Shown here: positions 1 through 64,000 of the stretch, one piece after another
Numbering within the stretch: the first letter of the stretch is position 1
How the letters are laid out: each line of letters begins with the position of its first letter
Assembly (NCBI GenBank): GCA_021825585.1
Contig: JAKAGT010000012.1
Span: 62,001 to 126,000 of the forward strand
Source: Bacteroidota bacterium
GTDB lineage: Bacteria; Bacteroidota; Ignavibacteria; Kryptoniales; JAKASW01
Length of the DNA stretch: 64,000 bases
Reading direction: 5' to 3'
Translations under genes and position numbers: made by a program
The notes under the pieces: generated by a model
Databases searched by the model: none
What the model was told of the DNA's origin: nothing
The model's input: only the letters and a program-made list of their open reading frames with translations

Positions 1-150
1 TATAGCAAAGCAAGGCCGAGCAAGCTAGTTCCCGTAGCCTACACGATGAGAAAGTACGTGAAGAAGGCAAGAGGAAAGCCGGGGGCGGTATTCCTCGACC
101 GGGAAGAAGTGGTTTTTGTGGTCCCCAAAATCCCTCAGGATTCAAGGTAA
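1..150 (+). CDS. C-terminal end of an NFACT-family protein (RqcH/Rqc2/FbpA-like), partial
   Basis: An open frame enters at base 1 and stops at TAA 148-150, giving the last 49 residues of a protein. It contains YSKARPSKLVPVAYT followed by RKYVKKARGKPGAVFL and a VVFVVPK segment. This pattern (YSKAR.S..V.V.YT..KYVKK..G.KPG.V) matches the C-terminal RNA-binding (NFACT-R) part of RqcH/Rqc2/FbpA proteins. Those proteins bind stalled 50S-peptidyl-tRNA complexes and direct alanine tailing in ribosome quality control. The N-terminal NFACT-N and coiled-coil parts lie outside the window, so family membership rests on the short tail alone. The following gene starts 177 bp downstream on the same strand. 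Confidence 0.72.
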   Translation, partial: YSKARPSKLVPVAYTMRKYVKKARGKPGAVFLDREEVVFVVPKIPQDSR

Positions 151-327
151 ATATTTCAGTCTTCTTGTAATCTTTACACGTCTACGCCAGTCGCCCTGCA
201 CATACCCGGGGACGAGTGCCAACGCAACCAACCGTCCATCAAGACGTTACCCCAATCAGAGCCGTCGCGACCATAGCCATGATATGTGGCACGCTTTTAC
301 TACTCTCGCCTATGAAAGGAAGAGAAG

Positions 328-693
328 ATGTCACTCGTTTGCAAGACGCTCGTTTTCATGGAAAGTCCGGAATTGCTGAAGATTGTCACGCACGCTTTTC
401 CGCATCCGAAATATGAGCTTGAATTCGCCGATAACCTGGAGGAAGCAGCAGCACGGGCCTTCTCCAACCACATTGACATGTTTATCGTGGATTCAAAATA
501 TGCAGACGACACGAAGGTTAACTCCATAAGACATCATGTCCCGACGTTGGTCGTTGAGCCGGAATTCATCCACGTCGGTGGTGATGATCCGGACACATTC
601 AAGGAAGCGACAAGAATGAAGACCGCCGCCGAGAAATTGCTTCGCAAAAATTATATCAACTGGATTATCGACGCACTAGAGTATTCCAGTTAG
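328..693 (+). CDS. Receiver-like (CheY-fold) small protein, degenerate
   Basis: 121 residues without signal peptide or membrane segment. The pattern suggests a response-regulator receiver fold: a beta strand at the start (CKTLVFMESPELLK), a hydrophobic strand ending in Asp (DMFIVDSKYAD, around residue 56) and a later strand PTLVVEPEFI. The acidic pair normally following strand 1 is missing (MES instead of DD) and the conserved Thr/Ser and Lys are not clear, so it may not be phosphorylated. The start has a good ribosome site (AAGGAAGAGAAG directly upstream). It precedes the sensor kinase at 718 by 24 bp on the same strand, so a shared transcript and a partner role are likely. No precise family is recognised. 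Confidence 0.6.
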   Translation: MSLVCKTLVFMESPELLKIVTHAFPHPKYELEFADNLEEAAARAFSNHIDMFIVDSKYADDTKVNSIRHHVPTLVVEPEFIHVGGDDPDTFKEATRMKTAAEKLLRKNYINWIIDALEYSS

Positions 694-717
694 CTCGACC
701 ACTGAGGAGGCTATTCT

Positions 718-3408
718 TTGAGCGAGACTATACTGTACCTTGCAGCTGCTTTTTCTCTCCTTCTTACCGTTGCGTACTGGATTGCAAGAAAGCGGCAGAA
801 ACTGGAAGCCGAGCTTCGATCTGCACGGAGGATCGAATCGCTCGCAGGCTTGAGAATCTCGAATTCCTATTCGCTGGAAGAAGTCCTGAAAGAGATTCTG
901 ACAACTTTAACGCGCGCATACGCTTCACGAGGAGGCGTACTCGAATTTCATGGAAGGAGACTCGGTGATTTCTCAATCAAGATTGGAGAGAAAGAAAGAA
1001 GTGAGTTCTCATCACTTGAGAAGAAACACGGTGAATCGACCGCTATGGGCGACCATCCCGCCGGACCGCGTAAATATGGCGAGACGAGGGAAGGACACGT
1101 CGCGTTCGTTATCAACGACGATACCTTCTTATGCCGCGTCGATCTCGAAGGAGGCGTCATGCCCGCTCATAGCGAGTACTGGTATATACAGGAATTGATG
1201 CGGGAAAAGATTTCCTGGATCATGAACGAGAAACTCAACCAGACCGCAAAAACCGCATTAAAAGAGATCGGAATACCGTACGCGGCTTTGGACAGCAACG
1301 GGAAGATCCTCTTCAGCAACAACGATGCCGCAGAAGCTCTGCAGAGCGTGGATGAAGCTGAACTCCGGAAGGCAATCGGGGAGTTGAGCGAGACAAGGAC
1401 GGAGCAGATTCTGTTCACCTCCGAGAAGAGTAAAAGGAAAGTCTTGATAAGAAGGGTCGACAAGGAACTCTTTGCCGCCTTCTTCCCGCCGGATGCATCG
1501 GACAACCTGACCGGCAGACAAGGGGCGGTTGAGTCCCTGCTGTTTCAGGCACTGGATGATTTCAGCATGGGAGTGGTCGTCCTGAGCAGAGATGACCGCC
1601 GGAAAGACTCACAGTACAGGATCACGAACATAAACAGTGCGTTCTACAGGATTTTCGGCCTGGACGGCTCTAACGCGCAATCGGATGAAGTAGAGGAGAT
1701 CCTGTCGGCAGCGCTGGGGCCGGAGGAAACAAAGAAATTTTCCGTCGGCGGAACCCATTCCACAACGGACTTCTCGTATATGCGGCGCGACGGCCTGAGA
1801 GTTCGCGCGCGGCTGACTGTCGTCAAGGGACCTGACGACTCACGCCTCATTGTCTTTGAGCCAGTGGAGAACACTCATCTTCTTATGTCGTCTTACCGGC
1901 AGCTGATCAACGCCGCGCACCACCTTTTTGCGACGGGAGACGTTCGTTTATACCTGAAGGAAATCAGAGACGCCACCCATTCGGACGGAATAGCCCTCGC
2001 CAGGCGTACGGCGGATATGAAGGGGTTCGAGCTGGCTGAAAAGGTGGGTTTCATAATAAACGTGCCGCAGCTGCTCCTTGAAGATTTGCCGAGCCGAGAT
2101 TTGATAAATTCACAAGGGTACCTTGTCGTTCCTCTGAAGGGACGCGATACGGTTACCAACGCGCTGATCGCGCTGAAACCCAACGAAGAGGCGATTGAAA
2201 TATTCATCGTGGGCGCAAAGGTTCTTGAAGCCCACAATATCCTGCAAAGGGAAAACTATGAACTTCATCTTCAGAATGCCCGGTCTCTTGCCGAGGCAAA
2301 GCGTGCCGATGAGGCGACGAGGTCGAAGTCCGAGTTCCTTGCCAGCATGAGCCACGAAATACGCACACCGTTGAATTCGATAATCGGATTCGCAGACATA
2401 ATTCATTCGGAGTCGAACGACCTGGCGGCCGGGCTCCTGAGTGAGTTCAGCGGGAACATCGTCGCCGCCGGCAAACATCTATTGAGCCTGATAAACGACA
2501 TTCTTGACCTGACAAAAGTAGAGACTGGAAAAATGAAACTTGACCTGCAGGAGTTTTCACTCAACGAAGTCGTCGAGAGCATTAGGAGAATCCTAAAACC
2601 GCTTCTCGACAGAGGCCACGTAAGCCTGGAGACCCGAATCGAAGATGGCCTGGATGTCTTCGTCGCGGACACCGTGAAATTCAAGCAAATCCTATACAAT
2701 CTCCTCAACAATGCCATCACCTACAGCCCACAGGGGAGCACCGTGAAGCTGGATATTGCCAGGTCGGCAGACGGAATCGAGATGAAGGTGATAGACACAG
2801 GTGCCGGCATAAAGAAGGAAGACATGGACAAGCTCTTCAGACCTTTTGCACAGCTCAACAAGAAGAACGGAGGAAGCGGACTCGGCCTCCTCCTGACGAA
2901 GCGACTCGTCGAGCTCCATGGAGGAGTGGTCTGGATGGACAGCGAGTACGGCAGGGGCACTACTGTCGTTTCATATCTCCCGAACTGTCCCGACGGAGCC
3001 CTCGACAGGAAACGACAGGAAACTGTTCCCGACGATGAGGGACAGGTGTTGTTTTTGACGACCGATGATCACCTGTACGAACTGATGGCCACCGTGGTAG
3101 ATGGCATGGGATTTACGCTCACGAAGGTGGATCCGCAATCGGTCGGAGAGGTTGCCGCTTCGACAAACGAGAACACTGTCTGGGTAATAGACGCCTCGCC
3201 GGAGAATCTGAACGGCGACATACTTTCGGCCTTCAAAGATGCATCCAAAGTTCTGCTTCTCACCGAACCCGAGGAGATAAGGTCCATCTCGGATCTGTTG
3301 TCCACCGGGCCTTTCGGAATCGAATACGAGAGCAGGGTGAGCTTCATCGACCGAAGGAATTTCACGAAGAGTGAATTGCTGGCGGAATTGAGCACAGCCG
3401 GACATTAG
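718..3408 (+). CDS. PAS-containing membrane sensor histidine kinase with degenerate C-terminal receiver
   Basis: 896 residues starting at TTG 718, chosen because GAGGAGG at 704-710 is perfectly spaced. One N-terminal membrane helix (about residues 4-24) is followed by GAF/PAS-like sensory regions. PAS signatures are visible around residues 185-215 (GIPYAALDSNGKILFSNN) and 270-380. A HisKA domain has the phospho-acceptor His546 in SMSHEIRTPLNS. An HATPase domain follows, with an N box (NLLNNAITYSP), DTGAGI and GGSGLGL. The last ~120 residues resemble a receiver fold (strand ending VWVIDASPENLNG) but lack the usual acidic pocket. It probably autophosphorylates in response to an unknown signal; no intact response regulator is adjacent. 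The small receiver-like gene immediately upstream is the obvious partner candidate. Confidence 0.9.
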   Translation: MSETILYLAAAFSLLLTVAYWIARKRQKLEAELRSARRIESLAGLRISNSYSLEEVLKEILTTLTRAYASRGGVLEFHGRRLGDFSIKIGEKERSEFSSLEKKHGESTAMGDHPAGPRKYGETREGHVAFVINDDTFLCRVDLEGGVMPAHSEYWYIQELMREKISWIMNEKLNQTAKTALKEIGIPYAALDSNGKILFSNNDAAEALQSVDEAELRKAIGELSETRTEQILFTSEKSKRKVLIRRVDKELFAAFFPPDASDNLTGRQGAVESLLFQALDDFSMGVVVLSRDDRRKDSQYRITNINSAFYRIFGLDGSNAQSDEVEEILSAALGPEETKKFSVGGTHSTTDFSYMRRDGLRVRARLTVVKGPDDSRLIVFEPVENTHLLMSSYRQLINAAHHLFATGDVRLYLKEIRDATHSDGIALARRTADMKGFELAEKVGFIINVPQLLLEDLPSRDLINSQGYLVVPLKGRDTVTNALIALKPNEEAIEIFIVGAKVLEAHNILQRENYELHLQNARSLAEAKRADEATRSKSEFLASMSHEIRTPLNSIIGFADIIHSESNDLAAGLLSEFSGNIVAAGKHLLSLINDILDLTKVETGKMKLDLQEFSLNEVVESIRRILKPLLDRGHVSLETRIEDGLDVFVADTVKFKQILYNLLNNAITYSPQGSTVKLDIARSADGIEMKVIDTGAGIKKEDMDKLFRPFAQLNKKNGGSGLGLLLTKRLVELHGGVVWMDSEYGRGTTVVSYLPNCPDGALDRKRQETVPDDEGQVLFLTTDDHLYELMATVVDGMGFTLTKVDPQSVGEVAASTNENTVWVIDASPENLNGDILSAFKDASKVLLLTEPEEIRSISDLLSTGPFGIEYESRVSFIDRRNFTKSELLAELSTAGH

Positions 3409-3425
3409 AAGAACCGGCAGCGAAT

Positions 3426-4271
3426 TTAAGCCCCCTCGAGCTGGTGCCGCCCGTTTGTGCGCCGGGTGGCGCCAGCTTTCCTTTTTATGAGTTCATGAAC
3501 AAGTTCTTTCGCATCGAAGCAGTACTTCCCGGCTTCGACTGCCGAGGATATTCGGGCATAAATCGGATAACTGACCCCGCACCCCGCCATCAAAACCCGT
3601 GCGTCTTTCCTGTTAAACAGGTTATCCCGTCCGCCGGAATATCTCAACTCGCCCTGTGAAAGCATCAGTATCTCGTCCGCAAACGGGAGCAGGAAATTCA
3701 GATCGTGCGTGACGATAACGACTGTTTTTCGGAGGCCCTTCGCATGAGAAATCAAACTACCGAGATAAGCCTTTTCGCGCTGAGACAGTCCGGCTGTGGG
3801 CTCATCCAGCGCAAGAACCGGCGTGTCCATCGCCATTGAGCCGCCGATAGCTACAAGCCTCCTCAGGGCATAGTTGAGCGAGAGAGGATTCACTTGCAGG
3901 TAGTTCTCAAGATGGAGAATCTCCGACACAACATCGACAAGTGAGCCGTCGCCCATTATGTTCTCGCTTCCAAACCGCAATTCCTTCATCACCGTGGATG
4001 CGAACAGCTGGTCGTCCGGGTTCTGAAAACTGAGTGCGCAATAGCGCGCCAGCTCGCTGACCCTTTTGTCCCTCGTGTTTACGTCTTCAAGCCGCACGTC
4101 GCCTTGCGTCGGCTTGAGAATTCCGTTCATCAGTTTCAAGAACGTACTCTTACCCGAGCCGTTATGCCCTACCACAAGCGCAACCGAACCCGGGCTTATC
4201 TCGCACGAAACATTCTTCAACGCAGTCTTTGACGGATATGAGAACGACACTCCATCGTAGACAATCTTCAT
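3426..4271 (-). CDS. ECF transporter ATPase subunit (second ATP-binding protein)
   Basis: 281-residue ABC ATPase. Walker A is GHNGSGKST (about residues 35-43), the Q-loop lies in SFQNPDDQLF, and Walker B is in PVLALDEPTAGL followed by the H-loop Thr-His-Asp (VTHDLNF). FQNPDDQLF is typical of cobalt/ECF-type ATPases (CbiO/EcfA). The signature loop reads LNYALRRLVAIGG rather than LSGGQ, so it is weak; the paralogue at 4268-5092 keeps a clean LSGGEKQ, as expected for an asymmetric EcfA/EcfA' heterodimer. The ATG at 4271 overlaps the stop of that upstream gene by 4 bp. It is the last gene of the operon. Confidence 0.9.
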   Translation of the reverse strand: MKIVYDGVSFSYPSKTALKNVSCEISPGSVALVVGHNGSGKSTFLKLMNGILKPTQGDVRLEDVNTRDKRVSELARYCALSFQNPDDQLFASTVMKELRFGSENIMGDGSLVDVVSEILHLENYLQVNPLSLNYALRRLVAIGGSMAMDTPVLALDEPTAGLSQREKAYLGSLISHAKGLRKTVVIVTHDLNFLLPFADEILMLSQGELRYSGGRDNLFNRKDARVLMAGCGVSYPIYARISSAVEAGKYCFDAKELVHELIKRKAGATRRTNGRHQLEGA

Positions 4272-5092
4272 CGAATCCCTCGCAGTGCAGCAATAGCAGA
4301 TTTATAACTCAATTCGTATCGCTTCGTACTGTCCTCCATGTCAGGATGCTTTTCTTTCACGGCTTCGGAAACACATCTGGTCCATGCGGGGAGCTCAACA
4401 TGCTCTTCTATTCCGGGCTCAAGTATGCGCCCGAAAGCACCGTCGGCTATGACCTCGCCTTCGGACAGGACGACGACTCTGTCTGCTACCTTTAGAGTAA
4501 GGTATGGATCGTTTTCCGCAATAAGCAGGGCTATTTCTTTCTTTAGTTCTGCAAGGACATCGGCCAAGTGAGCAGCGCTCTCCGGATCAAGCTGGCTGAT
4601 TGGTTCGTCGAGGATGAGCAGTGCGGGTTTCATGGCAAGGGCGGTCGCCAGAACAACCTTCTGCTTCTCGCCGCCGGACAGTTCGAGAGGATTGCGGTCG
4701 GCCAGATGCCCAATTCCGATCCTTCCCAGTGCCTCTTCGACTCTCCGAATAATCTCGTCTCGCGGCAAACCTTTGTTTTCACAGGGAAAAGCGACCTCCT
4801 CAAAAACTGTCGAGCGAAGATACGTTATCTGTGCATAGAAATTTTGCATGACTATAGCGGTGCCCCCGTTCGAAGCGGAGTCTACCTTCCTCATGATCTC
4901 CCCGCTTGTTACCGCCGCCGGATACGACGCAAGAGAATCTGCAGCGGCCAGACAAAGCGTAGATTTGCCCGCGCCGCTGAGCCCGCTCACCACCAGGCTC
5001 TCTCTTTCGTTTATTTCAAGGTCGATGTGCTTCAACGCCGGAGCGGAACCTTCCGAGTACGCGAGCGAGAAATCCATGAAAGATATGAGCAT
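4268..5092 (-). CDS. ECF transporter ATPase subunit (first ATP-binding protein)
   Basis: 274-residue ABC ATPase with Walker A GLSGAGKST (about residues 38-46), Q-loop MQNFYAQITYL, intact signature LSGGEKQK and Walker B LLILDEPISQLDPES. With the ATPase at 3426-4271 and the T component upstream it should form the energizing module of an energy-coupling factor transporter at the cytoplasmic membrane. Its start shares one base with the stop of the T-component gene (5092), suggesting translational coupling. The two ATPases differ strongly from each other, so they are an EcfA/EcfA' pair rather than a recent duplication. Confidence 0.92.
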   Translation of the reverse strand: MLISFMDFSLAYSEGSAPALKHIDLEINERESLVVSGLSGAGKSTLCLAAADSLASYPAAVTSGEIMRKVDSASNGGTAIVMQNFYAQITYLRSTVFEEVAFPCENKGLPRDEIIRRVEEALGRIGIGHLADRNPLELSGGEKQKVVLATALAMKPALLILDEPISQLDPESAAHLADVLAELKKEIALLIAENDPYLTLKVADRVVVLSEGEVIADGAFGRILEPGIEEHVELPAWTRCVSEAVKEKHPDMEDSTKRYELSYKSAIAALRGIR

Positions 5093-5847
5093 CAGGCGAA
5101 AAGTCTCCGCAGCGTGATTACTACAACGGCAGCCAGGAGGATTCTGCCGGTTATCAACCCCGTCCTGTCGACTTCGATTTTGACAAGAGGTGTCGCCTGC
5201 CCGCGCAGCACACCCTTCTTCCCGGAGAAATTCGTCGCCTGCAATGCTATGCCCCTGTCGAGACTTTCGGCAATGTACGAATAGGAAAGCGGTACGAGAA
5301 GAGGAAGGAGATATTTGGCCCGCACAAATATGTTCCTCGTCGTATCCAGCCCGCGGGCCGATTGCGCAATGTAGATTTTCTGAAGCTTGTCCCGCATCAA
5401 ATGAACCATGGCGACCGAAAGAAGATAGATATAGACGAATCGTCTGTCCATTCCTTCCGATATCAGATATTCCGATATCGTTTCCGATTTAACTCTTGAG
5501 AAGAAGAACCCGATGGATATCACGATCAGCATCAGTCTGACCGCCACTCGGGACGCGAACAGAAGACCGTCATCCTTGAACTTCAGGGGACCGAGAGCGA
5601 ATACGACATTGCCTGTAAAGAACATTCCGTTTACGAAGAACCCTATCAGTATAAGCGGGAGTACGAATTTCAGGAAACCGCGATAAATCTTCTTCCGGTC
5701 GGGAGAGAGCGCAGTGACGACCATCAGCCCGGCAAGTAAGGGTAGCTGCCACTCCAGTTTGAATCCGAACGCCGCCAGCACTATACTCAAAACGAGATAA
5801 TGATAGAATGGGTTGTAATTTCTTGTGAAGGAATCAGGTGTTGGCAT
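5092..5847 (-). CDS. ECF transporter transmembrane T component
   Basis: 251-residue integral membrane protein with several hydrophobic segments. The C-terminal part carries the coupling-helix type sequence IAQSARGLDTT (an A-R-G motif) and a second Arg-rich stretch near the end (TLRRLFA). Such Ala-Arg-Gly motifs contact the grooves of the two ATPases in EcfT/CbiQ proteins. The N-terminus (HYLVLSIVLAAFGFKLEWQLPLL) matches the family's usual HP-related opening only loosely. It overlaps the S-component gene by 14 bp and abuts the ATPase gene. Position and topology make EcfT the best assignment. Confidence 0.85.
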   Translation of the reverse strand: MPTPDSFTRNYNPFYHYLVLSIVLAAFGFKLEWQLPLLAGLMVVTALSPDRKKIYRGFLKFVLPLILIGFFVNGMFFTGNVVFALGPLKFKDDGLLFASRVAVRLMLIVISIGFFFSRVKSETISEYLISEGMDRRFVYIYLLSVAMVHLMRDKLQKIYIAQSARGLDTTRNIFVRAKYLLPLLVPLSYSYIAESLDRGIALQATNFSGKKGVLRGQATPLVKIEVDRTGLITGRILLAAVVVITLRRLFA

Positions 5848-6424
5848 ATCCCGGTAAACGAAGGAGGATGGAACGCGGAATTCTCGTCAGCAAGAAATAC
5901 ACAATCAAGTAACTCACGGCCTTGTCGACCGGATCGGCAGCCAGCCCCTGGAGGAACGCGCTCTGGATAATTGATTTACCTATCGCACGGAAGTAGAGAA
6001 CGAGAAAGTCGGTGCCACCCATAGTCACGCCGCCGAACATAAGCGCGGAAATGGGCGCTGACGCGACCGCGCTCAGCACACCCTGTATTAGCCCTGCCGG
6101 AAGAGCCGAGTACCATCGCTTGAACACTCCAATCCGTGCTACAACGCCACTGAAGGCTCCGATGACCAGCGTGACGGGAATGAAAAAGATAAAAGCATAA
6201 TTGAAAAAAAGACCGAGAGTCAGATTGGCAAACGCTCCGGTCAACATGCCCGCAAGGGGTCCTACGATACAAGCGATTAGTATTGTCCCGATCGAATCAA
6301 GGTAGAGCGGAAGCTTGATCAGTTGAACTGCCTGTCCGACAACAATATTCAGTGCGACTCCGAAGGCAATGAGGGGTATCGTTGTCGCGTTGACCTCGCG
6401 TTCGAGGACCGAGACCTTTTCAGC
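5834..6424 (-). CDS. ECF transporter substrate-binding S component, substrate unknown
   Basis: About 196 residues from ATG 6424 (MAEKVSVLEREV...). This start is preferred to one at 6448 because it overlaps the stop of the upstream gene (TGA 6420-6422). Six hydrophobic segments are apparent. The stretch LPLYLDSIGTILIACIVGPL followed by GMLTGAFANL is a hallmark of S components (a Leu-Asp-x-Ile-Gly-Thr loop between helices). The C-terminal LQGLAADPVDKAVSYLIVY is also typical. The sequence does not reveal the vitamin or nucleoside bound. Co-transcription with an eIF2B-fold protein is the only clue to substrate; a sugar-phosphate or nucleoside-derived salvage substrate is a guess. Confidence 0.82.
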   Translation of the reverse strand, partial: AEKVSVLEREVNATTIPLIAFGVALNIVVGQAVQLIKLPLYLDSIGTILIACIVGPLAGMLTGAFANLTLGLFFNYAFIFFIPVTLVIGAFSGVVARIGVFKRWYSALPAGLIQGVLSAVASAPISALMFGGVTMGGTDFLVLYFRAIGKSIIQSAFLQGLAADPVDKAVSYLIVYFLLTRIPRSILLRLPGYANT

Positions 6425-7304
6425 CATACATTTCCCGCATCGCGGCATTCAGCCTACCGATCTCGGAAACGGGCGAAACCAGGCCGATCTCGGTAATCAC
6501 CGCCGTTACCAACCCGCCGTCCACCTTGTCGAAATAGAAATTCCTCACTTCGAGTTCCGGGTTGGCAAAGATCTCGTGGGCGCTTTCCTCTTTGTTGATG
6601 AAGGTGTTCGCACTCTTTTCCGGGTCATACTTCAAAACGCTGGTAACCGCATAAAACTTCTTCTTCGCGATTGCGCATGCCGCCGCCAGCGGGTATGAGC
6701 CGATTTTGTTTATGAGAGTTCCGTCCGATAGGATTGCGTCTGCCCCGACAAACGCGGAATCGATAAACGTCATGAAGGCCCCAATGGAGGCATCCGAAAC
6801 CAGAATCGGCCTGTGCCCCATCTTCCTGAGCGCGCGAGCGGACTGCCTTCCCTCAAAAAGCGGCCGCGACTCCATCACGTAGATGGTCGCAACCTTCCCC
6901 TGTTCTGCCGCAAGCTCGAACAGCCTGATTACAAATTCGCTCTGGCTCAGAGTAGCATAGACTCCGGCGTCAGCGACCAGCTTCGAGGCATGTTCGGCAG
7001 TCCTCAACGACGCCTCACCTACCTTGCGAAGGAGCGAGTCGAGATACGAACACATCTCCTCCGGCTTCACTTTGTCGGATGCGGAGACGACAAGCCTGCA
7101 GATATTCGACAGAGCCGACATTTGTGATTGGGCATTGGATAGATTGGTTGCCAGGGACTTTAGGTCGCGAAGGAAGCTTTCGCCCTCGCAATTCTCCATG
7201 CTGAAATCGTAGAGCAAGCCAAGCGTGTCTTTCAACACCTGTTGGGCGCTGGAGACATTGTCTGTAGCTATGCGATTCGCACGTTCGAGATACTCTGTCT
7301 TCAT
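6420..7304 (-). CDS. eIF2B-alpha/MtnA-fold protein (IF-2B family), likely non-isomerase
   Basis: About 294 residues from ATG 7304 (MKTEYLERAN); an upstream start at 7379 would add an unlikely N-terminus. The sequences ESRPLFEGRQSA, VGADAILSDGTLINKIGSYP and NFYFDKVDGGLVTAVITE are diagnostic of the IF-2B family. That family includes eIF2B alpha/beta/delta, methylthioribose-1-phosphate isomerase (MtnA) and archaeal ribose-1,5-bisphosphate isomerase. The isomerases have a catalytic cysteine in a THCN-type motif; here the aligned stretch reads ATLSQSEF with no cysteine. The protein may therefore bind a sugar-phosphate ligand without isomerizing it, or use another chemistry. It is the first gene of the ECF operon, overlapping the S-component start. 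Confidence 0.8.
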   Translation of the reverse strand: MKTEYLERANRIATDNVSSAQQVLKDTLGLLYDFSMENCEGESFLRDLKSLATNLSNAQSQMSALSNICRLVVSASDKVKPEEMCSYLDSLLRKVGEASLRTAEHASKLVADAGVYATLSQSEFVIRLFELAAEQGKVATIYVMESRPLFEGRQSARALRKMGHRPILVSDASIGAFMTFIDSAFVGADAILSDGTLINKIGSYPLAAACAIAKKKFYAVTSVLKYDPEKSANTFINKEESAHEIFANPELEVRNFYFDKVDGGLVTAVITEIGLVSPVSEIGRLNAAMREMYG

Positions 7305-7513
7305 TGGACTGCAGAACAGTTTAAAATTCCGACGAGAAAATTGCAATCGACTGAGGCCGTGAATCGGATTGCACCGCACAAGACCGCGATTTAATGCCGC
7401 ATCATAAAATGATGGTAGTCCAATGTCGCGGGACGTCCCCTCCGGAACTTATGAATCTGTTTTCCGTTTATTATTAGTTTCACATGGTACGTAACCCACC
7501 AGGAGGCAATACA

Positions 7514-8692
7514 ATGAGTGATTACAAATATATAATCGTCGGTGCAGGAATGACCGCGGATTCAGCGCTGAAAGGAATCAGAGAGACCGACAATTCCGGC
7601 TCAATCGCGGTATTCGGAGAAGAAAAGGATCCGCCTTATAACCGTCCGCCGCTTTCCAAAGGGCTATGGAAAGGCGATCCCATCGAATCGATCTGGAGAG
7701 GCGGCGAATACAAGAATGTCGACTTCTTCCCGTCGACGCGTATCACCTCCCTGGATTTATCGCACAATACCGTCAGAAGCCCGGACGGTAAGACGCATCG
7801 TTACGAGAAACTCCTGCTCGCGACCGGCGGCAGGCCGACGACGTTCCCGTTTGGCGGAGAGAATGTCATCTATTTCAGGACACTTGAAGACTACAGAAGG
7901 CTTCGGTCGTTAACCGAGCACGGCTCCGAATTTGTTGTGGTCGGGGCTGGTTTCATCGGCTCTGAAATTGCAGCGGCTCTGGCAATGAACGGAAAGCGTG
8001 TTACGATGATATTCCCGGACGAGGGGGTCGGAACCCGAATGTATCCAAAGAGCCTCGCTTCCTTCCTTGTTTCATACTACAGGGAAAAGGGGGTCAACAT
8101 ACTTAATGATGACTCGGTAAGAGGAATAGAGAGGAAGGACGGCGGGGTGACAGTAATAACGGAAGGCGGAGAGCAGATTTCCGCGGACGCAGTCGTCGCA
8201 GGCCTGGGCATCACGCCTAATGATGTGCTTGCAAGAATCGCCGGACTTCAAACGGACAACGGTATTATAGTGGACGAGATGCTTAGGACAACGACTCCCA
8301 ATGTCTACGCAGCCGGAGATGTCGCTAATTTTCACAATGAATTGCTCAACAAGCGCATGCGGGTAGAACACGAAGACAATGCGAACACCATGGGGGTAAC
8401 TGCCGGACACAACATGGCCGGACTGTCTGAACCTTATCGGCACCTTCCCTTCTTTTATTCCGATCTTTTCGACCTCGGTTATGAGGCAGTCGGAGAACTT
8501 GATTCGAGACTCGAAACATTTGAAGACTGGGATGAAGAATTCCAGAAGGGAGTGATTTATTACCTTCGGGAGGGGTACGTTAGAGGTGTACTATTGTGGA
8601 ACACATGGGGGAAAGTCGGTGCGGCACGTGAAATAATCGGTTCGGGAAAGAGGCATACCAGAGGTTCGCTGAAAGCCTTAATCAGTGAATAA
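7514..8692 (+). CDS. FAD/NAD(P)-dependent oxidoreductase of the AIF type
   Basis: 392 residues from ATG 7514, placed by the AGGAGG at 7501-7506. The N-terminal FAD dinucleotide motif is IIVGAGMTADSAL, followed by the PPYNRPPLSKGLW motif seen in AIF and ferredoxin/rubredoxin reductases. The NAD-binding motif is VVVGAGFIGSEIAAAL (about residue 145) and the second FAD motif TTTPNVYAAGDVA. The C-terminal domain (FYSDLFDLGYEAVGELDS) resembles the AIF C-terminal domain rather than a disulfide reductase; no CxxxxC redox pair is seen. It probably reduces a quinone or small electron carrier with NAD(P)H. It is transcribed alone and ends at a strong terminator. Confidence 0.9.
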   Translation: MSDYKYIIVGAGMTADSALKGIRETDNSGSIAVFGEEKDPPYNRPPLSKGLWKGDPIESIWRGGEYKNVDFFPSTRITSLDLSHNTVRSPDGKTHRYEKLLLATGGRPTTFPFGGENVIYFRTLEDYRRLRSLTEHGSEFVVVGAGFIGSEIAAALAMNGKRVTMIFPDEGVGTRMYPKSLASFLVSYYREKGVNILNDDSVRGIERKDGGVTVITEGGEQISADAVVAGLGITPNDVLARIAGLQTDNGIIVDEMLRTTTPNVYAAGDVANFHNELLNKRMRVEHEDNANTMGVTAGHNMAGLSEPYRHLPFFYSDLFDLGYEAVGELDSRLETFEDWDEEFQKGVIYYLREGYVRGVLLWNTWGKVGAAREIIGSGKRHTRGSLKALISE

Positions 8693-8702
8693 ATACACAT
8701 AA

Positions 8703-8726
8703 AAAACCCCGCCGAAGCGGGGTTTT
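8703..8726. terminator. Bidirectional rho-independent terminator
   Basis: A perfect 10-bp stem (AAAACCCCGC / GCGGGGTTTT) with a CGAA tetraloop sits between the convergent flavoprotein gene and the cytochrome gene. The A-tract on one side and T-tract on the other let it serve both strands. Confidence 0.93.
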
Positions 8727-8753
8727 CAACGTCGCATGTATTCCTAATTGCAA

Positions 8754-10865
8754 TTACTTCAAGAGCACCATTTTCATCGTTCTATCGAAATTCTTCGCAC
8801 TTATTCTGTAGAAGTACACGCCGCTTGCTACCTGCTCGCCCACGTTGTTCCTTGCATCCCACGTTACCTGATAGGTGCCGGGCACATAATTATCGCTCGC
8901 CAGCACTTTCACAAGCTGTCCGATGGAATTGTAAACAGATACATTGACCATTCCCGTCTTCGGTACCGAGAAGTTAATAGTCGTCGTCGGGTTGAACGGG
9001 TTCGGATAGTTCTGCTCAATGGCGTACGTCGTGGGGACCTTGTTGCTGACCACTTTCACACCTGTAACGATGCCAAGGGCTCTTTGCAGAAGAGCGAAAG
9101 TATATTTCGCGTTGTGAACTCCATAGCTGCCGTCTTTCAGTACCAGCCGGTAATCCCAATAAGCGCCGAGCTGATTCTGCGTAAGGGCCTTGGCTCCGCT
9201 GGTGCTGATCGTGCCGCTGACAAGCGAATCCGGCAGCGCGGCAGCCAGCTTTGCGAGGAGAGCCTCGACTTCTGTCTGGACACCCGGGATCGGTCCGCCG
9301 TTCGCGATGCCTGCATAGTCATACGGGGCGGGAATCTGATCGAAATCGGTGATCGGGCCGTGGCAGGACTGACACACGGTGGTGTTGTCCGTAGTGTCTC
9401 CAAGGGCATCCGGGCCGCTCATCTTCCATGTGTGGCCGCCGAGCGTCGTTGCAGCATTCGCGTCAAGAGTATCTGTGGACATGTGGCACGTCACGCATGC
9501 GTCCGAAAGCTGGGTATGCGTGGTCAGCCCGGTGATTGAGCTGTCACCGAACGTGTAACCGTCTTGTCCAAAGAACATGTCTGTCTGTGGACCGTTATGA
9601 GGCCCGAAATATTTCTTATACCCTGCCGCAACCGCAGAGTTCACAGAAGTTCTTGATCTGTGGCAGTTCATGCAGAGCTGACCTACTCCGCCGCCCGGGA
9701 TTACGAAGCCATTTGCCAGAGGCGCAGCCGAAACCTTCCTCAACTGATAAGGATTCGTGGCATCGTGCGGATTGTGACATCCGGTGCAAGTCAAGGGAAT
9801 TCCAGCATAGGAAGATTGTGAAAGTTGGCCGTTGCTTGCATAGTCCGCAAAACCAGCGCCGTTGTGACACTGAGCGCAAGAGGATGAGTTCGGAGTCGGA
9901 GCATCTTCGACCTGGATAGCAGTCATTCCGCTGTCGTGCGGGCTGCTCGTCCACTCTCTTCCTATCGCATGGTGAGGCGGTGCGTCATGGCACTGCATAC
10001 ACACTGAAGCGTTCAACGATACGGAAATCTTTGAGGGGTCTCCCCAGTGCTCGCTTCCCGGACCGTGGCAGCTTTCGCAGCCGATGGTCCCCAGTTGCGC
10101 AAGCTGAGCGGAGGTGTGATAAAGGTGAGCAAAGTTTGAGTCGGCGAGAGGTGGTGCCGGGAAGGTCCAGCCGACTTGGTTTGCGACTGCCGCGAAGTTT
10201 CCGTTCGCCGCGCCTGGGTTGTATCCGGTCGTATGGCACTTGATGCAGTAACCTGCATATGCATTCCCCGCAGGGTTGTGCCCGTTGAGACTCTCCTTAA
10301 AGAAGGAAGCATGCGCAGTATTCATCCAGTGTGAATAATCCGCAGTCGGGTCGAGACCTAATCCAGTCAACGCTCCCTGGTGACAGACGCCGCATTGCGG
10401 GACCGTAGCCGTCGCGCTGTCGTTCGTCACTATTCCCATAGAGCCGACCCCGACATAATCTGCAGAGGTTATCACGGTCGAAGCCTGCGAAGTCCCCCCA
10501 GCGGTCGTGATCTGAAGATTAATCGTATACTCGCCAGTCGTATCGACTGTGATCGTCGTAAATGGAGCGGATGCGCTGTCTATAGCCGCATGTCCACCAA
10601 CCGGATCAACAACCGACCAAACCACTGACTGAATTGGATTCCCAGTAGAATCGATAGCCTGAAGAAAAACTCTGGTCTTCTCCCCGACGGTCTTCAAGCC
10701 CGTTGTCGCATACATCGCATTCCCAGCCGCTCCATATTGCTGAGTCAAAGTATAGGGTGTCATCCCCACTACCTGAATGCCAGCCTTCGGTGCTGCTGTT
10801 TGTGAGTAAGCCAATCCAGCTGCGAGGAATACAATCACAAACATGGTAGAAATTTGTTTCCTCAT
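8754..10865 (-). CDS. Nine-heme c-type cytochrome with T9SS type A sorting domain
   Basis: 703 residues with a signal peptide (about 1-21, ending LAYSQ), placed by GGAG upstream of ATG 10865. An Ig-like N-terminal region (about 25-150) precedes nine CxxCH heme sites: CGVCH, CIKCH, CESCH, CMQCH, CAQCH, CTGCH, CMNCH, CVTCH and CQSCH. Additional His-rich segments (DAPPHHAIGR) could supply distal ligands. The last ~90 residues are a T9SS type A/FlgD-like sorting domain (QNYPNPFNPTTTINFSVPK ... GVYFYRIS). The protein should cross the inner membrane via Sec, receive hemes in the periplasm and be exported to or anchored on the cell surface. Electron transfer is the obvious role; the redox partner is unknown. 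It is a clear paralogue of the next gene. Confidence 0.93.
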   Translation of the reverse strand: MRKQISTMFVIVFLAAGLAYSQTAAPKAGIQVVGMTPYTLTQQYGAAGNAMYATTGLKTVGEKTRVFLQAIDSTGNPIQSVVWSVVDPVGGHAAIDSASAPFTTITVDTTGEYTINLQITTAGGTSQASTVITSADYVGVGSMGIVTNDSATATVPQCGVCHQGALTGLGLDPTADYSHWMNTAHASFFKESLNGHNPAGNAYAGYCIKCHTTGYNPGAANGNFAAVANQVGWTFPAPPLADSNFAHLYHTSAQLAQLGTIGCESCHGPGSEHWGDPSKISVSLNASVCMQCHDAPPHHAIGREWTSSPHDSGMTAIQVEDAPTPNSSSCAQCHNGAGFADYASNGQLSQSSYAGIPLTCTGCHNPHDATNPYQLRKVSAAPLANGFVIPGGGVGQLCMNCHRSRTSVNSAVAAGYKKYFGPHNGPQTDMFFGQDGYTFGDSSITGLTTHTQLSDACVTCHMSTDTLDANAATTLGGHTWKMSGPDALGDTTDNTTVCQSCHGPITDFDQIPAPYDYAGIANGGPIPGVQTEVEALLAKLAAALPDSLVSGTISTSGAKALTQNQLGAYWDYRLVLKDGSYGVHNAKYTFALLQRALGIVTGVKVVSNKVPTTYAIEQNYPNPFNPTTTINFSVPKTGMVNVSVYNSIGQLVKVLASDNYVPGTYQVTWDARNNVGEQVASGVYFYRISAKNFDRTMKMVLLK

Positions 10866-11231
10866 AGCTAATTCTCCTTTTCTAGTGCTTTTGGCGTGAA
10901 ACAGAAAACCCTTGAATAGATTTCCTATCTGTATCTACAACTCGAATGCCAATCACCACCACCAAAACCCTTCGAAATTTCCGGAAACAAGCCATTTGTG
11001 ACTCTTCCGGAAGTATTCGTCAAGAAAAAAGGTCCATCCTCCTCCCAGTCCGAGGGCATTTTGGGACACCATTACCAACAACTTCTGCAAGTAATCAAGA
11101 TTCCTTGGACCATGAAATAAGGAAAGACCACGCCCAATTCAGAGCCGTATCGTGACAAAGGGAGAGACAATGAGCTGTTAACATGCCGTTGCAGGCGATG
11201 TAGGATTGCACCGCCTGCAACAACCCCGGAT
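10866..11231. other. Intergenic region between the two nonaheme cytochrome genes
   Basis: No convincing gene is present. The end near 10865 holds the GGAG ribosome site and presumably the promoter of the downstream cytochrome gene. The end near 11231 holds a hairpin. The length suggests the second cytochrome has its own promoter rather than being a strict operon partner. Confidence 0.6.
11188..11221 (-). terminator. Hairpin downstream of the 678-residue cytochrome gene
   Basis: A perfect 10-bp inverted repeat (GTTGCAGGCG / CGCCTGCAAC) with a 14-nt loop lies 10 bp after the stop codon. No T-tract follows it on the minus strand, so it may be a 3'-end stabilizer or a weak terminator. Confidence 0.5.
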
Positions 11232-13268
11232 TTACTTCATCAACATCATTTTTCGGACTTGAGCAAAGTCCCTGGTCACTAACTTGCAGAAGTAGACCCC
11301 GCTCGAAACCATCATACCGGAAGAGTTCTTTCCGTCCCACGTTACTTTGTACGTACCTGGCGCGAAGTAGCTGTCCGCCAGAGAGGCAACTTCCTGGCCA
11401 ACAGAATTATATATGATCAGCTTCACGATCCCTGATTTCGGTACGGAGAAGTTTATCGTTGTGGTGGGGTTAAACGGATTCGGGTAATTCTGGTCGAGGG
11501 CGTAAGCACGAGGAATCTTGTTTGTAACAACTTCGACCCCGGTTAGAGTGCTCAGCGCACGCGTCAGAACCGCAAACGTGTACTTCGCATTATGGACACC
11601 GTAGCTTCCGTCATTCGCGACGAAATAATAATCATAAACGGCTCTCAGATAGTTTGGTTTCCCCGCAATCGAAGCTGAATCCGTGGCGACTGCCCCCGTG
11701 GCATCCTTCGGTAACATGGCCGCCAGTTTTGCGAGCAACCCTTTCACTTCTGTCTGCACACCTTCCGTCTTCCCGTTGCCGTCGTAATCGTCCGCTGCCT
11801 GGATGTCGTCAAAGCTTGCTATCGGGCCGTGGCAGCTCTGACATACTGCAACGTTATCAACAATATTCTTCCCTGTGCTGTCTGGGCTGCTCATGTTCCA
11901 CGTGTGACCGCCGAGAAGATTAACCATATTCCCCGCTGCCGTAGACATGTGGCACGTAACGCAGGCGTCTTCCAACTGCGTATGAGTTGAATTTCCTGTT
12001 ATAGAGTTGTCGCCGAACTGATACGCATTTTGTCCGAAGAACATGTCGGTTTGGGTGCCGTAGTGTGGACCGTAGTGACTCGCCCATTTCAGCGTGTAGG
12101 CATTCGCATTCCTTCGGCCCTTGTGACAATTCATACAGAGCTGTCCGAGACCGCCACTGGCTATCTTATATCCGTTCATCAGACTGTCTGCAGTGACCTT
12201 CCGCAGCTGGTGTGGGTTCTGGTCAGAGTGCGGATCGTGGCACGATGCGCAACCTATAGACATCGTCGCCTGAGCTCCGGAGATTGTCTGCGAGGAGGCG
12301 GACAAATAGAAACCTGTGCCGTTATGACACTTTGCACAGGAGGCGTTGTTCACTCCCGGATATTCTACCTGTACAAGATTCTTTCCATGACTGCTTGTTG
12401 CATACTGCCTGACGACCATATGGTGCGTTGGTGCGTCGTGACACTTAGCACAGACTTTGACGTCCATAGATATGCTAATCCGGTTGCTTCCCAACTGACC
12501 GTTGTGCTCGCTTCCCGGCCCGTGGCAGTTCTCGCATCCGATTGTGGCAAGCTGTGCGAGCTGATGCGAAACATTGTTAAGATGTGTGAAATTTGTGTCG
12601 ACATATGCCGACGGGAAAGTCCAGCCGGACTGAGCCTGGACGTCGTCGAATCCACCATTGTTCGCATTCAAATCGTATCCGGTTGTGTGGCAAGTGACAC
12701 ATCTTGATGAGTAGTGTGTCTGCCTCGGATCAGTTCCGTTGATTGCATTCTGGAACATGACTGCATGGGGCGTCTCCACCCAATCCTGGACCATCGGAAG
12801 GTGACAGAGCCCGCACTTCGGGTCCTGGATCGAAGCTCCTCCTCCTCCCATGAAGCCCACCCCCTGATAGTAAGCCGATGTAATTGTGTCCGAAACGGAC
12901 GAGGTCCCACCTGAGGTGGTGATGCTCAGCCGCACGACGTATTGTCCGTTCGTATCCACTTTCATTGTCGTGAATGGGACATTGGTGCTGTCGATGGTTG
13001 TCGTTGATCCCGTTGGTTTGTTCAGCAACGACCACGTGACAGCGGTGATCTGTCCGCCACTTAAATCCGCCGCTGACAAGTAAACAACCGAGCCTTTACC
13101 GACTGTCCGCAATCCCGATGTCGTCGTCCTTGTCCCCTGAGATCCATAAACCTTTGAGAACTGATACGAAGACATGCCAACCACCTCGATCTTGGGAATT
13201 GGCGTCTGCGAAATCGCGGCACCTGCGGTTAATAAGGCCATGGTGAAGAAGGTAAAGAATTTACCCAT
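11232..13268 (-). CDS. Nine-heme c-type cytochrome with T9SS type A sorting domain (paralogue)
   Basis: 678 residues with signal peptide (about 1-20, AGAAISQ) and a GGGAG ribosome site before ATG 13268. The layout matches the neighbouring cytochrome: an Ig-like N-terminal region, then nine CxxCH sites (CGLCH, CVTCH, CENCH, CAKCH, CAKCH, CASCH, CMNCH, CVTCH, CQSCH), then the QNYPNPFNPTTTINFSVPK sorting domain. The blocks ATIGCE.CHGPGSEH and QLCMNCH are shared almost unchanged. The two genes arose by tandem duplication but have diverged well beyond a recent copy. The predicted location is the outer surface, with a role in extracellular or outer-membrane electron transfer. Confidence 0.93.
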   Translation of the reverse strand: MGKFFTFFTMALLTAGAAISQTPIPKIEVVGMSSYQFSKVYGSQGTRTTTSGLRTVGKGSVVYLSAADLSGGQITAVTWSLLNKPTGSTTTIDSTNVPFTTMKVDTNGQYVVRLSITTSGGTSSVSDTITSAYYQGVGFMGGGGASIQDPKCGLCHLPMVQDWVETPHAVMFQNAINGTDPRQTHYSSRCVTCHTTGYDLNANNGGFDDVQAQSGWTFPSAYVDTNFTHLNNVSHQLAQLATIGCENCHGPGSEHNGQLGSNRISISMDVKVCAKCHDAPTHHMVVRQYATSSHGKNLVQVEYPGVNNASCAKCHNGTGFYLSASSQTISGAQATMSIGCASCHDPHSDQNPHQLRKVTADSLMNGYKIASGGLGQLCMNCHKGRRNANAYTLKWASHYGPHYGTQTDMFFGQNAYQFGDNSITGNSTHTQLEDACVTCHMSTAAGNMVNLLGGHTWNMSSPDSTGKNIVDNVAVCQSCHGPIASFDDIQAADDYDGNGKTEGVQTEVKGLLAKLAAMLPKDATGAVATDSASIAGKPNYLRAVYDYYFVANDGSYGVHNAKYTFAVLTRALSTLTGVEVVTNKIPRAYALDQNYPNPFNPTTTINFSVPKSGIVKLIIYNSVGQEVASLADSYFAPGTYKVTWDGKNSSGMMVSSGVYFCKLVTRDFAQVRKMMLMK

Positions 13269-13491
13269 GGTGATATCTCCCTTTTAGTTTGCTTACCTGA
13301 GGTTTCTTAACAAAGCTCCCTGACTAGAGCTCCATGGTAAGAGTGCAATTAAGGTGCCGCAAGATCGGAGGGTAAGCGTTGCCCAATAGAAAAATCAGCC
13401 ATCTAGTTGACGAGCATTCCCCTATGTCCCCTTCAAAACGGCTTACTTCAGGCACTTTTTACCCCACGGCGGGCAATTTTAGACAAGTGAC

Positions 13492-13529
13492 CCTCCTTCC
13501 GCTTGTCTCTTTCAAGATCCGGAAGGAGG
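13492..13529 (-). terminator. Hairpin downstream of the phosphofructokinase gene
   Basis: A perfect 10-bp inverted repeat (CCTCCTTCCG / CGGAAGGAGG) with an 18-nt loop starts 13 bp after the stop codon. There is no strong T-tract, so termination is plausible but unproven. Confidence 0.45.
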
Positions 13530-13542
13530 ATCGCCTTGCAAC

Positions 13543-14703
13543 TTAGTACAAGAACATCGGCTTGTTGAGAAGATGGGCAACTTTCGGCTTGTATTCTCCT
13601 TCGTCGTACAACTCGGCGACATCAACCCTCTTCAATCCGTTCGCAATGGTATCGACAGGTATGTGCGTATACTTACCTTCCCTTAATGCGACCAACTGGC
13701 CGTAGTGTTTCCTTATCACCAGATCTGTGGCGAGGTTGGCATAGCTTATCGCCACCATTCTATCGAGAGCGTCCGGCTCGCCGCTTCGCATCAAGTAAGC
13801 GACCTGCTGATAGATAATATCGGATCCCGTTATTTTCTTAAGCGCTTCTCCTGTAAGTGCACCGATACCCCCAAGTTTCTTATGGCCATAGGCATCGGCC
13901 TGCCCGTACTCCACTATCTTGCCGCCCACCATCTGGGCGCCTTCTGAAATTGTCATGATCGCGTAGTCGCTTGGATTACGTTTCTTGTCCTCAGTGAGAA
14001 GCTGCGCCAGTTTCTCGGGATCGAACGGCACTTCCGAAATGACTGCGCGGTCGACGCCGGCAAGGTACGCGGAGATCAGAGAGGTCTCACCGGAATTCCT
14101 GCCGAACAGTTCCACCACCGCTATGCGTTCATGCGAACCCGCCGGGGTTCGAAGTGCTGTAATGAAGTTCACGCTTCGCGTGACTGCAGTCGAAAACCCG
14201 ATGCAATAGTCCGTTCCGTACACATCGTTATCCATTGTCTTGGGAATTCCTACGACGGGGTAGCCTTCCCTGTGAAGCCGGAGACCATAGCTGAGGGTAT
14301 CGTCTCCTCCAATAGGGAGAAGGGCATCGATTTTCAGCTTCTCCAGGACTTTCAAGACATGAGGCGTGAAATCGAGGGTCGCCCCTTCTTCCTTCTTCTG
14401 ATTGCTCGGATCCCTGAGAAACTCCGGTACATCCTTCGGCTTGACCTTTGACGGATTGGTTCGTGATGTGTGAAGGAAAGTCCCGCCCGACCTGTCAACC
14501 GTTCGTGTGTTCTGTTTGTTCAACTCTACAATCCAATCATCATTCTTCTCGGCGGAATCAAGATTGTAATTCAAAAGGCCTGCCCACCCGCGCCTTATCC
14601 CGACCACCTGAAGGCCCGCATCTTCCGCACGATATACGGCAGCCTTTATGCAGGGGTTCAATCCGGGTACATCACCCCCGCCCGTGAGAATACCGATTCG
14701 CAT
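13543..14703 (-). CDS. 6-phosphofructokinase, probably pyrophosphate-dependent type
   Basis: 386 residues from ATG 14703 ([16 protein letters not shown]), which has AAAGGAG upstream; a start at 14760 is unlikely. Family motifs: GGGDVPGLN (nucleotide/phosphate loop), [26 protein letters not shown] and the substrate-binding segment [12 protein letters not shown]. In this family ATP-users normally have Gly at the second Asp of GGDD. The combination GGDD plus Lys in PKT-DND is the signature associated with pyrophosphate-dependent enzymes. The reaction is fructose 6-phosphate to fructose 1,6-bisphosphate in the cytosol, possibly reversible if PPi-linked. The methylglyoxal synthase gene lies 81 bp upstream on the same strand. 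Confidence 0.9.
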
Positions 14704-14784
14704 ACAGTTACTCCTTTTGGTTGTATTGTCTCGAGAGAAATTTATCAAGAATGGCGGCAACTTTAAAGTTCAACCGATCATTCC

Positions 14785-15222
14785 TCATCTAATATTCAGG
14801 ACAACCTTCCTATCGTACTCAGAATTGAATAGCGGCGAGGAAATAAGGAAATCGGCCGACGCCCTGTTCGAGGCGACAGGTATATTCCACACCACTGCGA
14901 TCCGAAGGAGAGCCTTCACATCCGGATCATGCGGCTGGGGCTCGAGAGGGTCCCAGAAGAAAATCAGCACGTCCACCTTGCCCTCGGCAATTTTAGCTCC
15001 TATCTGCTGATCGCCGCCCACAGGACCGCTCATCATCCTCTTGATCTTGATCTTCAACGCATCAGACAACATCTTTCCGGTTGTCCCCGTCGAATACAGC
15101 TCGTGAGTCTTCAGAACATCAACGTTGTACTTCGCCCACTGCAGCATTTCTTCCTTCTTGTTGTCGTGGGCCACGAGGGCAATCTTCTTCCTGGGTTGCA
15201 TTTTGATATCGATGTTTCGCAT
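14785..15222 (-). CDS. mgsA: Methylglyoxal synthase
   Basis: 145 residues, close to the family length of ~150, with GAGGT upstream of ATG 15222. It has the hallmark segments [19 protein letters not shown] (phosphate-binding) and [14 protein letters not shown] (containing the catalytic Asp), followed by [18 protein letters not shown]. It converts dihydroxyacetone phosphate to methylglyoxal and phosphate, bypassing lower glycolysis when phosphate is limiting. It is co-directional with the phosphofructokinase gene downstream, suggesting joint control of triose-phosphate flux. Confidence 0.95.
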
Positions 15223-15297
15223 GTGTTTACCTCGATAAAGTGGGGATCTTCTTTCGCGGAGCAGTGGTCAATTAGCAAACCATCTCCTGGTTCAAGA

Positions 15298-15350
15298 TAA
15301 AAAAATCTGGCCCCGCATTCCAGAATTGACAATCTTCCAAATGCGGGGCC
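15298..15350 (-). terminator. Rho-independent terminator of the RNase E/G gene
   Basis: A perfect 11-bp stem (GGCCCCGCATT / AATGCGGGGCC) with a 20-nt loop is followed on the minus strand by AGATTTTTTTAT. It separates the RNase gene from mgsA. Confidence 0.9.
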
Positions 15351-15440
15351 TTGAAATATCACGATGTCCGATTTGTTCCGGCAGCTCGCCGCGCCTGTGG
15401 AATCGGGGCGCTGATTCCCGCGGCTTCTGCACGGACCGGA

Positions 15441-17099
15441 TTACTGTTTAAAATCCTCCGTTATGTCCTTCTTCAGGCTGTTTGAGTAAACCTTGAATGA
15501 ATTCACGGGCACCGTGCCGTTGGATTCCAGCTTGATCAACAGCTTGTTCTTCCACATAAGGCTCAACAGGTGGCTCGGTCTTCCCTCTCTTAAGTACGAG
15601 GCAAGATAAGGGTGGACGATAAACTTCAATACCTTGCCGTGGCCCTCGGACTTGTATTTATTGATCCAGCCGGTGATCTCGGTCAACACGGTCGCCCGGC
15701 TCTGAACAATCCCGGTTCCGGCACAAACCGGACAGGTTTCGCTGAACGACTGCATTATATTCTGCCGGATACGCTGTCTGGTGATCTGCACGAGTCCGAA
15801 TTCGGTCATCGGAAGTACGGTGGCCTTCGCACGGTCTCTCCGGAATTCCTTGCGGAGCTCCTCGTATACCTTTCGTTTGTTTCTCTCGTCCTCGAGGTCG
15901 ATGAAGTCTATGACGATTATTCCGCCGATGTCTCGCAGCCGCAGCTGCCGAATGATCTCGCGCGACGCTTCAAGATTTGTCCTGAGTGAATTCTGTTCCT
16001 GTTCTTTGCTCGCCGCGTATCGGCCGCTGTTTACGTCAATTACGGTCATCGCTTCCGTAACGTCGATCACCAGATACCCGCCGGTCTTCAGCGGCACACG
16101 CCTGCCGAGCGACTCCTGCATATCCTTCGCCACTCCGAATACGTCGAAGATCGCCTGCTTTCCGCGGTAGAATTCTATCTTGTCCACCAGTGTCGGAGCA
16201 AACCACTTTACGTAAGTCGTGATTTCCTTGTAGAGCCTTCGCGAATCGACGACGACCCTCTGCACCTCGTTGTTGAAAAGGTCCCTTATGACGCTCGAGA
16301 CCGTCGATAAATCTTTATAAAGAAGAATCGGCGGCTGTTCGGTCTTCACGCTCTTCTCGATCTCTCGCCAGGTCTTGACCAGTTGCTCGAGATCGTTCTT
16401 CAAAAGCTCTTCCTCTTTGCCTTCAGCCACAGTCCTGATGATAACGCCGAATCCCTCCGGCAGCAAACTCCTGATTATGCGGCGAAGCCTTTTCTTCTCC
16501 CTGAAATTGTACAATTTCTTGGATACCCCGATGCGGCCGTCAAATGGGAGAAGAACCAGGTACCGTCCCGGAAGTGAGACTTTACTCGTTACCCTGACGC
16601 CCTTTTTCCCGACGGGCTCCTTCGTAACCTGCACGATGATGCTCTGATCCCGGTCAAGGTGGATTTCTCTCTGTGGGGGGCGCTGAGGTCGCTGCCCCGG
16701 TTGAGGCCGTGGACCGTTTTGGGGTCTGCCTTCCCAGGAGGGATAACGCGACGGCTGCCCGCCCCCGCCGGGACCGCCTTCAGAAACCTTCGCGGCTACT
16801 TCCGTGTCATCATCTTCGTCTTCGTCTATCTCAGAGTCTTCCTCCCCGATTAAAGAGGAATACTCGTCTATATTCGGATCGACATCAGAGAAATGTAAAA
16901 ACGCGTCTTGCTTATGCCCTATATCGATGAACGCAGCGCGGATACCGGACATAACCCTTGCAATCCTGCCGAGGTATATGTCTCCAACCATCCGCTCTTT
17001 TCCGGGCGACTCAACGAAAATCTCCGCCAGCTTTCCGTCTTCCGTAATGGCGATCCGGACCTGGTCGGCGGTTTCATTGATTATGATCTCCTTTTTCAT
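15441..17099 (-). CDS. rng: Ribonuclease E/G family endoribonuclease
   Basis: 552 residues from ATG 17099 (MKKEIIINETADQVR). An S1 RNA-binding domain (GDIYLGRIARVMSGIRAAFIDIG) comes first. It is split by a low-complexity insertion of about 80 residues (acidic EDEDDD, then Gly/Pro/Arg/Gln-rich). The catalytic core has VIDVNSGRY and VIDFIDLEDERNKRKVYEEL, containing the two Mg-binding Asp residues, and the Zn-link motif CPVCAGTG. No long C-terminal degradosome scaffold is present, so the architecture is RNase G-like. It functions in rRNA maturation and mRNA decay. The Asp/Pro/Arg-rich insertion is unusual and may bind RNA or a partner. Confidence 0.93.
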   Translation of the reverse strand: MKKEIIINETADQVRIAITEDGKLAEIFVESPGKERMVGDIYLGRIARVMSGIRAAFIDIGHKQDAFLHFSDVDPNIDEYSSLIGEEDSEIDEDEDDDTEVAAKVSEGGPGGGGQPSRYPSWEGRPQNGPRPQPGQRPQRPPQREIHLDRDQSIIVQVTKEPVGKKGVRVTSKVSLPGRYLVLLPFDGRIGVSKKLYNFREKKRLRRIIRSLLPEGFGVIIRTVAEGKEEELLKNDLEQLVKTWREIEKSVKTEQPPILLYKDLSTVSSVIRDLFNNEVQRVVVDSRRLYKEITTYVKWFAPTLVDKIEFYRGKQAIFDVFGVAKDMQESLGRRVPLKTGGYLVIDVTEAMTVIDVNSGRYAASKEQEQNSLRTNLEASREIIRQLRLRDIGGIIVIDFIDLEDERNKRKVYEELRKEFRRDRAKATVLPMTEFGLVQITRQRIRQNIMQSFSETCPVCAGTGIVQSRATVLTEITGWINKYKSEGHGKVLKFIVHPYLASYLREGRPSHLLSLMWKNKLLIKLESNGTVPVNSFKVYSNSLKKDITEDFKQ

Positions 17100-17738
17100 A
17101 AAGGCCTGCTCTACTCTGTTTGATTGGAGATCGATCCGGACCGTCAACCGGAGGTCTACCCTGTACCACTAAGCTCCGATTCGTCAACAAATTGTAAGAG
17201 TGCCCATACTGACGGCCCCTGGGCGGACCGTCTGCTTCCGTTACATTTTTCGTCACCGGTCTGCCGCTCAAACTTTCTCCGAACGTCGCGGAGGTGAGAG
17301 CTGAACTGGTCGACGCAAAAATCAAACACAAAAAAGGGGGAGTGAAGTTTCCACCGGGAAGCGCCGCCCCGGCAAATCCGCCGCGCGGGCACCCGAACAC
17401 CCTCCCCAGATCACCCAAAACACTCTTGCCAAAACTCCGGATACAGTCTTTATCGACTCCAATAGTTTTGAAGTTTAGTTTTGAAAATTGATCCGACAAT
17501 TGTCGGTATAGGATTGTTATCTCCCAAAAAGCCGAGAACAAGTATCGTGCGAATAGTATGGTCGCCAGGCAACTTATTGTCACGCGCCCTGAACGGTCCT
17601 CCTCCAACCTCTGGCCTGCAACGCCGTAACTACCTAACACGCACCATTCCGATAAATTATAAATAAGATACACACACAATCATCCCGAAAAATGACGTAT
17701 CACCCTCGGGGTGTCACAAACGAAGCTGCAAAAAAGTC
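17100..17738. other. Long intergenic region between rng and the SRP RNA gene
   Basis: About 640 bases without a convincing gene; open frames here have no ribosome sites or recognisable motifs. A perfect 14-bp palindrome lies at 17493-17506. The region presumably carries the rng promoter and a long leader. RNase E-type genes are often autoregulated through long 5' leaders, so this length is consistent with a regulatory leader, but no specific structure is identified. Confidence 0.55.
17493..17506. promoter_or_regulatory. Perfect 14-bp palindrome (possible operator) upstream of rng
   Basis: CCGACAATTGTCGG is a perfect inverted repeat about 400 bp upstream of the rng start. It could be a dimeric regulator site or chance; no second copy was noticed in the window. 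Confidence 0.3.
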
Positions 17739-17838
17739 GAGGTCAAGCTTACTGTGTCACACGGTCAGTACGCTTGCCGTTGCTTCCTTCCGGACCTGGC
17801 GGGGTTCGGCAACCTTCCGTTGCACAGGACTTGACCTC
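17739..17838 (-). ncRNA. ffs: Signal recognition particle RNA (4.5S-type, small bacterial form)
   Basis: Read on the minus strand, the ~100-nt segment begins GAGGTCAAG and ends CTTGACCTC, closing a terminal helix. The apical domain contains GCCAGGTCCGGAAGGAAGCA, the conserved Ffh-binding symmetric/asymmetric loops and GGAA tetraloop region. A T-run (17730-17735, read on the minus strand) directly follows the helix and serves as terminator. The RNA pairs with Ffh for co-translational targeting of membrane proteins. Confidence 0.96.
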
Positions 17839-17880
17839 TAAACCTCTTTCATAGCTTCCAGTAATTTAAGAACTCTACTG

Positions 17881-17954
17881 TGGAGCAGAGGGGGATCGAA
17901 CCCCCGACCTCCAGAGTGCGATTCTGGCGCTCTCCCAAACTGAGCTACTGCCCC
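17881..17954 (-). tRNA. tRNA-Ala (anticodon CGC)
   Basis: A full cloverleaf is readable: acceptor GGGGCAG pairing with CTGCTCC, D arm GCTC...GAGC, anticodon stem CCAGA/TCTGG around loop ATCGCAC, and T arm GGGGG-TTCGATC-CCCC. The G3:U70 wobble pair, the identity element for alanine, is present. Discriminator is A73; CCA is not encoded. It lies 42 bp upstream of the SRP RNA on the same strand. Confidence 0.96.
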
Positions 17955-18153
17955 GCATCATCTTCGCGAGATTCGGAGAACGCTTGTTTTCTTCCGAAAA
18001 ACGCACGGCTTACGATAACTCCACTTTTAATTTAACACTGTGTATAAAAGAGTGCAAATCACGATGGCCCGGCGAGTTCAGCCATTTCACCCCTGTCATC
18101 GCCGGCCTTTAAATTACACAACCCGGACAGAAACGTAACCGGAAACGATCCGA

Positions 18154-19149
18154 TTATTCGGCAAGCCTTTTTCCCGGCACAAGGTAATTCCTGACATAAT
18201 CGGAAACCGCCTCGTCGAGACCCGTTATCGGACTAGTATAACCGGCCCGCCTGATCCTGGAAATGTCCGCGGTGGTACGGTACTGATACTTGTCCCGTAT
18301 CGTTTCGGGCATCTCGACAAACTCAACCTTACTCGGCATACCCAGTCCGTTGAAGATTGCCGAGGCAAGCTTGTTCCAGGTATTCGCTACTCCGCTGCCC
18401 ACATTGAACAATCCCCCAACATTCTTGTTCTCGAGGAAGAAAAGCGTCATGTCGACGGCATCCTTCACATAAATGAAATCTCTGACCTGCTCGCCGTCCC
18501 TGTAATCTTCGCGGTACGATTTGAATAGCTGCATCTTCCCTGTCGTCTTGATTTGCTCGTACGCTTTGGCGACTACGGACCGCATGTCACCCTTGTGATA
18601 TTCATTAGGACCGAAGACGTTGAAATACTTAATCCCCACGATCCTGTCGAAAAGACCGTGCCACAAGGCCCATTTGTCGAAGATCTGTTTTGAATATCCG
18701 TACATATTGAGCGGCATAAAACGGTCGATATGTTTTTCGTCGTCCGCGAATCCCTTGCTTCCGTCGCCGTAAGTTGCAGCGCTTGATGCATATATGAATC
18801 TCGAACCCTCATTGACTGCAACCATCGCAAGCTGCTTGGTATATTCAAAATTGTTCTGGATGAGATATGTCGCGTCACGCTCGACCGTTGAGGAACAAGC
18901 CCCCATGTGTATAATCGCTTCGATCGGTTCCCTGTCGGACCTCAACTTGGCGGCAAGCCTTTGGTTAATGGCGAGACTCAGGAACTCATCTTTTTCCATG
19001 TAGTCATGGAATTTTAGCGGCACAAGATTCTTCCACTTTTCGTCCGTCCCCAGGTTGTCGACCACAAGAATGTCGTCCTTGCCAAGTTGATTCAATCTCC
19101 AAATAATCGCGCTTCCGATAAACCCGGCGCCACCTGTTACAATAATCAT
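18154..19149 (-). CDS. hldD: ADP-L-glycero-D-manno-heptose 6-epimerase
   Basis: 331 residues, a short-chain dehydrogenase/reductase fold. The NAD(P) motif is MIIVTGGAGFIGSAIIWRLN, followed by the family-specific VVDNLGTDEKWKNL. The catalytic Tyr-x-x-x-Lys is in MYGYSKQIFDKW, and DMRSVVAKAYEQI and DYRDGEQVRDFIYVKD are HldD signatures. It epimerizes ADP-D-glycero-D-manno-heptose to the L-glycero form for the lipopolysaccharide inner core, supporting a Gram-negative cell with heptose-containing LPS. It follows dprA by 29 bp on the same strand. Confidence 0.96.
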   Translation of the reverse strand: MIIVTGGAGFIGSAIIWRLNQLGKDDILVVDNLGTDEKWKNLVPLKFHDYMEKDEFLSLAINQRLAAKLRSDREPIEAIIHMGACSSTVERDATYLIQNNFEYTKQLAMVAVNEGSRFIYASSAATYGDGSKGFADDEKHIDRFMPLNMYGYSKQIFDKWALWHGLFDRIVGIKYFNVFGPNEYHKGDMRSVVAKAYEQIKTTGKMQLFKSYREDYRDGEQVRDFIYVKDAVDMTLFFLENKNVGGLFNVGSGVANTWNKLASAIFNGLGMPSKVEFVEMPETIRDKYQYRTTADISRIRRAGYTSPITGLDEAVSDYVRNYLVPGKRLAE

Positions 19150-19178
19150 CGATCTATTCCCTTTAGCTTATAGTTGTC

Positions 19179-20276
19179 TCAATCGCACCTTGTAAAATAC
19201 TTACCGGGAAGCTGTTTGACAACACCTTTCAGCTCCAGGCTCAGGAGCTGGACTAGAAGGTCCGACGTCGTCATTCCCCCTTTTTCCGAAAGCACATCAA
19301 TGTGACAGGGGTCTTCGGTTAAAATATCGTAAACCTTCTGTTCAAAGATCGTAAGCTGCACTTTGAGCTGAAGCTTCGGCTGGACCTTCAGTATCGATTT
19401 GAGTTTGTACCGAAGCTCATCGATTACATCCGAGACATCTTCGACCAGTTTCGCCTGGCCTTCCTTGATCAACTTGTTTGTGCCGCGGCTCTTCTTTTCG
19501 AGTATATTTCCCGGAACGGCAAACACTTCCCTGTTTTGATCGAGTGCCGTCCCCGCAGTTATCATAGCGCCGCCGTTTATGTCCGTCTCGACGAGAATGG
19601 TGCCGAGCGACATCCCGCTGATTATCCTGTTTCTGCGCGGGAAGTTCATCGCATCTGGTTTCGCACCCATGTAATATTCGGACACGAGACAACCGCCCGC
19701 GACTATTTCCTCCGAGAGCCTTCGGTTCTCAGCCGGATAAATGACGTCGACTCCGCTACCCAACACTGCAACAGTCCGCCCGCCTGATCGGACGGCCGCG
19801 GCATGCGCAACCGTGTCGATTCCCCGCGCCAGCCCGGATATGACCGTGATCCCCTGGCTGGCAAGTCCCGAGGCAAACTTCTCGGCTATGCGTCTTCCGT
19901 AAGCGGTGGGATTCCTCGTGCCTACCATCGCAACCGAGTATTTATCCGCGTTCGATATTGTCCCGCGAACGAAAAGGAATACCGGCGGATCGTATATTCT
20001 TTTCAGATTCTCCGGAAAATCCTTGTCCCAGAAAGTGACGATGCGTCCCCCGACCCTGTTCAGTTTCGAGAGCTGGGCCTGTACTTCCTCCTCATATTCG
20101 CCGCGCCCGAGGATTTTCCTTGCAGTGCCCCGGTCAATTCCCTCTACCGCAACCAGATCGCGTTCCCCGGCGCTCAGGACCGATTGTGGATCGCCAAAAT
20201 GACTCACCAATGCCCGAAGCCTTGCGGCGCCGATGCCGGGTACCATCGACAAGCTCAGTAGCGCTCTGACATCCAT
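19179..20276 (-). CDS. dprA: DNA processing protein DprA (Smf)
   Basis: 365 residues. A helix-hairpin-helix-like N-terminus (MVPGIGAARLRALVSHFG) is followed by a Rossmann-like DprA domain with YSVAMVGTRNPTAYGRRIA, ISGLARGIDTVAHAAA, VLGSGVDVIYPAENRRL and NFPRRNRIISGMS. A C-terminal winged-helix-like region follows (about 310-360). It loads RecA onto incoming single-stranded DNA during natural transformation and protects it. No other competence genes are in the window. Confidence 0.96.
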   Translation of the reverse strand: MDVRALLSLSMVPGIGAARLRALVSHFGDPQSVLSAGERDLVAVEGIDRGTARKILGRGEYEEEVQAQLSKLNRVGGRIVTFWDKDFPENLKRIYDPPVFLFVRGTISNADKYSVAMVGTRNPTAYGRRIAEKFASGLASQGITVISGLARGIDTVAHAAAVRSGGRTVAVLGSGVDVIYPAENRRLSEEIVAGGCLVSEYYMGAKPDAMNFPRRNRIISGMSLGTILVETDINGGAMITAGTALDQNREVFAVPGNILEKKSRGTNKLIKEGQAKLVEDVSDVIDELRYKLKSILKVQPKLQLKVQLTIFEQKVYDILTEDPCHIDVLSEKGGMTTSDLLVQLLSLELKGVVKQLPGKYFTRCD

Positions 20277-20298
20277 ACTTAGTCCATGCGGTTTTTGA

Positions 20299-21411
20299 TC
20301 AGCCGATCGGGATGGCTATCGTGAACTTCGTCCCTTTTCCAGGTACAGATTCCACGAAGACTCTGCCGCCGTGGGCTTCGACGACCCGCTTTACTATAGT
20401 CAGCCCGAGCCCTGTTCCCTTCTCCCTGTGCGGCCCGCCGGTTTGCGCCTGTCTGTACCTGTCGAAAATATGCGGAAGCTCCTCGGCAGGCATCCCGATA
20501 CCGGTGTCTTCTACATCCATTGCCGCATAATTTCCATTCAACATCGGAAGTTCGCCGTCGAAATGTTTTACATATGTTCGTACGGTCACCCTTCCGTTCT
20601 TCGGCGTAAATTTAATTGCGTTGCTCAACAGATTTGTGACAGCCTGGTCGATCTTATCGTTGTCAAACTCGCAATTCGGAATGTTTGCGTCTTCATCCAC
20701 TATCAGCTCCAAACCTTTTTCACGTGCAAGCATCTTCAAACGGCCGACAGCGCCTTCCACTACGACATTGAAGTCCCCGGGCTGCTTGCTCAGCTGTACT
20801 TTTCCCGCCTCGAACTTTGCAACGTCCAGGATATCATTTATCAAACCGAGCATTTTATGGGCATTCTTCAGCGCGGTCGCCAGTAAATCCTTCACTTCTT
20901 GAGAGTGGTTATCGAACTCCCCCTTTTCTCCCAACTCGAGTACACCTATGACCACCGACAGCGGACTTCGGAGGTCGTGAACCAGCATCGACTGAAAATC
21001 GGCCTTCAACTGTTCTACCCTGCGTTCCGCCTTGGAAATCCGCAGGATGGAATTGACCCTTGCAATAAGCTCATCCTGCTCGATCGGCTTGGTCAAATAT
21101 TCGTCGGCGCCGAGAGCAAAGCCCTGTTCTATGCTCTTTGCGTCTTTGGAATTCGCGGTAAGAAATATCACGGGGATATCTCTGGTTATCTCGTTCTGGC
21201 GCAGGTGCTTCAGCGTTTCAAAACCATCCATGTCAGGCATCGCGACGTCGAGAATAATAAGATCGGGATGCAGCATGGCGCTTTGCGTCAGGCACTCGGT
21301 CCCGCTGGACGCGGTTACAACGTCAAACCCACGTCGCTTCAATAACCTGTCCAGCAGAATCAGATTGTCCACAGCGTCGTCCACGGCTAGGATTCTTTGT
21401 CGCTCTTCCAT
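20299..21411 (-). CDS. Receiver-histidine kinase hybrid (REC-HisKA-HATPase)
   Basis: 370 residues. The N-terminal receiver domain has an acidic pocket in LAVDDAVDN, phospho-acceptor Asp in LIILDVAMPDMDG and a Lys in YLTKPIEQDE. A HisKA domain follows with His145 in MLVHDLRSPLSVVIG, and an HATPase domain with LLSNAIKFTPKNG, DTGIGMP and GTGLGLTIVKR. There is no membrane or PAS sensor, so its input is probably phosphotransfer to the receiver. Its start overlaps by 25 bp the end of the 1647-residue kinase gene upstream, arguing that the two form one phosphorelay. Confidence 0.93.
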   Translation of the reverse strand: MEERQRILAVDDAVDNLILLDRLLKRRGFDVVTASSGTECLTQSAMLHPDLIILDVAMPDMDGFETLKHLRQNEITRDIPVIFLTANSKDAKSIEQGFALGADEYLTKPIEQDELIARVNSILRISKAERRVEQLKADFQSMLVHDLRSPLSVVIGVLELGEKGEFDNHSQEVKDLLATALKNAHKMLGLINDILDVAKFEAGKVQLSKQPGDFNVVVEGAVGRLKMLAREKGLELIVDEDANIPNCEFDNDKIDQAVTNLLSNAIKFTPKNGRVTVRTYVKHFDGELPMLNGNYAAMDVEDTGIGMPAEELPHIFDRYRQAQTGGPHREKGTGLGLTIVKRVVEAHGGRVFVESVPGKGTKFTIAIPIG

Positions 21412-24400
21412 TTCCTTCTCTGAATGAATTTGTTAACCTCGCGCAGGATGGCCTCTCTCGTCAACCCTTCCTTGCGGACAATGTCCTTAGCATTCGACGT
21501 CAGAGCTGCACGCTCCTCATCTGTCACTTCCTTCGCAGTCAGGACTACGATGGGAATGTCCCTCATTTTCTCGTCACCGTACATCTGCTCAACGACGTCG
21601 AATCCGTCCGTGCCGGGCATCAGCAGGTCAAGGAAGACAAGTGATGGCGCCGTCCTGCGAAGGAGGTTCATGGCCTCAGCCCCGTTTTGCGCCGTGAGAA
21701 TTTTGAACCTGCTCTTCTCAAGGAGATTCTGGAGGAACGCGGTAAACTCCACGTTGTCATCGACTACGAGTATCTCTCCGCCGGCTGTACCGGTGTACTT
21801 CCGTACCACGGAGACTATTCTCTCGGCCTCTACGGGCTTAACGAGATAAGACTCTGCTCCGAGTGAAATCGCAAGAGCCTTATTATCCACGACGGAATGA
21901 ATGATGACGGGGATGTTCTTCAATTCTTCGTCTGATTTCAGTTCCTGCAGTATCTGCCACCCGTCTTTCCTGGACATCATAATGTCAAGTATGACAAGAA
22001 TCGGCCTGTAGCTCCTGATCGTGCCGATAGCCTCCTGGGAATCGCTCACCCCCAGGAATTCAAAGCCCTCTGCTACCAGGTAGTTTTTCAGAAGCAGGAG
22101 TACTTCCCGGTCGTCATCGACACATATCACCAGGTTGTTCGACCCGGGTGACATGGCAGGCAACGGCGGGGCCGGAATTTCCAACCGCACCTTTTCATCT
22201 TCAACCGGTCGATAGACTCTCGGGAGTGTCAATATGAATGTAGATCCCTCGCCTATCACGCTCTGGACTGCCAGATCGCCGCCGAGCAACTTGGCCAGCC
22301 TGCGTGATATCGTGAGTCCGAGTCCGGTTCCCCCGTGCTTTCGCGTGTTCGATCCGTCTACCTGTCTGAACTCCTCAAAGACAACCCTTGTATAATCCGA
22401 CGGGATCCCTGGCCCGGTATCTTCGACGGCCACGGACACGGCATTCCCGTCGGGGGTTTTTGCAGTAACTCTGATCTGGCCGGCGTCGGTGAATTTCGCG
22501 GCGTTGCTCAGCAGATTTAGAACTATTTGTTTTATCCGCGCCGGATCGGAGAATACACCCGGCATGTCCGGTTCGATTTCCATTGTCAGCCTTACCGGCT
22601 TGTCGGACAACAACGGTTCGATGGTGGCAATCGCGTCCTTCAAGACATCGCCTATCTCGAACACTTCCGGAGTGATCGTGAGTTTCCCGGCCTCGATCTT
22701 CGACAAATCGAGAACATCACTTATCAAGGCGAGAAGGTTCTTCGCGTTGCGAAGGACGATCTCAAGTCCCTCTTTCTGCTCTTCAGTAGGCGGCTGAACA
22801 TCGTCTGTCAGGATCAGGTTCGTGAATCCGATTATGGAATTAAGTGGGGTCCGAAGTTCGTGACTCATATTTGCGAGGAATTGACTCTTGAGCCTGCTCG
22901 CCTCTTCAAGCTGCTGGTTCACAAGGACCAGTTGCGCATTCGCTTCTTCAACCCATATCTTCGACATTCGGAGCTGTTCGTTGTAATCTTCAAGCTTCTG
23001 TGATTTATCGAAAATATCGGCGTATAAATAGGCGTTCTCAAGCGCTGCCCCAACCACACGGGAAACCATCAGGAAGAATTCCTTATCTGTTTCGACCAGC
23101 TCGACCTTCTCCCTGGATGCAACCAGCAGAAGCCCCTGCAGCTCCTTTCTTCCGATAATGGGAACGATAACCAACGAATGCATGAGCTCCTGACGCAAAG
23201 CCTTGAAGAGATCCGGTTGTTGGGCAGCCCGGGAAATCTCGGAAACCAGGACAGGTTCTCCGCGGACTATTGCCTCGGCAAAAACTCCTTCGCCCGGCGC
23301 AAGAATCCTCACCCTATTGTCTTCCGCGAACGACGAACTGAAACCGAGCGAAGCGGACAAGACTAGTTGCGCCGACTCACGGGCAGAAAGGTATATCGCA
23401 GCAGAGGCGACGTCATCGTAGTCCATCAGGATGGCAAGACTCTTGTTCAAGATCTCGACCACATCGAGTGCGTCTTTGACCGCCAGCGCCGTCCTGTTGA
23501 TTACAGAAAGCCTTCTGTTCTGTTTCCTGATGGCGGATTCGCCCTTCTTCTGCTCAGTCACGTCCCTGTTAATGAACACTCTTCCGGTAGGACCGCCGTC
23601 GGAGCTTCTGACCAGCGCTATCGAAGAGTCGATATATAGCCGGCGTCCGTCTTTCGAGTAGTTAACGGCCTCACCCCGCCACAGGCCCTTGTTTCCCAGC
23701 TCAATCCGCATCCCTTCAGGCGATATTTTGCTGAAGCCGAACGGGATAACGTTCTCAAGAGGCAATCCGAGAACTTCGTCTTCCTTCCAGCCATACAACC
23801 TCTCCGCAGCCGGATTCCATGACGTGATCGTACCATCCTGGTCCGAAGCAATTATCGCATCGTTCACTTCTCCGAGCAGCATGGCCTGATAGGCAATCCT
23901 CTCCTCGCTCAATTTCCTCTCGGTGATGTCGGTGAATATGGCGACAGCTCCGTTGGAATCTCCGCTCGCTTCCAGGAGAGGCGCGGAGCTTATGGAAAGG
24001 ATCCTGTCTTTCCCATGGCGAGTAATTGTAAACTCAAAGTTGTGGACGCTCTTTCCTTCCATCGCCGACAGCTTTATCGGATTCTCTTCGTCCGGGAGCC
24101 GTGTGCCATCCAGCTTCCTCATGTTGAGCGCTTCTGCGTACTCTTCAAACCCAACCCCGAGAATCTCCCTTATACCGAAGATTTCTTTACCCCCTTCGTT
24201 CATCAGAAGTATTCTTCCCTGCTTGTCTACAAGGGCTATTCCTTCAGCGGCACTTGAGAAAATCTTCTCAAGCTGATCGGACTGGCTGGTAATCCTCGCT
24301 GCCAGGTTCAGTCTCTGCATGCCGGCCGCCAGCTCGGAAGCCGCTACATCGACCATTTCCACCTCGTATTTCAGGTTACCCGAAGGCGCAACGGACACGT

Positions 24401-26330
24401 ACTGCAGCACTCCGACAGCCTGCCCCGAACTGACAAGCGGGATGCTCACCAGCCCCTTTGCACCCCTGAAAGCAGGCTTGTCTTTCAAGTCCGCATACTC
24501 CGTTGCGGACAGCGATTCTGAGAGTGCGGGCCTGAGCGTATTCACGGCCCGCAGGGCATCGGATTCAAGTTCAAGTCTTCGGTGAAGGGGGACCACATTT
24601 TCCCCATCTCCCAAATTGGAATGAGCTATAACCTCGAGCGTCCTCATCTCTTCTTCATAAACATGCAATACAATCAGCGGAGCATTGATAGTCTCTGAAA
24701 GCAAATCTACCGCAGACCGGGCCAGGTCGCTGATCTTACCGCTGGTAATTGCGAGTTGGGCCATCCTGTAACCGCACTCTTTTCTCTTTTCCTCCCATTT
24801 CTTCTCGGTTATGTCTTCGCAAATGCCGACGAGTGCGATTACGCTTCCTTCCGAATCTTTGATGGAGCTCGCATTGAGATATATATAATAATCGGTGCCG
24901 TCTTTCCGCCGGTTCAGGACTTCGCCTTTCCAAATCCCGTTGTGCATGGTCTGGATATAGATATCACGCGCATTCGTATAGCCGAAGGCCGGCGACACGA
25001 GCCCCCAGAGGTTGCCGCCCGGCAGATCGTTCAGCGTGTAACCGAAGAGCTGTTCGGCGGCTGAATTCATGAATGTGATATAACCCTGTGGGTCGGTCAG
25101 GGTTATCGCCTGACCGGTGTTTTCGACGGCTGCGCTCAGCACCTTGTTGCGGTGCTCCAGCTCGGTCCTCCTCGTAATGTCGCGGAAAATCGTTATCCTT
25201 CCCCTTCTCTTGCCTTCGATTACAATCCGCGTAGAATTGAGCAAGGTTTCCTTCTTCTGTCCGCGTTTCGTCAGCACCCGCAGCTGGTACTCATTCTTCA
25301 CCCCCTGGTCCACCTGCCGGCCATACTCCTCAACTCTTTCCCGATCAGCAGGATCGTAGAGCTCGAGGAAATGCCTCCCTTTCATATCGGACAGACCGTA
25401 GCCGAAATCTTTCTCAAAGGCGGGGTTGACATATACCGTCAATCCGTTCTCATCCACAATCCTCACCGGATCGGGGACCTCCTCGAGATACTGCTGGTAT
25501 TTTTGCAGTTCCTCATTTGCTTTCTTCAGGTTCGCAGAACTGTGTACATACTCGCCGAATATCTCACCCACATCCACAAGGCTTCCTAATGCGCCGACTG
25601 CATAAGCCACCAGTGTCAACCCGATGCGGCTTGCCGATGGCGCATCGGTGAGCGTCACGGAAAAGGAGCCGATGAATTCTGCAGCGGCGAGGAGGAATAA
25701 CGTAATCGTTATGGTATAATTGAAGAGCGTCGGATTGGTCAGATAGTTTCGGCCGGTCCCCACGAACGAGATGACAAACAAGCCCGAAGCTATCAAGGCG
25801 AGCGAATGGGAACTGAGTGCCAGAATCGTACCGCCGTTCTGAACTCCGCCTCGCAGCGTTAAGACGAGTAAAGACACGAGGACGGCCGCAATTACGACGC
25901 CGACTAATACATCCACAACGCTGGAATCCTGCCCGGGATGGAGCCACACAATCAAAGTACCAACGGCCAGTATGATGCCGAGCAAGAGCCGCCCTCCCTC
26001 CCATGCCAGGAGCTGGAAAGCAAAAGCCTGTTCCGCTACGCCGAAAATCCCTATATCCGATACAACGATGCCTGCAATTCTAATGAACCCACCGACGAGA
26101 AACGCGAACGCGACAAATTGAAGAAGCCTCTCCCTGTGCACGATGAAGCGCGAGAAGGCAAAAAGGGATATCGCCACCGAAATCATGTTTGTAATGAACA
26201 CAGAATCGATGAACAGCCCTGAAGTCACCGTAGCATGGAGGGCACGTGCAAGCAACAGAACGATGACGACAAACGACCCAGCCCCGGCTACACCAAGGCT
26301 TAAGGAAAGGAGACGTTTACTTTTTTCCAA
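21387..26330 (-). CDS. Giant membrane hybrid histidine kinase (7TM-like/PAS/GAF/HisKA/HATPase/REC-REC)
   Basis: 1647 residues. About eight hydrophobic helices form an N-terminal membrane sensor (residues ~10-260). Next come PAS domains near 285-395 and 405-520, a GAF domain ~530-690, PAS domains ~700-815 and 820-940, a second GAF ~960-1105 and a coiled coil. The HisKA domain has His1157 in NMSHELRTPLNSIIGF and the HATPase has LLSNAAKFTD, DTGPGIP and GTGLGLTISRR. Two receivers end the protein, with VCVDDD/LDIMM/LVKP and LVVDDN/LDLLMPG; the second lacks the usual KP lysine context (IVRKEGL). It likely integrates several redox or small-molecule inputs. The receiver-kinase at 20299 is the probable downstream partner. 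Confidence 0.93.
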   Translation of the reverse strand: MEKSKRLLSLSLGVAGAGSFVVIVLLLARALHATVTSGLFIDSVFITNMISVAISLFAFSRFIVHRERLLQFVAFAFLVGGFIRIAGIVVSDIGIFGVAEQAFAFQLLAWEGGRLLLGIILAVGTLIVWLHPGQDSSVVDVLVGVVIAAVLVSLLVLTLRGGVQNGGTILALSSHSLALIASGLFVISFVGTGRNYLTNPTLFNYTITITLFLLAAAEFIGSFSVTLTDAPSASRIGLTLVAYAVGALGSLVDVGEIFGEYVHSSANLKKANEELQKYQQYLEEVPDPVRIVDENGLTVYVNPAFEKDFGYGLSDMKGRHFLELYDPADRERVEEYGRQVDQGVKNEYQLRVLTKRGQKKETLLNSTRIVIEGKRRGRITIFRDITRRTELEHRNKVLSAAVENTGQAITLTDPQGYITFMNSAAEQLFGYTLNDLPGGNLWGLVSPAFGYTNARDIYIQTMHNGIWKGEVLNRRKDGTDYYIYLNASSIKDSEGSVIALVGICEDITEKKWEEKRKECGYRMAQLAITSGKISDLARSAVDLLSETINAPLIVLHVYEEEMRTLEVIAHSNLGDGENVVPLHRRLELESDALRAVNTLRPALSESLSATEYADLKDKPAFRGAKGLVSIPLVSSGQAVGVLQYVSVAPSGNLKYEVEMVDVAASELAAGMQRLNLAARITSQSDQLEKIFSSAAEGIALVDKQGRILLMNEGGKEIFGIREILGVGFEEYAEALNMRKLDGTRLPDEENPIKLSAMEGKSVHNFEFTITRHGKDRILSISSAPLLEASGDSNGAVAIFTDITERKLSEERIAYQAMLLGEVNDAIIASDQDGTITSWNPAAERLYGWKEDEVLGLPLENVIPFGFSKISPEGMRIELGNKGLWRGEAVNYSKDGRRLYIDSSIALVRSSDGGPTGRVFINRDVTEQKKGESAIRKQNRRLSVINRTALAVKDALDVVEILNKSLAILMDYDDVASAAIYLSARESAQLVLSASLGFSSSFAEDNRVRILAPGEGVFAEAIVRGEPVLVSEISRAAQQPDLFKALRQELMHSLVIVPIIGRKELQGLLLVASREKVELVETDKEFFLMVSRVVGAALENAYLYADIFDKSQKLEDYNEQLRMSKIWVEEANAQLVLVNQQLEEASRLKSQFLANMSHELRTPLNSIIGFTNLILTDDVQPPTEEQKEGLEIVLRNAKNLLALISDVLDLSKIEAGKLTITPEVFEIGDVLKDAIATIEPLLSDKPVRLTMEIEPDMPGVFSDPARIKQIVLNLLSNAAKFTDAGQIRVTAKTPDGNAVSVAVEDTGPGIPSDYTRVVFEEFRQVDGSNTRKHGGTGLGLTISRRLAKLLGGDLAVQSVIGEGSTFILTLPRVYRPVEDEKVRLEIPAPPLPAMSPGSNNLVICVDDDREVLLLLKNYLVAEGFEFLGVSDSQEAIGTIRSYRPILVILDIMMSRKDGWQILQELKSDEELKNIPVIIHSVVDNKALAISLGAESYLVKPVEAERIVSVVRKYTGTAGGEILVVDDNVEFTAFLQNLLEKSRFKILTAQNGAEAMNLLRRTAPSLVFLDLLMPGTDGFDVVEQMYGDEKMRDIPIVVLTAKEVTDEERAALTSNAKDIVRKEGLTREAILREVNKFIQRRKWKSDKES

Positions 26331-26448
26331 TGATCTCTCCGGAACTTCCGAGGCTATTCGCTGCGACAGGATTGAAAAGACAAATGATCTTCAATCGACT
26401 CCCTGAAATGCGTAAATCAAAAGGGCCTTATGAGGTATCCGTCCGCCA

Positions 26449-26550
26449 TCACTGCACAGCTTCAATTGAAGCTGTCTCCATGATTGCTTCCTTCGACAGC
26501 TTCGCGACGGCCGTCCGATCGTCCTCCGCAATCAGGAGGAATCTCTTCAT
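26449..26550 (-). CDS. Possible 33-residue ORF coupled to the mutase gene
   Basis: An ATG at 26550 overlaps the stop of the GlmM-like gene (ATGA arrangement) and opens a 33-residue frame beginning MKRFLLIAEDDRTAVAKLSK and ending at TGA 26449. The opening resembles the first strand of a receiver domain (LLIAEDD), but the frame is far too short for one. It may be a real small protein, a truncated receiver or chance. A 20-bp perfect palindrome lies within its 3' part. Confidence 0.3.
   Translation of the reverse strand: MKRFLLIAEDDRTAVAKLSKEAIMETASIEAVQ
26456..26475. repeat. Perfect 20-bp palindrome
   Basis: ACAGCTTCAATTGAAGCTGT is its own reverse complement. It lies between the mutase gene and the giant kinase gene, about 130 bp upstream of the kinase start, so it could be an operator for the kinase. 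Confidence 0.45.
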
Positions 26551-27923
26551 CGCCGTTTTCGGACTCTGGCGACCTTCTGCACAAATCTAACAACCTCCAG
26601 GGCGTGGGATTCCGCCTCCGCCTGCGAGGCGGCCTCTGCAATAACCCTGATTATGGGCTCCGTATTCGACTTTCTCAGATGAATCCAGTAATCCGGTGCG
26701 TCGATCTTCAGCCCATCATCTGTGTTCAACTTAAAACTGGAATACTCCTTCTTGATTGCGCCGATTATCTTGTCCGGGCTCTTCTTGTCCAAATCTATTC
26801 GCTTTTTCACGATTTCGAACTTCGGAAGTGAGTCCTTCAATTCAGAAAGTGTCCCGCCGAATTCAAGGAGATGTTGCAGCGTGATGACGATTCCAACCAG
26901 CGCGTCCCTGCCGCAGTGCACTTCGGGCAGTATGACACCACCGCTCCCCTCACCGCCGACGACAGCTCCCACTTCTTTCATCTTTTTTACGACGTTTATT
27001 TCTCCAACCGCAGATCGATAGACCTTTCCGCCCAGCTTGCTCGCTATCTCATCCACCGCCCGTGTGGTCGACAAATTTACGGCGGCGATCCTCTTTTCTT
27101 CGGGTGTCTTCCTGAAAATGAAGGCCAGCGCCTGGGCAATCGTGTATTCCTCGCTGAAAGGCTCACCCTTCTCGGTAATCAGGACGAGGCGGTCAACATC
27201 CGGATCCACGACAATGCCCAGGTCAGCCTTCTCTTTCCTGACCCTCTCCATGACCGCTCCGAGATTTTCCGGAATAGGCTCGGGGCGGCGCGTGAACCTT
27301 CCGGTTGCGTCACAATCCATCTTGGTCACCTGGCAGCCCAGTTCATGCAGCAGCTCCGGTATAACTACCGACCCTGCCGCATTCGTGCAATCGACGACGA
27401 CCTTGAAGTGCCTTCTGCGGATCGCTTCGACATCGACTGTCCTGATTGCAAGGACACGTCTCACGTGGTCGCGCAGGAAGAAATCGCTGTGCTCGATAGT
27501 CCCCACCGATTCATGCCCCGCATATTCGCCCTTCTGTCCGAGGAATTTCCACATTTTTTTATTTTCCTCGGCATCGAGAAACACCCCTTCGCCGTTGATG
27601 AATTTCATCCCGTTCCATTCCATCGGATTGTGGCTTGCGGTGACGGCTACGCCGCCTGCAGCGTCCGAATGCTCCGCGGCCAGCTGAACCGTCGGAGTCG
27701 GACAGATCCCGATGTCAACGACATCGCATCCGTTTGCCGCCAGCGTCCCGACCAGAATATCCGTGAGCATCCCACCGTGATATCTTCCGTCTCTTCCGAC
27801 CACTATCTTCTTGCGTTTCGTGTACTTGGCAAATGCGTTCCCGTATTCTATCACCGTCTCCGGCGTCAGCGAATCGCCAACGACACCGCGCAGCCCGGAG
27901 ATGCTCACCATCAGCTTGCTCAT
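26547..27923 (-). CDS. glmM: Phosphohexomutase, probably phosphoglucosamine mutase (GlmM-like)
   Basis: 458 residues with the four-domain alpha-D-phosphohexomutase layout. The phosphoserine loop is VTASHNPMEWNGMKF, the metal loop DPDVDRLVLI, the sugar loop GGEGSGGVILPEVHCGRDA and the phosphate loop RKSNTEPIIRVIAEA. The sugar loop differs from classical GlmM (GGEQSGH), so phosphomannomutase/phosphoglucomutase activity is possible. It most likely converts glucosamine 6-phosphate to the 1-phosphate for peptidoglycan and LPS. Its ATG overlaps the stop of the acetyltransferase gene (ATGA), within the birA-coaX operon. Confidence 0.85.
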   Translation of the reverse strand: MSKLMVSISGLRGVVGDSLTPETVIEYGNAFAKYTKRKKIVVGRDGRYHGGMLTDILVGTLAANGCDVVDIGICPTPTVQLAAEHSDAAGGVAVTASHNPMEWNGMKFINGEGVFLDAEENKKMWKFLGQKGEYAGHESVGTIEHSDFFLRDHVRRVLAIRTVDVEAIRRRHFKVVVDCTNAAGSVVIPELLHELGCQVTKMDCDATGRFTRRPEPIPENLGAVMERVRKEKADLGIVVDPDVDRLVLITEKGEPFSEEYTIAQALAFIFRKTPEEKRIAAVNLSTTRAVDEIASKLGGKVYRSAVGEINVVKKMKEVGAVVGGEGSGGVILPEVHCGRDALVGIVITLQHLLEFGGTLSELKDSLPKFEIVKKRIDLDKKSPDKIIGAIKKEYSSFKLNTDDGLKIDAPDYWIHLRKSNTEPIIRVIAEAASQAEAESHALEVVRFVQKVARVRKRR

Positions 27924-28450
27924 CTATTCCCTCTACTTGAGATGTTTTTCGAATATTGGACGAGCGTCTTGCTCGCGACATATCCACGCGCCTTGAGAAA
28001 GGTGTGCACGTTGGAATTGTATACATACACGCTCATTAGAATATACTCGACCTTCTGTTCTTTCGCCATCCTTTCGACTTCGGCGAGCAGCGCGCTCCCG
28101 ATGCCATGTTTGCGCCACCTCTTGTCGGTCACCGCATAAGGGAGGTAGAAATAGTTATCGGATTCGTAAACTGTCACATAGCCGACAACCTTCCCCTTGG
28201 CTGCTGCAACAAGCATAAGGCCGCCGCCCCCCTCGACGAAATGGAGGAAGTCCTCGGCCTTCATTTTCTGGCCGGGATAATTTTCAATTTCCTTTACCCC
28301 TTTGCTCAATTTAACGACCATTTCCAGATCGGCCCTCTTGGCGCGTCGGATTACGAACGGCGGTATCTCCCGTCCGCCCGTCTTCCTGAGGTCACCCCCG
28401 GCGGCGCGTCTTCTTTTCCCTGTTTGTTTCATATATGATTCGTACTCCAT
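27920..28450 (-). CDS. GNAT-family N-acetyltransferase
   Basis: Up to 176 residues; the start is uncertain (28450, or Met at 28432), both overlapping the end of coaX. The acetyl-CoA binding motif is VTDKRWRKHGIGSALLAEVER, preceded by VVGYVTVYESDN and followed by YILMSVYVYNSNVHTFLKARGY, the usual strand 5-helix-strand 6 arrangement. The Lys/Arg-rich N-terminal extension (about 30 residues) is probably disordered. The substrate cannot be told; a RimI-like protein acetylation role is possible. Confidence 0.85.
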   Translation of the reverse strand: MEYESYMKQTGKRRRAAGGDLRKTGGREIPPFVIRRAKRADLEMVVKLSKGVKEIENYPGQKMKAEDFLHFVEGGGGLMLVAAAKGKVVGYVTVYESDNYFYLPYAVTDKRWRKHGIGSALLAEVERMAKEQKVEYILMSVYVYNSNVHTFLKARGYVASKTLVQYSKNISSRGNR

Positions 28451-29183
28451 CTAGGACAAGTGTCGGTTCAATGTAATCGATCAGACTGGTTTCGGCGGCG
28501 ATAATTTTCGCGTATCCCCCGGTGGCAATGACTTTCGAGTCGCTTCCCAGGACGGCTTTCATCCTTCGCACCATCCCTTCCATCGCATCGACGGCCCCGT
28601 ACATTATTCCGCTTTGCATGCTTGATACGGTGGTCCTCCCGATGACTTCCGGCGGGAAACTCAATTCAATCCTCGGAAGCTTTGCTGCTTTCCTTTGCAG
28701 GTCCGTAGCCGCAGTCTCGAGACCTGGCGCGATGGCGCCTCCCAGATATGCCCCTTCGGCCGAGACGGCGTCGAACGTAGTCGCGGTACCGAAGTCCAGT
28801 ATGATGAGCGGAGTGCCGCCGTATTTCTTGTGGCCGGCAACCGCGTTGCAGATTCTATCGCTCCCGACCGCTGCGGGTTCGTCGTAGGCTATCCTGATAC
28901 CAAGCTCCAGGCCCGCGTTCACCGACAACGGCTCACACTTGAAGTACTTCTCTGACATTCTCACGAGAATTCCCGTCAAGTTCGGGACGACGGAAGATAT
29001 TCCAACTCCCTCGACGTCGCTCACCTTGATCCCGTGGTGCTTGAGAAGCGACAGGACTACGATTCCAATTTCATCTTCGGTTCGGACGACCTCGCTTGCT
29101 ACGCGATAGTCTCGTCTCAGCTTTCCTCTGTCGAACACGCCGAACTGCGTATGCGTGTTTCCTACGTCTATGCAAAGCAGCAT
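28392..29183 (-). CDS. coaX: Type III pantothenate kinase
   Basis: 263 residues. The ASKHA-fold phosphate loop is MLLCIDVGNTHTQFGVF, with GISSVVPNL, the Asp-containing YDEPAAVGSDRICN, and LIILDFGTATTFDAVS plus YLGGAIAPGLE. These are diagnostic of CoaX. It phosphorylates pantothenate as the first step of coenzyme A synthesis and is feedback-resistant in this class. Its ATG shares one base with the stop of birA (TGATG). The birA-coaX pairing is common in bacteria. Confidence 0.96.
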   Translation of the reverse strand: MLLCIDVGNTHTQFGVFDRGKLRRDYRVASEVVRTEDEIGIVVLSLLKHHGIKVSDVEGVGISSVVPNLTGILVRMSEKYFKCEPLSVNAGLELGIRIAYDEPAAVGSDRICNAVAGHKKYGGTPLIILDFGTATTFDAVSAEGAYLGGAIAPGLETAATDLQRKAAKLPRIELSFPPEVIGRTTVSSMQSGIMYGAVDAMEGMVRRMKAVLGSDSKVIATGGYAKIIAAETSLIDYIEPTLVLDGVRIIYETNREKKTRRRG

Positions 29184-29950
29184 CAGGCTGTCTCTCCTAT
29201 TATTGATACTTCACCGGCAGTAAACTTTTTCAACCCCGACTCGGTCTGAATCACTATGGCACCTTCATCCGTAATCTCGTCGCAGACTCCCTCGTAGGTT
29301 TCATCGGCAAGCCTCAATCTGATCTTCCTCCCGAACATGCCAGACCTGTCTCGCCATCTTTTCATGACCGAATAGAAATCCCTCGCCCGAACGGTTTCGT
29401 ATATCGAGCCGAACCTTCCCAGTACCGCCGACAGAATCTCATCCCGGTCGAACTTCTTCCCCGTTTGAGCCAGGAGCGAAGTTGCCCTGGCGGAGATTTC
29501 GGCAGGGAAGCTCTTCTGATTCACATTCAATCCGACACCTAGTACCACGCTGCTCAATTCATCGGAACTGAAGACGGACTCGAGAAGAATGCCGCATACT
29601 TTCTTCGACCCGAGGAGGACGTCGTTGGGCCATTTGAGCTCAGGCTTCACCCTCGTAACATCTTCGAGCGCCTCGGCAACCGCCACCGCCGCAGAAAATG
29701 TGAGGACAAAGACTTCGTCTCTTTCGAGGAATGCAGGACGCAAGAGGACAGAAAAGAGCAGATTGGAAAGGGGTTCCGATTCCCATTTCCTCCCGAACCG
29801 CCCGCGTCCGCCGGATTGCTCGTCTGCGACGACAACACTCCCTTCAGGGAAGCCCTCATCCGCAAGCTTTAGCAGGTAGGAATTTGTTGACTCAATCTTA
29901 TCGAATCGATATATCTCGTAGTTCAAAACTCTTTGAAAATTTAATCGCAA
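29183..29950 (-). CDS. birA: Biotin-[acetyl-CoA carboxylase] ligase (no DNA-binding domain)
   Basis: 255 residues with the biotin-ligase core: ESTNSYLLKL, GGRGRFGRKWES (the flexible biotinyl-AMP loop), LKWPNDVLLGSKKVCGILLE and GVGLNVNQKSFP. A small SH3-like C-terminal domain follows (RLADETYEGVCDEITDEGAIVIQ). The N-terminal helix-turn-helix of group II BirA is absent, so it is a monofunctional ligase. It activates biotin and attaches it to the biotin carboxyl carrier protein. It is the first gene of the birA-coaX-acetyltransferase-mutase operon. Confidence 0.95.
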   Translation of the reverse strand: MRLNFQRVLNYEIYRFDKIESTNSYLLKLADEGFPEGSVVVADEQSGGRGRFGRKWESEPLSNLLFSVLLRPAFLERDEVFVLTFSAAVAVAEALEDVTRVKPELKWPNDVLLGSKKVCGILLESVFSSDELSSVVLGVGLNVNQKSFPAEISARATSLLAQTGKKFDRDEILSAVLGRFGSIYETVRARDFYSVMKRWRDRSGMFGRKIRLRLADETYEGVCDEITDEGAIVIQTESGLKKFTAGEVSIIGETA

Positions 29951-30142
29951 AGCCCTTCAAACGCAATTAGGCCCATTGGAAAGAAAACAACGGTTTTCTT
30001 GAAACTAAATTCCCGCACAGATGTTCTTTTTGAGAGGCCCACAGGGCTTCGGGATGTCAGGCTGGGATCTCTGATGTCAGCCCCTTCAGATCAGTCGGTT
30101 GTATTGAACCTAACTTTCACGATTTAGCAGCATAATAAATAA

Positions 30143-30298
30143 CCGGGAGTAGCCCCATTCGCGGCACCATATAACTCGGGCTTAATATTGGGGGCAAGCG
30201 CAGGATTACGCTATTTCTTCAACAGGAACTGGTCGGCACAGGCAAGGGTCGGTTTTGGTTTCTACACTTTCGCCCTCGGCGTCGACTACAGTTTCTGA
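30143..30298 (+). pseudogene. C-terminal remnant of an outer-membrane beta-barrel gene
   Basis: Between an in-frame TAA (30140-30142) and TGA (30296-30298) the frame reads 51 residues. It includes GLILGASAGLRYFFNRNW and GFGFYTFALGVDYSF, alternating aromatic strands ending in Phe as in an outer-membrane barrel C-terminus. There is no start codon, signal peptide or N-terminal part. A terminator follows directly, as expected for the 3' end of a once-intact gene. Confidence 0.65.
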
Positions 30299-30323
30299 GA
30301 CCAACCCTGATTTAATGATCAGG

Positions 30324-30355
30324 GGGCGGACCGAAATCAATCGGACCGCCCTTTT
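30324..30355 (+). terminator. Rho-independent terminator after the barrel remnant
   Basis: An 11-bp stem with one A-A mismatch (GGGCGGACCGA / TCGGACCGCCC), a 6-nt loop, and a TTTT tail followed by CTATTT. Confidence 0.85.
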
Positions 30356-30424
30356 CTATTTACCCTTCACTGAGTGCATGGAAATTTGTGCGGAAAAATG
30401 CAAATTGTAAAAAACGGAGAACCA

Positions 30425-31303
30425 ATGAAGACTTTTGCAGCGTTGATGCTCGCGATTGTATTGTTCGCAACAGCAAATGCACAGACTCTCCAGGATTCAG
30501 TGGATGCGCTCGCACGGAATTACAAGGGCGATGTGGGTATCTATGCCATCAATCTCAGAAACGGCGAGACCGTTACCTATAATGCCGACAAGATGTTCCC
30601 TACTGCCAGCGTCATAAAGATCTATGTGCTCGCTAAACTCTATAAGGACATAAATGAAGGAAAGCTCTCCATGAACGACGAGGTCGTCCTTCATGATTCC
30701 GACAAGGTTCCCGGAAGCGGCATCCTCCTTTTCATGCACGACGGATTGAAGCTTACACTCGGAGACCTGTCCTGGCTGATGATTAACATGAGCGACAACG
30801 TGGCCGCAAATTTCCTTACGGATGAGGTCGGCGGAGTTGAAAGAGTCACCGATTACATACGCTCCCTCGGGTTAACTCATACAATGGAGCTTGCGAAGAT
30901 ATTCGACAAGAGCGTATACAGCGATTCTACTTTGAGGAGAGAATACGGCATCGGCGTCACAACCCCGCGTGAGACCGGCGTCTTCCTGACTAAGCTGTAC
31001 AAAGGCGAAATAGTCAACAAGAAGAGTTCACAGGCAATGATAGACCTGATGAAATACCAGTTTTACGACACAAGCATCCCGCGGTTCCTCCCGACATACC
31101 GCGATACGATAGAGATCGCCCACAAGACCGGGGCGCTCAACGCCACGCGGAACGATGTCGCGATCATTTACACGCCGAGAACCAATTACGTCCTCTGCGT
31201 CTTCACCACACACAATGCAGACCAGCGCTGGATTACCGACAACAAGTCGGAGATATTCATTGCAAAGATCTCCAAGCTTGTGTATGATAACTTCGTGAAA
31301 TGA
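30425..31303 (+). CDS. Class A beta-lactamase-like secreted serine hydrolase
   Basis: 292 residues from ATG 30425 (GGAG 6 bp upstream), with a signal peptide of about 20 residues ending ATANAQ. The penicillin-recognising motifs are present: nucleophile Ser62 in TASVIKIY (SxxK), MSDN (SDN) and HKTG (KTG). A clear ExxxN omega-loop motif holding the deacylating Glu is not visible; the corresponding stretch (SVYSDSTLRREYGIGVTTPRE) is short. It may be a D,D-peptidase/esterase-like or weak beta-lactamase rather than a resistance enzyme. Predicted periplasmic. The stop overlaps the start of the next gene. Confidence 0.85.
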   Translation: MKTFAALMLAIVLFATANAQTLQDSVDALARNYKGDVGIYAINLRNGETVTYNADKMFPTASVIKIYVLAKLYKDINEGKLSMNDEVVLHDSDKVPGSGILLFMHDGLKLTLGDLSWLMINMSDNVAANFLTDEVGGVERVTDYIRSLGLTHTMELAKIFDKSVYSDSTLRREYGIGVTTPRETGVFLTKLYKGEIVNKKSSQAMIDLMKYQFYDTSIPRFLPTYRDTIEIAHKTGALNATRNDVAIIYTPRTNYVLCVFTTHNADQRWITDNKSEIFIAKISKLVYDNFVK

Positions 31304-32190
31304 CGCCTTTAATCGTCGCAGCCCTGGTACTGGTTTCTGTCGCGTTAGCTTCCGCGCTTCACTTCGGCCCGCAGAAGCTGCTAATGCCGGAGCGCAGAAA
31401 ACCGGAATATTACCAAAAGAAGCTCGGATTCAGCCACCCGTCGCAAATCGGCCTCGGTTTCGTGTCCAAGACCTTGACAACAGCCGACGGCTACAAGCTC
31501 TCCTACTGGATGCTGGACAACCCGAAATGCGACGGCGCAAAGGGGACAATTATCTACCTGCACGGCATCACCGACTCGAAGGTCAGCGGGCTTAATTACG
31601 CCAAAGCCTTTGCCTCATCCTGCCGTAAGTTTTATCTGATCGACTTGCGCCGCCACGGCGAAAGCGAAGGGAAGTATTGCACTTACGGTTATTACGAAAA
31701 GCACGATGTCATCAGGCTGATCGATGAAATAAAGAGAGCCAATCCCCAGACGGAAATCGTGCTTCTTGGTGTCTCCATGGGAGCGGCAATCGCCATCCAG
31801 ACTGCAGCGATCGACAAGCGAATATCGCGCGTGGTCGCAATAGCACCGTTTTATGACCTCTTCTCAATCGCCCTTGATCATGAATCTCATCAAATAGGGA
31901 TCAGAAGCAGCTCCCTCCTGAAGCTCGTCATGCATCGCGCGGAACGAATGGCTGAATTCAAGGCAGGCGATGTCTCTCCCGCGAAAGACATCGCAAGAGT
32001 GGATGTCCCCATCCTGATCGTACACGGCGAACATGACAAAACGGTCAAGGTGAAATACTCGAAAGAGCTGGTGAAGCTGAACAGAAACGCCGAGTTACTC
32101 ATGGTACCGGGTGCCGGACACGCGGACGTCCTGGAAATAGGAGGTGAAGGGTACGTCAGAAAATTGTCGGAATTCCTGAATATGCGATAA
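31300..32190 (+). CDS. Membrane-anchored alpha/beta hydrolase
   Basis: 296 residues; the ATG overlaps the upstream stop (ATGA). An N-terminal hydrophobic helix (about 3-20) suggests membrane anchoring. The alpha/beta-hydrolase core has an oxyanion-hole HGITDSK, DLRRHGESEGKYCTYGYYEKHD, nucleophile Ser159 in LLGVSMGAAIAI, Asp in ILIVHGEHDKTV and His in GAGHADVL. It resembles the BEM46/serine aminopeptidase-like group of acyl esterases; the substrate is unknown. Coupling to the upstream serine hydrolase suggests a common periplasmic or membrane-associated job. Confidence 0.88.
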   Translation: MTPLIVAALVLVSVALASALHFGPQKLLMPERRKPEYYQKKLGFSHPSQIGLGFVSKTLTTADGYKLSYWMLDNPKCDGAKGTIIYLHGITDSKVSGLNYAKAFASSCRKFYLIDLRRHGESEGKYCTYGYYEKHDVIRLIDEIKRANPQTEIVLLGVSMGAAIAIQTAAIDKRISRVVAIAPFYDLFSIALDHESHQIGIRSSSLLKLVMHRAERMAEFKAGDVSPAKDIARVDVPILIVHGEHDKTVKVKYSKELVKLNRNAELLMVPGAGHADVLEIGGEGYVRKLSEFLNMR

Positions 32191-32195
32191 AAAAA

Positions 32196-32218
32196 ACCCG
32201 CCCTGGGCAAGGGCGGGT
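32196..32218. terminator. GC-rich hairpin after the hydrolase pair
   Basis: A perfect 8-bp stem (ACCCGCCC / GGGCGGGT) with a 7-nt loop begins 5 bp after the stop codon. The A-tract precedes the stem and no T-tract follows, so it is an imperfect terminator for the plus strand. Confidence 0.6.
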
Positions 32219-32476
32219 AGAAGGAGGCATTCTAGGTAGGTCCTTCTTTGAGTGCTGGCTACTTATTTAGACGAACCGATTCTTTCTTTGTTACATGAGC
32301 GCAAGAAAAATTCTGAACTCTTCTGCAATTTCTCTTCATTTTTGCGACTAAACCACAATCTGATTCGCTACATCAAATATCCGGGTCGCGTTTGACGGGG
32401 TTTCGTGGAACAAAATCGGGCGAATTGTCATTTATAATGGTGAGAATTAAATTCAAGAGAACAAAACTGGACAAAC

Positions 32477-33550
32477 ATGCGTTGGTCGATTCCCGTTGGG
32501 AAATTATTCGGCATTCCAATCAGGGTACATCTCACTTTTTTGATCCTTCTCGCATTTATTTGGTATGTGGAGACTTCCGTAAGCGGTCCGACAGCAGGTC
32601 TGCGCAGCTTGGTCTTCTGGACATTGATATTCCTGTGTGTCCTTTTGCACGAGCTCGGACATAGTCTGGTGGCAAAATCTTACGGGCTCACAATTGCCTC
32701 CATAGTACTTCTACCCATAGGTGGAGTCTCTCAAATCACTGAAATACCGCGGGATCCCATAAAAGAAGTCGGGATGACGATCGCCGGCCCTATCGTAAAT
32801 TTCGTAATCGCAGGGGTTTTGCTCTTCCTCGGCAAATTGGCAGCCCCTTCGCTTCAGTTTTCTGAAATCTCACTTCAGAGCGGGAGCATCGTCGTCGATC
32901 TGTTCTGGGCAAACGTCATGCTGGGACTCTTCAACATCATTCCTGCTTATCCGATGGACGGAGGAAGAATACTGCGCGGATTCATCGCCATGCGTAAGGA
33001 GTATGCTGAAGCCACCAGGCTCGCCGCCGACGTCGGGAAAATGTTCGCGATCGGGTTCATAATTATAGGATTATTCTACAATTGGTGGCTCATTCTGATC
33101 GGGATCTTCATTTTCAGCGGTGCAAACTCCGAGGTGGAGGCCGCATTACTCTCATCGACGCTGGAGAAAATCCAGGTGAGCGATCTAATGATCACCGATT
33201 TCAAGACTATCTCCCCCGATGAACCCCTGACCGCCATCGTGGATAAGTCCCTCCACACTTTCCAGAACGATTTCCCTGTTCTGGACGACGGCAAGTTTGT
33301 CGGGATTCTGCTGCGGTCATCGGTAATCGAGTCCCTCCACAACCACATGCACGAAAAGAGAGTCGGGGAAATTGCCCGAAAGAACTTTCCAGTAATCTCG
33401 CCGGACCAGACCGCCGCCGAAGCGCTCAGTACCATGCGAGCGGCAAACGTGACCGTCGCCCCTGTGGAACAGGACGGCGCACTGCACGGGATCATAACAA
33501 TAGAAAAACTTCTAGAAGCATCGGATGTATTCAATGAAAAAACAAAATAG
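32477..33550 (+). CDS. Site-2-protease family zinc metalloprotease (M50) with CBS domains
   Basis: 357 residues with about six membrane helices. The zinc site HELGH starts at His58 (LLHELGHSLVAKSYG), and the third ligand Asp is in NIIPAYPMDGGRILRG. The C-terminal third (about 235-350) is a pair of CBS domains (VSDLMITDFKTISPDEPL; KNFPVISPDQTAAEALST), which usually bind adenine nucleotides. It cleaves membrane-spanning substrates within the membrane; nucleotide sensing is inferred from the CBS pair. The gene overlaps the following lipoprotein gene by 26 bp. Confidence 0.93.
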   Translation: MRWSIPVGKLFGIPIRVHLTFLILLAFIWYVETSVSGPTAGLRSLVFWTLIFLCVLLHELGHSLVAKSYGLTIASIVLLPIGGVSQITEIPRDPIKEVGMTIAGPIVNFVIAGVLLFLGKLAAPSLQFSEISLQSGSIVVDLFWANVMLGLFNIIPAYPMDGGRILRGFIAMRKEYAEATRLAADVGKMFAIGFIIIGLFYNWWLILIGIFIFSGANSEVEAALLSSTLEKIQVSDLMITDFKTISPDEPLTAIVDKSLHTFQNDFPVLDDGKFVGILLRSSVIESLHNHMHEKRVGEIARKNFPVISPDQTAAEALSTMRAANVTVAPVEQDGALHGIITIEKLLEASDVFNEKTK

Positions 33551-34820
33551 CAAACCCGCCTTCAAGCCGCTCCTCTTCTTATCTGCGGCGCTGCTCGGCT
33601 TCTCTATACTCGTTTCCGGCTGCGCCCCGGCTATGAGGTCCTTCGCGCCGGATCTCAAAAACACTCTCTTCCTCCCGCGGTTCGGCTTCTTCATCATCAA
33701 TTACCCTTCTCTGGAATCCGACTCCTCGAAAGGCGATCTTTATGCGCGGCTCCGTTATGACGACGTGGCGTTCATACGCTCCGATTCCGGCTTTTCAGCG
33801 CATTACCAGTTCTCGGTAAATATTTTCTCGGACAAGGACCTCTCCCATCTCAAATACACGAAGATCTTCAACCGGCAATTGACCGTGCCGACTTATGCCG
33901 AGACGAATTCCACGACGAGGTATGATACGCTGGAAGACAGGATGACACTTCCACCGGGGAATTACTATGTCGTGTTGAAACTTTACGACTTCAATACGAA
34001 TCACACTTCGACCAGGGAATTCGAGCACTCTTTCAAGGATTTTCTTCGGGATCCGGTCGACATCAGCGATGTACTCCTCTACAGGCATTCGCATGAGAGC
34101 GGCGTGCCTGTCAGCAGGGTGAAGAGCGGCGTGGATAGTCTAATCGCAAAGTTCTTCATCACCGCCAAGAACATCCCGGCCAACATCTCTCTCCATGTGA
34201 ATGCAAGGTCCGCAGAGGCCCCCACAGCCATGGACACGACATTCGAGCTGACGCAGATAAACAACGTCCAGATGTATCGTCTCCCCGTCGATATTTCGGG
34301 ACTCGCCCCGGGTACTTATGCTTTCAGAGTATCGGTGAAGGGGAATGGGAATTCAAACTCTTCCCAGGCGGTATTTGAAATTCTTCGGGGAAAAGTCCCG
34401 CTTCTGCCGGCAGAACTAAACCAGGCCCTCGGGCCGCTGGCATATATAGCGACTTCCACCGAACTGGATTCGCTGAAAGAGGGCTCGTTTGAGGTGAGAC
34501 AGAAGAGTTTTCTCGACTTCTGGCTTAGCCGCACCGATTGGAACAAAGAGGCCGCAGAGGCGATGAGGGACGAGTTCTACAGGAGAGTCGATTTTGCAAA
34601 CGAACACTTTGCCGGCGGTCCTCAAAAGGGCTGGCAGTCCGACCGGGGGAGGATATACATCATCTACGGCCCGCCTGACGAAGTCGATGATCACAGCAAT
34701 AACTTCAATTCACCGCCTTACCAGATTTGGTATTATTATTCACTCCGGCTTGAGTTCGTTTTCCTGGATGAGTTCGGGACGGGGAACTACCAGCTCGTAC
34801 AATCGAGCCAGCTTCAGTAA
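33525..34820 (+). CDS. GWxTD-domain lipoprotein
   Basis: 431 residues (Met at 33525, alternative Met at 33534). The lipoprotein signal ends at Cys in LLGFSILVSGCAPAM. The C-terminal ~110 residues form a GWxTD domain: FLDFWLSRTDWNKEAAEA, FAGGPQKGWQSDRGRIYIIY and GPPDEVDDHSN; the name motif is GWQSD here instead of GWxTD. The middle part is beta-rich, probably Ig-like. Such proteins are common in FCB bacteria, with unknown function at the outer membrane. Overlap with the site-2 protease gene suggests coordinated expression. Confidence 0.85.
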   Translation: MYSMKKQNSKPAFKPLLFLSAALLGFSILVSGCAPAMRSFAPDLKNTLFLPRFGFFIINYPSLESDSSKGDLYARLRYDDVAFIRSDSGFSAHYQFSVNIFSDKDLSHLKYTKIFNRQLTVPTYAETNSTTRYDTLEDRMTLPPGNYYVVLKLYDFNTNHTSTREFEHSFKDFLRDPVDISDVLLYRHSHESGVPVSRVKSGVDSLIAKFFITAKNIPANISLHVNARSAEAPTAMDTTFELTQINNVQMYRLPVDISGLAPGTYAFRVSVKGNGNSNSSQAVFEILRGKVPLLPAELNQALGPLAYIATSTELDSLKEGSFEVRQKSFLDFWLSRTDWNKEAAEAMRDEFYRRVDFANEHFAGGPQKGWQSDRGRIYIIYGPPDEVDDHSNNFNSPPYQIWYYYSLRLEFVFLDEFGTGNYQLVQSSQLQ

Positions 34821-34833
34821 ATCGTTCAGGTCA

Positions 34834-34860
34834 ACACCCTTTCTGAAGAGGAAAGGGTGT
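34834..34860 (+). terminator. Hairpin after the GWxTD gene
   Basis: A perfect 10-bp stem (ACACCCTTTC / GAAAGGGTGT) with a 7-nt loop lies 13 bp after the stop; no T-tract follows. Confidence 0.55.
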
Positions 34861-35094
34861 GCCTGACTTGCCCTTCCGCAAATCCCAGCTGTCGTCTGAC
34901 AATTTGCTCGGATCGCGCTTAAGTCACCTTTAGCCAATAGTCCATTTTGCTGCCGATCTCAACCGGGCGTGTCACCTGCGGCGAAGCACCTTACTGACAC
35001 AACCGGTCGGACAAACCCGATTCTAATGTCGACCGATCAAACCTGTGGTGGACTTCGGGCGTCGATTTGAATATCGCAATTATCTTACATTATT

Positions 35095-36663
35095 ATGATG
35101 AAACGTAAGTGTCTCTACATAGCTGTATTTATTTTTGCCTCGCTTCGGGCGTCACTTCCCGCATCGGGGCAGGACACCGGAAAGGACCATCAGAACAGTT
35201 CCGTCTTCAAGGATTACAAACCGCCCGGACCGAACCAGCTTATCCGTCCTTCTGACGTCGTCTATCAGTTATGGGAAGGATTCGCGCTTGTACGTGAGGC
35301 AAACGCCGGCGACCCCGCGGCACAAAACGAGCTGGGACTCCGCTATCTGTTGGGAGAGGGGTTTCCTGTCGACACCTCACGAGCAGTTTATTGGATTACG
35401 AAAGCTGCAGACCAGAATATGTCGATTGCCGAATACAACCTCGGAGTGTTTCTAAACAACGGCTGGGGAATAAAATGGAATCCCTTCAAGGCATTCGTCC
35501 GGTTCAAAGCCGCCGCCGAACAGCATCTTCCGGACGCCGAGTTTGCACTGGGTCTCGCGTACACTGACAACCTCACAGTGGCGCGCGACTGGACCGTGGC
35601 ATACCGGTGGCTGAAGGCCGCCGCCGACCAGAAGTATGAGCCCGCGAGCCAGGTGCTGAAAGAGTTCGTTCGCAGGGGGATACCGATACCGTCGGACAGC
35701 ACGCAGACCGCTAAGGCGGCACATGACACGTCTTCACCCGGAGCGGTGAAATCGTTCGAACTGGTTTACCTCAACTTCGGCCCGGACACGACGTCACACG
35801 TGAGCGATCTGACGCTGCTGGATGAGGCGTTTCGCGAAGGCGGAAAAGAACTCCGGAAGGCGCTCGGAGTCTCCACCATCTTCGAAAAGGGGAACCAGAA
35901 AGACACAAATGCCATAAGTGTAATCGAGAAGGCCGCCGACGTGGGAAGCCCTGAAGCGCTCGTACTTCTCGGCCGCTGCTATGAGAAGGGAGTGGGGATG
36001 GAGCAGGACAGGATACTTGCCGCGGAACAATATCTTCGGGCGGCACGCATGGATTCCCGTCACGCCTTGTCGCTTCTACTCCATCTCGTGCGGGAGAAAG
36101 GATTTCCTGAAGCAGTCGAGTCGTTGGCGAAGAAGGGTAACAGCGACGCGGCTTTCGTGTGGGTAGGTTTGACCGAACTCGGCCTCGACCAGCGGATCAC
36201 GGACAACCAGGCGTTCCGTCTCCTCTTGGCTGCAGCCGACGACAACAACATTCCCGCACTCATCGAGCTCGGGCGCTGCTATTACACGGGACAATGGACA
36301 AAGCCAAATCCGGAGCTGGGAAGGCAGTGCTGGCGGCGTGCGGTTTCGCTCGGCAGTCGTGAAGCGGAGATCAGGCTTGCTGCGGCGGCCGTCATCGCAG
36401 ACAGCAATTCGACGGGATCCTCCCTTGCCGGCATGATCGACACGCTGGCATCAGCGTCAAACGACGGTTCCATGCTGGCGCAGGTCGCACTGGGGTACTG
36501 CTATGAAAACGGAATAGGCGTGACACAAAACACGCCTGAAGCGGTCAAGCTATATCGTGAAAGTGCACAGCGCGGGAGTCAAACCGCGTATCACGCCCTC
36601 GAGAAAATGTACAACAGGTTGAGGCCGACGGACACGGAATTCAGAGTAGCAGAGAACAACTGA
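35095..36663 (+). CDS. Exported Sel1-repeat protein
   Basis: 522 residues, a signal peptide of about 25 residues (to LPASGQ), then Sel1-like repeats. Repeats such as GDPAAQNELGLRYLLGEGFP, ADQNMSIAEYNLGVFLNNGW and GSPEALVLLGRCYEKGVGM are spread over about residues 65-200 and 280-510. Sel1 repeats form an alpha-solenoid for protein-protein contacts. There is no catalytic domain. No strong Shine-Dalgarno is seen before the tandem ATGATG start. Monocistronic; converges on the deformylase operon. Confidence 0.88.
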   Translation: MMKRKCLYIAVFIFASLRASLPASGQDTGKDHQNSSVFKDYKPPGPNQLIRPSDVVYQLWEGFALVREANAGDPAAQNELGLRYLLGEGFPVDTSRAVYWITKAADQNMSIAEYNLGVFLNNGWGIKWNPFKAFVRFKAAAEQHLPDAEFALGLAYTDNLTVARDWTVAYRWLKAAADQKYEPASQVLKEFVRRGIPIPSDSTQTAKAAHDTSSPGAVKSFELVYLNFGPDTTSHVSDLTLLDEAFREGGKELRKALGVSTIFEKGNQKDTNAISVIEKAADVGSPEALVLLGRCYEKGVGMEQDRILAAEQYLRAARMDSRHALSLLLHLVREKGFPEAVESLAKKGNSDAAFVWVGLTELGLDQRITDNQAFRLLLAAADDNNIPALIELGRCYYTGQWTKPNPELGRQCWRRAVSLGSREAEIRLAAAAVIADSNSTGSSLAGMIDTLASASNDGSMLAQVALGYCYENGIGVTQNTPEAVKLYRESAQRGSQTAYHALEKMYNRLRPTDTEFRVAENN

Positions 36664-36692
36664 GGTAAGATCGGCCAGCGATGCCCTTTTGC

Positions 36693-37250
36693 TTACCTTT
36701 TCCCCTCGTCTACCGAAGAAACAACCGGATACCGCGTCTGAACATCACCCCTCTTTATTCTTGACAGTTTCGGCTTGAGAAGCTGTCTCTTGACGCCCGA
36801 GAGCCGGTTTATGAAGAACTTCTGCTGCAGGTGGTCATACTCGTGTTGGAACACTCTCGCCCACATGCCGGAAAGCTCCATCTCGACTCGCTCGAAGTTC
36901 CCGTCCGTGAAACGGACTCTTATCGATTCGGCCCTGGTAACCTCATCCCGAACGCCGGGAACGCTCAGGCATCCCTCCTCCATAACATATTCCCCTTTGG
37001 ATTCAATAATCTCGGGGTTAATAGCGACTAACGGCTTCTCACCCTTGTAATCATCCATCACCGAGATATCCATCACCGCCAGGGAAATGGGCAGTCCGAC
37101 CTGGTTCGCGGCAAGCCCGATGCCATCTGCGCGGTCCATGGTCTCAAACATATCGCGAATGAGCCCGACCAGCTTGTCGTCGAACTTCGTAACCTTCTTC
37201 GCGGGATGACTCCACACGTCAGTCCCATATAAGTAAATCGGCATTATCAT
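36693..37250 (-). CDS. def: Peptide deformylase
   Basis: 185 residues. All three deformylase motifs are present: GIGLAANQVG (motif 1), EEGCLSVPG with the metal-ligand Cys (motif 2) and QHEYDHL with the HExxH metal site (motif 3). It removes the formyl group from nascent N-termini. It is the last gene of a tight six-gene operon, 6 bp after the upstream stop. Confidence 0.96.
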   Translation of the reverse strand: MIMPIYLYGTDVWSHPAKKVTKFDDKLVGLIRDMFETMDRADGIGLAANQVGLPISLAVMDISVMDDYKGEKPLVAINPEIIESKGEYVMEEGCLSVPGVRDEVTRAESIRVRFTDGNFERVEMELSGMWARVFQHEYDHLQQKFFINRLSGVKRQLLKPKLSRIKRGDVQTRYPVVSSVDEGKR

Positions 37251-37256
37251 TGTAAA

Positions 37257-38150
37257 TTACTCCAGCATTTCCGCTTTTACCTTTATCACTTCAATCTGAT
37301 CTTCTTTGTAAAGCACTGCCTCACTAGCGTAAAAAATAAGTTTCGAGAAAATTCTAAGCAAAATAAATATCTGACCGATGCCGATCTCCGCGAGGATTGT
37401 ACCTTCCGAGGTTGCGTGAATGTTGAAATTGATCAGGAGCGCAAGCCCGATTATCGACAGACTGATCAGCGAACATCCCAGGTACACACCGAGAGTGGCG
37501 AGCGGATGCTTCACGGTGAAGTTGACCCCCCGTTCGATCTTGCTCCAGAAATCATCGTTGTCGAGGGTCACGGCGGCCCTGATGAAGTCGGAGATGAGAT
37601 TCACTAACATGAACAGGACAATGACGATTCCGTAGCGCCAGAGTTCGGCCCGAAAGACGGCATAGACGGACGGCACATTTCTCGATGCATGTCCGTTAAC
37701 GGATGCCCAGAGCAAATTTCCCTCATAGAGCAGAAACAGAATACCCGCTTCGATAACCGTGACGGCGAGAAGCGGAAAAAACGAAGACGCGCCCTTAGTG
37801 ATAAATTCACCCGGCTTAGTTCGCTTCTTGATAGAGAATGCCGAATAGAATCCACCTGCAAAGAAGGTTTCGACCAGCACATACAGAATGAATACCAGAA
37901 TCATCTGTGGCAGGAGGGAATTGAAAATCGGTGCGTTGGCATGAACAAACTCTGCGTACCATCTGTAACTGAAGCCTCCCAGCAGTGTATCTCCCGCGAG
38001 GCTCCGCGAAACGTCCCCGGCGAAAACGGTTGCTATCGGAAGGCTGAGGATCGCAGCAAGGAAGAAATTGAATGTGTAAAAGAGAAGCAGAAGCCGCCAG
38101 CTTTTCACCGCTCTTCCGATCCCAATCCCAAACGCCTCTCGAGCACTCAC
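37257..38150 (-). CDS. Multi-pass membrane protein of unknown function
   Basis: About 297 residues from GTG 38150 (VSAREAFGIG). A GTG at 38222 would add 24 poorly membrane-compatible residues and overlap the upstream gene by 64 bp, so it is disfavoured. About six hydrophobic segments are visible, with loops rich in charged residues; the C-terminal tail ends KEDQIEVIKVKAEMLE. No family is recognised. It lies between the M1-like protein and deformylase with almost no spacing. Confidence 0.7.
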   Translation of the reverse strand: MSAREAFGIGIGRAVKSWRLLLLFYTFNFFLAAILSLPIATVFAGDVSRSLAGDTLLGGFSYRWYAEFVHANAPIFNSLLPQMILVFILYVLVETFFAGGFYSAFSIKKRTKPGEFITKGASSFFPLLAVTVIEAGILFLLYEGNLLWASVNGHASRNVPSVYAVFRAELWRYGIVIVLFMLVNLISDFIRAAVTLDNDDFWSKIERGVNFTVKHPLATLGVYLGCSLISLSIIGLALLINFNIHATSEGTILAEIGIGQIFILLRIFSKLIFYASEAVLYKEDQIEVIKVKAEMLE

Positions 38151-38158
38151 ATTTGCAC

Positions 38159-40162
38159 TCAAACGGCCGCTCCGATATTCAAGAGAATATTTTGAAAGTA
38201 AACAAAAACCCGGTTGACCCACTTCAGTACAGGAAGCAGGTTCTCGTCAACCGTCAGGCTGTTATTGGAGTAGTTGACGTCGAGCGGGATTTTTTGAAAA
38301 GGATCCACCTCTGCGCTATAAGGAGCGGCTATTGTCTCAAACCGGAAGACCTGCTCGCGGTTCTCGCCGTTCCAGACGGTGTCGACCGCACCGCCATCCT
38401 CCAGAGCCAGCCGCAGCCCGACGGGCATTTTCACCTCTCCCCTGCGCCTGACGACGACCTTCGTTACAAACGTCGAAGCACCGCTGTTGAGATCTGTTTT
38501 CCTGTAGTAACTTATCGATTCGACGCTGAAGTCAACAGTGCCTGTTCCGCGAACAAGCTGATTGAAGAACCAATCGAGATTCCTGCCCGAGACTTCCTGA
38601 CACACCTTCTGAAAGTCCTGCAGGGTTGGATGACGGAATCTAAACTGCTGGTAGTAAGTGCGCAGAACCCTTTCCATTACGCCCTTTCCCAGAACACCTT
38701 CCAGCGTCGCCATGACAAGCGTGGGCTTGCCGCAGGCAAGATCCGCGTTGTCACCATATGAAGCATTGTATCCCTCGACGGCCATGGCATCACTGTTCGC
38801 ATACCTGAGGTAGAGCGGAAGACAACCGTACGGCTGGTAAATCCAGACCTTTCCGATAAGCGCCGCGACGGGAAAACCGGCAACTTCCCACACAGGATAA
38901 GCATAGACAGGATAAGCTCCCGCAAATTTGTACACCGAGACTTTCGGACCGTAAGCATGTTCCAGCGACTCTCCTGCCGAATAGGCGCTCAATCCCCTGC
39001 CGAGCCACTGCCCGGCGGTATCCTTGCCCGCGATTGTCTCTTCCCAGTACTGGCTCCCAAACCCGCAGATAATCGCCTCTTCGGCATTCAGAGAATGACC
39101 GAGCTCGTATAGATCCGTGTGGGCGGTGATAAGAGCAGGATATACATTTGCAAACGGGTATTCATTGGCCGCAGACGTTCTTCCGGGGCCCATGTTCCAC
39201 GGAGGATCGACGATCGTTATGTCCGGATATTGATATGGTCCGTACTTCAGCCCGAAATATTCAATCGCGTGCCCTATGGCTTCAAAATATTCTTCCGTTT
39301 GGGCAACATGCTGCGGCTGCAGAAGCAAGATCACTCTCGTCTTCGGCAGGCCGGGATATTTAAAGGAGCGGCTACGCATCGAAAAATCCGGAGAAGCGGT
39401 CCACACAAAATCCTGTACGCTGTCGGCGACATAGCGGTATGTCATCATACCCTCACTATTCATCTCATCGCCGCTCCTCGCTCCCGTGGCACCGACGATA
39501 TACCGCACCGGGACGCTTATCTTCACATCGTAGTTCCCGAAGGCGGAGAAAAAATCCGAAGAGGCACTGAATTGGTGGCAATCCCACGCGCCGTTTTGAT
39601 AGACGCCGATTTTTGGAAACCAATGGGAGACGAAATAATATTCTTCTCCCGGCGCCCAGCCAGTTCCTGAAATTGCTTCCGGCAGCTGCTCACGAAATCG
39701 GATTCCCAGCTCTATCGAATCCCGGGGCCCGACCGGTTCCGAAAGCTTCACCGCCAAAACCGTGCTGTCGTAAGGGTTTTGGTCATCAGGCTGGATATAT
39801 TCGCTTCTTTCAGTCAGGTTCTGCTCGGTCCTCAGATCGGTCATTCCGATGATGTCGATCCAGCCGCGCCCCTGGCGGGAAATCGACCCACCGGTCTCGC
39901 TCAAGAGAGTCGTCCGGTTGCTCCTGAAGGCGTTGGTGTACATATGAAATTCCAGCGAGCTGACGCTCTGATCCGAAGTGTTATGCCAGGTGAGCATTTC
40001 AGTCCCCTCGATTGTATGAAGGCGGGGATTGAGGCTGACGTCGATAACATAGGCTACGCTGCGGGTTACGGGCGTCTGAGAAAACGCCGCGGAATTGACA
40101 CAGAAGAAAACCAGCGTAAGGACGATGCCGGGTGCGGATGCCTTATGGCGGGCAGCAGTCAT
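38159..40162 (-). CDS. Secreted M1 (gluzincin)-like protein lacking the zinc site
   Basis: 667 residues from ATG 40162, which overlaps the upstream stop (ATGA). A signal peptide (to about AAFSQ) is followed by an aminopeptidase N-like beta domain (PRLHTIEGTEMLTWHN, SLEFHMYTNAFRS, HWFPKIGVY). The catalytic-like domain includes IEYFGLKYGPYQYPDITIVD. Where M1 enzymes have HExxH, residues 366-370 here are ICGFGS-type (Cys-Gly-Phe-Gly-Ser), followed by QYW as in relatives. The downstream Glu-containing helix reads QWLGRGLSAY instead of WLDEG. All three zinc ligands appear lost. It is probably a binding or scaffold pseudopeptidase. The C-terminal region (LVRGTGTVDFSVES) is still M1-like. Confidence 0.82.
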   Translation of the reverse strand: MTAARHKASAPGIVLTLVFFCVNSAAFSQTPVTRSVAYVIDVSLNPRLHTIEGTEMLTWHNTSDQSVSSLEFHMYTNAFRSNRTTLLSETGGSISRQGRGWIDIIGMTDLRTEQNLTERSEYIQPDDQNPYDSTVLAVKLSEPVGPRDSIELGIRFREQLPEAISGTGWAPGEEYYFVSHWFPKIGVYQNGAWDCHQFSASSDFFSAFGNYDVKISVPVRYIVGATGARSGDEMNSEGMMTYRYVADSVQDFVWTASPDFSMRSRSFKYPGLPKTRVILLLQPQHVAQTEEYFEAIGHAIEYFGLKYGPYQYPDITIVDPPWNMGPGRTSAANEYPFANVYPALITAHTDLYELGHSLNAEEAIICGFGSQYWEETIAGKDTAGQWLGRGLSAYSAGESLEHAYGPKVSVYKFAGAYPVYAYPVWEVAGFPVAALIGKVWIYQPYGCLPLYLRYANSDAMAVEGYNASYGDNADLACGKPTLVMATLEGVLGKGVMERVLRTYYQQFRFRHPTLQDFQKVCQEVSGRNLDWFFNQLVRGTGTVDFSVESISYYRKTDLNSGASTFVTKVVVRRRGEVKMPVGLRLALEDGGAVDTVWNGENREQVFRFETIAAPYSAEVDPFQKIPLDVNYSNNSLTVDENLLPVLKWVNRVFVYFQNILLNIGAAV

Positions 40163-40701
40163 TTGCCGATGGCATTCTCGATTTGCTGCTTCATCACTAG
40201 ATATTGCTGATAGTTCGCCATGCACTGCAGCACGATAGTATCCGGGAAGTCCGGCGGGATCTTGTTGCCGCCGCTGGTATTGTAAGGGATTATCTTCGAA
40301 GAAATTCCAACTATCTTCATCACCCTCGCCCCGTACATCTGCACAAGGCTTGAATGTATGCTGTCGGAAAGAGCATTGTATGCCGATATCACCGCCGGGT
40401 ATTTTCCCGTCACCAGGTCCGCGGCAATGAAGCCCGCATATAATTTCATGTCCCCGTTATTCTTGATCCCGTCGGCAAAGTAGTCTTGCGCCCTGGCATA
40501 ATCGTTCGCAGCGATGGCTTTTATCCCGTCGTTGTACGACTCGGCCGGTTTCTTCGAGCATGATGAAATCGTGCATGCGAGCGCGATTCCCAGGAGAGCT
40601 GCGAGTACACGATCCCTGGATGAGTTATGATGATTGCGAGTCTTAAATTCAAAATCGCCGGCCGAAGGCGAATGTGCACCCGGCACAGCGATACGAGCCA
40701 T
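40159..40701 (-). CDS. Small lipoprotein with TPR-like helices
   Basis: 180 residues from ATG 40701, which overlaps the stop of the upstream UbiD gene (TAATG). The lipobox is ALACTISSCS. The mature part has helical segments (YNDGIKAIAANDYARAQDYF) resembling a single tetratricopeptide repeat unit. The function is unknown. It is translationally linked to UbiD upstream and the M1-like gene downstream (ATGA), so the three products are made together. Confidence 0.75.
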   Translation of the reverse strand: MARIAVPGAHSPSAGDFEFKTRNHHNSSRDRVLAALLGIALACTISSCSKKPAESYNDGIKAIAANDYARAQDYFADGIKNNGDMKLYAGFIAADLVTGKYPAVISAYNALSDSIHSSLVQMYGARVMKIVGISSKIIPYNTSGGNKIPPDFPDTIVLQCMANYQQYLVMKQQIENAIGK

Positions 40702-42152
40702 TAGATTCCGTAAGATTTCCACTTCGAGTCCACTAGTTTTTTTATTTCTTCCGACATAACAATTTTATCCGGCCACTGACGGGTGAACCCTTCATCGGGC
40801 CACTTGCGTGTACCGTCAATTCCCATCTTCGTCCCGAAACTGAAGTGCTGCGAAGAATGATCGAGCACGTCCGCCGGTCCCTTCGTAAAGACCACGTCGC
40901 GCTGCGGGTCGATGTTGTTGAGGGCATACCACCAAGCTTCGGAAGTATTCTGGACGTCTACGTCCTTGTCGACGACCACAATGACCTTCGCAAACATCAT
41001 CTGTCCCATCCCCCAGAGTCCGTTCATGACCTTGAACGCGTGCCCGGGATATTTTTTGTCGATGGAAACGAAAACGAGGTTGTGAAAAATCCCTTCGAAC
41101 GGCATGTGGTAATCGACGATTTCCGGGATCACGAGCTTCGCGAGAGGGAGGAATATCCTTTCTGTCGCGTAACCCATCCAGTCGTCCTCCATGATGGGCT
41201 GGCCGACGACGGTCGAAACGAAGACCGGGTTCTTCCGTGTCGTAATCGCGGTGACATGGAAGGCGGGATAATAATCCGCGAGAGAGTAAAATCCCGTGTG
41301 GTCGCCGAACGGTCCTTCGAGACGGAGATCCTCTTCAGTATCGACATAACCTTCCAGGACGATCTCGGATTCCGCAGGAACTTCGAGGTCGACGGTCTTG
41401 CACTTCACGAGTTCGACCGGCTCCTTCCTGAGAAATCCGGAGAAGAGATATTCCTCGATGCTTTCGGGAAGCGGCGCGCTGGTGCTGTACATTGTCGCGG
41501 GATCGGAGCCGACGACCACGGCGACTTCGAGCCGCTTCATCCCCTTCTCCCTCGCCCTGCGGAAATGAGCCGCGCCGCCCTTGTGTCTCTGCCAGTGCAT
41601 CGCGGTAGTGTTCTTGTCGAGTACCTGCAGGCGGTAGAGCCCCATGTTGCGCGTCCCGGTATCAGGGTCCTTAGTGACAACCTGTCCGAAGAGTATATAC
41701 GGGCCGCCGTCCTGGGGCCACGACATGGTAATCGGCATCGAGTACAGGTTGACATCATTGCTGCCGATGATTACCTCCTGGCAGGCCCCCTTCTTCACGA
41801 CTTTCGGAGGAAACTTCGCCATCTCCATCAGCTTCGGCATCATAGCCACTTTTCCGAGCAGCGACTCAGGGACTTTCAGATTCATCATCTCCGAAAGCCT
41901 GTCGCCGATCTCGTTCACATCTTCGACCCCGAGCGCCCACGCCATCCTCTGCTTCGTTCCGAATATGTTTATGGCCAACGGGATCTTACTTCCTTTCACG
42001 TTGGTGAAAAGAAGCGCGGGTCCGCCCGACTTTACGACGCGGTCGACTATCTCGGTAATCTCCAGCTTCGCGTCGACTTCGGTGTCGACTACTTTGAGTT
42101 CGTGTTTTTTCCCCAAGAATTGGATGAATTCATCAAGATTATTGAAGGCCAT
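40701..42152 (-). CDS. UbiD-family decarboxylase
   Basis: 483 residues with UbiD landmarks: the N-terminal LDEFIQFLGKKHELKVVDTE, MSWPQDGGPYILFGQVVTKD, GLYRLQVLDKNTTAMHWQRH (prFMN/Mn-binding region), EGPFGDHTGFY (acidic loop) and GQPIMEDDWMGYATERIFLP. It is a prenylated-FMN-dependent non-oxidative decarboxylase. Candidates are a menaquinone/futalosine-route or aromatic-acid substrate; the sequence does not decide. No UbiX partner is in the window. It overlaps the NlpC/P60 gene upstream by 14 bp. Confidence 0.93.
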   Translation of the reverse strand: MAFNNLDEFIQFLGKKHELKVVDTEVDAKLEITEIVDRVVKSGGPALLFTNVKGSKIPLAINIFGTKQRMAWALGVEDVNEIGDRLSEMMNLKVPESLLGKVAMMPKLMEMAKFPPKVVKKGACQEVIIGSNDVNLYSMPITMSWPQDGGPYILFGQVVTKDPDTGTRNMGLYRLQVLDKNTTAMHWQRHKGGAAHFRRAREKGMKRLEVAVVVGSDPATMYSTSAPLPESIEEYLFSGFLRKEPVELVKCKTVDLEVPAESEIVLEGYVDTEEDLRLEGPFGDHTGFYSLADYYPAFHVTAITTRKNPVFVSTVVGQPIMEDDWMGYATERIFLPLAKLVIPEIVDYHMPFEGIFHNLVFVSIDKKYPGHAFKVMNGLWGMGQMMFAKVIVVVDKDVDVQNTSEAWWYALNNIDPQRDVVFTKGPADVLDHSSQHFSFGTKMGIDGTRKWPDEGFTRQWPDKIVMSEEIKKLVDSKWKSYGI

Positions 42153-42819
42153 TTGAAATCCCGGTTTGAATTACTTCCCGCGCCCCGGCATAACGCCGCT
42201 TATAATACGTGCTCTCGAGTGACGATATCGTTACTCCGTCCGTGACGCTCGCATGCGCAAACAGGTTGTCCCCCAGATAGATCCCGACGTGGCTTATCCT
42301 GCGGCCGATCGTCCTGAAGAAGACCAAATCGCCGACCTTCAGGTCATCCTTCGGAACCCTTTCGCCGAGTCTTGACTGCGCGAGGGCAGAATGCGGCAGC
42401 TCCACGTCGAAGGCCGAGTCGAAAACCACCAGGGAAAAACCGGAGCAGTCGATTCCCGAATGGCCGATTCCCCCGATCTTGTACGGGGTTCCAATGTATG
42501 ACAGGACAATGTTGAGAAGCTTGGCGCGCAACGCCTCCGGCGAATTGGATACCGGTTCCCTTTCAATCTTATCGATCTCGGACTTCATTTTGCCGATGCT
42601 GACGGGGCGATCGTCCTCGATCTTCACGTCGCGCTTCTCGACGCTCAACTCCTCCGGAGTCTGATCGAACGTGAAACGGGCCGAATTACCTGGGGTGCCG
42701 TTATTGCCGGAAGAAAAACGCGGTGAAGATGCAGAGCACCCGATTATCGCCACGGAAAACAGGGCCGCAAATGCAGCCTTGATCGCACCAACAGAGCCGT
42801 TCGGAATGTTTATTCTCAT
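42139..42819 (-). CDS. NlpC/P60 (C40) peptidoglycan endopeptidase, lipoprotein
   Basis: 226 residues from ATG 42819. The lipobox is VAIIGCSAS, so it is probably anchored in the outer membrane. The C-terminal NlpC/P60 domain has catalytic Cys125 in IDCSGFS, His in ISHVGIYLG and a third residue in LFAHASVTDG. It cleaves the stem peptide (D-Glu-diaminopimelate type bond) of peptidoglycan. It is the first gene of the operon running down to def. Confidence 0.92.
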   Translation of the reverse strand: MRINIPNGSVGAIKAAFAALFSVAIIGCSASSPRFSSGNNGTPGNSARFTFDQTPEELSVEKRDVKIEDDRPVSIGKMKSEIDKIEREPVSNSPEALRAKLLNIVLSYIGTPYKIGGIGHSGIDCSGFSLVVFDSAFDVELPHSALAQSRLGERVPKDDLKVGDLVFFRTIGRRISHVGIYLGDNLFAHASVTDGVTISSLESTYYKRRYAGAREVIQTGISNGLQ

Positions 42820-43018
42820 TGATAATTTTGTGTTGACAATATATAAAGGCTCTGGTACGAGAACAAGAATTGGAACGGACACGCTGTCTGGGCGAGTACC
42901 GGGATTCCCGGTTGTAGCGGACGCGGCATGACCGGACAAATGAAGAAGGCGGTCATGCTCAAAGCCGACTTGTTATTCGCCGCACACTTTCAATGTGAAC
43001 TTTGATTTATGTCGACGA

Positions 43019-44167
43019 CTACCTGAAATCGGTCGAAAGCTCATACCTCAAAATTCTGTTATGCCCTGTGTCTGAGATATATACGATCTTGTTGAAGTAA
43101 GTCACACCCGAAGGATTTGAGAGCGCTCCGCCAGTCTTAACTGGGCCGAAGGATACATTGAGCAGCTTCCCTGTCAGGTCAAACTTCATCAGGCTGTCCA
43201 GCTGACCGTCGACCACGTAGATGTTGCTTCTGTCATCTATCATCACCGCCCTCGGCGAAAAGAAATTGACCGAGAGGATATCCGGTAGTTTGCCCGTCAC
43301 GTATTTGGCCGGATCAAGGCTGAGTTGTGAACTCCAACCGGGAGCTGCCAGCTCACTGCCCGGATTATAGGATACCCATTTCACTTTGAACGCATTTGTC
43401 GGATCGGCCTGTGTAACGATGAAATCGGTTCCGAACTGCTTCGTCCGAAACGTCGTAATTCCACTCAGCTGGTCTATTGCTGCGAATCCGGTCCCCGTCG
43501 GCAGCATCCTGGGTACGAGATCTATGTAGTCGCTCGAGTATTGTCTGTCATATTGACTGAAATGAAGAACCATATTGTCCGGATCGACCGGGCTGGTGTT
43601 GTTGTTTCCGTGACGGGTTACGTAGTAACTGTTGTCCGGAAGAACGGCGACGCCCGTGTACTCCCTTCCGGAAACCAGGTTCCCGTTGCCGTCGCGCACT
43701 ATCTGTCTCTGCACCGATTCATGGTGGACAATCTCCACCGGCGCCGCCGCTATATCATGCTGATGATTAAACAGCCTGATTTTCGCTATCGCAGCCAGTG
43801 TAACGTTCTGTCCGCCGACAGTCGTGTCGTATTCACACGCTATGATGAGATTGAATCGCCTGTCTTCGGTTACTGCCACCGGGTTCCTGACATACCGGGA
43901 ATGACCGACCCTCGCTCCCGACAACTCTACCATCTGTATCCTGTCGCTGTCTGGTTCGGTTACGTAAAGTATGTAGTCGAATCCGATGTTAATCCCCTTC
44001 GGGCTGTTGAAACCCGTCCAGACCGGCTGGAGCTGAATGTAGCTTGTATCTCCGATTGTCTGCCCCTGGGTAGCTTTGGGAAGTGTCGACGGATCAATGA
44101 CGTTCGATTTCTCGCCGCATCCGGCAAGAAGTATTGCCGTAATAGTCGCAAACAACCAGCTTCTCAT
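43019..44167 (-). CDS. NHL/beta-propeller-type lipoprotein
   Basis: 382 residues with a lipobox ILLAGCGEK. Propeller-like blades recur, for example FNSPKGINIGFDYILYVTEPDSDRI (N-terminal) and LSNPSGVTYFNKIVYISDTGHNRILRYE (C-terminal), the latter typical of NHL repeats. It is probably a surface-exposed binding protein. It is the last gene of the surface operon, 1 bp from the upstream stop. Confidence 0.8.
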   Translation of the reverse strand: MRSWLFATITAILLAGCGEKSNVIDPSTLPKATQGQTIGDTSYIQLQPVWTGFNSPKGINIGFDYILYVTEPDSDRIQMVELSGARVGHSRYVRNPVAVTEDRRFNLIIACEYDTTVGGQNVTLAAIAKIRLFNHQHDIAAAPVEIVHHESVQRQIVRDGNGNLVSGREYTGVAVLPDNSYYVTRHGNNNTSPVDPDNMVLHFSQYDRQYSSDYIDLVPRMLPTGTGFAAIDQLSGITTFRTKQFGTDFIVTQADPTNAFKVKWVSYNPGSELAAPGWSSQLSLDPAKYVTGKLPDILSVNFFSPRAVMIDDRSNIYVVDGQLDSLMKFDLTGKLLNVSFGPVKTGGALSNPSGVTYFNKIVYISDTGHNRILRYELSTDFR

Positions 44168-44168
44168 C

Positions 44169-45227
44169 TTAAAAACCCAGATTTAATGAAAACCTATGAA
44201 CATCACCAAGCCGCTGATACGGGGTGAAGGAGTAGTCGAAGGAGACGAGCGCGAATTTCATGTCCGACCTGACTCCGGCCCCGAGTGAATAGCTCTGTTC
44301 CTGGACGTTTATCTTGTAGCCGGCCCTGAGGAAAAACATGGAGCTGTACGAATATTCTGCCCCCACTGCCAGATTCTCCGAGTTGTCCGCAGGGTGGTTG
44401 AGCTGCAATGCAGTTGTCAACCTGTTGGCATTGTCCTGGTACGGCTCAAATGCAAATCCGATCCTGAAAATCGTCGGCGGTGAAAAGCCCTGGAAACTCG
44501 AGACGGTCGTCCCGTCCACGAGATCAACCGAACCGGAGGGCGCCATCTGCCCGCCAAAATTGCTCACGGACACGGCAAACCTGGTGGATCCGATTCCGGT
44601 CCAGTAGTACGTCCCGAGGTCGACGAGGACACCGTGCATCGAGAGGTCTGCGAGCGTCTCGTCTACATATTTGACGGACACGCCGAAGCTGAATCTGTCG
44701 GTCATCTTCCGGGCATATGTGGCGGCAACTGCAAGGTCTCCGTATTTGAAATAAGCGCCGGTGCCGTAAGGCTGGAATTCGGTCGTTACCGGCATATCGT
44801 CCGACCGAAGTGATATCACGGAGATGCCCACGCTGCTCTGTCCATCCAGATGATACACGCCGCCGATGAAATCGTGCTGAAGGCCGACAAACCAGGTTGA
44901 ATGAGAGACGCCGATCTCGTTCTTGTCAAACTCGGAGATTCCTGCCGGATTATAAAACAAGGCGTACACGTCGTTCGCAACGGCGGCGAAACTCTCGGCC
45001 ATCGCACTTGCGCGGGCGCCGACGCCGATCTTCAGGAACTCCGCGGTTGTTATTCCGACCCGCTGTGAGCCGAGAACCGGGAGCAGCTGCGCGCGGGCGG
45101 GAACGCCCGGTAACATGAGGACGAGAGTCAGAAATGGAATGATGGAATAATAAACACGTGACACAGCGTTGCGCACCCTCCCTTTGTTCTCACTCTTTGT
45201 GCTTTGCTCTATGCTCCTCGTTCTCAT
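44169..45227 (-). CDS. PorV/PorQ-family outer-membrane beta-barrel
   Basis: 352 residues from ATG 45227, which overlaps the TGA of the TonB-type receptor gene. A signal peptide (to about ARAQ) precedes KIGVGARASAMAESFAAVAN and ALFYNPAGISEF, the hallmark opening of PorV/PorQ-like barrels (FadL-like fold). The C-terminus ends in Phe (LNLGF). In T9SS organisms PorV is the shuttle that carries sorting-domain cargo to the attachment complex. Its position next to sorting-domain proteins fits that role, but paralogues with other functions are common. Confidence 0.88.
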   Translation of the reverse strand: MRTRSIEQSTKSENKGRVRNAVSRVYYSIIPFLTLVLMLPGVPARAQLLPVLGSQRVGITTAEFLKIGVGARASAMAESFAAVANDVYALFYNPAGISEFDKNEIGVSHSTWFVGLQHDFIGGVYHLDGQSSVGISVISLRSDDMPVTTEFQPYGTGAYFKYGDLAVAATYARKMTDRFSFGVSVKYVDETLADLSMHGVLVDLGTYYWTGIGSTRFAVSVSNFGGQMAPSGSVDLVDGTTVSSFQGFSPPTIFRIGFAFEPYQDNANRLTTALQLNHPADNSENLAVGAEYSYSSMFFLRAGYKINVQEQSYSLGAGVRSDMKFALVSFDYSFTPYQRLGDVHRFSLNLGF

Positions 45228-48190
45228 AGCTTCACCGATATGCCTACTTTTATATTTCGAGGCGTCAGATACCTGGATTGGTCGAACGGATACGGATCTA
45301 TCGGTGCGGTCAATTCCGGATAGAGCGGGTTGTTCCAAGTGGACGGGGTGGGATCTCCAAGCTCATATGCTCGGCCGGTGACAGGATTAATGATGTCGGA
45401 ATTCATGTTATTGAAGACGTTCTCGACCTCGACCATCAGCGTCATTTCGACTCCTGCAAGAGTCATATATTTTTCAAAATTGAAATCCATCCAGAACCAG
45501 TTCGAAGCCAGCTTGCTGTACTGGTTGTTCAGATCGGGAGCATACAAAGGCTCGCCGTTCGATGCGTATGTGCCGGTGAAGTAATAGGGAGTGTATCTCT
45601 TTCCGGATTCGAAGAATATCCTGAAGTATGCCTGGAAATCGTCGAGGACTCCCTTTCCGAATCCGAAGACCCCGTTTTGCCGGGAGTTATAGAATGAAAG
45701 ATTCGCGGAGAGCTGAACCGGCCTGTCCCACGACAGGAATGTTTCGTTCATCATCTCCTGCATTATTCCCTGAACGGCCAGGATTCCCTCGTCTTCGGAG
45801 CTCGACTTGCCGGTCGCAACAGAATAAGAACCGCTGATCACGCCGTTGAACCACTGCCCTATTCTCTTTCTATATTCGATTTCGATTCCTCTCGTTCGCG
45901 CGTAATCCGAATTTACATAGGTGATGAAGTTCTGCCCGATCAGTCCTGCAGAATAGATCTGAGCCTGCTTTGTCTGGACATAATCGAATATGTCTTTGTA
46001 GTAAGCGGTAACGGTAAGGACATCGTCGTTCGTAAACTGGTTTCGGAGACCGAGCTCATAGCTGACCGTAGTTTCCGGATTGAGGTTAGGATTACCGAAC
46101 GCCTGGTATGTCGACATTGCCGTGCTCGGGGTCAGCTTCGCATAGACGAACTGCGGCCTCGGCCATTTGGAAAAGTGCCCGTAGTTGAGAAACAGGGTCT
46201 GGTTGTCTGAAATGGGGTGCGATATGCCGAGACGCGGGCTGATCCGACCCTTCCACCGCCTTCCGAAAAAGTCGTAGGTATCGCCGAGATATTTGTCCCG
46301 GATTGTCTGTGGAATGGTAATCACCCGCGGATTTTTTACCGCGTCGTCCACATACTTCCCCGGAAACCAGTAATCGAAACGGAGGCCGAAGTTCAGGATC
46401 ATTCCGTTTGTCGTTATAGTCTCCTGAGAATATGCTGAACCGGCTGCGGGAAACACCTTATAAATGTCGTTGTTCAGGCCCATTACGCCGACCCACGGCT
46501 CGTATATGTCGACCAGCTGCATCTCCTGGAAGTTCATATCGAACCCGGCTTTGAATTTATTCTTCTCCGTAAAGAAGGACGTAATATCGAACTTCAGCTC
46601 ATTGTTGATGAAGTAGTGGTCGTGCCAGGTGTAAGCATTGCCGAAGTCGTAAAACCCGTCCCCCGGAATGATGCCGATCGTATCCCGGTTCGTATTGTAG
46701 TATGTGGGCGGGAGCGTAACTACATCGATCGGCTGCTGATACTGCGTCCAGTAGAGTCCGTTCGCGTCCGCTCTCAGCTGCGTAAAGAAATGCGCGAACT
46801 TCAGATCGTAATATGTCTTCGGGCTCAGCGTATGCGTGATGTCTATCGCCTGCATGATGCTGTTGTGAGTGTAGACATCTGCGCTTCCGAGTATATTCTG
46901 AAACTGGTACTGATAACCCGGAGTCGGCTCGACATACTCGAGGTTTGTCTGCAGAGATTGAGTGTTCTGATTTATGCTGACGCTCTGGTTGTACGAATAA
47001 CTGATTTTGAACGTCTGGCTCGGCTTGTAGGTAATCTTCCCGAGGCCGTACCAGTTATTTGCCAGGCGCGGGGCGAACCTCGTACCGTAGAATATCGAGG
47101 AATTGAGCCTTGAGGGGGGATCGATCATGAACCTGATGGCCTGGCCGCCCTGATACCGCTCTGCCCAGAGTACCTGCCCGTCGCTGAATCCGGCCGCAAA
47201 GCTCCCGAACAGAAGGACTTCGCCGGGGATCCTGATGCCGATAGCGGGGAGAATATATTTCGTTATGGGTTCTGGACCGCCGAAGTTCGCCTGATAATAG
47301 TCCGAGTTGAAATTGGAAAGAGAATTCCTGTTGAGCCCCCAGTGGTCGGTCTTGTATTGCAGGAACAAATCGTATTTATTCCCGCCTTCCCTGGTTCTCA
47401 CGTTCACGATCCCGCTCGTAGCCTGACCGTACTCGGCGTTGAAGCCTCCGGTAATCACTTCCATTTCGCTCAGCGAGTTCGCGCTTAGCTGAAGGCCGAA
47501 ACCTGTTCCGGCGAGGGGATCCTGGATGGAGACGCCGTCGAGGAGGTATGCGTTCTCGTACGAACGGCCGCCGCGAATGTGAATTTCGTTGTCGGACGCC
47601 ACGACGCCGACCTGCTGTGAAACCACCTCCTTCACATTCTCGACCGCGGATATTCTGATCTCATTCGAGGAAATCGTCCTCGTGCTTTGCGTCTCCGCGA
47701 CATCCATCATCGGCTTCTCGCCTATAACCACAACCTCCTGGCCGAGCGAGAGGGCGGTCTCCTCGAGTGTAGCGTTTACGGCAACCGTTTCACCTTCGCC
47801 TACTCTCACATTAGTGTGTTCCACTTCCTTGTATCCGAGAAGCCTGAAGGAAAGAGTGTATATGCCCGGCGACACACTCTTGATTTCATAACTCCCGTCC
47901 ATGCCGGTCGTTGCGCCGTAGTAGGTCCCCTTTATAAGAACGTTCACTCCGACGAGGCCCTCCTTCGTCGCGGTGTCCGTTACCTTGCCGTGTATGCCGC
48001 CGCGCTGCTGCGCAAACGCAGGAAAAGACGAGAGATCCGAACAACAAGCCCCAAACAAGAACAGAATTCCAACCAGCGAAAACGGGAAAAGCCGACGACC
48101 ATTAAGAGTTTTCTTCTTGATGATTGGTCCTTGTCTGTCCGAAGGATCCCCTTCGGGGGAGCCTGAGTCCTGGCATTTATAATTTATCAT
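45224..48190 (-). CDS. TonB-dependent receptor with carboxypeptidase-regulatory-like domain
   Basis: 988 residues. After a signal peptide (about 1-60; the long N-terminus makes the exact start uncertain) there is a CarboxypepD_reg-like domain (GGIHGKVTDTATKEGLVGVN). A plug domain follows (IHIRGGRSYENAYLLDGVSI, EVITGGFNAEYGQATSGIVN), then a 22-strand-type barrel ending KVGISVKL. It imports a ligand too large for porins, powered by TonB. No SusD partner is adjacent, so it is not a standard polysaccharide locus. It starts at the stop of the upstream lipoprotein. Confidence 0.9.
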   Translation of the reverse strand: MINYKCQDSGSPEGDPSDRQGPIIKKKTLNGRRLFPFSLVGILFLFGACCSDLSSFPAFAQQRGGIHGKVTDTATKEGLVGVNVLIKGTYYGATTGMDGSYEIKSVSPGIYTLSFRLLGYKEVEHTNVRVGEGETVAVNATLEETALSLGQEVVVIGEKPMMDVAETQSTRTISSNEIRISAVENVKEVVSQQVGVVASDNEIHIRGGRSYENAYLLDGVSIQDPLAGTGFGLQLSANSLSEMEVITGGFNAEYGQATSGIVNVRTREGGNKYDLFLQYKTDHWGLNRNSLSNFNSDYYQANFGGPEPITKYILPAIGIRIPGEVLLFGSFAAGFSDGQVLWAERYQGGQAIRFMIDPPSRLNSSIFYGTRFAPRLANNWYGLGKITYKPSQTFKISYSYNQSVSINQNTQSLQTNLEYVEPTPGYQYQFQNILGSADVYTHNSIMQAIDITHTLSPKTYYDLKFAHFFTQLRADANGLYWTQYQQPIDVVTLPPTYYNTNRDTIGIIPGDGFYDFGNAYTWHDHYFINNELKFDITSFFTEKNKFKAGFDMNFQEMQLVDIYEPWVGVMGLNNDIYKVFPAAGSAYSQETITTNGMILNFGLRFDYWFPGKYVDDAVKNPRVITIPQTIRDKYLGDTYDFFGRRWKGRISPRLGISHPISDNQTLFLNYGHFSKWPRPQFVYAKLTPSTAMSTYQAFGNPNLNPETTVSYELGLRNQFTNDDVLTVTAYYKDIFDYVQTKQAQIYSAGLIGQNFITYVNSDYARTRGIEIEYRKRIGQWFNGVISGSYSVATGKSSSEDEGILAVQGIMQEMMNETFLSWDRPVQLSANLSFYNSRQNGVFGFGKGVLDDFQAYFRIFFESGKRYTPYYFTGTYASNGEPLYAPDLNNQYSKLASNWFWMDFNFEKYMTLAGVEMTLMVEVENVFNNMNSDIINPVTGRAYELGDPTPSTWNNPLYPELTAPIDPYPFDQSRYLTPRNIKVGISVKL

Positions 48191-49962
48191 CAGAACGCTC
48201 CGAAGTCCTTGAATACTCTGTAAATCAGCTGCGACGCCCTGGCATTCGAAGACGGAGGCGTGTCGTTCCCGTTGAACCTGTACAGTGGTACGCCGAGAAG
48301 GAACAGCGACCTATCGCCGCTCAGGAGACCAAGGACGGGCGGCAGGTTGCCGGGGCCGTACGAACCGAATGGTTCGACACGATAGATGACCGTCGCGTCC
48401 AGACTCGGGTATACGCCGCGGAGGTTCCACACGGCCTTTCCTCCGTCGGTCGGATTAGAAGCAGAGCCGTCCCGCATTAGAACCGGATATTCGGTTGAAT
48501 CAAAAGGAATCACAGATGTTCCGGAAAAGACGAATCCGGTCGAAGTTACAGGGCGGCTCGCAGAAGAAGCGCCCCTGATGATATCGGCCATGACGCTGTC
48601 GACCGAGCCAGTGAAGTCGCGCAGCTGCTGGTTCAGTGCGCCGCGATCGGCCGTTGTGTCGACAGCATAGTAACTGAATAATATCTTGCCGCCAGCGCTT
48701 CTGAATCCCGGGATAGCCGTCTGCGCGATATCAAAGTCCTTATAATCGGCCGAATACCAGAAGATATACTTGTAGAGTTTGAGTGTTTCCTGGAACGACG
48801 GGACGACGCAGGGCTGCACCAAATTCCCCTTCTTCGGGCTCGTGGGAGTCATTCCGGCCCTTATATCCCACACGTCATACTTCCCTTTCAGCGAGCCGCC
48901 GTTGATATTATCGAAAATGGTTTTGTAGAAGGGCAGCGACTGGTCCTGTGACCCATAATCGTTGACGATCAAGATGTTGCCTTTGGGCTTCTTCACATAC
49001 CAGGTGTGAGTACTGTCGGGCATTCGAATCGCCGGGCTGTATGCGTCGGCCACATCCTTAGCCTTCACGTAGAAGACATTGTTTCCGTTCAGCTTCAGGT
49101 TCGGGAGCGTCACCTTCATCGGAGAATATGCCATTGCCGGATAGGTGTTCGCATAGATGTCGCACGATACGGTGGATGTATCGGACTGCGCTTCGTAGTT
49201 CCTCCCTTCAATCGTAACGAAGCGGGCCTGTGCAGGAAGATCGACCCAGCTTGAAGGGGAGAGAGTATCGTTAAGCGCGATAAGGTAATCAGTGATTGTG
49301 TTGTCTCCGTCGATGTCGGAGCCCTGCCAGCCGAACGATGCGACGGTGAACGTTGTATCCGGTATATCGCTCCTCGTCGAGAACTGGCCGCCGTTCATGA
49401 CGAAGATTACCTGCGGCGGCGTATTGGCAATCGGGTATTTAATCGAGGCGGGATCCGGGTCGACGGCATCACCCAGAGCAGGAAAAGGCTCGCCTGTATC
49501 CCATCTCCCGTTGCCGTTCATATCGGTAAACACGGCTGTATCCCCTTCGAGCAGCCTGCCCTTGAAGCTGTTGTCGATAGCGGCAACCAGGAGTGTGTAT
49601 GACGTGTCTCTGCTGAACAGCGGAAGTGCAAAGACGCTGTCGGTCTTCGATGTGATCGTCCACGTCTTTCGGTCAAAGGTAATGATGTAGCCGACTACCA
49701 GGCCGTCGGCATCGTTCGCCCACCAATGCACCTCGAGGCGGCTCGATTGCGGGTTGAAGTTCCCGGCCTGAGCCGAATCGCGGAAAGGATACGCCGAGAC
49801 AAAAGTCTTCGGCGGAAGATTGCCGGAGGCGGTGGAAGTGAAGTGCTTTGTGCAGCCGGAAAGGGAGAGGAGAAGGAATGCCGCGCAAAGCGGGATGCCG
49901 CACAGCTTACGATAACTGCGACTCACTTTCGGAGTGAGTCGCAGTTCGATCAACCTATTCAT
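48190..49962 (-). CDS. Large lipoprotein with Ig/FnIII-like repeats; start supplied by mobile element
   Basis: Up to 590 residues from ATG 49962. The lipobox is LLSLSGCTKH. The mature part has beta-rich segments (EVHWWANDADGLVVGYIITF; FGWQGSDIDGDNTITDYLIA) like fibronectin III/Ig modules, then a mixed C-terminal half. Residues about 6-17 (ELRLTPKVSRSY) are encoded by the left palindrome of the RAYT element. The ATG also lies within the transposase C-terminal frame. The native start may have been replaced on insertion; a GTG within the palindrome is an alternative. Function unknown; probably a surface partner of the following receptor. Confidence 0.75.
   Translation of the reverse strand: MNRLIELRLTPKVSRSYRKLCGIPLCAAFLLLSLSGCTKHFTSTASGNLPPKTFVSAYPFRDSAQAGNFNPQSSRLEVHWWANDADGLVVGYIITFDRKTWTITSKTDSVFALPLFSRDTSYTLLVAAIDNSFKGRLLEGDTAVFTDMNGNGRWDTGEPFPALGDAVDPDPASIKYPIANTPPQVIFVMNGGQFSTRSDIPDTTFTVASFGWQGSDIDGDNTITDYLIALNDTLSPSSWVDLPAQARFVTIEGRNYEAQSDTSTVSCDIYANTYPAMAYSPMKVTLPNLKLNGNNVFYVKAKDVADAYSPAIRMPDSTHTWYVKKPKGNILIVNDYGSQDQSLPFYKTIFDNINGGSLKGKYDVWDIRAGMTPTSPKKGNLVQPCVVPSFQETLKLYKYIFWYSADYKDFDIAQTAIPGFRSAGGKILFSYYAVDTTADRGALNQQLRDFTGSVDSVMADIIRGASSASRPVTSTGFVFSGTSVIPFDSTEYPVLMRDGSASNPTDGGKAVWNLRGVYPSLDATVIYRVEPFGSYGPGNLPPVLGLLSGDRSLFLLGVPLYRFNGNDTPPSSNARASQLIYRVFKDFGAF
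49914..49946. repeat. Left REP-like palindrome
   Basis: A 14-bp inverted repeat (AACTGCGACTCACT / AGTGAGTCGCAGTT) with loop TTCGG. Nearly identical to the copy at 50545-50577; together they bracket the RAYT transposase gene. Confidence 0.9.
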
Positions 49963-50536
49963 CTAGAAAATACTCTTTCAGTTTCTCATCCTGGTTTGCA
50001 GTAGCCACGTAACTGTAGACAAATTCCTCGTATCCTGCGGGTGAGCCAAAGAAATCCGCAATGAACTCCGGATCGAAGCTTCACCGTTTCCTCTTGCCCA
50101 CACACTCCAAATAGTTTGAGTAAGCCCATTGTCCGGGGATTGGCACTAATTTCGCGGAAACGGGGTTCGTATGGATATACCGGCAGAGGTGGCTTAGGTA
50201 CTCATCTTTGTCGACCCTCTTCGCCTTAAACGGAGACTCGAACAACGTCCCTGATCTGCCGTACCGCTTATTCAAAGCCTTCGTGTAACTATTGAACACT
50301 CGCTGTGCCAAGAGGCCGGCTGGATTAGGGCCCGCTTGATGAAGCAAAAAATGGTAATGATTAGGCATCAAACACGACGCGACTACCTTCACTGCCAATT
50401 CTTGCGAATAGAGAGCCACTTTTCGCAATACAAATTCATAATTATCCTGCGTGATGAATATGCCCTGCCTTCCTACACCACGGTTATAAACGTGGTAAAA
50501 CGATCCCTCGGTGAAATTAACGGTTCTTCTGGCCAT
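49955..50536 (-). pseudogene. RAYT (Y1/IS200-like) transposase gene interrupted by an in-frame TGA
   Basis: From ATG 50536 (MARRTVNF) the frame runs 151 residues to TGA 50081-50083 and continues in the same frame to TAG at 49955. HUH/Y1 transposase features: SFYHVYNRGV, the HxH metal motif in MPNHYHFLL, a candidate catalytic Tyr in VFNSYTKALNKRYG, SGTLFESPFKAKRV and LCRYIHTNPV. After the TGA, DPEFIADFFGSPAGYEEFV and a C-terminal EKLKEYFLDE complete the usual RAYT C-terminus. The stop removes about 43 residues; the product is either truncated or inactive. RAYTs mobilize REP sequences as single-stranded DNA. Confidence 0.85.
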
Positions 50537-50544
50537 TTTAGTCC

Positions 50545-50577
50545 AACTGCGACTCACCTTGGAGGTGAGTCGCAGTT
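50545..50577. repeat. Right REP-like palindrome
   Basis: A 14-bp inverted repeat (AACTGCGACTCACC / GGTGAGTCGCAGTT) with loop TTGGA, immediately upstream of the transposase start; differs from the left copy by one base per arm plus the loop. Confidence 0.9.
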
Positions 50578-50595
50578 ACCACAGGTTACCACAGG
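50576..50595. repeat. Tandem 10-bp direct repeat
   Basis: TTACCACAGG occurs twice in a row between the right palindrome and the stop codon of the next gene. It may be an insertion scar or part of the element's end. Confidence 0.6.
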
Positions 50596-52839
50596 CTACT
50601 TCAGCAGCAGCATCTTCTTTACCGAGTTGAAGCTCCCTGAGCTCAGTCGGTAGAAGTACACTCCGCTGGCGAGCCTTGAAGCATCGAACGTAACGCTGTA
50701 AGTGCCGGCGCCCTGCTGCTGATTCACCAGCGTCCCGACTTCCTGGCCCAGAATGTTGTACACCTTCAGCATAACGATGCCAGCCTTGGGCACCGAGTAT
50801 CTCAAGGTAGTGGACGGATTGAACGGATTCGGGAAGTTCTGCTCAAGTGCGAAAGTCGCGGGGACTCCCGTCGGTTCACGCTTAATGCCGGTCATCGTGC
50901 CGAAGTCGGCATTCGTCCGCGGCTCAAGCTTGTAAGCGCCGTTGGCATACCTGAGCACGCCCGTCAGACTCTGGAACAAAGCGCCCTTCGGGATGATCTG
51001 GAAACTGAATGCCGTATCATGGGGATCGGGGCTGAACATATTGCTCCCGTCATCGTCCACGCGGCAGCCTCCCGTCCCGTCATTAACAATGTACTCCCTG
51101 AAGCTCCCATTCGCGCTCGTAATGCTGTAGCTCGGGTCGGGATCATTATCGGTGACGGTAACGCTGTCGAATCTGACAAGGACGCTCTCCCACTGCTCCG
51201 CCATCAGGTCGCCGCTCGGTTTGCCTCCGACATCGCCGGTCTCAACCATCACCGGTGGATAGGTCTGTTTGCCGCTTCCCATGACAGTAGCCGTGTCGAC
51301 GGTCAATTCGGTCATTCCGGAATACTCTGTCACTGTGCCGGTAACTGACACGCTGTCGCCGCGATGCAGCTTATAACCTTTGGAGCCGTAAAGCATGATT
51401 CCGCTATAAGCTGCCGCTCCATCCTGCATGTAAAGCACCGGCGTCTTGTTCGCCTGGTTCCGATGATCGACCTCGCGCGGGAAGTCGGCTGTGTCAGCCT
51501 GGATAATTCCCTTTATCGTGACCTTCAGGTCGATAACGCCGCTTGCGCCGTCGGTAAAAGGCGTGTACTGAACGTCGCGGATCGTGTATCCATTACCTCT
51601 GACAACATAGAAGTAAGCCGCCTTCGAAGTATCGGGAGAAGTGGACTGTAACCTTGACGTGTCCTGCCAAGCCGCGTAGAAATATTTTACCAGAGAACCG
51701 TCCGACTGGGCCGGTATCGTCGCTGCGAAAGTGTGGGAAGTGTCGGGCGTCATCTTTATTCTTACATACGGCCCGTTATTAACAGAGTAGTAAACCGCGG
51801 CCGAATCTACCTTAACCGAAGTATCTGGATTTATCGATATCGCTGTCATCCTGATCTTCACATCTTCGGTTGGAAGCGGAAAAGCGGAAGAACGCCTCGA
51901 AGAAAATCCGGTTGCCGTTATGCTCGGCGTGTAAGCCTTTACTTTCATGTCGCCGGGATACAGCGGAGTGATCCGATAGCCCGTCGTCGCGTAGGCGGTG
52001 AGAATGCCTCTGATATAATCCAGCTTCGTCCCGACTGCAGGAGGAACGTAAGTCGAGTCGGCAGTGTAATTCCTGCTGGTAAAATATTTCGAAGCGTCGT
52101 ATACATCGAGCAGATTGCCGTAAGAATCCTGTACGACGATATCCCACGCCTTGCCAACTGAAGAGGTGAATGTGCTTACGCTCTTCACCGTCAGGTTCCG
52201 GATAATCACGTAAGAGTTCTTGTATTTCGTGCCGGGGTAAAATTTCATCGTCCCGCCGGCAGAGAGATCACCTTTCACGAGATCGCTAAGTTTCAATTCC
52301 TTTGGGGCAGGCCTGGTCGTTATATTGAGGACCTCGACCGTCTGGTTGGCGGTCGGCACTAGTTCATAGTTACCCATTATGCTGTTCGGGGAATACTTCG
52401 TCAGAGATCCGGTCAACTTGATGACATAGCCGGTATCTAACGAAGGCAGGCCGATGCTTGTCGCGATGGTGGAGGAGCCGAAGATATTCATCCCTCCCCA
52501 CTCCGCGCTGTCGGTGCTCTGGATATAGAAATTCGTGTTACCCGCGCTGATCCCGATCAGGGCCGGATCTGCTATGACGATTCCGGTCACTGTTATCGTA
52601 TCTTTCATGTACGGTGAGCTGGTCAGGCTTGCTCTCCCGCTGGTTCCGAGGGAGTCGGCGATCTTCAGCGAATCCATCGGGATATAATTGAGATCATACA
52701 GCGAAAGCGTATCCACCTTTGCGAGTTTCTTGCCGCCGCCGGCATCGACGGTGCCCACGCTTTGGAGCCCGGCTCCCTGATAACCCTGCGCTATTGCAAA
52801 CCCCGCAGTCAAAAGCACGACTAGTAAAGCTTTTTTCAT
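50596..52839 (-). CDS. Large exported protein with T9SS type A sorting domain
   Basis: 747 residues from ATG 52839, fixed by AGGAGG 7 bp upstream; the signal peptide ends GFAIAQ. The body contains repeated OB-like/nucleic-acid-binding-like modules (DTITVTGIVIADP; RGDSVSVTGTVTEYSGMTEL, resembling DUF5689-type domains) and a middle Ig-like part. The last ~85 residues are a T9SS type A domain (QNFPNPFNPSTTLRYSVPK ... SGVYFYRLSSGSFN). It should be exported to the surface. The exact function is not evident. Confidence 0.87.
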   Translation of the reverse strand: MKKALLVVLLTAGFAIAQGYQGAGLQSVGTVDAGGGKKLAKVDTLSLYDLNYIPMDSLKIADSLGTSGRASLTSSPYMKDTITVTGIVIADPALIGISAGNTNFYIQSTDSAEWGGMNIFGSSTIATSIGLPSLDTGYVIKLTGSLTKYSPNSIMGNYELVPTANQTVEVLNITTRPAPKELKLSDLVKGDLSAGGTMKFYPGTKYKNSYVIIRNLTVKSVSTFTSSVGKAWDIVVQDSYGNLLDVYDASKYFTSRNYTADSTYVPPAVGTKLDYIRGILTAYATTGYRITPLYPGDMKVKAYTPSITATGFSSRRSSAFPLPTEDVKIRMTAISINPDTSVKVDSAAVYYSVNNGPYVRIKMTPDTSHTFAATIPAQSDGSLVKYFYAAWQDTSRLQSTSPDTSKAAYFYVVRGNGYTIRDVQYTPFTDGASGVIDLKVTIKGIIQADTADFPREVDHRNQANKTPVLYMQDGAAAYSGIMLYGSKGYKLHRGDSVSVTGTVTEYSGMTELTVDTATVMGSGKQTYPPVMVETGDVGGKPSGDLMAEQWESVLVRFDSVTVTDNDPDPSYSITSANGSFREYIVNDGTGGCRVDDDGSNMFSPDPHDTAFSFQIIPKGALFQSLTGVLRYANGAYKLEPRTNADFGTMTGIKREPTGVPATFALEQNFPNPFNPSTTLRYSVPKAGIVMLKVYNILGQEVGTLVNQQQGAGTYSVTFDASRLASGVYFYRLSSGSFNSVKKMLLLK

Positions 52840-52919
52840 TCGAGCCTCCTGTTTGGTTTTAGGTTTCGGCTTTCGGCATTCAGCCATCAGGCGACCGCTG
52901 CACGCCGATTGCCAAACCG

Positions 52920-54986
52920 TTATTTTATAACCAGAAACTTTCCGCGCTTTATCACGCCCGTGTTCAAATCCTTGACTGTAAACAGATAAAGACCCGTCGC
53001 AATTGCCTGGTCCGCATCTGTTATCAAATTCCAGGCATGCAGCCCTCCCGGAAGCTTCTGTGTGTTGTCTGATGCGTAGTGCTGAAACCACTGTATATCC
53101 GAACCGGTGTAGGTCGACGCGTCATGCTCAAGCGTCGCCACGATGTCGCCCGCTACCGTATAAATCCTGATTTCACATCTGGAGGGGAGATTGTAGAAAT
53201 ATATTTTCTTTTCACGCGCACCCGTTCCATCCCAGTAAGCTCTTGTGTAATAAGGGTTAGGGAACACGCCGACGGCCCCGGAATCCTTCGCGGCCGCGGT
53301 CGGGCCGGGGAAAATCCTGCCCAATGAACGAACGGACGGCTGACTCGGCATCCCAAGAGCCGGATTTCCTTTATCGTAAGCCTCAACCCCGAACACATAT
53401 TGCCAGCCGTTAAGGAGGTAAGGAACCTTGAAACTGTAGACATACCTGTTCGCATCCCCGGCAAACTCCTTCGGCGGATCGATCCTTGCGGGGAGGCCCG
53501 CATCAAGTCCCACCGAATCGATGAGATCAAAGTCCGCTATTTCCTCGTACGGTTCCTGGACCCCCTGAAAATCGAAACCGGGTCTCGACATAAATACCCT
53601 GTACCCCTCGAAGTTCTTCCTGTTCAGGAGCGGGTCCACGACATTTTCCGGGGCATCATCCCAGTATATGGTGGCCTCTGCATCACCCGGCTCGATGCGC
53701 ACGTGCGGCGGAGGAAGTATGTTCGGGAAGATATACCGGGTGATCTTTCCGTTCCCGTCGAGATCTTCACCAGGATCGAGGACTCCATTGCCGTTCTTGT
53801 CTTCGCCGTTATATGTTCGCTGAGCCCATGTGGCGTTGTCACAAAGCGTCTTCCTGGATGCGGCAACATTGTTCTGGTAGTCCGTCGGGTTTCCCGTGTT
53901 GAATTTCGGACCGCATACCATTGCAAACACAACCGTCACCGATGAATCAGGAGCTAATGTAAAAGGTCCGACCGACAGGAGAGTATATCTGTTCCCCGCG
54001 TTGCCGAGGTAGCTCGGATTGTTGCGGTTATTATAGTAATCGGATGGAATGGAAGTCTCCATCTTCTCGAAGCGCAGGGCATCGGTGGCAGGAGACAAGA
54101 GATTGGCGTCGCCCGTACCCAGATGAAACTGCCAGGCCGAGAAATGAGTGAGACTGTTCAATGAATCGAGAAGCGCCGGCCGGGACGAGACCACAAAGCC
54201 TAACGGGTCTACACCGAGAAGTTTTATGGAGACGTAGTTATCGGTCGGCCCGTCGTTCGCCGAATGCTGCGCGTCGAAGGCATAAGCGAGCCTGAGGGAA
54301 TCGACATATCCGATTCCCGTGCCGCTGTAGAACGATGTACCTTCGGTGGGAAGTCTGAAGTTTGTATTCCTTACCACAAAATCGTTCACGAACCCGACAA
54401 ACATCGAATCAATTGGAAAAGACCCCGTGTTCTTGACGGTGAAGCTGAAGATGACGAAGAAATCTGCGCTCGGGTATTCCCACGCGTAGGTCTCCTGATG
54501 TACCGACACATTAAGCGGGACATGGCCGACGAGCTCCTGGCCCGTACCGGGATCGACCGAATTCGAGTCCGTGTAATCTGCAATGAAATCCTGGTGACTG
54601 ACCGCACCCGGAGAATAATAACGGGAATCGAGAAGTGAACTGCGTTCGGTCAAACCGCTGTCGAGCGGCTGAGTAAACTCCGATGGATTGCTGTAGTAAT
54701 CGGTCGTCACTGTGCTTACAAACGGTCCCTGACCATTCTTGTACCCGCCTACCCACAGGCCTCCGCTGAACAGGTGTTCAATTCTGGACCTTACCGGAGT
54801 GATGGGGTATTCACAGGAAGGCTGCGTCGGCCAGAAAGACTGGCTGAACGTATTTCCAACGCGACCGAAACTTGTAACTGTGAGCCCGATGTTGCCTATA
54901 TTGGTCGACTTGTTATCGGTCACCTGACCTTGCGCCATGACAGTAACAAGCGCAACAATAGTTGCAACCCTGAGGATGATTTGCAC
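52920..54986 (-). CDS. Large exported protein with FlgD/T9SS-like C-terminus
   Basis: About 688 residues, with GTG 54986 chosen as start. Upstream, a TTG at 55049 coincides with a promoter -35 and is rejected. A hydrophobic signal (IILRVATIVALVTVMAQG) follows. The body is beta-rich with several NPDY/aromatic motifs. An FnIII-like region (PPHVRIEPGDAEATIYWDDA) precedes a FlgD-like C-terminal domain (GVFPNPYYTRAYWDGTG ... GLYLFTVKDLNTGVIKRGKF). This is a common FCB surface-protein layout. It is the first gene of the surface operon. Confidence 0.8.
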   Translation of the reverse strand: MQIILRVATIVALVTVMAQGQVTDNKSTNIGNIGLTVTSFGRVGNTFSQSFWPTQPSCEYPITPVRSRIEHLFSGGLWVGGYKNGQGPFVSTVTTDYYSNPSEFTQPLDSGLTERSSLLDSRYYSPGAVSHQDFIADYTDSNSVDPGTGQELVGHVPLNVSVHQETYAWEYPSADFFVIFSFTVKNTGSFPIDSMFVGFVNDFVVRNTNFRLPTEGTSFYSGTGIGYVDSLRLAYAFDAQHSANDGPTDNYVSIKLLGVDPLGFVVSSRPALLDSLNSLTHFSAWQFHLGTGDANLLSPATDALRFEKMETSIPSDYYNNRNNPSYLGNAGNRYTLLSVGPFTLAPDSSVTVVFAMVCGPKFNTGNPTDYQNNVAASRKTLCDNATWAQRTYNGEDKNGNGVLDPGEDLDGNGKITRYIFPNILPPPHVRIEPGDAEATIYWDDAPENVVDPLLNRKNFEGYRVFMSRPGFDFQGVQEPYEEIADFDLIDSVGLDAGLPARIDPPKEFAGDANRYVYSFKVPYLLNGWQYVFGVEAYDKGNPALGMPSQPSVRSLGRIFPGPTAAAKDSGAVGVFPNPYYTRAYWDGTGAREKKIYFYNLPSRCEIRIYTVAGDIVATLEHDASTYTGSDIQWFQHYASDNTQKLPGGLHAWNLITDADQAIATGLYLFTVKDLNTGVIKRGKFLVIK

Positions 54987-55020
54987 GACACGCCTTTTCC
55001 CTGATTGCCTGAGTGATTCC

Positions 55021-55049
55021 AAAATAACGAATGCAAAAAATAATGTCAA
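55021..55049 (-). promoter_or_regulatory. Sigma-70-like promoter of the surface operon
   Basis: On the minus strand, TTGACA (55049-55044) is separated by exactly 17 bp from TATTTT (55026-55021). A start of transcription near 55014 would give a leader of roughly 28 nt before GTG 54986. FCB bacteria often use other promoter consensus, so this is a sequence match only. Confidence 0.55.
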
Positions 55050-55126
55050 GGAAACTTGAGTTAAGGTACGATTGTTAAAGCTTTAACTGCGTGTTGTGGC
55101 AGTTTCACTCAACAAACGGAGAAAAA

Positions 55127-55684
55127 ATGAAAACGGTCGGAATAGTCGTTTCCGTATTAGTAGTCGAACTGATACTTATGGTGATCTTTGTCTATTCGGG
55201 AATTTACAATGTGTCCACGATGTCACCTGACCCAGGCTTCCTCCGCTGGGTGTTCAGCAAAACGAGTGACAATTCGGCAATTCATCACTCAGAGGGAATA
55301 GCGGTCCCTTCGCTGGCAGATAGCGCCATGGTTGCGGAAGGCTTTCACCATTATAATGAAACGTGCGCAGGCTGTCACGGCGCCCCCGGAGTTCAGCGTT
55401 CTGAAATAGGAGAGGGCCTATATCCCCATCCACCCGATCTGGCCCGTTCTGCGAAGCACCAGTCGCCTGCGAGGCTCTTCTGGGTAGTAAAGAACGGAAT
55501 TAAGAGCACCGGCATGCCGGGCTTCGGAAGAACGCACTCTGACCAGAAGATCTGGGAAATCGTCGCATTTCTCGAGAAGATGAAGAATATGACGCCCGGA
55601 CAGTATGCCACGATGCGTGCCGCCGCGATGAGTGAGAAAAGTATGAACAAAGAAACGAGCGGCCATAATCGGCGAAAGATGTAG
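55127..55684 (+). CDS. Membrane-anchored monoheme cytochrome c
   Basis: 185 residues from ATG 55127 (GGAGAAAAA upstream). One N-terminal membrane helix (about 4-22) anchors the protein to the inner membrane. The heme site is CAGCH (Cys80, Cys83, His84) with the likely sixth ligand Met130 in GMPGFGRTHS. This fits a class I cytochrome c domain, probably periplasmic. A basic C-terminal tail follows. It is divergent from the surface operon and may share its regulatory region. Confidence 0.9.
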   Translation: MKTVGIVVSVLVVELILMVIFVYSGIYNVSTMSPDPGFLRWVFSKTSDNSAIHHSEGIAVPSLADSAMVAEGFHHYNETCAGCHGAPGVQRSEIGEGLYPHPPDLARSAKHQSPARLFWVVKNGIKSTGMPGFGRTHSDQKIWEIVAFLEKMKNMTPGQYATMRAAAMSEKSMNKETSGHNRRKM

Positions 55685-56173
55685 ATCTCGAGCGTTGTTC
55701 TCCTGCCAATGAGGTCAGGTGGGCCGTATGCTTATTCTTTCTCACAAGATGAGAAGTATCTGTCATTCGCTACGACCTACGACTACTATGTCCTTAATGG
55801 TTTCTCTCTTGAACCGGAAGTATCAATGACCTGGATTGAGAGATCAAAACCCGCATTTTATCTCCTGGCAAATGTTTCATACACACAGATGCTTCCGCAA
55901 TCCAACGTAGCACTCTTCGGAAGAATCGGATATGGTATAGCCAACAGCGAAGAAATTCCCATTTACGCGGGCGGAGCGGTTCACGTGACAGACGCTCTGA
56001 AGGTCGGAATATTTAACGCCGGAGTGGGTACCAAAGTCCTGATAAGTAAGAGCGCGCTCGTGAGGTTGGAACTCAACTACAAGTCACAAAGCTGGAAGAG
56101 CGACTACGCCTATCTCGGAGACACGACGATTTCCAACATCGGGCTATTCACAGGTTTGTCGTTCCTGTTCTGA
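55685..56173 (+). pseudogene. Outer-membrane beta-barrel, N-terminally truncated
   Basis: The open frame begins directly after the TAG of the cytochrome gene, in the same frame, and runs to TGA 56171-56173; the first ATG is at 55709. It encodes alternating aromatic strands (KYLSFATTYDYYVLNGFSLE; LVRLELNYKSQSW) and ends GLFTGLSFLF, a canonical barrel C-terminus. There is no signal peptide, so the 5' part is missing. It may be a remnant, or read as part of an upstream gene lost by deletion. Confidence 0.6.
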
Positions 56174-56668
56174 ATGAGACGGCGATTTATTAGCCCTGCG
56201 TCAATCTGAAATGAGAGCGGCGTCGGGAATTCTATTGCCTTGATAATGCCCGCTGCTTCAAGCGACGTTTTTGTTTTTGGAAAGCGTTCCGGAGCAACTG
56301 TTATCTCGCTTCGATGAAAGTTATATTGTGTCGAACGATCACCAAATGACAAGTGAATGCAGCTTTTACGGGCAAATCATCGACTTGATTCTTGAGGCAA
56401 GATCGATTTCACGAACAGCTTCACTTATATGGATCGTTTTTCCGGCGGTAGCCTGAGGATAATCAAAATTTCACAAGAGGGAAATCGGATTGAAGTTCAT
56501 GTACCCGCACTCGGCTGTGCGGGGGAAGTGGTTGTGTACAACGCGGTACCGAAAGGGAAAGTGACGGTTAACGGGAAGAAGGCGGTCGAGAGGATCGACA
56601 AGGAGAAGAGGACGGTGGGGGTGGAGATTGAGAAGGGAATGGAACAGAAGGTGGTGATTGAGAAATGA
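56174..56668 (+). pseudogene. Decayed coding remnant with in-frame stops
   Basis: In one frame, stops lie at 56315, 56354 and 56393. The part after the last stop reads on to TAG-free sequence until TGA 56666-56668. Its Met at 56429 opens 79 residues (DRFSGGSLRIIKISQEGNRI ... KVTVNGKKAVERIDKEK). An earlier fragment reads DVFVFGKRSGATVISL. The C-terminal piece resembles the beta-sandwich end of a glycoside hydrolase only vaguely. No function is assigned. Confidence 0.35.
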
Positions 56669-56710
56669 GAGAGTTCATACCAGAGAATGATTCTGTTGTT
56701 TTGTGTGATG

Positions 56711-57823
56711 TCAGATTGTCTTGAGAAGATTTGCCCACGCCTTCCGGTGAACAATTGAGGAGGTTGCTCGGTCAAGCTCCTCGCCGATAAAGGATAAGAA
56801 AAGGACCCTTCCTTTCTCACCGAGTAAGATCAGAATACCGGAGGAAAACTCCAGGAAATTCGAGACGTAGACGTCCTGACCGCTGGTAAACTCAGACAGG
56901 ATTCTGGCCTCGGCATTTTCTTTGTCTGCCTTGTCGAGTCCCTGTTCAGCCAAGAACAAAATCTCAGATATCTTCCGCGCCCTGGCAACATCTAGTTTTG
57001 AATCGATCTGTGTAAGAGTCAATGAGCGATCTTTAACCTCCACGAGAAGAACTATCTTGCCTTTGAGGCGACACTCAATATCCGCACCCATCCCGGAGGA
57101 TGCGTCAGCGGTGTTGACTTTCTGTCCTCGTACATCATCAAAGATTCGAAATTCCTTCGCGATCGCTCTGAATAATGCCGTGCATACGGCCTCCATGCGG
57201 TCGCCGCCTGATTTGTCGGAGACATACTCAGAAACGAGACGGATAGTTTGTGCAAGACTCACTCTGTTTGGGGTAGGATAAACGACTTGCACATCGGCGA
57301 GAAGGTGATAAATCTCAACCAGAACCTGGTCGAACACGACCGACGTGAATGATATGTCGCTTCTTTTCTCCACTTCGTCCAGCACCGTAACCAGTCTGTC
57401 CCAGTCTTGTTTGTTCTTCTGTTGAGATCGGTACTTCTTAGTCACCGCCGGACAGCGAAGCGGGTTATTGACGTATGGCTCTGTCGAACCGCCTAATACT
57501 CTATGGTTCGCCTGATCGAATGGGACAATTACCTGATGAGCAATAGTTCGTGCATCGAAGGCGCCGGGCTTCTTGTATGCCGTCTGGATGGAGCGACAAT
57601 CGAGTTTGGGATTGACACATTTTGCCAAGAGCTGAGTCGGTAAGACGTAATGGTAAGACTTGATGTTGCTGTCTTGACACTCGGTGATGAATTTCTTTAT
57701 CGCTAAATCTTCAGGCGAAAGAGGGTCAGAAAACGCGCTTGACTGAATCTTCTTTGAGATGGATCTCCACTCTTTATCAAGGAAGTCTTGACATCTTTCA
57801 GTAAATGACTTCGCGTCATCCAT
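56711..57823 (-). CDS. SacI-family type II restriction endonuclease
   Basis: 370 residues. The stretches YVLPTQLLAKCVNPKLDCRS, GAFDARTIAHQVIVPF and NHRVLGGSTEPYVNNPLRCP are recognised as SacI-family (RE_SacI) features. A PD-(D/E)xK nuclease signature is visible: Asp248 in MGADIEC, then Glu262-x-Lys264 in LLVEVKD. It likely cuts a palindromic hexamer; if it is a SacI isoschizomer the site is GAGCTC, which occurs in this window (for example 2911, 4391, 23184, 32651). Its ATG shares a base with the stop of the methylase gene (TAATG), ensuring the methylase is made first. Confidence 0.82.
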   Translation of the reverse strand: MDDAKSFTERCQDFLDKEWRSISKKIQSSAFSDPLSPEDLAIKKFITECQDSNIKSYHYVLPTQLLAKCVNPKLDCRSIQTAYKKPGAFDARTIAHQVIVPFDQANHRVLGGSTEPYVNNPLRCPAVTKKYRSQQKNKQDWDRLVTVLDEVEKRSDISFTSVVFDQVLVEIYHLLADVQVVYPTPNRVSLAQTIRLVSEYVSDKSGGDRMEAVCTALFRAIAKEFRIFDDVRGQKVNTADASSGMGADIECRLKGKIVLLVEVKDRSLTLTQIDSKLDVARARKISEILFLAEQGLDKADKENAEARILSEFTSGQDVYVSNFLEFSSGILILLGEKGRVLFLSFIGEELDRATSSIVHRKAWANLLKTI

Positions 57824-58761
57824 TAATAGTTTGTCCAGAGGATTTCTTGTCGCTCCTGCTTTATAGACATCGCCTGCTTCGGCTTTTCTTTGTGAATATT
57901 CCAGTCTTTATATAGAGTCCGCATTAACTCACAGTCATAGCCCGAAACAGCGACCTTTCCCTTCACGCCGTTCAGCAATTTTGCCAGAGCTACATGTTCT
58001 TCGTCGCTTAGTTCGAACTGATACGCTTTTGAATCGCCGCGAGATTCGTGAGGGTACGGCGGATCGCAGTAGAATAACGTCTCGCTGCTATCATAGCGCT
58101 GTATTACCTTTTCGGCCTTGTCGTTTTCAATTTGGACGCGCAACAGGCGCGTGGCAATGTATTCGAGACCCTCTACACTACCCAGCCATCTCGAGACCGC
58201 CCCGGACATTCCGGCTCGGCTTGTATTGAGGCAATTAGCCCAACGACCTATGGATGCAGTCTGTGCAAGGCCGGTGCGAACTTGCCGTGCACGAATATAG
58301 AAGCGTCTTGCACGTTCAAGCGGCGATAGGTTTTTTCCGTTCCCATTGGTCTGGATAGCTGCCAGAAACTCTTCTCGAGAAAACGGAGTCAAACCAATAG
58401 AGTACAAGAGATCATCCTTCTGTTCTCTGAGCACGCGGAAGAAATTCACAACGTCGCCGTCAAGATCATTATAGGTTTCGACAGGTGACGGGTCTCTGTT
58501 GAGTAGCACAGCTGCCGAGCCCCCAAACGGTTCACAGTAATGATGGCATTCTGGAAGGAGAGGTAGAAGCCATTCCAGGTGACTATACTTGCCGCCGTAC
58601 CATCCGAACGCGATCTTCTTTCGGTACCGTGCTTTCTCCTCCGATACGGACCTTTTCCGAATTACAGGATGCTTGGTAAGCTTTGATTGTTTGATAATAC
58701 CTTGCCTCTTTTCAGTTGCTCTGTTCTTTTCTTGGTTTCCGCCCCCGTGTGCCATTTGCAT
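57823..58761 (-). CDS. D12-class DNA N6-adenine methyltransferase
   Basis: Up to 312 residues (ATG 58761 or 58755; GGAG just upstream). Motif I-like sequences are FGWYGGKYSHLEWLLPLLP and HYCEPFGGSAAVLL; the catalytic motif is YCDPPYP (Asp233). This order is that of the Dam/DpnII-like (MT-D12) family. The basic N-terminal 45 residues are probably disordered. It methylates adenine in the recognition site of the linked nuclease, protecting the host. Paired with a SacI-like nuclease it would be expected to recognise the same sequence, though D12 enzymes with that specificity are not something I can confirm. Confidence 0.9.
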   Translation of the reverse strand: MQMAHGGGNQEKNRATEKRQGIIKQSKLTKHPVIRKRSVSEEKARYRKKIAFGWYGGKYSHLEWLLPLLPECHHYCEPFGGSAAVLLNRDPSPVETYNDLDGDVVNFFRVLREQKDDLLYSIGLTPFSREEFLAAIQTNGNGKNLSPLERARRFYIRARQVRTGLAQTASIGRWANCLNTSRAGMSGAVSRWLGSVEGLEYIATRLLRVQIENDKAEKVIQRYDSSETLFYCDPPYPHESRGDSKAYQFELSDEEHVALAKLLNGVKGKVAVSGYDCELMRTLYKDWNIHKEKPKQAMSIKQERQEILWTNY

Positions 58762-59003
58762 ACTCTCCGTTGTTTTCTATTTGTGAAACGCCTGCATTCG
58801 TGTCAAACGCAACGTGTCTTTGATATCGTGGGCCTGTGTTTTCTTCTGCACACACCCCTAAGAGAGCCGATTCATTTTAATCAGAACCATGGGGAAAATC
58901 AAGTTGGCCCCACCGCAATTCCCACGGATTTTGGATTTTGACAGCGTGTTCCATTATTCTTGTGAAATATGTTCTCATCATATATATTCAGCGAGGCTAC
59001 GAG

Positions 59004-60653
59004 ATGGAATCGCACATGATATCAAGATACGCCATCGGACAGAAGCTTTTTACTCTGCTAACCTTCACAATTCTGGTAGCAGGCGTATTCTGGATATCTT
59101 CCTGCAACATTACCAGCCCGCTGCCTTTCAACAACACGCTCGCTCACAAACCGGCGCTCAATCAATGGGCAATCCACGGGATAAGTCCCGGACAGATTGT
59201 TACCGGAACCGTGACAGCATCCATCGACTCACTCCCTGCGGATCTGAAGGTGGCCCAGGTTGAGCTGATGTATTCGACCAGCTACAGGAGCATAGCCTCG
59301 CGGCCTCCGTACCGATTCACCATAAACTCCGGTCAGATGCGGGAAGGACTCGATACACTCACGTTCTTCGTCGCACTTGGATACGATTCGTCTTTAGGTC
59401 TGCTTAACGGGCTCTCCGAGGCAGGATTCACTATAAGCATCCCGGTCGTCGTCGATAATAATCCCCCGACAAAAACACAGGGCGTGCATTGTGTCTGGAC
59501 AGACCATCCGGTCCTGACATGGAGTCCGAATCAGGATTCAAACTTCCGCGGTTATATTGTGCGTCGATATTGGCCGTTTATACCGACGGGAAACAGTGTG
59601 CTCGATACTATATATGATCGCCAGACGACGACGTTTACCGACACCACTGTCGAACCGGTCTACGGGAATCTGGCAAGATATGCCGTGGACACCTGGGACG
59701 GAGCAATCGAAACACAGGGAGACACTGTTACAGCCACTTGCGGCGGGGCCACTCTTTCCACACAAGGTTATTGCGAATGGATCATCGAGAACCCCGTCAT
59801 TGACCAGCTGTACCTCAGTATCGGCGGAAGCGTGTATTCGTATTCGACCGTAACCAACACTCTTCTGAACTCGACTTCGAACCTCGGTGCCGCGCCGCAG
59901 ACGGTTCTGACTCCGGACGGATCAACCCTGGTGTCCTTTAACCCCAATTCCTCTGTGATCAAGCGAGACAGCGTATCGAACTTCGCCCCCTGGACCGACG
60001 TGACGATCAACTCACCAAACAGCAATCCGATGGCGATGGCTGCCGACAACAGCAGATTCTTCATCGCTGCACCAAGCGGGTCGCTTGAAATGGTGGACGC
60101 AGGGACAGGCAACATACTGTCGTCCGTGACGGGCGTCTTCGTGTCGACCGGCGGCCAGCTGAATGCCGTTATGGTCTTATCGCCGGACGATAGGACACTG
60201 TATTGCGCCTGCGACAACCGGCTTTACGAATTTGATGTCTCCTCGGACAACCTGGGCATGACTGCACAACGGACTCTCACAAGCTTCATCAGTCACATAT
60301 ACACCGTGCCCGGAATGAGCCTCATTGCCGTGCAGGGCGGAAACGGGATAGAATTTCTAGATCCGGGCGGGCTGAGTGATAGCGGTGCGAGCATCCAGCT
60401 GCCGTCATCGACCGATATAATCTCCTGTGCCTTCAAGCCAGGGAAAGCGTACGTCGCAGAATGGTCCGTGCAACAGGTTTACGGATACGGGAGCGTTGTG
60501 GAGTACGATCTCCCCTCATGTACGGTAAGCCGTCAATGGACTTTCACCAGCCACGATCCGATGGACATTGCCGTTTCACACAGCGGACAATATCTGTATG
60601 TGATGAATCAATCCAGCGGCAATTTTGTAGTCTGGGTGGTGCCGCTTCAATGA
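59004..60653 (+). CDS. Beta-propeller surface lipoprotein
   Basis: 549 residues from ATG 59004 (GAGG 7 bp upstream). The lipobox is VFWISSCNI. An Ig/FnIII-like N-terminal half (about 40-220) includes PVLTWSPNQDSNFRGYIVRR. The rest is a WD/YVTN-type propeller with repeats such as VLTPDGSTLVSFNPNS, VLSPDDRTLYCACDN and VSHSGQYLYVMNQSS. It is probably a surface adhesin or binding protein. Its stop overlaps the start of the next barrel gene (ATGA), suggesting a lipoprotein-barrel pair. Confidence 0.82.
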   Translation: MESHMISRYAIGQKLFTLLTFTILVAGVFWISSCNITSPLPFNNTLAHKPALNQWAIHGISPGQIVTGTVTASIDSLPADLKVAQVELMYSTSYRSIASRPPYRFTINSGQMREGLDTLTFFVALGYDSSLGLLNGLSEAGFTISIPVVVDNNPPTKTQGVHCVWTDHPVLTWSPNQDSNFRGYIVRRYWPFIPTGNSVLDTIYDRQTTTFTDTTVEPVYGNLARYAVDTWDGAIETQGDTVTATCGGATLSTQGYCEWIIENPVIDQLYLSIGGSVYSYSTVTNTLLNSTSNLGAAPQTVLTPDGSTLVSFNPNSSVIKRDSVSNFAPWTDVTINSPNSNPMAMAADNSRFFIAAPSGSLEMVDAGTGNILSSVTGVFVSTGGQLNAVMVLSPDDRTLYCACDNRLYEFDVSSDNLGMTAQRTLTSFISHIYTVPGMSLIAVQGGNGIEFLDPGGLSDSGASIQLPSSTDIISCAFKPGKAYVAEWSVQQVYGYGSVVEYDLPSCTVSRQWTFTSHDPMDIAVSHSGQYLYVMNQSSGNFVVWVVPLQ

Positions 60654-61408
60654 GGACTTTCATGGCGTGCCGGGAAACAAGACGATTCTTTCAATCACTG
60701 TCTTTCATCCTGATTTATTTTTTATTCGCATCAATCACAAATGCACAGGACTCTACTTCAGCGGGCAGCTCCGCGCGAATCTGGAGAGTAAGACTCGATG
60801 TCGAAACCGGCTATACTTCATTCACATTGGGAGAGGCTCGCTCGCTCTTCAACCAGATCCTCGCCACATATCGCCAGAGAGACATCCCTCTCCCTTCGCA
60901 GATTAATTTCCCGGGAAACATGCTGATCGGAGGCTCCATAATGTTCTACACTCCAATTCCCGTCAGCATCGGCATCGGCGGTTATTACAGCAAGACGGCC
61001 GCCATATCTTCATATGAAGACTACTCCGGAACCCTGCTCGAGAGGATGGATGTGAATCTGGCGACCGTTTACATGACGGTACAACTCAGTCCCTTCAACG
61101 ACCTGCGGTCCCTCTACATTTGCGCACATCCGGGAGTCGGCTACAGCCAGCTCGTGTACTCGGAACAGGTCAACATGAATTACCCGAGCACCCAATCCGC
61201 GTCGACCAACATGGCAGGTCATGGATTGATTATTGTCGGCGATGCCGGAGTCGGGATGAATTTCAGGCTCATGAGGTTCCCGGTTGCGATAGAGGCAGAC
61301 TACAGAGAGGGAAAAATAACCCAGCTGACCGACACCGGGGGATACATGCAGGTTCCGCTGGACATTTCAGGATTTGTTTTCAAAGCGAGGATTGGGATAG
61401 GAATTTAA
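60650..61408 (+). CDS. Outer-membrane beta-barrel protein
   Basis: 252 residues from ATG 60650, coupled to the upstream stop by ATGA. A signal peptide (about 1-32, ASITNAQ) is followed by amphipathic strands rich in Tyr/Phe/Gly (RLDVETGYTSFTLG; IPVSIGIGGYYSKT; FPVAIEADYREGKI). The C-terminus (FKARIGIGI) is less typical than a terminal Phe. Likely an OmpW/OprF-like small barrel; no specific family. Confidence 0.75.
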   Translation: MRTFMACRETRRFFQSLSFILIYFLFASITNAQDSTSAGSSARIWRVRLDVETGYTSFTLGEARSLFNQILATYRQRDIPLPSQINFPGNMLIGGSIMFYTPIPVSIGIGGYYSKTAAISSYEDYSGTLLERMDVNLATVYMTVQLSPFNDLRSLYICAHPGVGYSQLVYSEQVNMNYPSTQSASTNMAGHGLIIVGDAGVGMNFRLMRFPVAIEADYREGKITQLTDTGGYMQVPLDISGFVFKARIGIGI

Positions 61409-61424
61409 GCGAGTGCGGCCGGAC

Positions 61425-61922
61425 ATGGGAACCACGATCAAAACCTTTGAAAGAATGATTGCATTATGTGTGCTGATCTCCTTCGGCTCCGGACGGGTCC
61501 TGGCACAGGACTCGACAAGGGTCATTTCGGAGCGGCCCGCTTTCCTGGGTACCTCTTACTCTCAGGGCAACCGCGAACTCACGAAGGACGAGCTGGAGCA
61601 AATATTGCTTTCCTCAATAGACCGGACGACCGTGAATCTCACGTCGGCCGAGCGCTCATATTCAACAGTGGCATTCATACCCGCATTTATTGGCGGCTTC
61701 TGTGTCGGCTTCGGCGCGTTCTCAAAGCCGATGAATATGACTCTGATCGTGTCGGGGGTCGTATCCATCGTGGGAGCATACATCGTTCAAGGTGCCGGCG
61801 ACTCCGATCTTCATCGGGCAATTGAGAGATACAACACGGACGTACTCATGCCACCTCAGGTCGGCTCCCTGTGGGACACCCGTTTGGGAAGCCTTCGAAT
61901 GGGCTTCTCGACAGAGTTCTAA
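61425..61922 (+). CDS. Small exported protein with two hydrophobic segments, function unknown
   Basis: 165 residues from ATG 61425 (a GTG at 61413 is an alternative). A signal peptide (MIALCVLISFGSGRVLAQ) is followed by a charged region and a hydrophobic pair (VAFIPAFIGGFCVGFGAF; MTLIVSGVVSIVGAYIV). The C-terminus ends MGFSTEF. No family is recognised. It follows the barrel gene by 17 bp in the same operon. Confidence 0.65.
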   Translation: MGTTIKTFERMIALCVLISFGSGRVLAQDSTRVISERPAFLGTSYSQGNRELTKDELEQILLSSIDRTTVNLTSAERSYSTVAFIPAFIGGFCVGFGAFSKPMNMTLIVSGVVSIVGAYIVQGAGDSDLHRAIERYNTDVLMPPQVGSLWDTRLGSLRMGFSTEF

Positions 61923-62069
61923 CTCCCGGCCGATTTCCGACGACTCTTGGGGTGTCCATCGAGAAAGAATAATTTGAAACGCTGCAGGCTTATGCCTAAA
62001 TTGCAGTAAGTTCGGACCTAAAGAGAAGGCACGAACCCTCGTCAAACAACTAAACCACAAGGCCCTTCC

Positions 62070-64000
62070 ATGAAATTCATCTTCCGCTTCCTCGTTCTCC
62101 TGTTATTGGTTTCAACAACGGGAATTGTTCTCGCACAATCCGAAAAGCGCCCTTTCCAGCTCACGGACCTCAGAAAGCTGGTGAACGTTTACGATCCGCA
62201 GGTATCTCCGGACGGGGGCCGGGTCGCGTTCATCCTCTCCAGAGCCGATTGGGAAAAAGACAAACGAATTCCGGAGATCGAGCTTGTCGATGTTGCGACA
62301 CGCTCAGTGCGGAGCCTGACTTACAACCGCGAAGGCATCTCCAACCTGCAATGGTCCCCTGACGGCAACAGACTCGGCTTCATCGCCGAAGACCCGGAGT
62401 CGAAGAAGCCGCAGATATTTGTCATGCCTATGAACGGGGGCGACCCGGTCCGCATCACCGATTCGAAGACCGGTGTCGAGGAGTTTTCATGGAGCCCGGA
62501 CGGGAAGCAAGTAGCATTCGTGGCACAGGACACGATCCCGAATCCGGAAGCGATCAAGCATCACGAAGATGCTTTCCGGGTCACCGATAATAATTACACC
62601 GTCCGCGCGCCGCTTCAGCCGTGGCATATCTGGATTGTGCCGTCCGACACCGGAAAAGCCAGACAGCTGACGGAGGGGACCTGGAGCCTCCGCTCCGATC
62701 AGGGCACGATGTCACCGCTCGCCTGGACCCCGGACGGAAAGGCGATACTTTTCCAGAAGCTGCCCGACGTTTGGGAGGGAAATGCTTGGCATTGTATAAT
62801 CGCCGAGGTCGACACGAACGGCGGCGATATAAGAACGATTGTAAATGGCCAGGGATCGGGCACGCCGGACTACGGCCCCGGCAGCGGCATACTTGCCTTC
62901 ATGCGCCCCCGCAACGGCGATCAAAACAACGGAAACGCCGTGTATGTGGATATCGACGGTAAAATCACCGATGCAACGCACGAACTCGACCGGAATATCA
63001 ACAATTACACATGGCTGCCTGGCGGCAAGGCATTGCTGCTTTCCGGCGAAAAGGGGACAAAGGGCGTTATCTGGTACCAGCCCGTTAACGGAGCTGCCCG
63101 GGAACTGAACCTGGGCGATGTCGATGCCGGCGGAAAGGTTTCTGTCTCCAACAACGGTGTCCTCGCCTTCGTCGGCAGCACTCCGACTCATCCTTCTGAG
63201 CTTTATATGATGAAATCTACCGGCTCATTGCCGGAACGTCTCACTGACCTTAACGCATTCGTCGACACTCTTGCTATTTCAAGAACCGAAGGAATTGACT
63301 GGAAAGGCCCGAACAACTTCGATGAAGACGGAGCACTCACATATCCTGTCGCATACAAAGTTGGAGAGAAGTATCCGCTGGTGCTTGTAATACACGGCGG
63401 ACCTGAAGGAGCCTCCACTGTGCGTTTCTCGCCGCTCGTGCAGCTACTTGCCGCACAGGGCTTCTTTGTCTTCCAGCCGAACTACCGCGGCAGCACCAAC
63501 CTCGGTGACGCGTATCAGCACGCGATCTTCAGGGATACCGGCGAAGGACCGGGGAAAGACGTCATGGCCGGACTCGCCAAAGTCGAAGCGACAGGAATGA
63601 TAGACACAAGCCGCATCGGTATAACCGGGTGGTCGTACGGCGGGTACATGACCTCGTGGCTTAACGGCTGCTACCCGGACAAGTGGAAAGCCGCAGTCGA
63701 GGGCGCGGCCCTCAACGACTGGGTTATGGATTACACAATTGCTTACTACCAGACGGGGGACATCTATTTCTTCGGCGGCTCGCCGTGGGTTAAGAAGTAC
63801 TGGGACATCTGGCGCGATCAGTCGCCGATTATTTTCGCCGATAAGGTGAAAGCCCCAACTTTGATAATGGGCGATGCCGGAGACGGCAACGTGCCGATCG
63901 TCAACAGCTACGAGATGTACCACGCATTGCGTGACAACGGAGTCCACACAGAATTCTATACCTACCCGGCAGACACACATTTCCCGGGTGACATCGTCCG
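62070..64000 (+). CDS. Secreted S9 prolyl oligopeptidase (dipeptidyl-peptidase-like), partial at the window end
   Basis: 643 codons are visible from ATG 62070; the gene runs off the end. A signal peptide (MKFIFRFLVLLLLVSTTGI ... LAQ) precedes an eight-blade WD-like propeller domain (VYDPQVSPDGGRVAFI; SNLQWSPDGNRLGFIAED; EEFSWSPDGKQVAFVAQ). The catalytic alpha/beta-hydrolase domain has nucleophile Ser522 in ITGWSYGGYMTSWL, Asp605 in GDAGDGNVPIV and His637 in ADTHFPGD, so the triad is complete. It cleaves peptides, probably after proline or as an acyl-aminoacyl peptidase, in the periplasm or outside the cell. Confidence 0.93.
   Translation, partial: MKFIFRFLVLLLLVSTTGIVLAQSEKRPFQLTDLRKLVNVYDPQVSPDGGRVAFILSRADWEKDKRIPEIELVDVATRSVRSLTYNREGISNLQWSPDGNRLGFIAEDPESKKPQIFVMPMNGGDPVRITDSKTGVEEFSWSPDGKQVAFVAQDTIPNPEAIKHHEDAFRVTDNNYTVRAPLQPWHIWIVPSDTGKARQLTEGTWSLRSDQGTMSPLAWTPDGKAILFQKLPDVWEGNAWHCIIAEVDTNGGDIRTIVNGQGSGTPDYGPGSGILAFMRPRNGDQNNGNAVYVDIDGKITDATHELDRNINNYTWLPGGKALLLSGEKGTKGVIWYQPVNGAARELNLGDVDAGGKVSVSNNGVLAFVGSTPTHPSELYMMKSTGSLPERLTDLNAFVDTLAISRTEGIDWKGPNNFDEDGALTYPVAYKVGEKYPLVLVIHGGPEGASTVRFSPLVQLLAAQGFFVFQPNYRGSTNLGDAYQHAIFRDTGEGPGKDVMAGLAKVEATGMIDTSRIGITGWSYGGYMTSWLNGCYPDKWKAAVEGAALNDWVMDYTIAYYQTGDIYFFGGSPWVKKYWDIWRDQSPIIFADKVKAPTLIMGDAGDGNVPIVNSYEMYHALRDNGVHTEFYTYPADTHFPGDIV

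Follow-up and report, generated by a model that had tools for sequence, protein, structure and literature searches.

The window analysed here, a stretch of 64,000 nucleotides, carries two neighbouring genes (P1 and P2) for nonaheme c-type cytochromes that end in a type IX secretion system (T9SS) sorting domain. We favour, with moderate confidence, the reading that both are cell-surface terminal oxidoreductases of the OcwA/NrfA type, which would be exported by T9SS as folded holo-proteins and pass electrons to external acceptors; we infer the export, the heme loading and the substrate of both proteins.

The gene pair and its N-terminal domains

Both genes lie on the reverse strand as intact ORFs with ATG starts, P1 (8754..10865, (-)) encoding 703 aa and P2 (11232..13268, (-)) encoding 678 aa. 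The interval 8754-13268 assigned to the pair by an earlier sequence-only reading was exact to the base, and its description of two paralogues with nine CxxCH motifs each is borne out by the ORFs, the motif counts and the 51% identity between P1 and P2 across their entire length. The pair appears to derive from an old duplication which has been maintained as two lineages in the genus. Compared with same-copy relatives, pN/pS was 0.14-0.29 by domain for P1 and 0.17-0.31 for P2, and the core and the tag are both under purifying selection. A scan for promoters and terminators gave results at or near shuffled expectation.

Each protein begins with a predicted Sec signal peptide, spanning approximately residues 1-21 in P1 (10803..10865, (-); MRKQISTMFVIVFLAAGLAYS, with Q following the cut site) and residues 1-20 in P2 (13209..13268, (-); MGKFFTFFTMALLTAGAAIS, also followed by Q), the cut sites being placed by eye. 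There is no lipobox Cys in P1, in which the first Cys is that of the first heme motif. An Ig/PKD-like domain follows the signal peptide in P1 (10416..10802, (-)) and in P2 (12834..13208, (-)). The sequence match to PKD was weak in both proteins (E 0.008-0.02), but the P2 model shows a confidently predicted beta-sandwich at the corresponding place, with strands at 55-132 and a pLDDT of about 90 for residues 50-130, and PKD/Ig domains align to the model in Foldseek, which upholds the Ig-like N-terminus described earlier.

The nine-heme core

The heme core and C-terminal helix bundle extend over 9048..10415 (-) in P1 and 11526..12833 (-) in P2. Exactly nine CxxCH motifs are present in each protein, and they account for 18/18 Cys in P1 and 18/19 in P2; 2000 shuffles per protein averaged 0.013-0.021 motifs and never exceeded 1. 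The sequence-only reading had left the core without a named fold, but it can be identified. In a profile search against solved structures the best match was OcwA (E 5.2e-26), a mineral-reducing nonaheme cell-surface terminal reductase of the Gram-positive Thermincola potens (PDB 6i5b) whose role is supported in vitro and not by genetics (PMC6703420); OmhA (8.1e-21) and NrfA (about 5e-11) came next, and octaheme nitrite reductases were also matched. P2 alone matched OcwA with an E of 1.4e-10 and the NrfA family of Pfam (PF02335) with 7.8e-10. As the full-length fold search was swamped by the Ig-like domains, the core was modelled alone; all 26 of its 26 Foldseek matches belong to the NrfA/MccA/HAO/octaheme superfamily, each of them weak (best E 0.22, TM <0.4), and the family assignment therefore rests on the sequence profiles. 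On that basis the heme core belongs with OcwA/NrfA and not with MtrC/OmcA.

Hemes 1-9 of P1 and P2 are collinear with those of OcwA, and the C-terminal helix bundle aligns as well. The proteins share with OcwA the order of the hemes, the CHGPGxxH motif, the His-His pair above heme 2 (H282/H283 in P2 and H298/H299 in P1, corresponding to HH281/282), the helix bundle ending in GSxGxHN and, putatively, the surface role. The C-terminal helices of the P2 model lie at residues 504-518, 538-553 and 561-576, and the conserved GxHN motif ends the long helices, with H559 present in 33/34 relatives. Heme motifs 2-9 were invariant in 34 relatives, and the Cys spacing of the first motif varies. OcwA differs in having a monoderm host and neither a T9SS tag nor an Ig domain. 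It also carries a His-His pair above heme 5, where the P1/P2 family mostly has aromatic-Gly with an invariant His two residues on, and its heme 9 is His/Met, whereas the family has an invariant His, the putative ligand, at the position seen in octaheme nitrite reductases. OmhA (Carboxydothermus ferrireducens, PDB 6qvm) is homologous to P1 and P2 in the helix bundle and the seven to eight most C-terminal hemes, but differs in its eleven hemes, its Gram-positive host and the lack of a T9SS tag. NrfA, octaheme nitrite reductase, MccA and HAO have the superfamily signature of the C-terminal half in common with P1 and P2, but are periplasmic and untagged, with five or eight hemes and a CxxCK or other catalytic heme.

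Small-molecule enzymes of this kind make up most of the superfamily, and OcwA, too, reduces both nitrite and hydroxylamine (PMC6703420). P1 and P2 could accordingly be surface-exported enzymes for nitrite, hydroxylamine, NO or sulfur oxyanions, acting in the manner of NrfA, HAO or MccA outside the outer membrane and not as contacts for solids or partner cells, and the second His of the heme-2 pair, in the pocket of that heme, is indeed kept in 32/34 relatives. We consider this unlikely, as the family alignment shows aromatic-Gly instead of a distal His-His pair at the site above heme 5 that corresponds to the active site of NrfA, and class-wide surface export would have no obvious reason for substrates that diffuse freely.

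MtrC and OmcA are ten-heme lipoproteins that reach the surface through type II secretion and dock onto MtrAB. A probable cell-surface job would be common to them and to P1 and P2, but in place of two pentaheme domains with ten hemes and a lipoprotein signal, the latter have nine hemes in a different order, no lipobox and no Cys in the signal region. The OmcA/MtrC NCBIfam family was not among the matches of P1 and P2, and MtrC chains were absent from the PDB profile matches. P1 does match the generic heme-domain model PF22113; this model also matches unrelated multihemes, and an MtrC-type reading was rejected because both the profile search and the structure comparison point to OcwA/NrfA, in agreement with the earlier placement of the pair outside that family.

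Genomic neighbourhood

Within the genus, the two genes are located between pfkA and a flavin reductase gene, outside any respiratory operon. In some relatives (L039, L041 and L063), genes for 13-heme+b561, 19-heme, b561 and NapC-like hexaheme proteins come after the cytochrome gene in the same orientation, and then Rieske and cytochrome b genes where the contig extends far enough. The association with respiratory genes raised by the sequence-only reading is thus found in some relatives, where a cytochrome b/Rieske/multiheme cluster adjoins, and not in this genus, where the flanks are pfkA and flavin reductase. These neighbours bear on the possibility that the cytochromes serve surface electron uptake or cell-to-cell contact, either in direct interspecies transfer or by oxidising external Fe(II), with the Ig domain as a binding module. 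Multiheme wires are reversible in principle, and the Ig/PKD-like domain is kept ahead of the core in nearly all family members, but the adjacent Rieske/cytochrome b and NapC-like genes suit outward flow equally or better, and we regard uptake or contact as decidedly improbable.

Sorting domain, secretion machinery and distribution

The T9SS type A sorting domain of P1 (QNYPNPFNP...KMVLLK; 8757..9029, (-)) scored 33.5 bits with NCBIfam TIGR04183 (cut-off 23 bits) and 30.7 bits with Pfam PF18962 (cut-off 27 bits). That of P2 (11235..11507, (-)) scored 34.0 bits with TIGR04183 and, with PF18962, 22.8 bits, which is under the cut-off. Both proteins therefore exceed the curated TIGR04183 cut-off, and the sorting domain that had been read at each C-terminus is retained. 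The tag in the P2 model matches T9SS CTDs, including the RemA-CTD bound to the translocon (PDB 8gl6). Its FlgD-like fold is also found in non-secreted proteins.

P1 and P2 resemble known T9SS type A cargo (RemA, gingipains) in having a Sec signal, a C-terminal sorting beta-sandwich and SprA, PorV and PorU encoded in the genome, and differ from it in being covalent multi-heme proteins. SprA/Sov is encoded on the same contig as the pair, and the genome has two PorU and fifteen PorV-family places (all above cut-off), 108 sorting-domain places and cytochrome c assembly proteins. The tag is carried by one of 17 other multiheme ORFs seen in this genome. The core T9SS genes that an export role presupposes are thus present as regards Sov/SprA, PorU and PorV; the PorM model gave no match to the genome but had no positive control, so absence is unproven, and the PorL model gave a weak match (E 0.02) beside polysaccharide-export-like genes, with controls that are likewise uninformative as to absence. 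This GldL/PorL candidate, at C24:8457, was dropped, as it resembles a polysaccharide-export gene.

The core was present in 12 of the 13 genomes of the genus. Across the phylum, 62/395 genomes matched, a few of them only via shorter NrfA-like proteins, and all but one are in the same class. In a tree of 84 rows, the sorting domain was kept in 80/80 Bacteroidota/Ignavibacteriota rows, and the four rows without it are Verrucomicrobiota or Wallbacteria. Two untagged rows, verrucomicrobial copies with other tails, are nested within the tagged clade. One cytochrome core is thus joined, in different phyla, to the export tail that suits the lineage. A stray fusion or artefact is ruled out by the conservation over 80 members together with the purifying selection. 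The search for the same architecture in related genomes that had been suggested for this pair found it conserved across a whole class, and since the pairing of core and tag holds at that level, surface display of respiratory cytochromes is probable; these bacteria probably achieve it by a route undescribed in the literature searched. Least probable of the alternatives is that the tag is unused for full export, the beta-sandwich being purely structural and the cytochrome remaining in the periplasm or at the periplasmic side of the outer membrane; the occurrence of the fold in non-secreted proteins and the motor genes undetected by the PorL and PorM models tried (whose controls do not prove absence) would fit this, but the tag is present in all 80 members from T9SS-bearing phyla and missing or swapped in the relatives from others, it is rare on the other multiheme proteins of the genome, and SprA, PorU and PorV are present.

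Proposed export route and its meaning

As surface-exported terminal oxidoreductases, P1 and P2 would undergo Sec export and signal cleavage, and the nine c-type hemes would be attached in the periplasm, where the proteins would fold, consistent with the cytochrome c assembly genes. PorV and SprA may then recognise the folded C-terminal domain, the folded holo-protein passing the SprA barrel and being trimmed by PorU, as is suggested by the encoded machinery. Retained on the outer face, the cytochrome would take up electrons reaching the outer membrane through the other multiheme/porin clusters of the genome and deliver them to an external acceptor, for example Fe(III) minerals, humics or a partner cell, as OcwA and the gene neighbourhoods of relatives suggest. 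The sequence-only reading treated a folded holo-protein as a puzzle for T9SS; there is no contradiction, because T9SS is an established carrier of folded cargo (PMC9251779). It had also proposed a route distinct from the MtrC/OmcA conduits. This holds for how the protein would be delivered to the cell exterior; the electrons, however, still need a path through the outer membrane, for which multiheme/barrel clusters of the genome are candidates. The putative porins had no Pfam or NCBIfam identification.

Ignavibacteria occur commonly on anodes and in sediments where iron is reduced. They have known porin-cytochrome genes (PMC7399161), and no assigned Ignavibacteria surface reductase of the OcwA type was found in the literature searched. 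Nor was any paper found there that links multiheme cytochromes with T9SS or the Por secretion system; papers naming type IX secretion together with extracellular electron transfer suggest no link in their titles and abstracts, a Melioribacter multi-omics paper leaves multiheme proteins and secretion unmentioned, and cytochromes are absent from a 2023 review of T9SS effectors (PMC10202324). P1 and P2 connect these two fields, unconnected in the literature searched, and are specific candidates for the surface terminal reductase still missing in Ignavibacteria. Whether Ignavibacteria and their kin have an electroactive surface of their own, built by moving OcwA-type nonaheme reductases folded and heme-loaded through the T9SS barrel, is to us an evenly balanced question. 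If so, it would add a third solution to the two represented by type II-secreted MtrC/OmcA and by the wall cytochromes of Gram-positives, and P1 and P2 would be the first T9SS cargo known to carry several covalently bound hemes. The pair is also a natural test case for the size of folded, cofactor-loaded protein that T9SS is able to transport.

Architecture and identity of the heme core

P1 (8754-10865, minus strand, 703 aa) and P2 (11232-13268, minus strand, 678 aa) lie exactly where the sequence-only reading placed them, and each encodes nine CxxCH motifs (at most one in shuffled proteins), to which practically all of their cysteines belong. They are paralogs with 51% identity over their full length. 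Both exceed the curated NCBIfam cut-off for the T9SS type A sorting domain (the tag), and the Pfam counterpart reaches its cut-off in one of the two. The N-terminal domain is Ig/PKD-like, as judged from weak sequence matches and a confident region of the predicted model.

Single-sequence searches against solved structures already named two proteins, the nonaheme cell-surface reductase OcwA from Thermincola potens and the 11-heme OmhA from Carboxydothermus ferrireducens. A 25-sequence profile returned OcwA (E 5.2e-26) and OmhA (E 8.1e-21), followed by NrfA and the octaheme nitrite reductases. The alignment with OcwA is collinear, with CHGPGxxH at heme 3 and an HH pair ahead of the next conserved His; hemes 5 to 9 and the terminal DGSxGVHN helix are likewise in line. 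Fold comparison of the predicted core, as the sequence-only reading had suggested, gave weak matches, all to members of the NrfA/MccA/HAO superfamily. The pair is classed as an OcwA-like reductase with a predicted Bacteroidota export route.

Comparison of heme sites with OcwA

OcwA has open sites at hemes 2 and 5, beneath His-His pairs, and His/Met ligands at heme 9 (PMC6703420). Residues were placed on P2 using the offset of that paper (chain numbering + 29); H282/H283 of P2 coincide exactly with HH281/282, and an aromatic-Gly pair of P2 takes the position of HH380/381, indicating that the heme-2 site is retained and the heme-5 site altered. Seven residues before the first Cys of heme 8, a His is invariant throughout the family and also occurs in octaheme nitrite reductase, whereas OcwA has Met at this position; this substitution suggests that heme 9 of the P1/P2 family is probably bis-His. 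The first heme motif varies in spacing at seven loci, L052, L054, L056, L066, L053, L058 and L065 (CxCH in four, CxxxCH in two and CxxxxxCH in one), with the remaining eight motifs staying CxxCH. CxCH would be an unusual kind of heme site.

Distribution and conservation

The same architecture is present class-wide in related genomes. Scanning public genomes yielded 51 loci, approximately 37 of them clear relatives, from Bacteroidetes/Ignavibacteria assemblies plus a few Verrucomicrobia and Wallbacteria. The core was found in 12 of 13 genomes of the window's genus. Of 395 genomes drawn evenly from the phylum, 62 had matches (47 of 170 genera; 61 in the same class, one elsewhere), a few of them shorter, untagged NrfA-like proteins only. 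In a tree of 84 rows (77 distinct), all 80 Bacteroidota/Ignavibacteriota rows carry the tag; the four untagged rows are from Verrucomicrobiota (n=3) and Wallbacteria (n=1). Two verrucomicrobial rows, with TSP3-type or other tails, nest within the tagged clade (support 97/93), which suggests gene transfer and a swap of the export tail. Core and tag alike are under purifying selection in both copies. On one verrucomicrobial contig (L046:3672-8160), a nonaheme relative without the tag runs in the same direction as a heptaheme protein and a 653-aa ORF that is barrel-like, and this arrangement looks like a porin-cytochrome operon.

Proposed export by T9SS

Surface export had been proposed subject to the presence of T9SS core genes. 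Of these, SprA (Sov) is encoded on the window's own contig, and two PorU and 15 PorV-family proteins, also outer-membrane parts, exceed their cut-offs in the genome; for the motor, the PorM model had no match and the PorL model a weak, probably false one, both without a working positive control. Sorting domains occur at 108 places in the genome, which also encodes cytochrome c assembly proteins. The sequence-only reading noted that a folded holo-protein would have to be moved; T9SS carries folded proteins via the 36-strand SprA barrel (PMC9251779), so a periplasmically matured heme protein is acceptable as cargo, and one with nine hemes may pass. The pair would be loaded with heme, exported and retained at the surface.

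Of 17 further multiheme ORFs observed in this genome, only one is tagged (L120:6615-8231, contig C68, about 62.6-64.2 kb); this third tagged multiheme protein has eight CxxCH, a GVHN motif, a weak NrfA-like C-terminal match and an uncertain N-terminus. At 44169-55049 of the window, a T9SS-tagged protein of 831 aa lies near a PorV-family protein and a TonB-dependent receptor. No paper linking T9SS with multiheme cytochromes was found in the open-access collection searched, which takes in few subscription journals and no bioRxiv preprints; automatic annotation in public databases probably labels proteins of this kind as T9SS-domain or multiheme.

Neighborhood and proposed electron path

In the window's genus the pair is flanked by pfkA and a flavin reductase and thus offers no operon clue; pfkA and the genes upstream of it are retained in relatives. 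Proximity to respiratory genes, a further check proposed from sequence, was not seen in this genus but was found at L039, L041 and L063, where a same-strand respiratory cluster follows the cytochrome gene. It encodes a multiheme protein with cytochrome b561, a 19-heme protein, b561 and a NapC-like hexaheme protein; on contigs that extend far enough, Rieske, cytochrome b and 11-heme proteins are encoded as well. L052, L059 and L064 have portions of the cluster.

Porin-cytochrome complexes and life on anodes are reported for Ignavibacteria (PMC7399161). Elsewhere in the window's genome there are big multiheme clusters, including 30- and 20-heme cytochromes that adjoin a 549-aa ORF (L118:3514-9179, contig C33). 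This ORF resembles an outer-membrane barrel (last residue F) and matched no family in Pfam or NCBIfam; the three are a possible porin-cytochrome conduit. In the simplest scheme, quinol would be oxidized and electrons would pass via periplasmic multihemes and through a conduit to the T9SS-exported nonahemes, which would deliver them outward to an acceptor. A 12-kb cluster on contig C24 (L116:7849-19786) encodes 18-, 9-, 18-, 4-, 14- and 6-heme proteins, cytochrome b561 domains and an unassigned 491-aa ORF. At 21387-26330 the window also encodes a sensor histidine kinase of 1647 aa, which contains receiver domains and numerous PAS and GAF domains.
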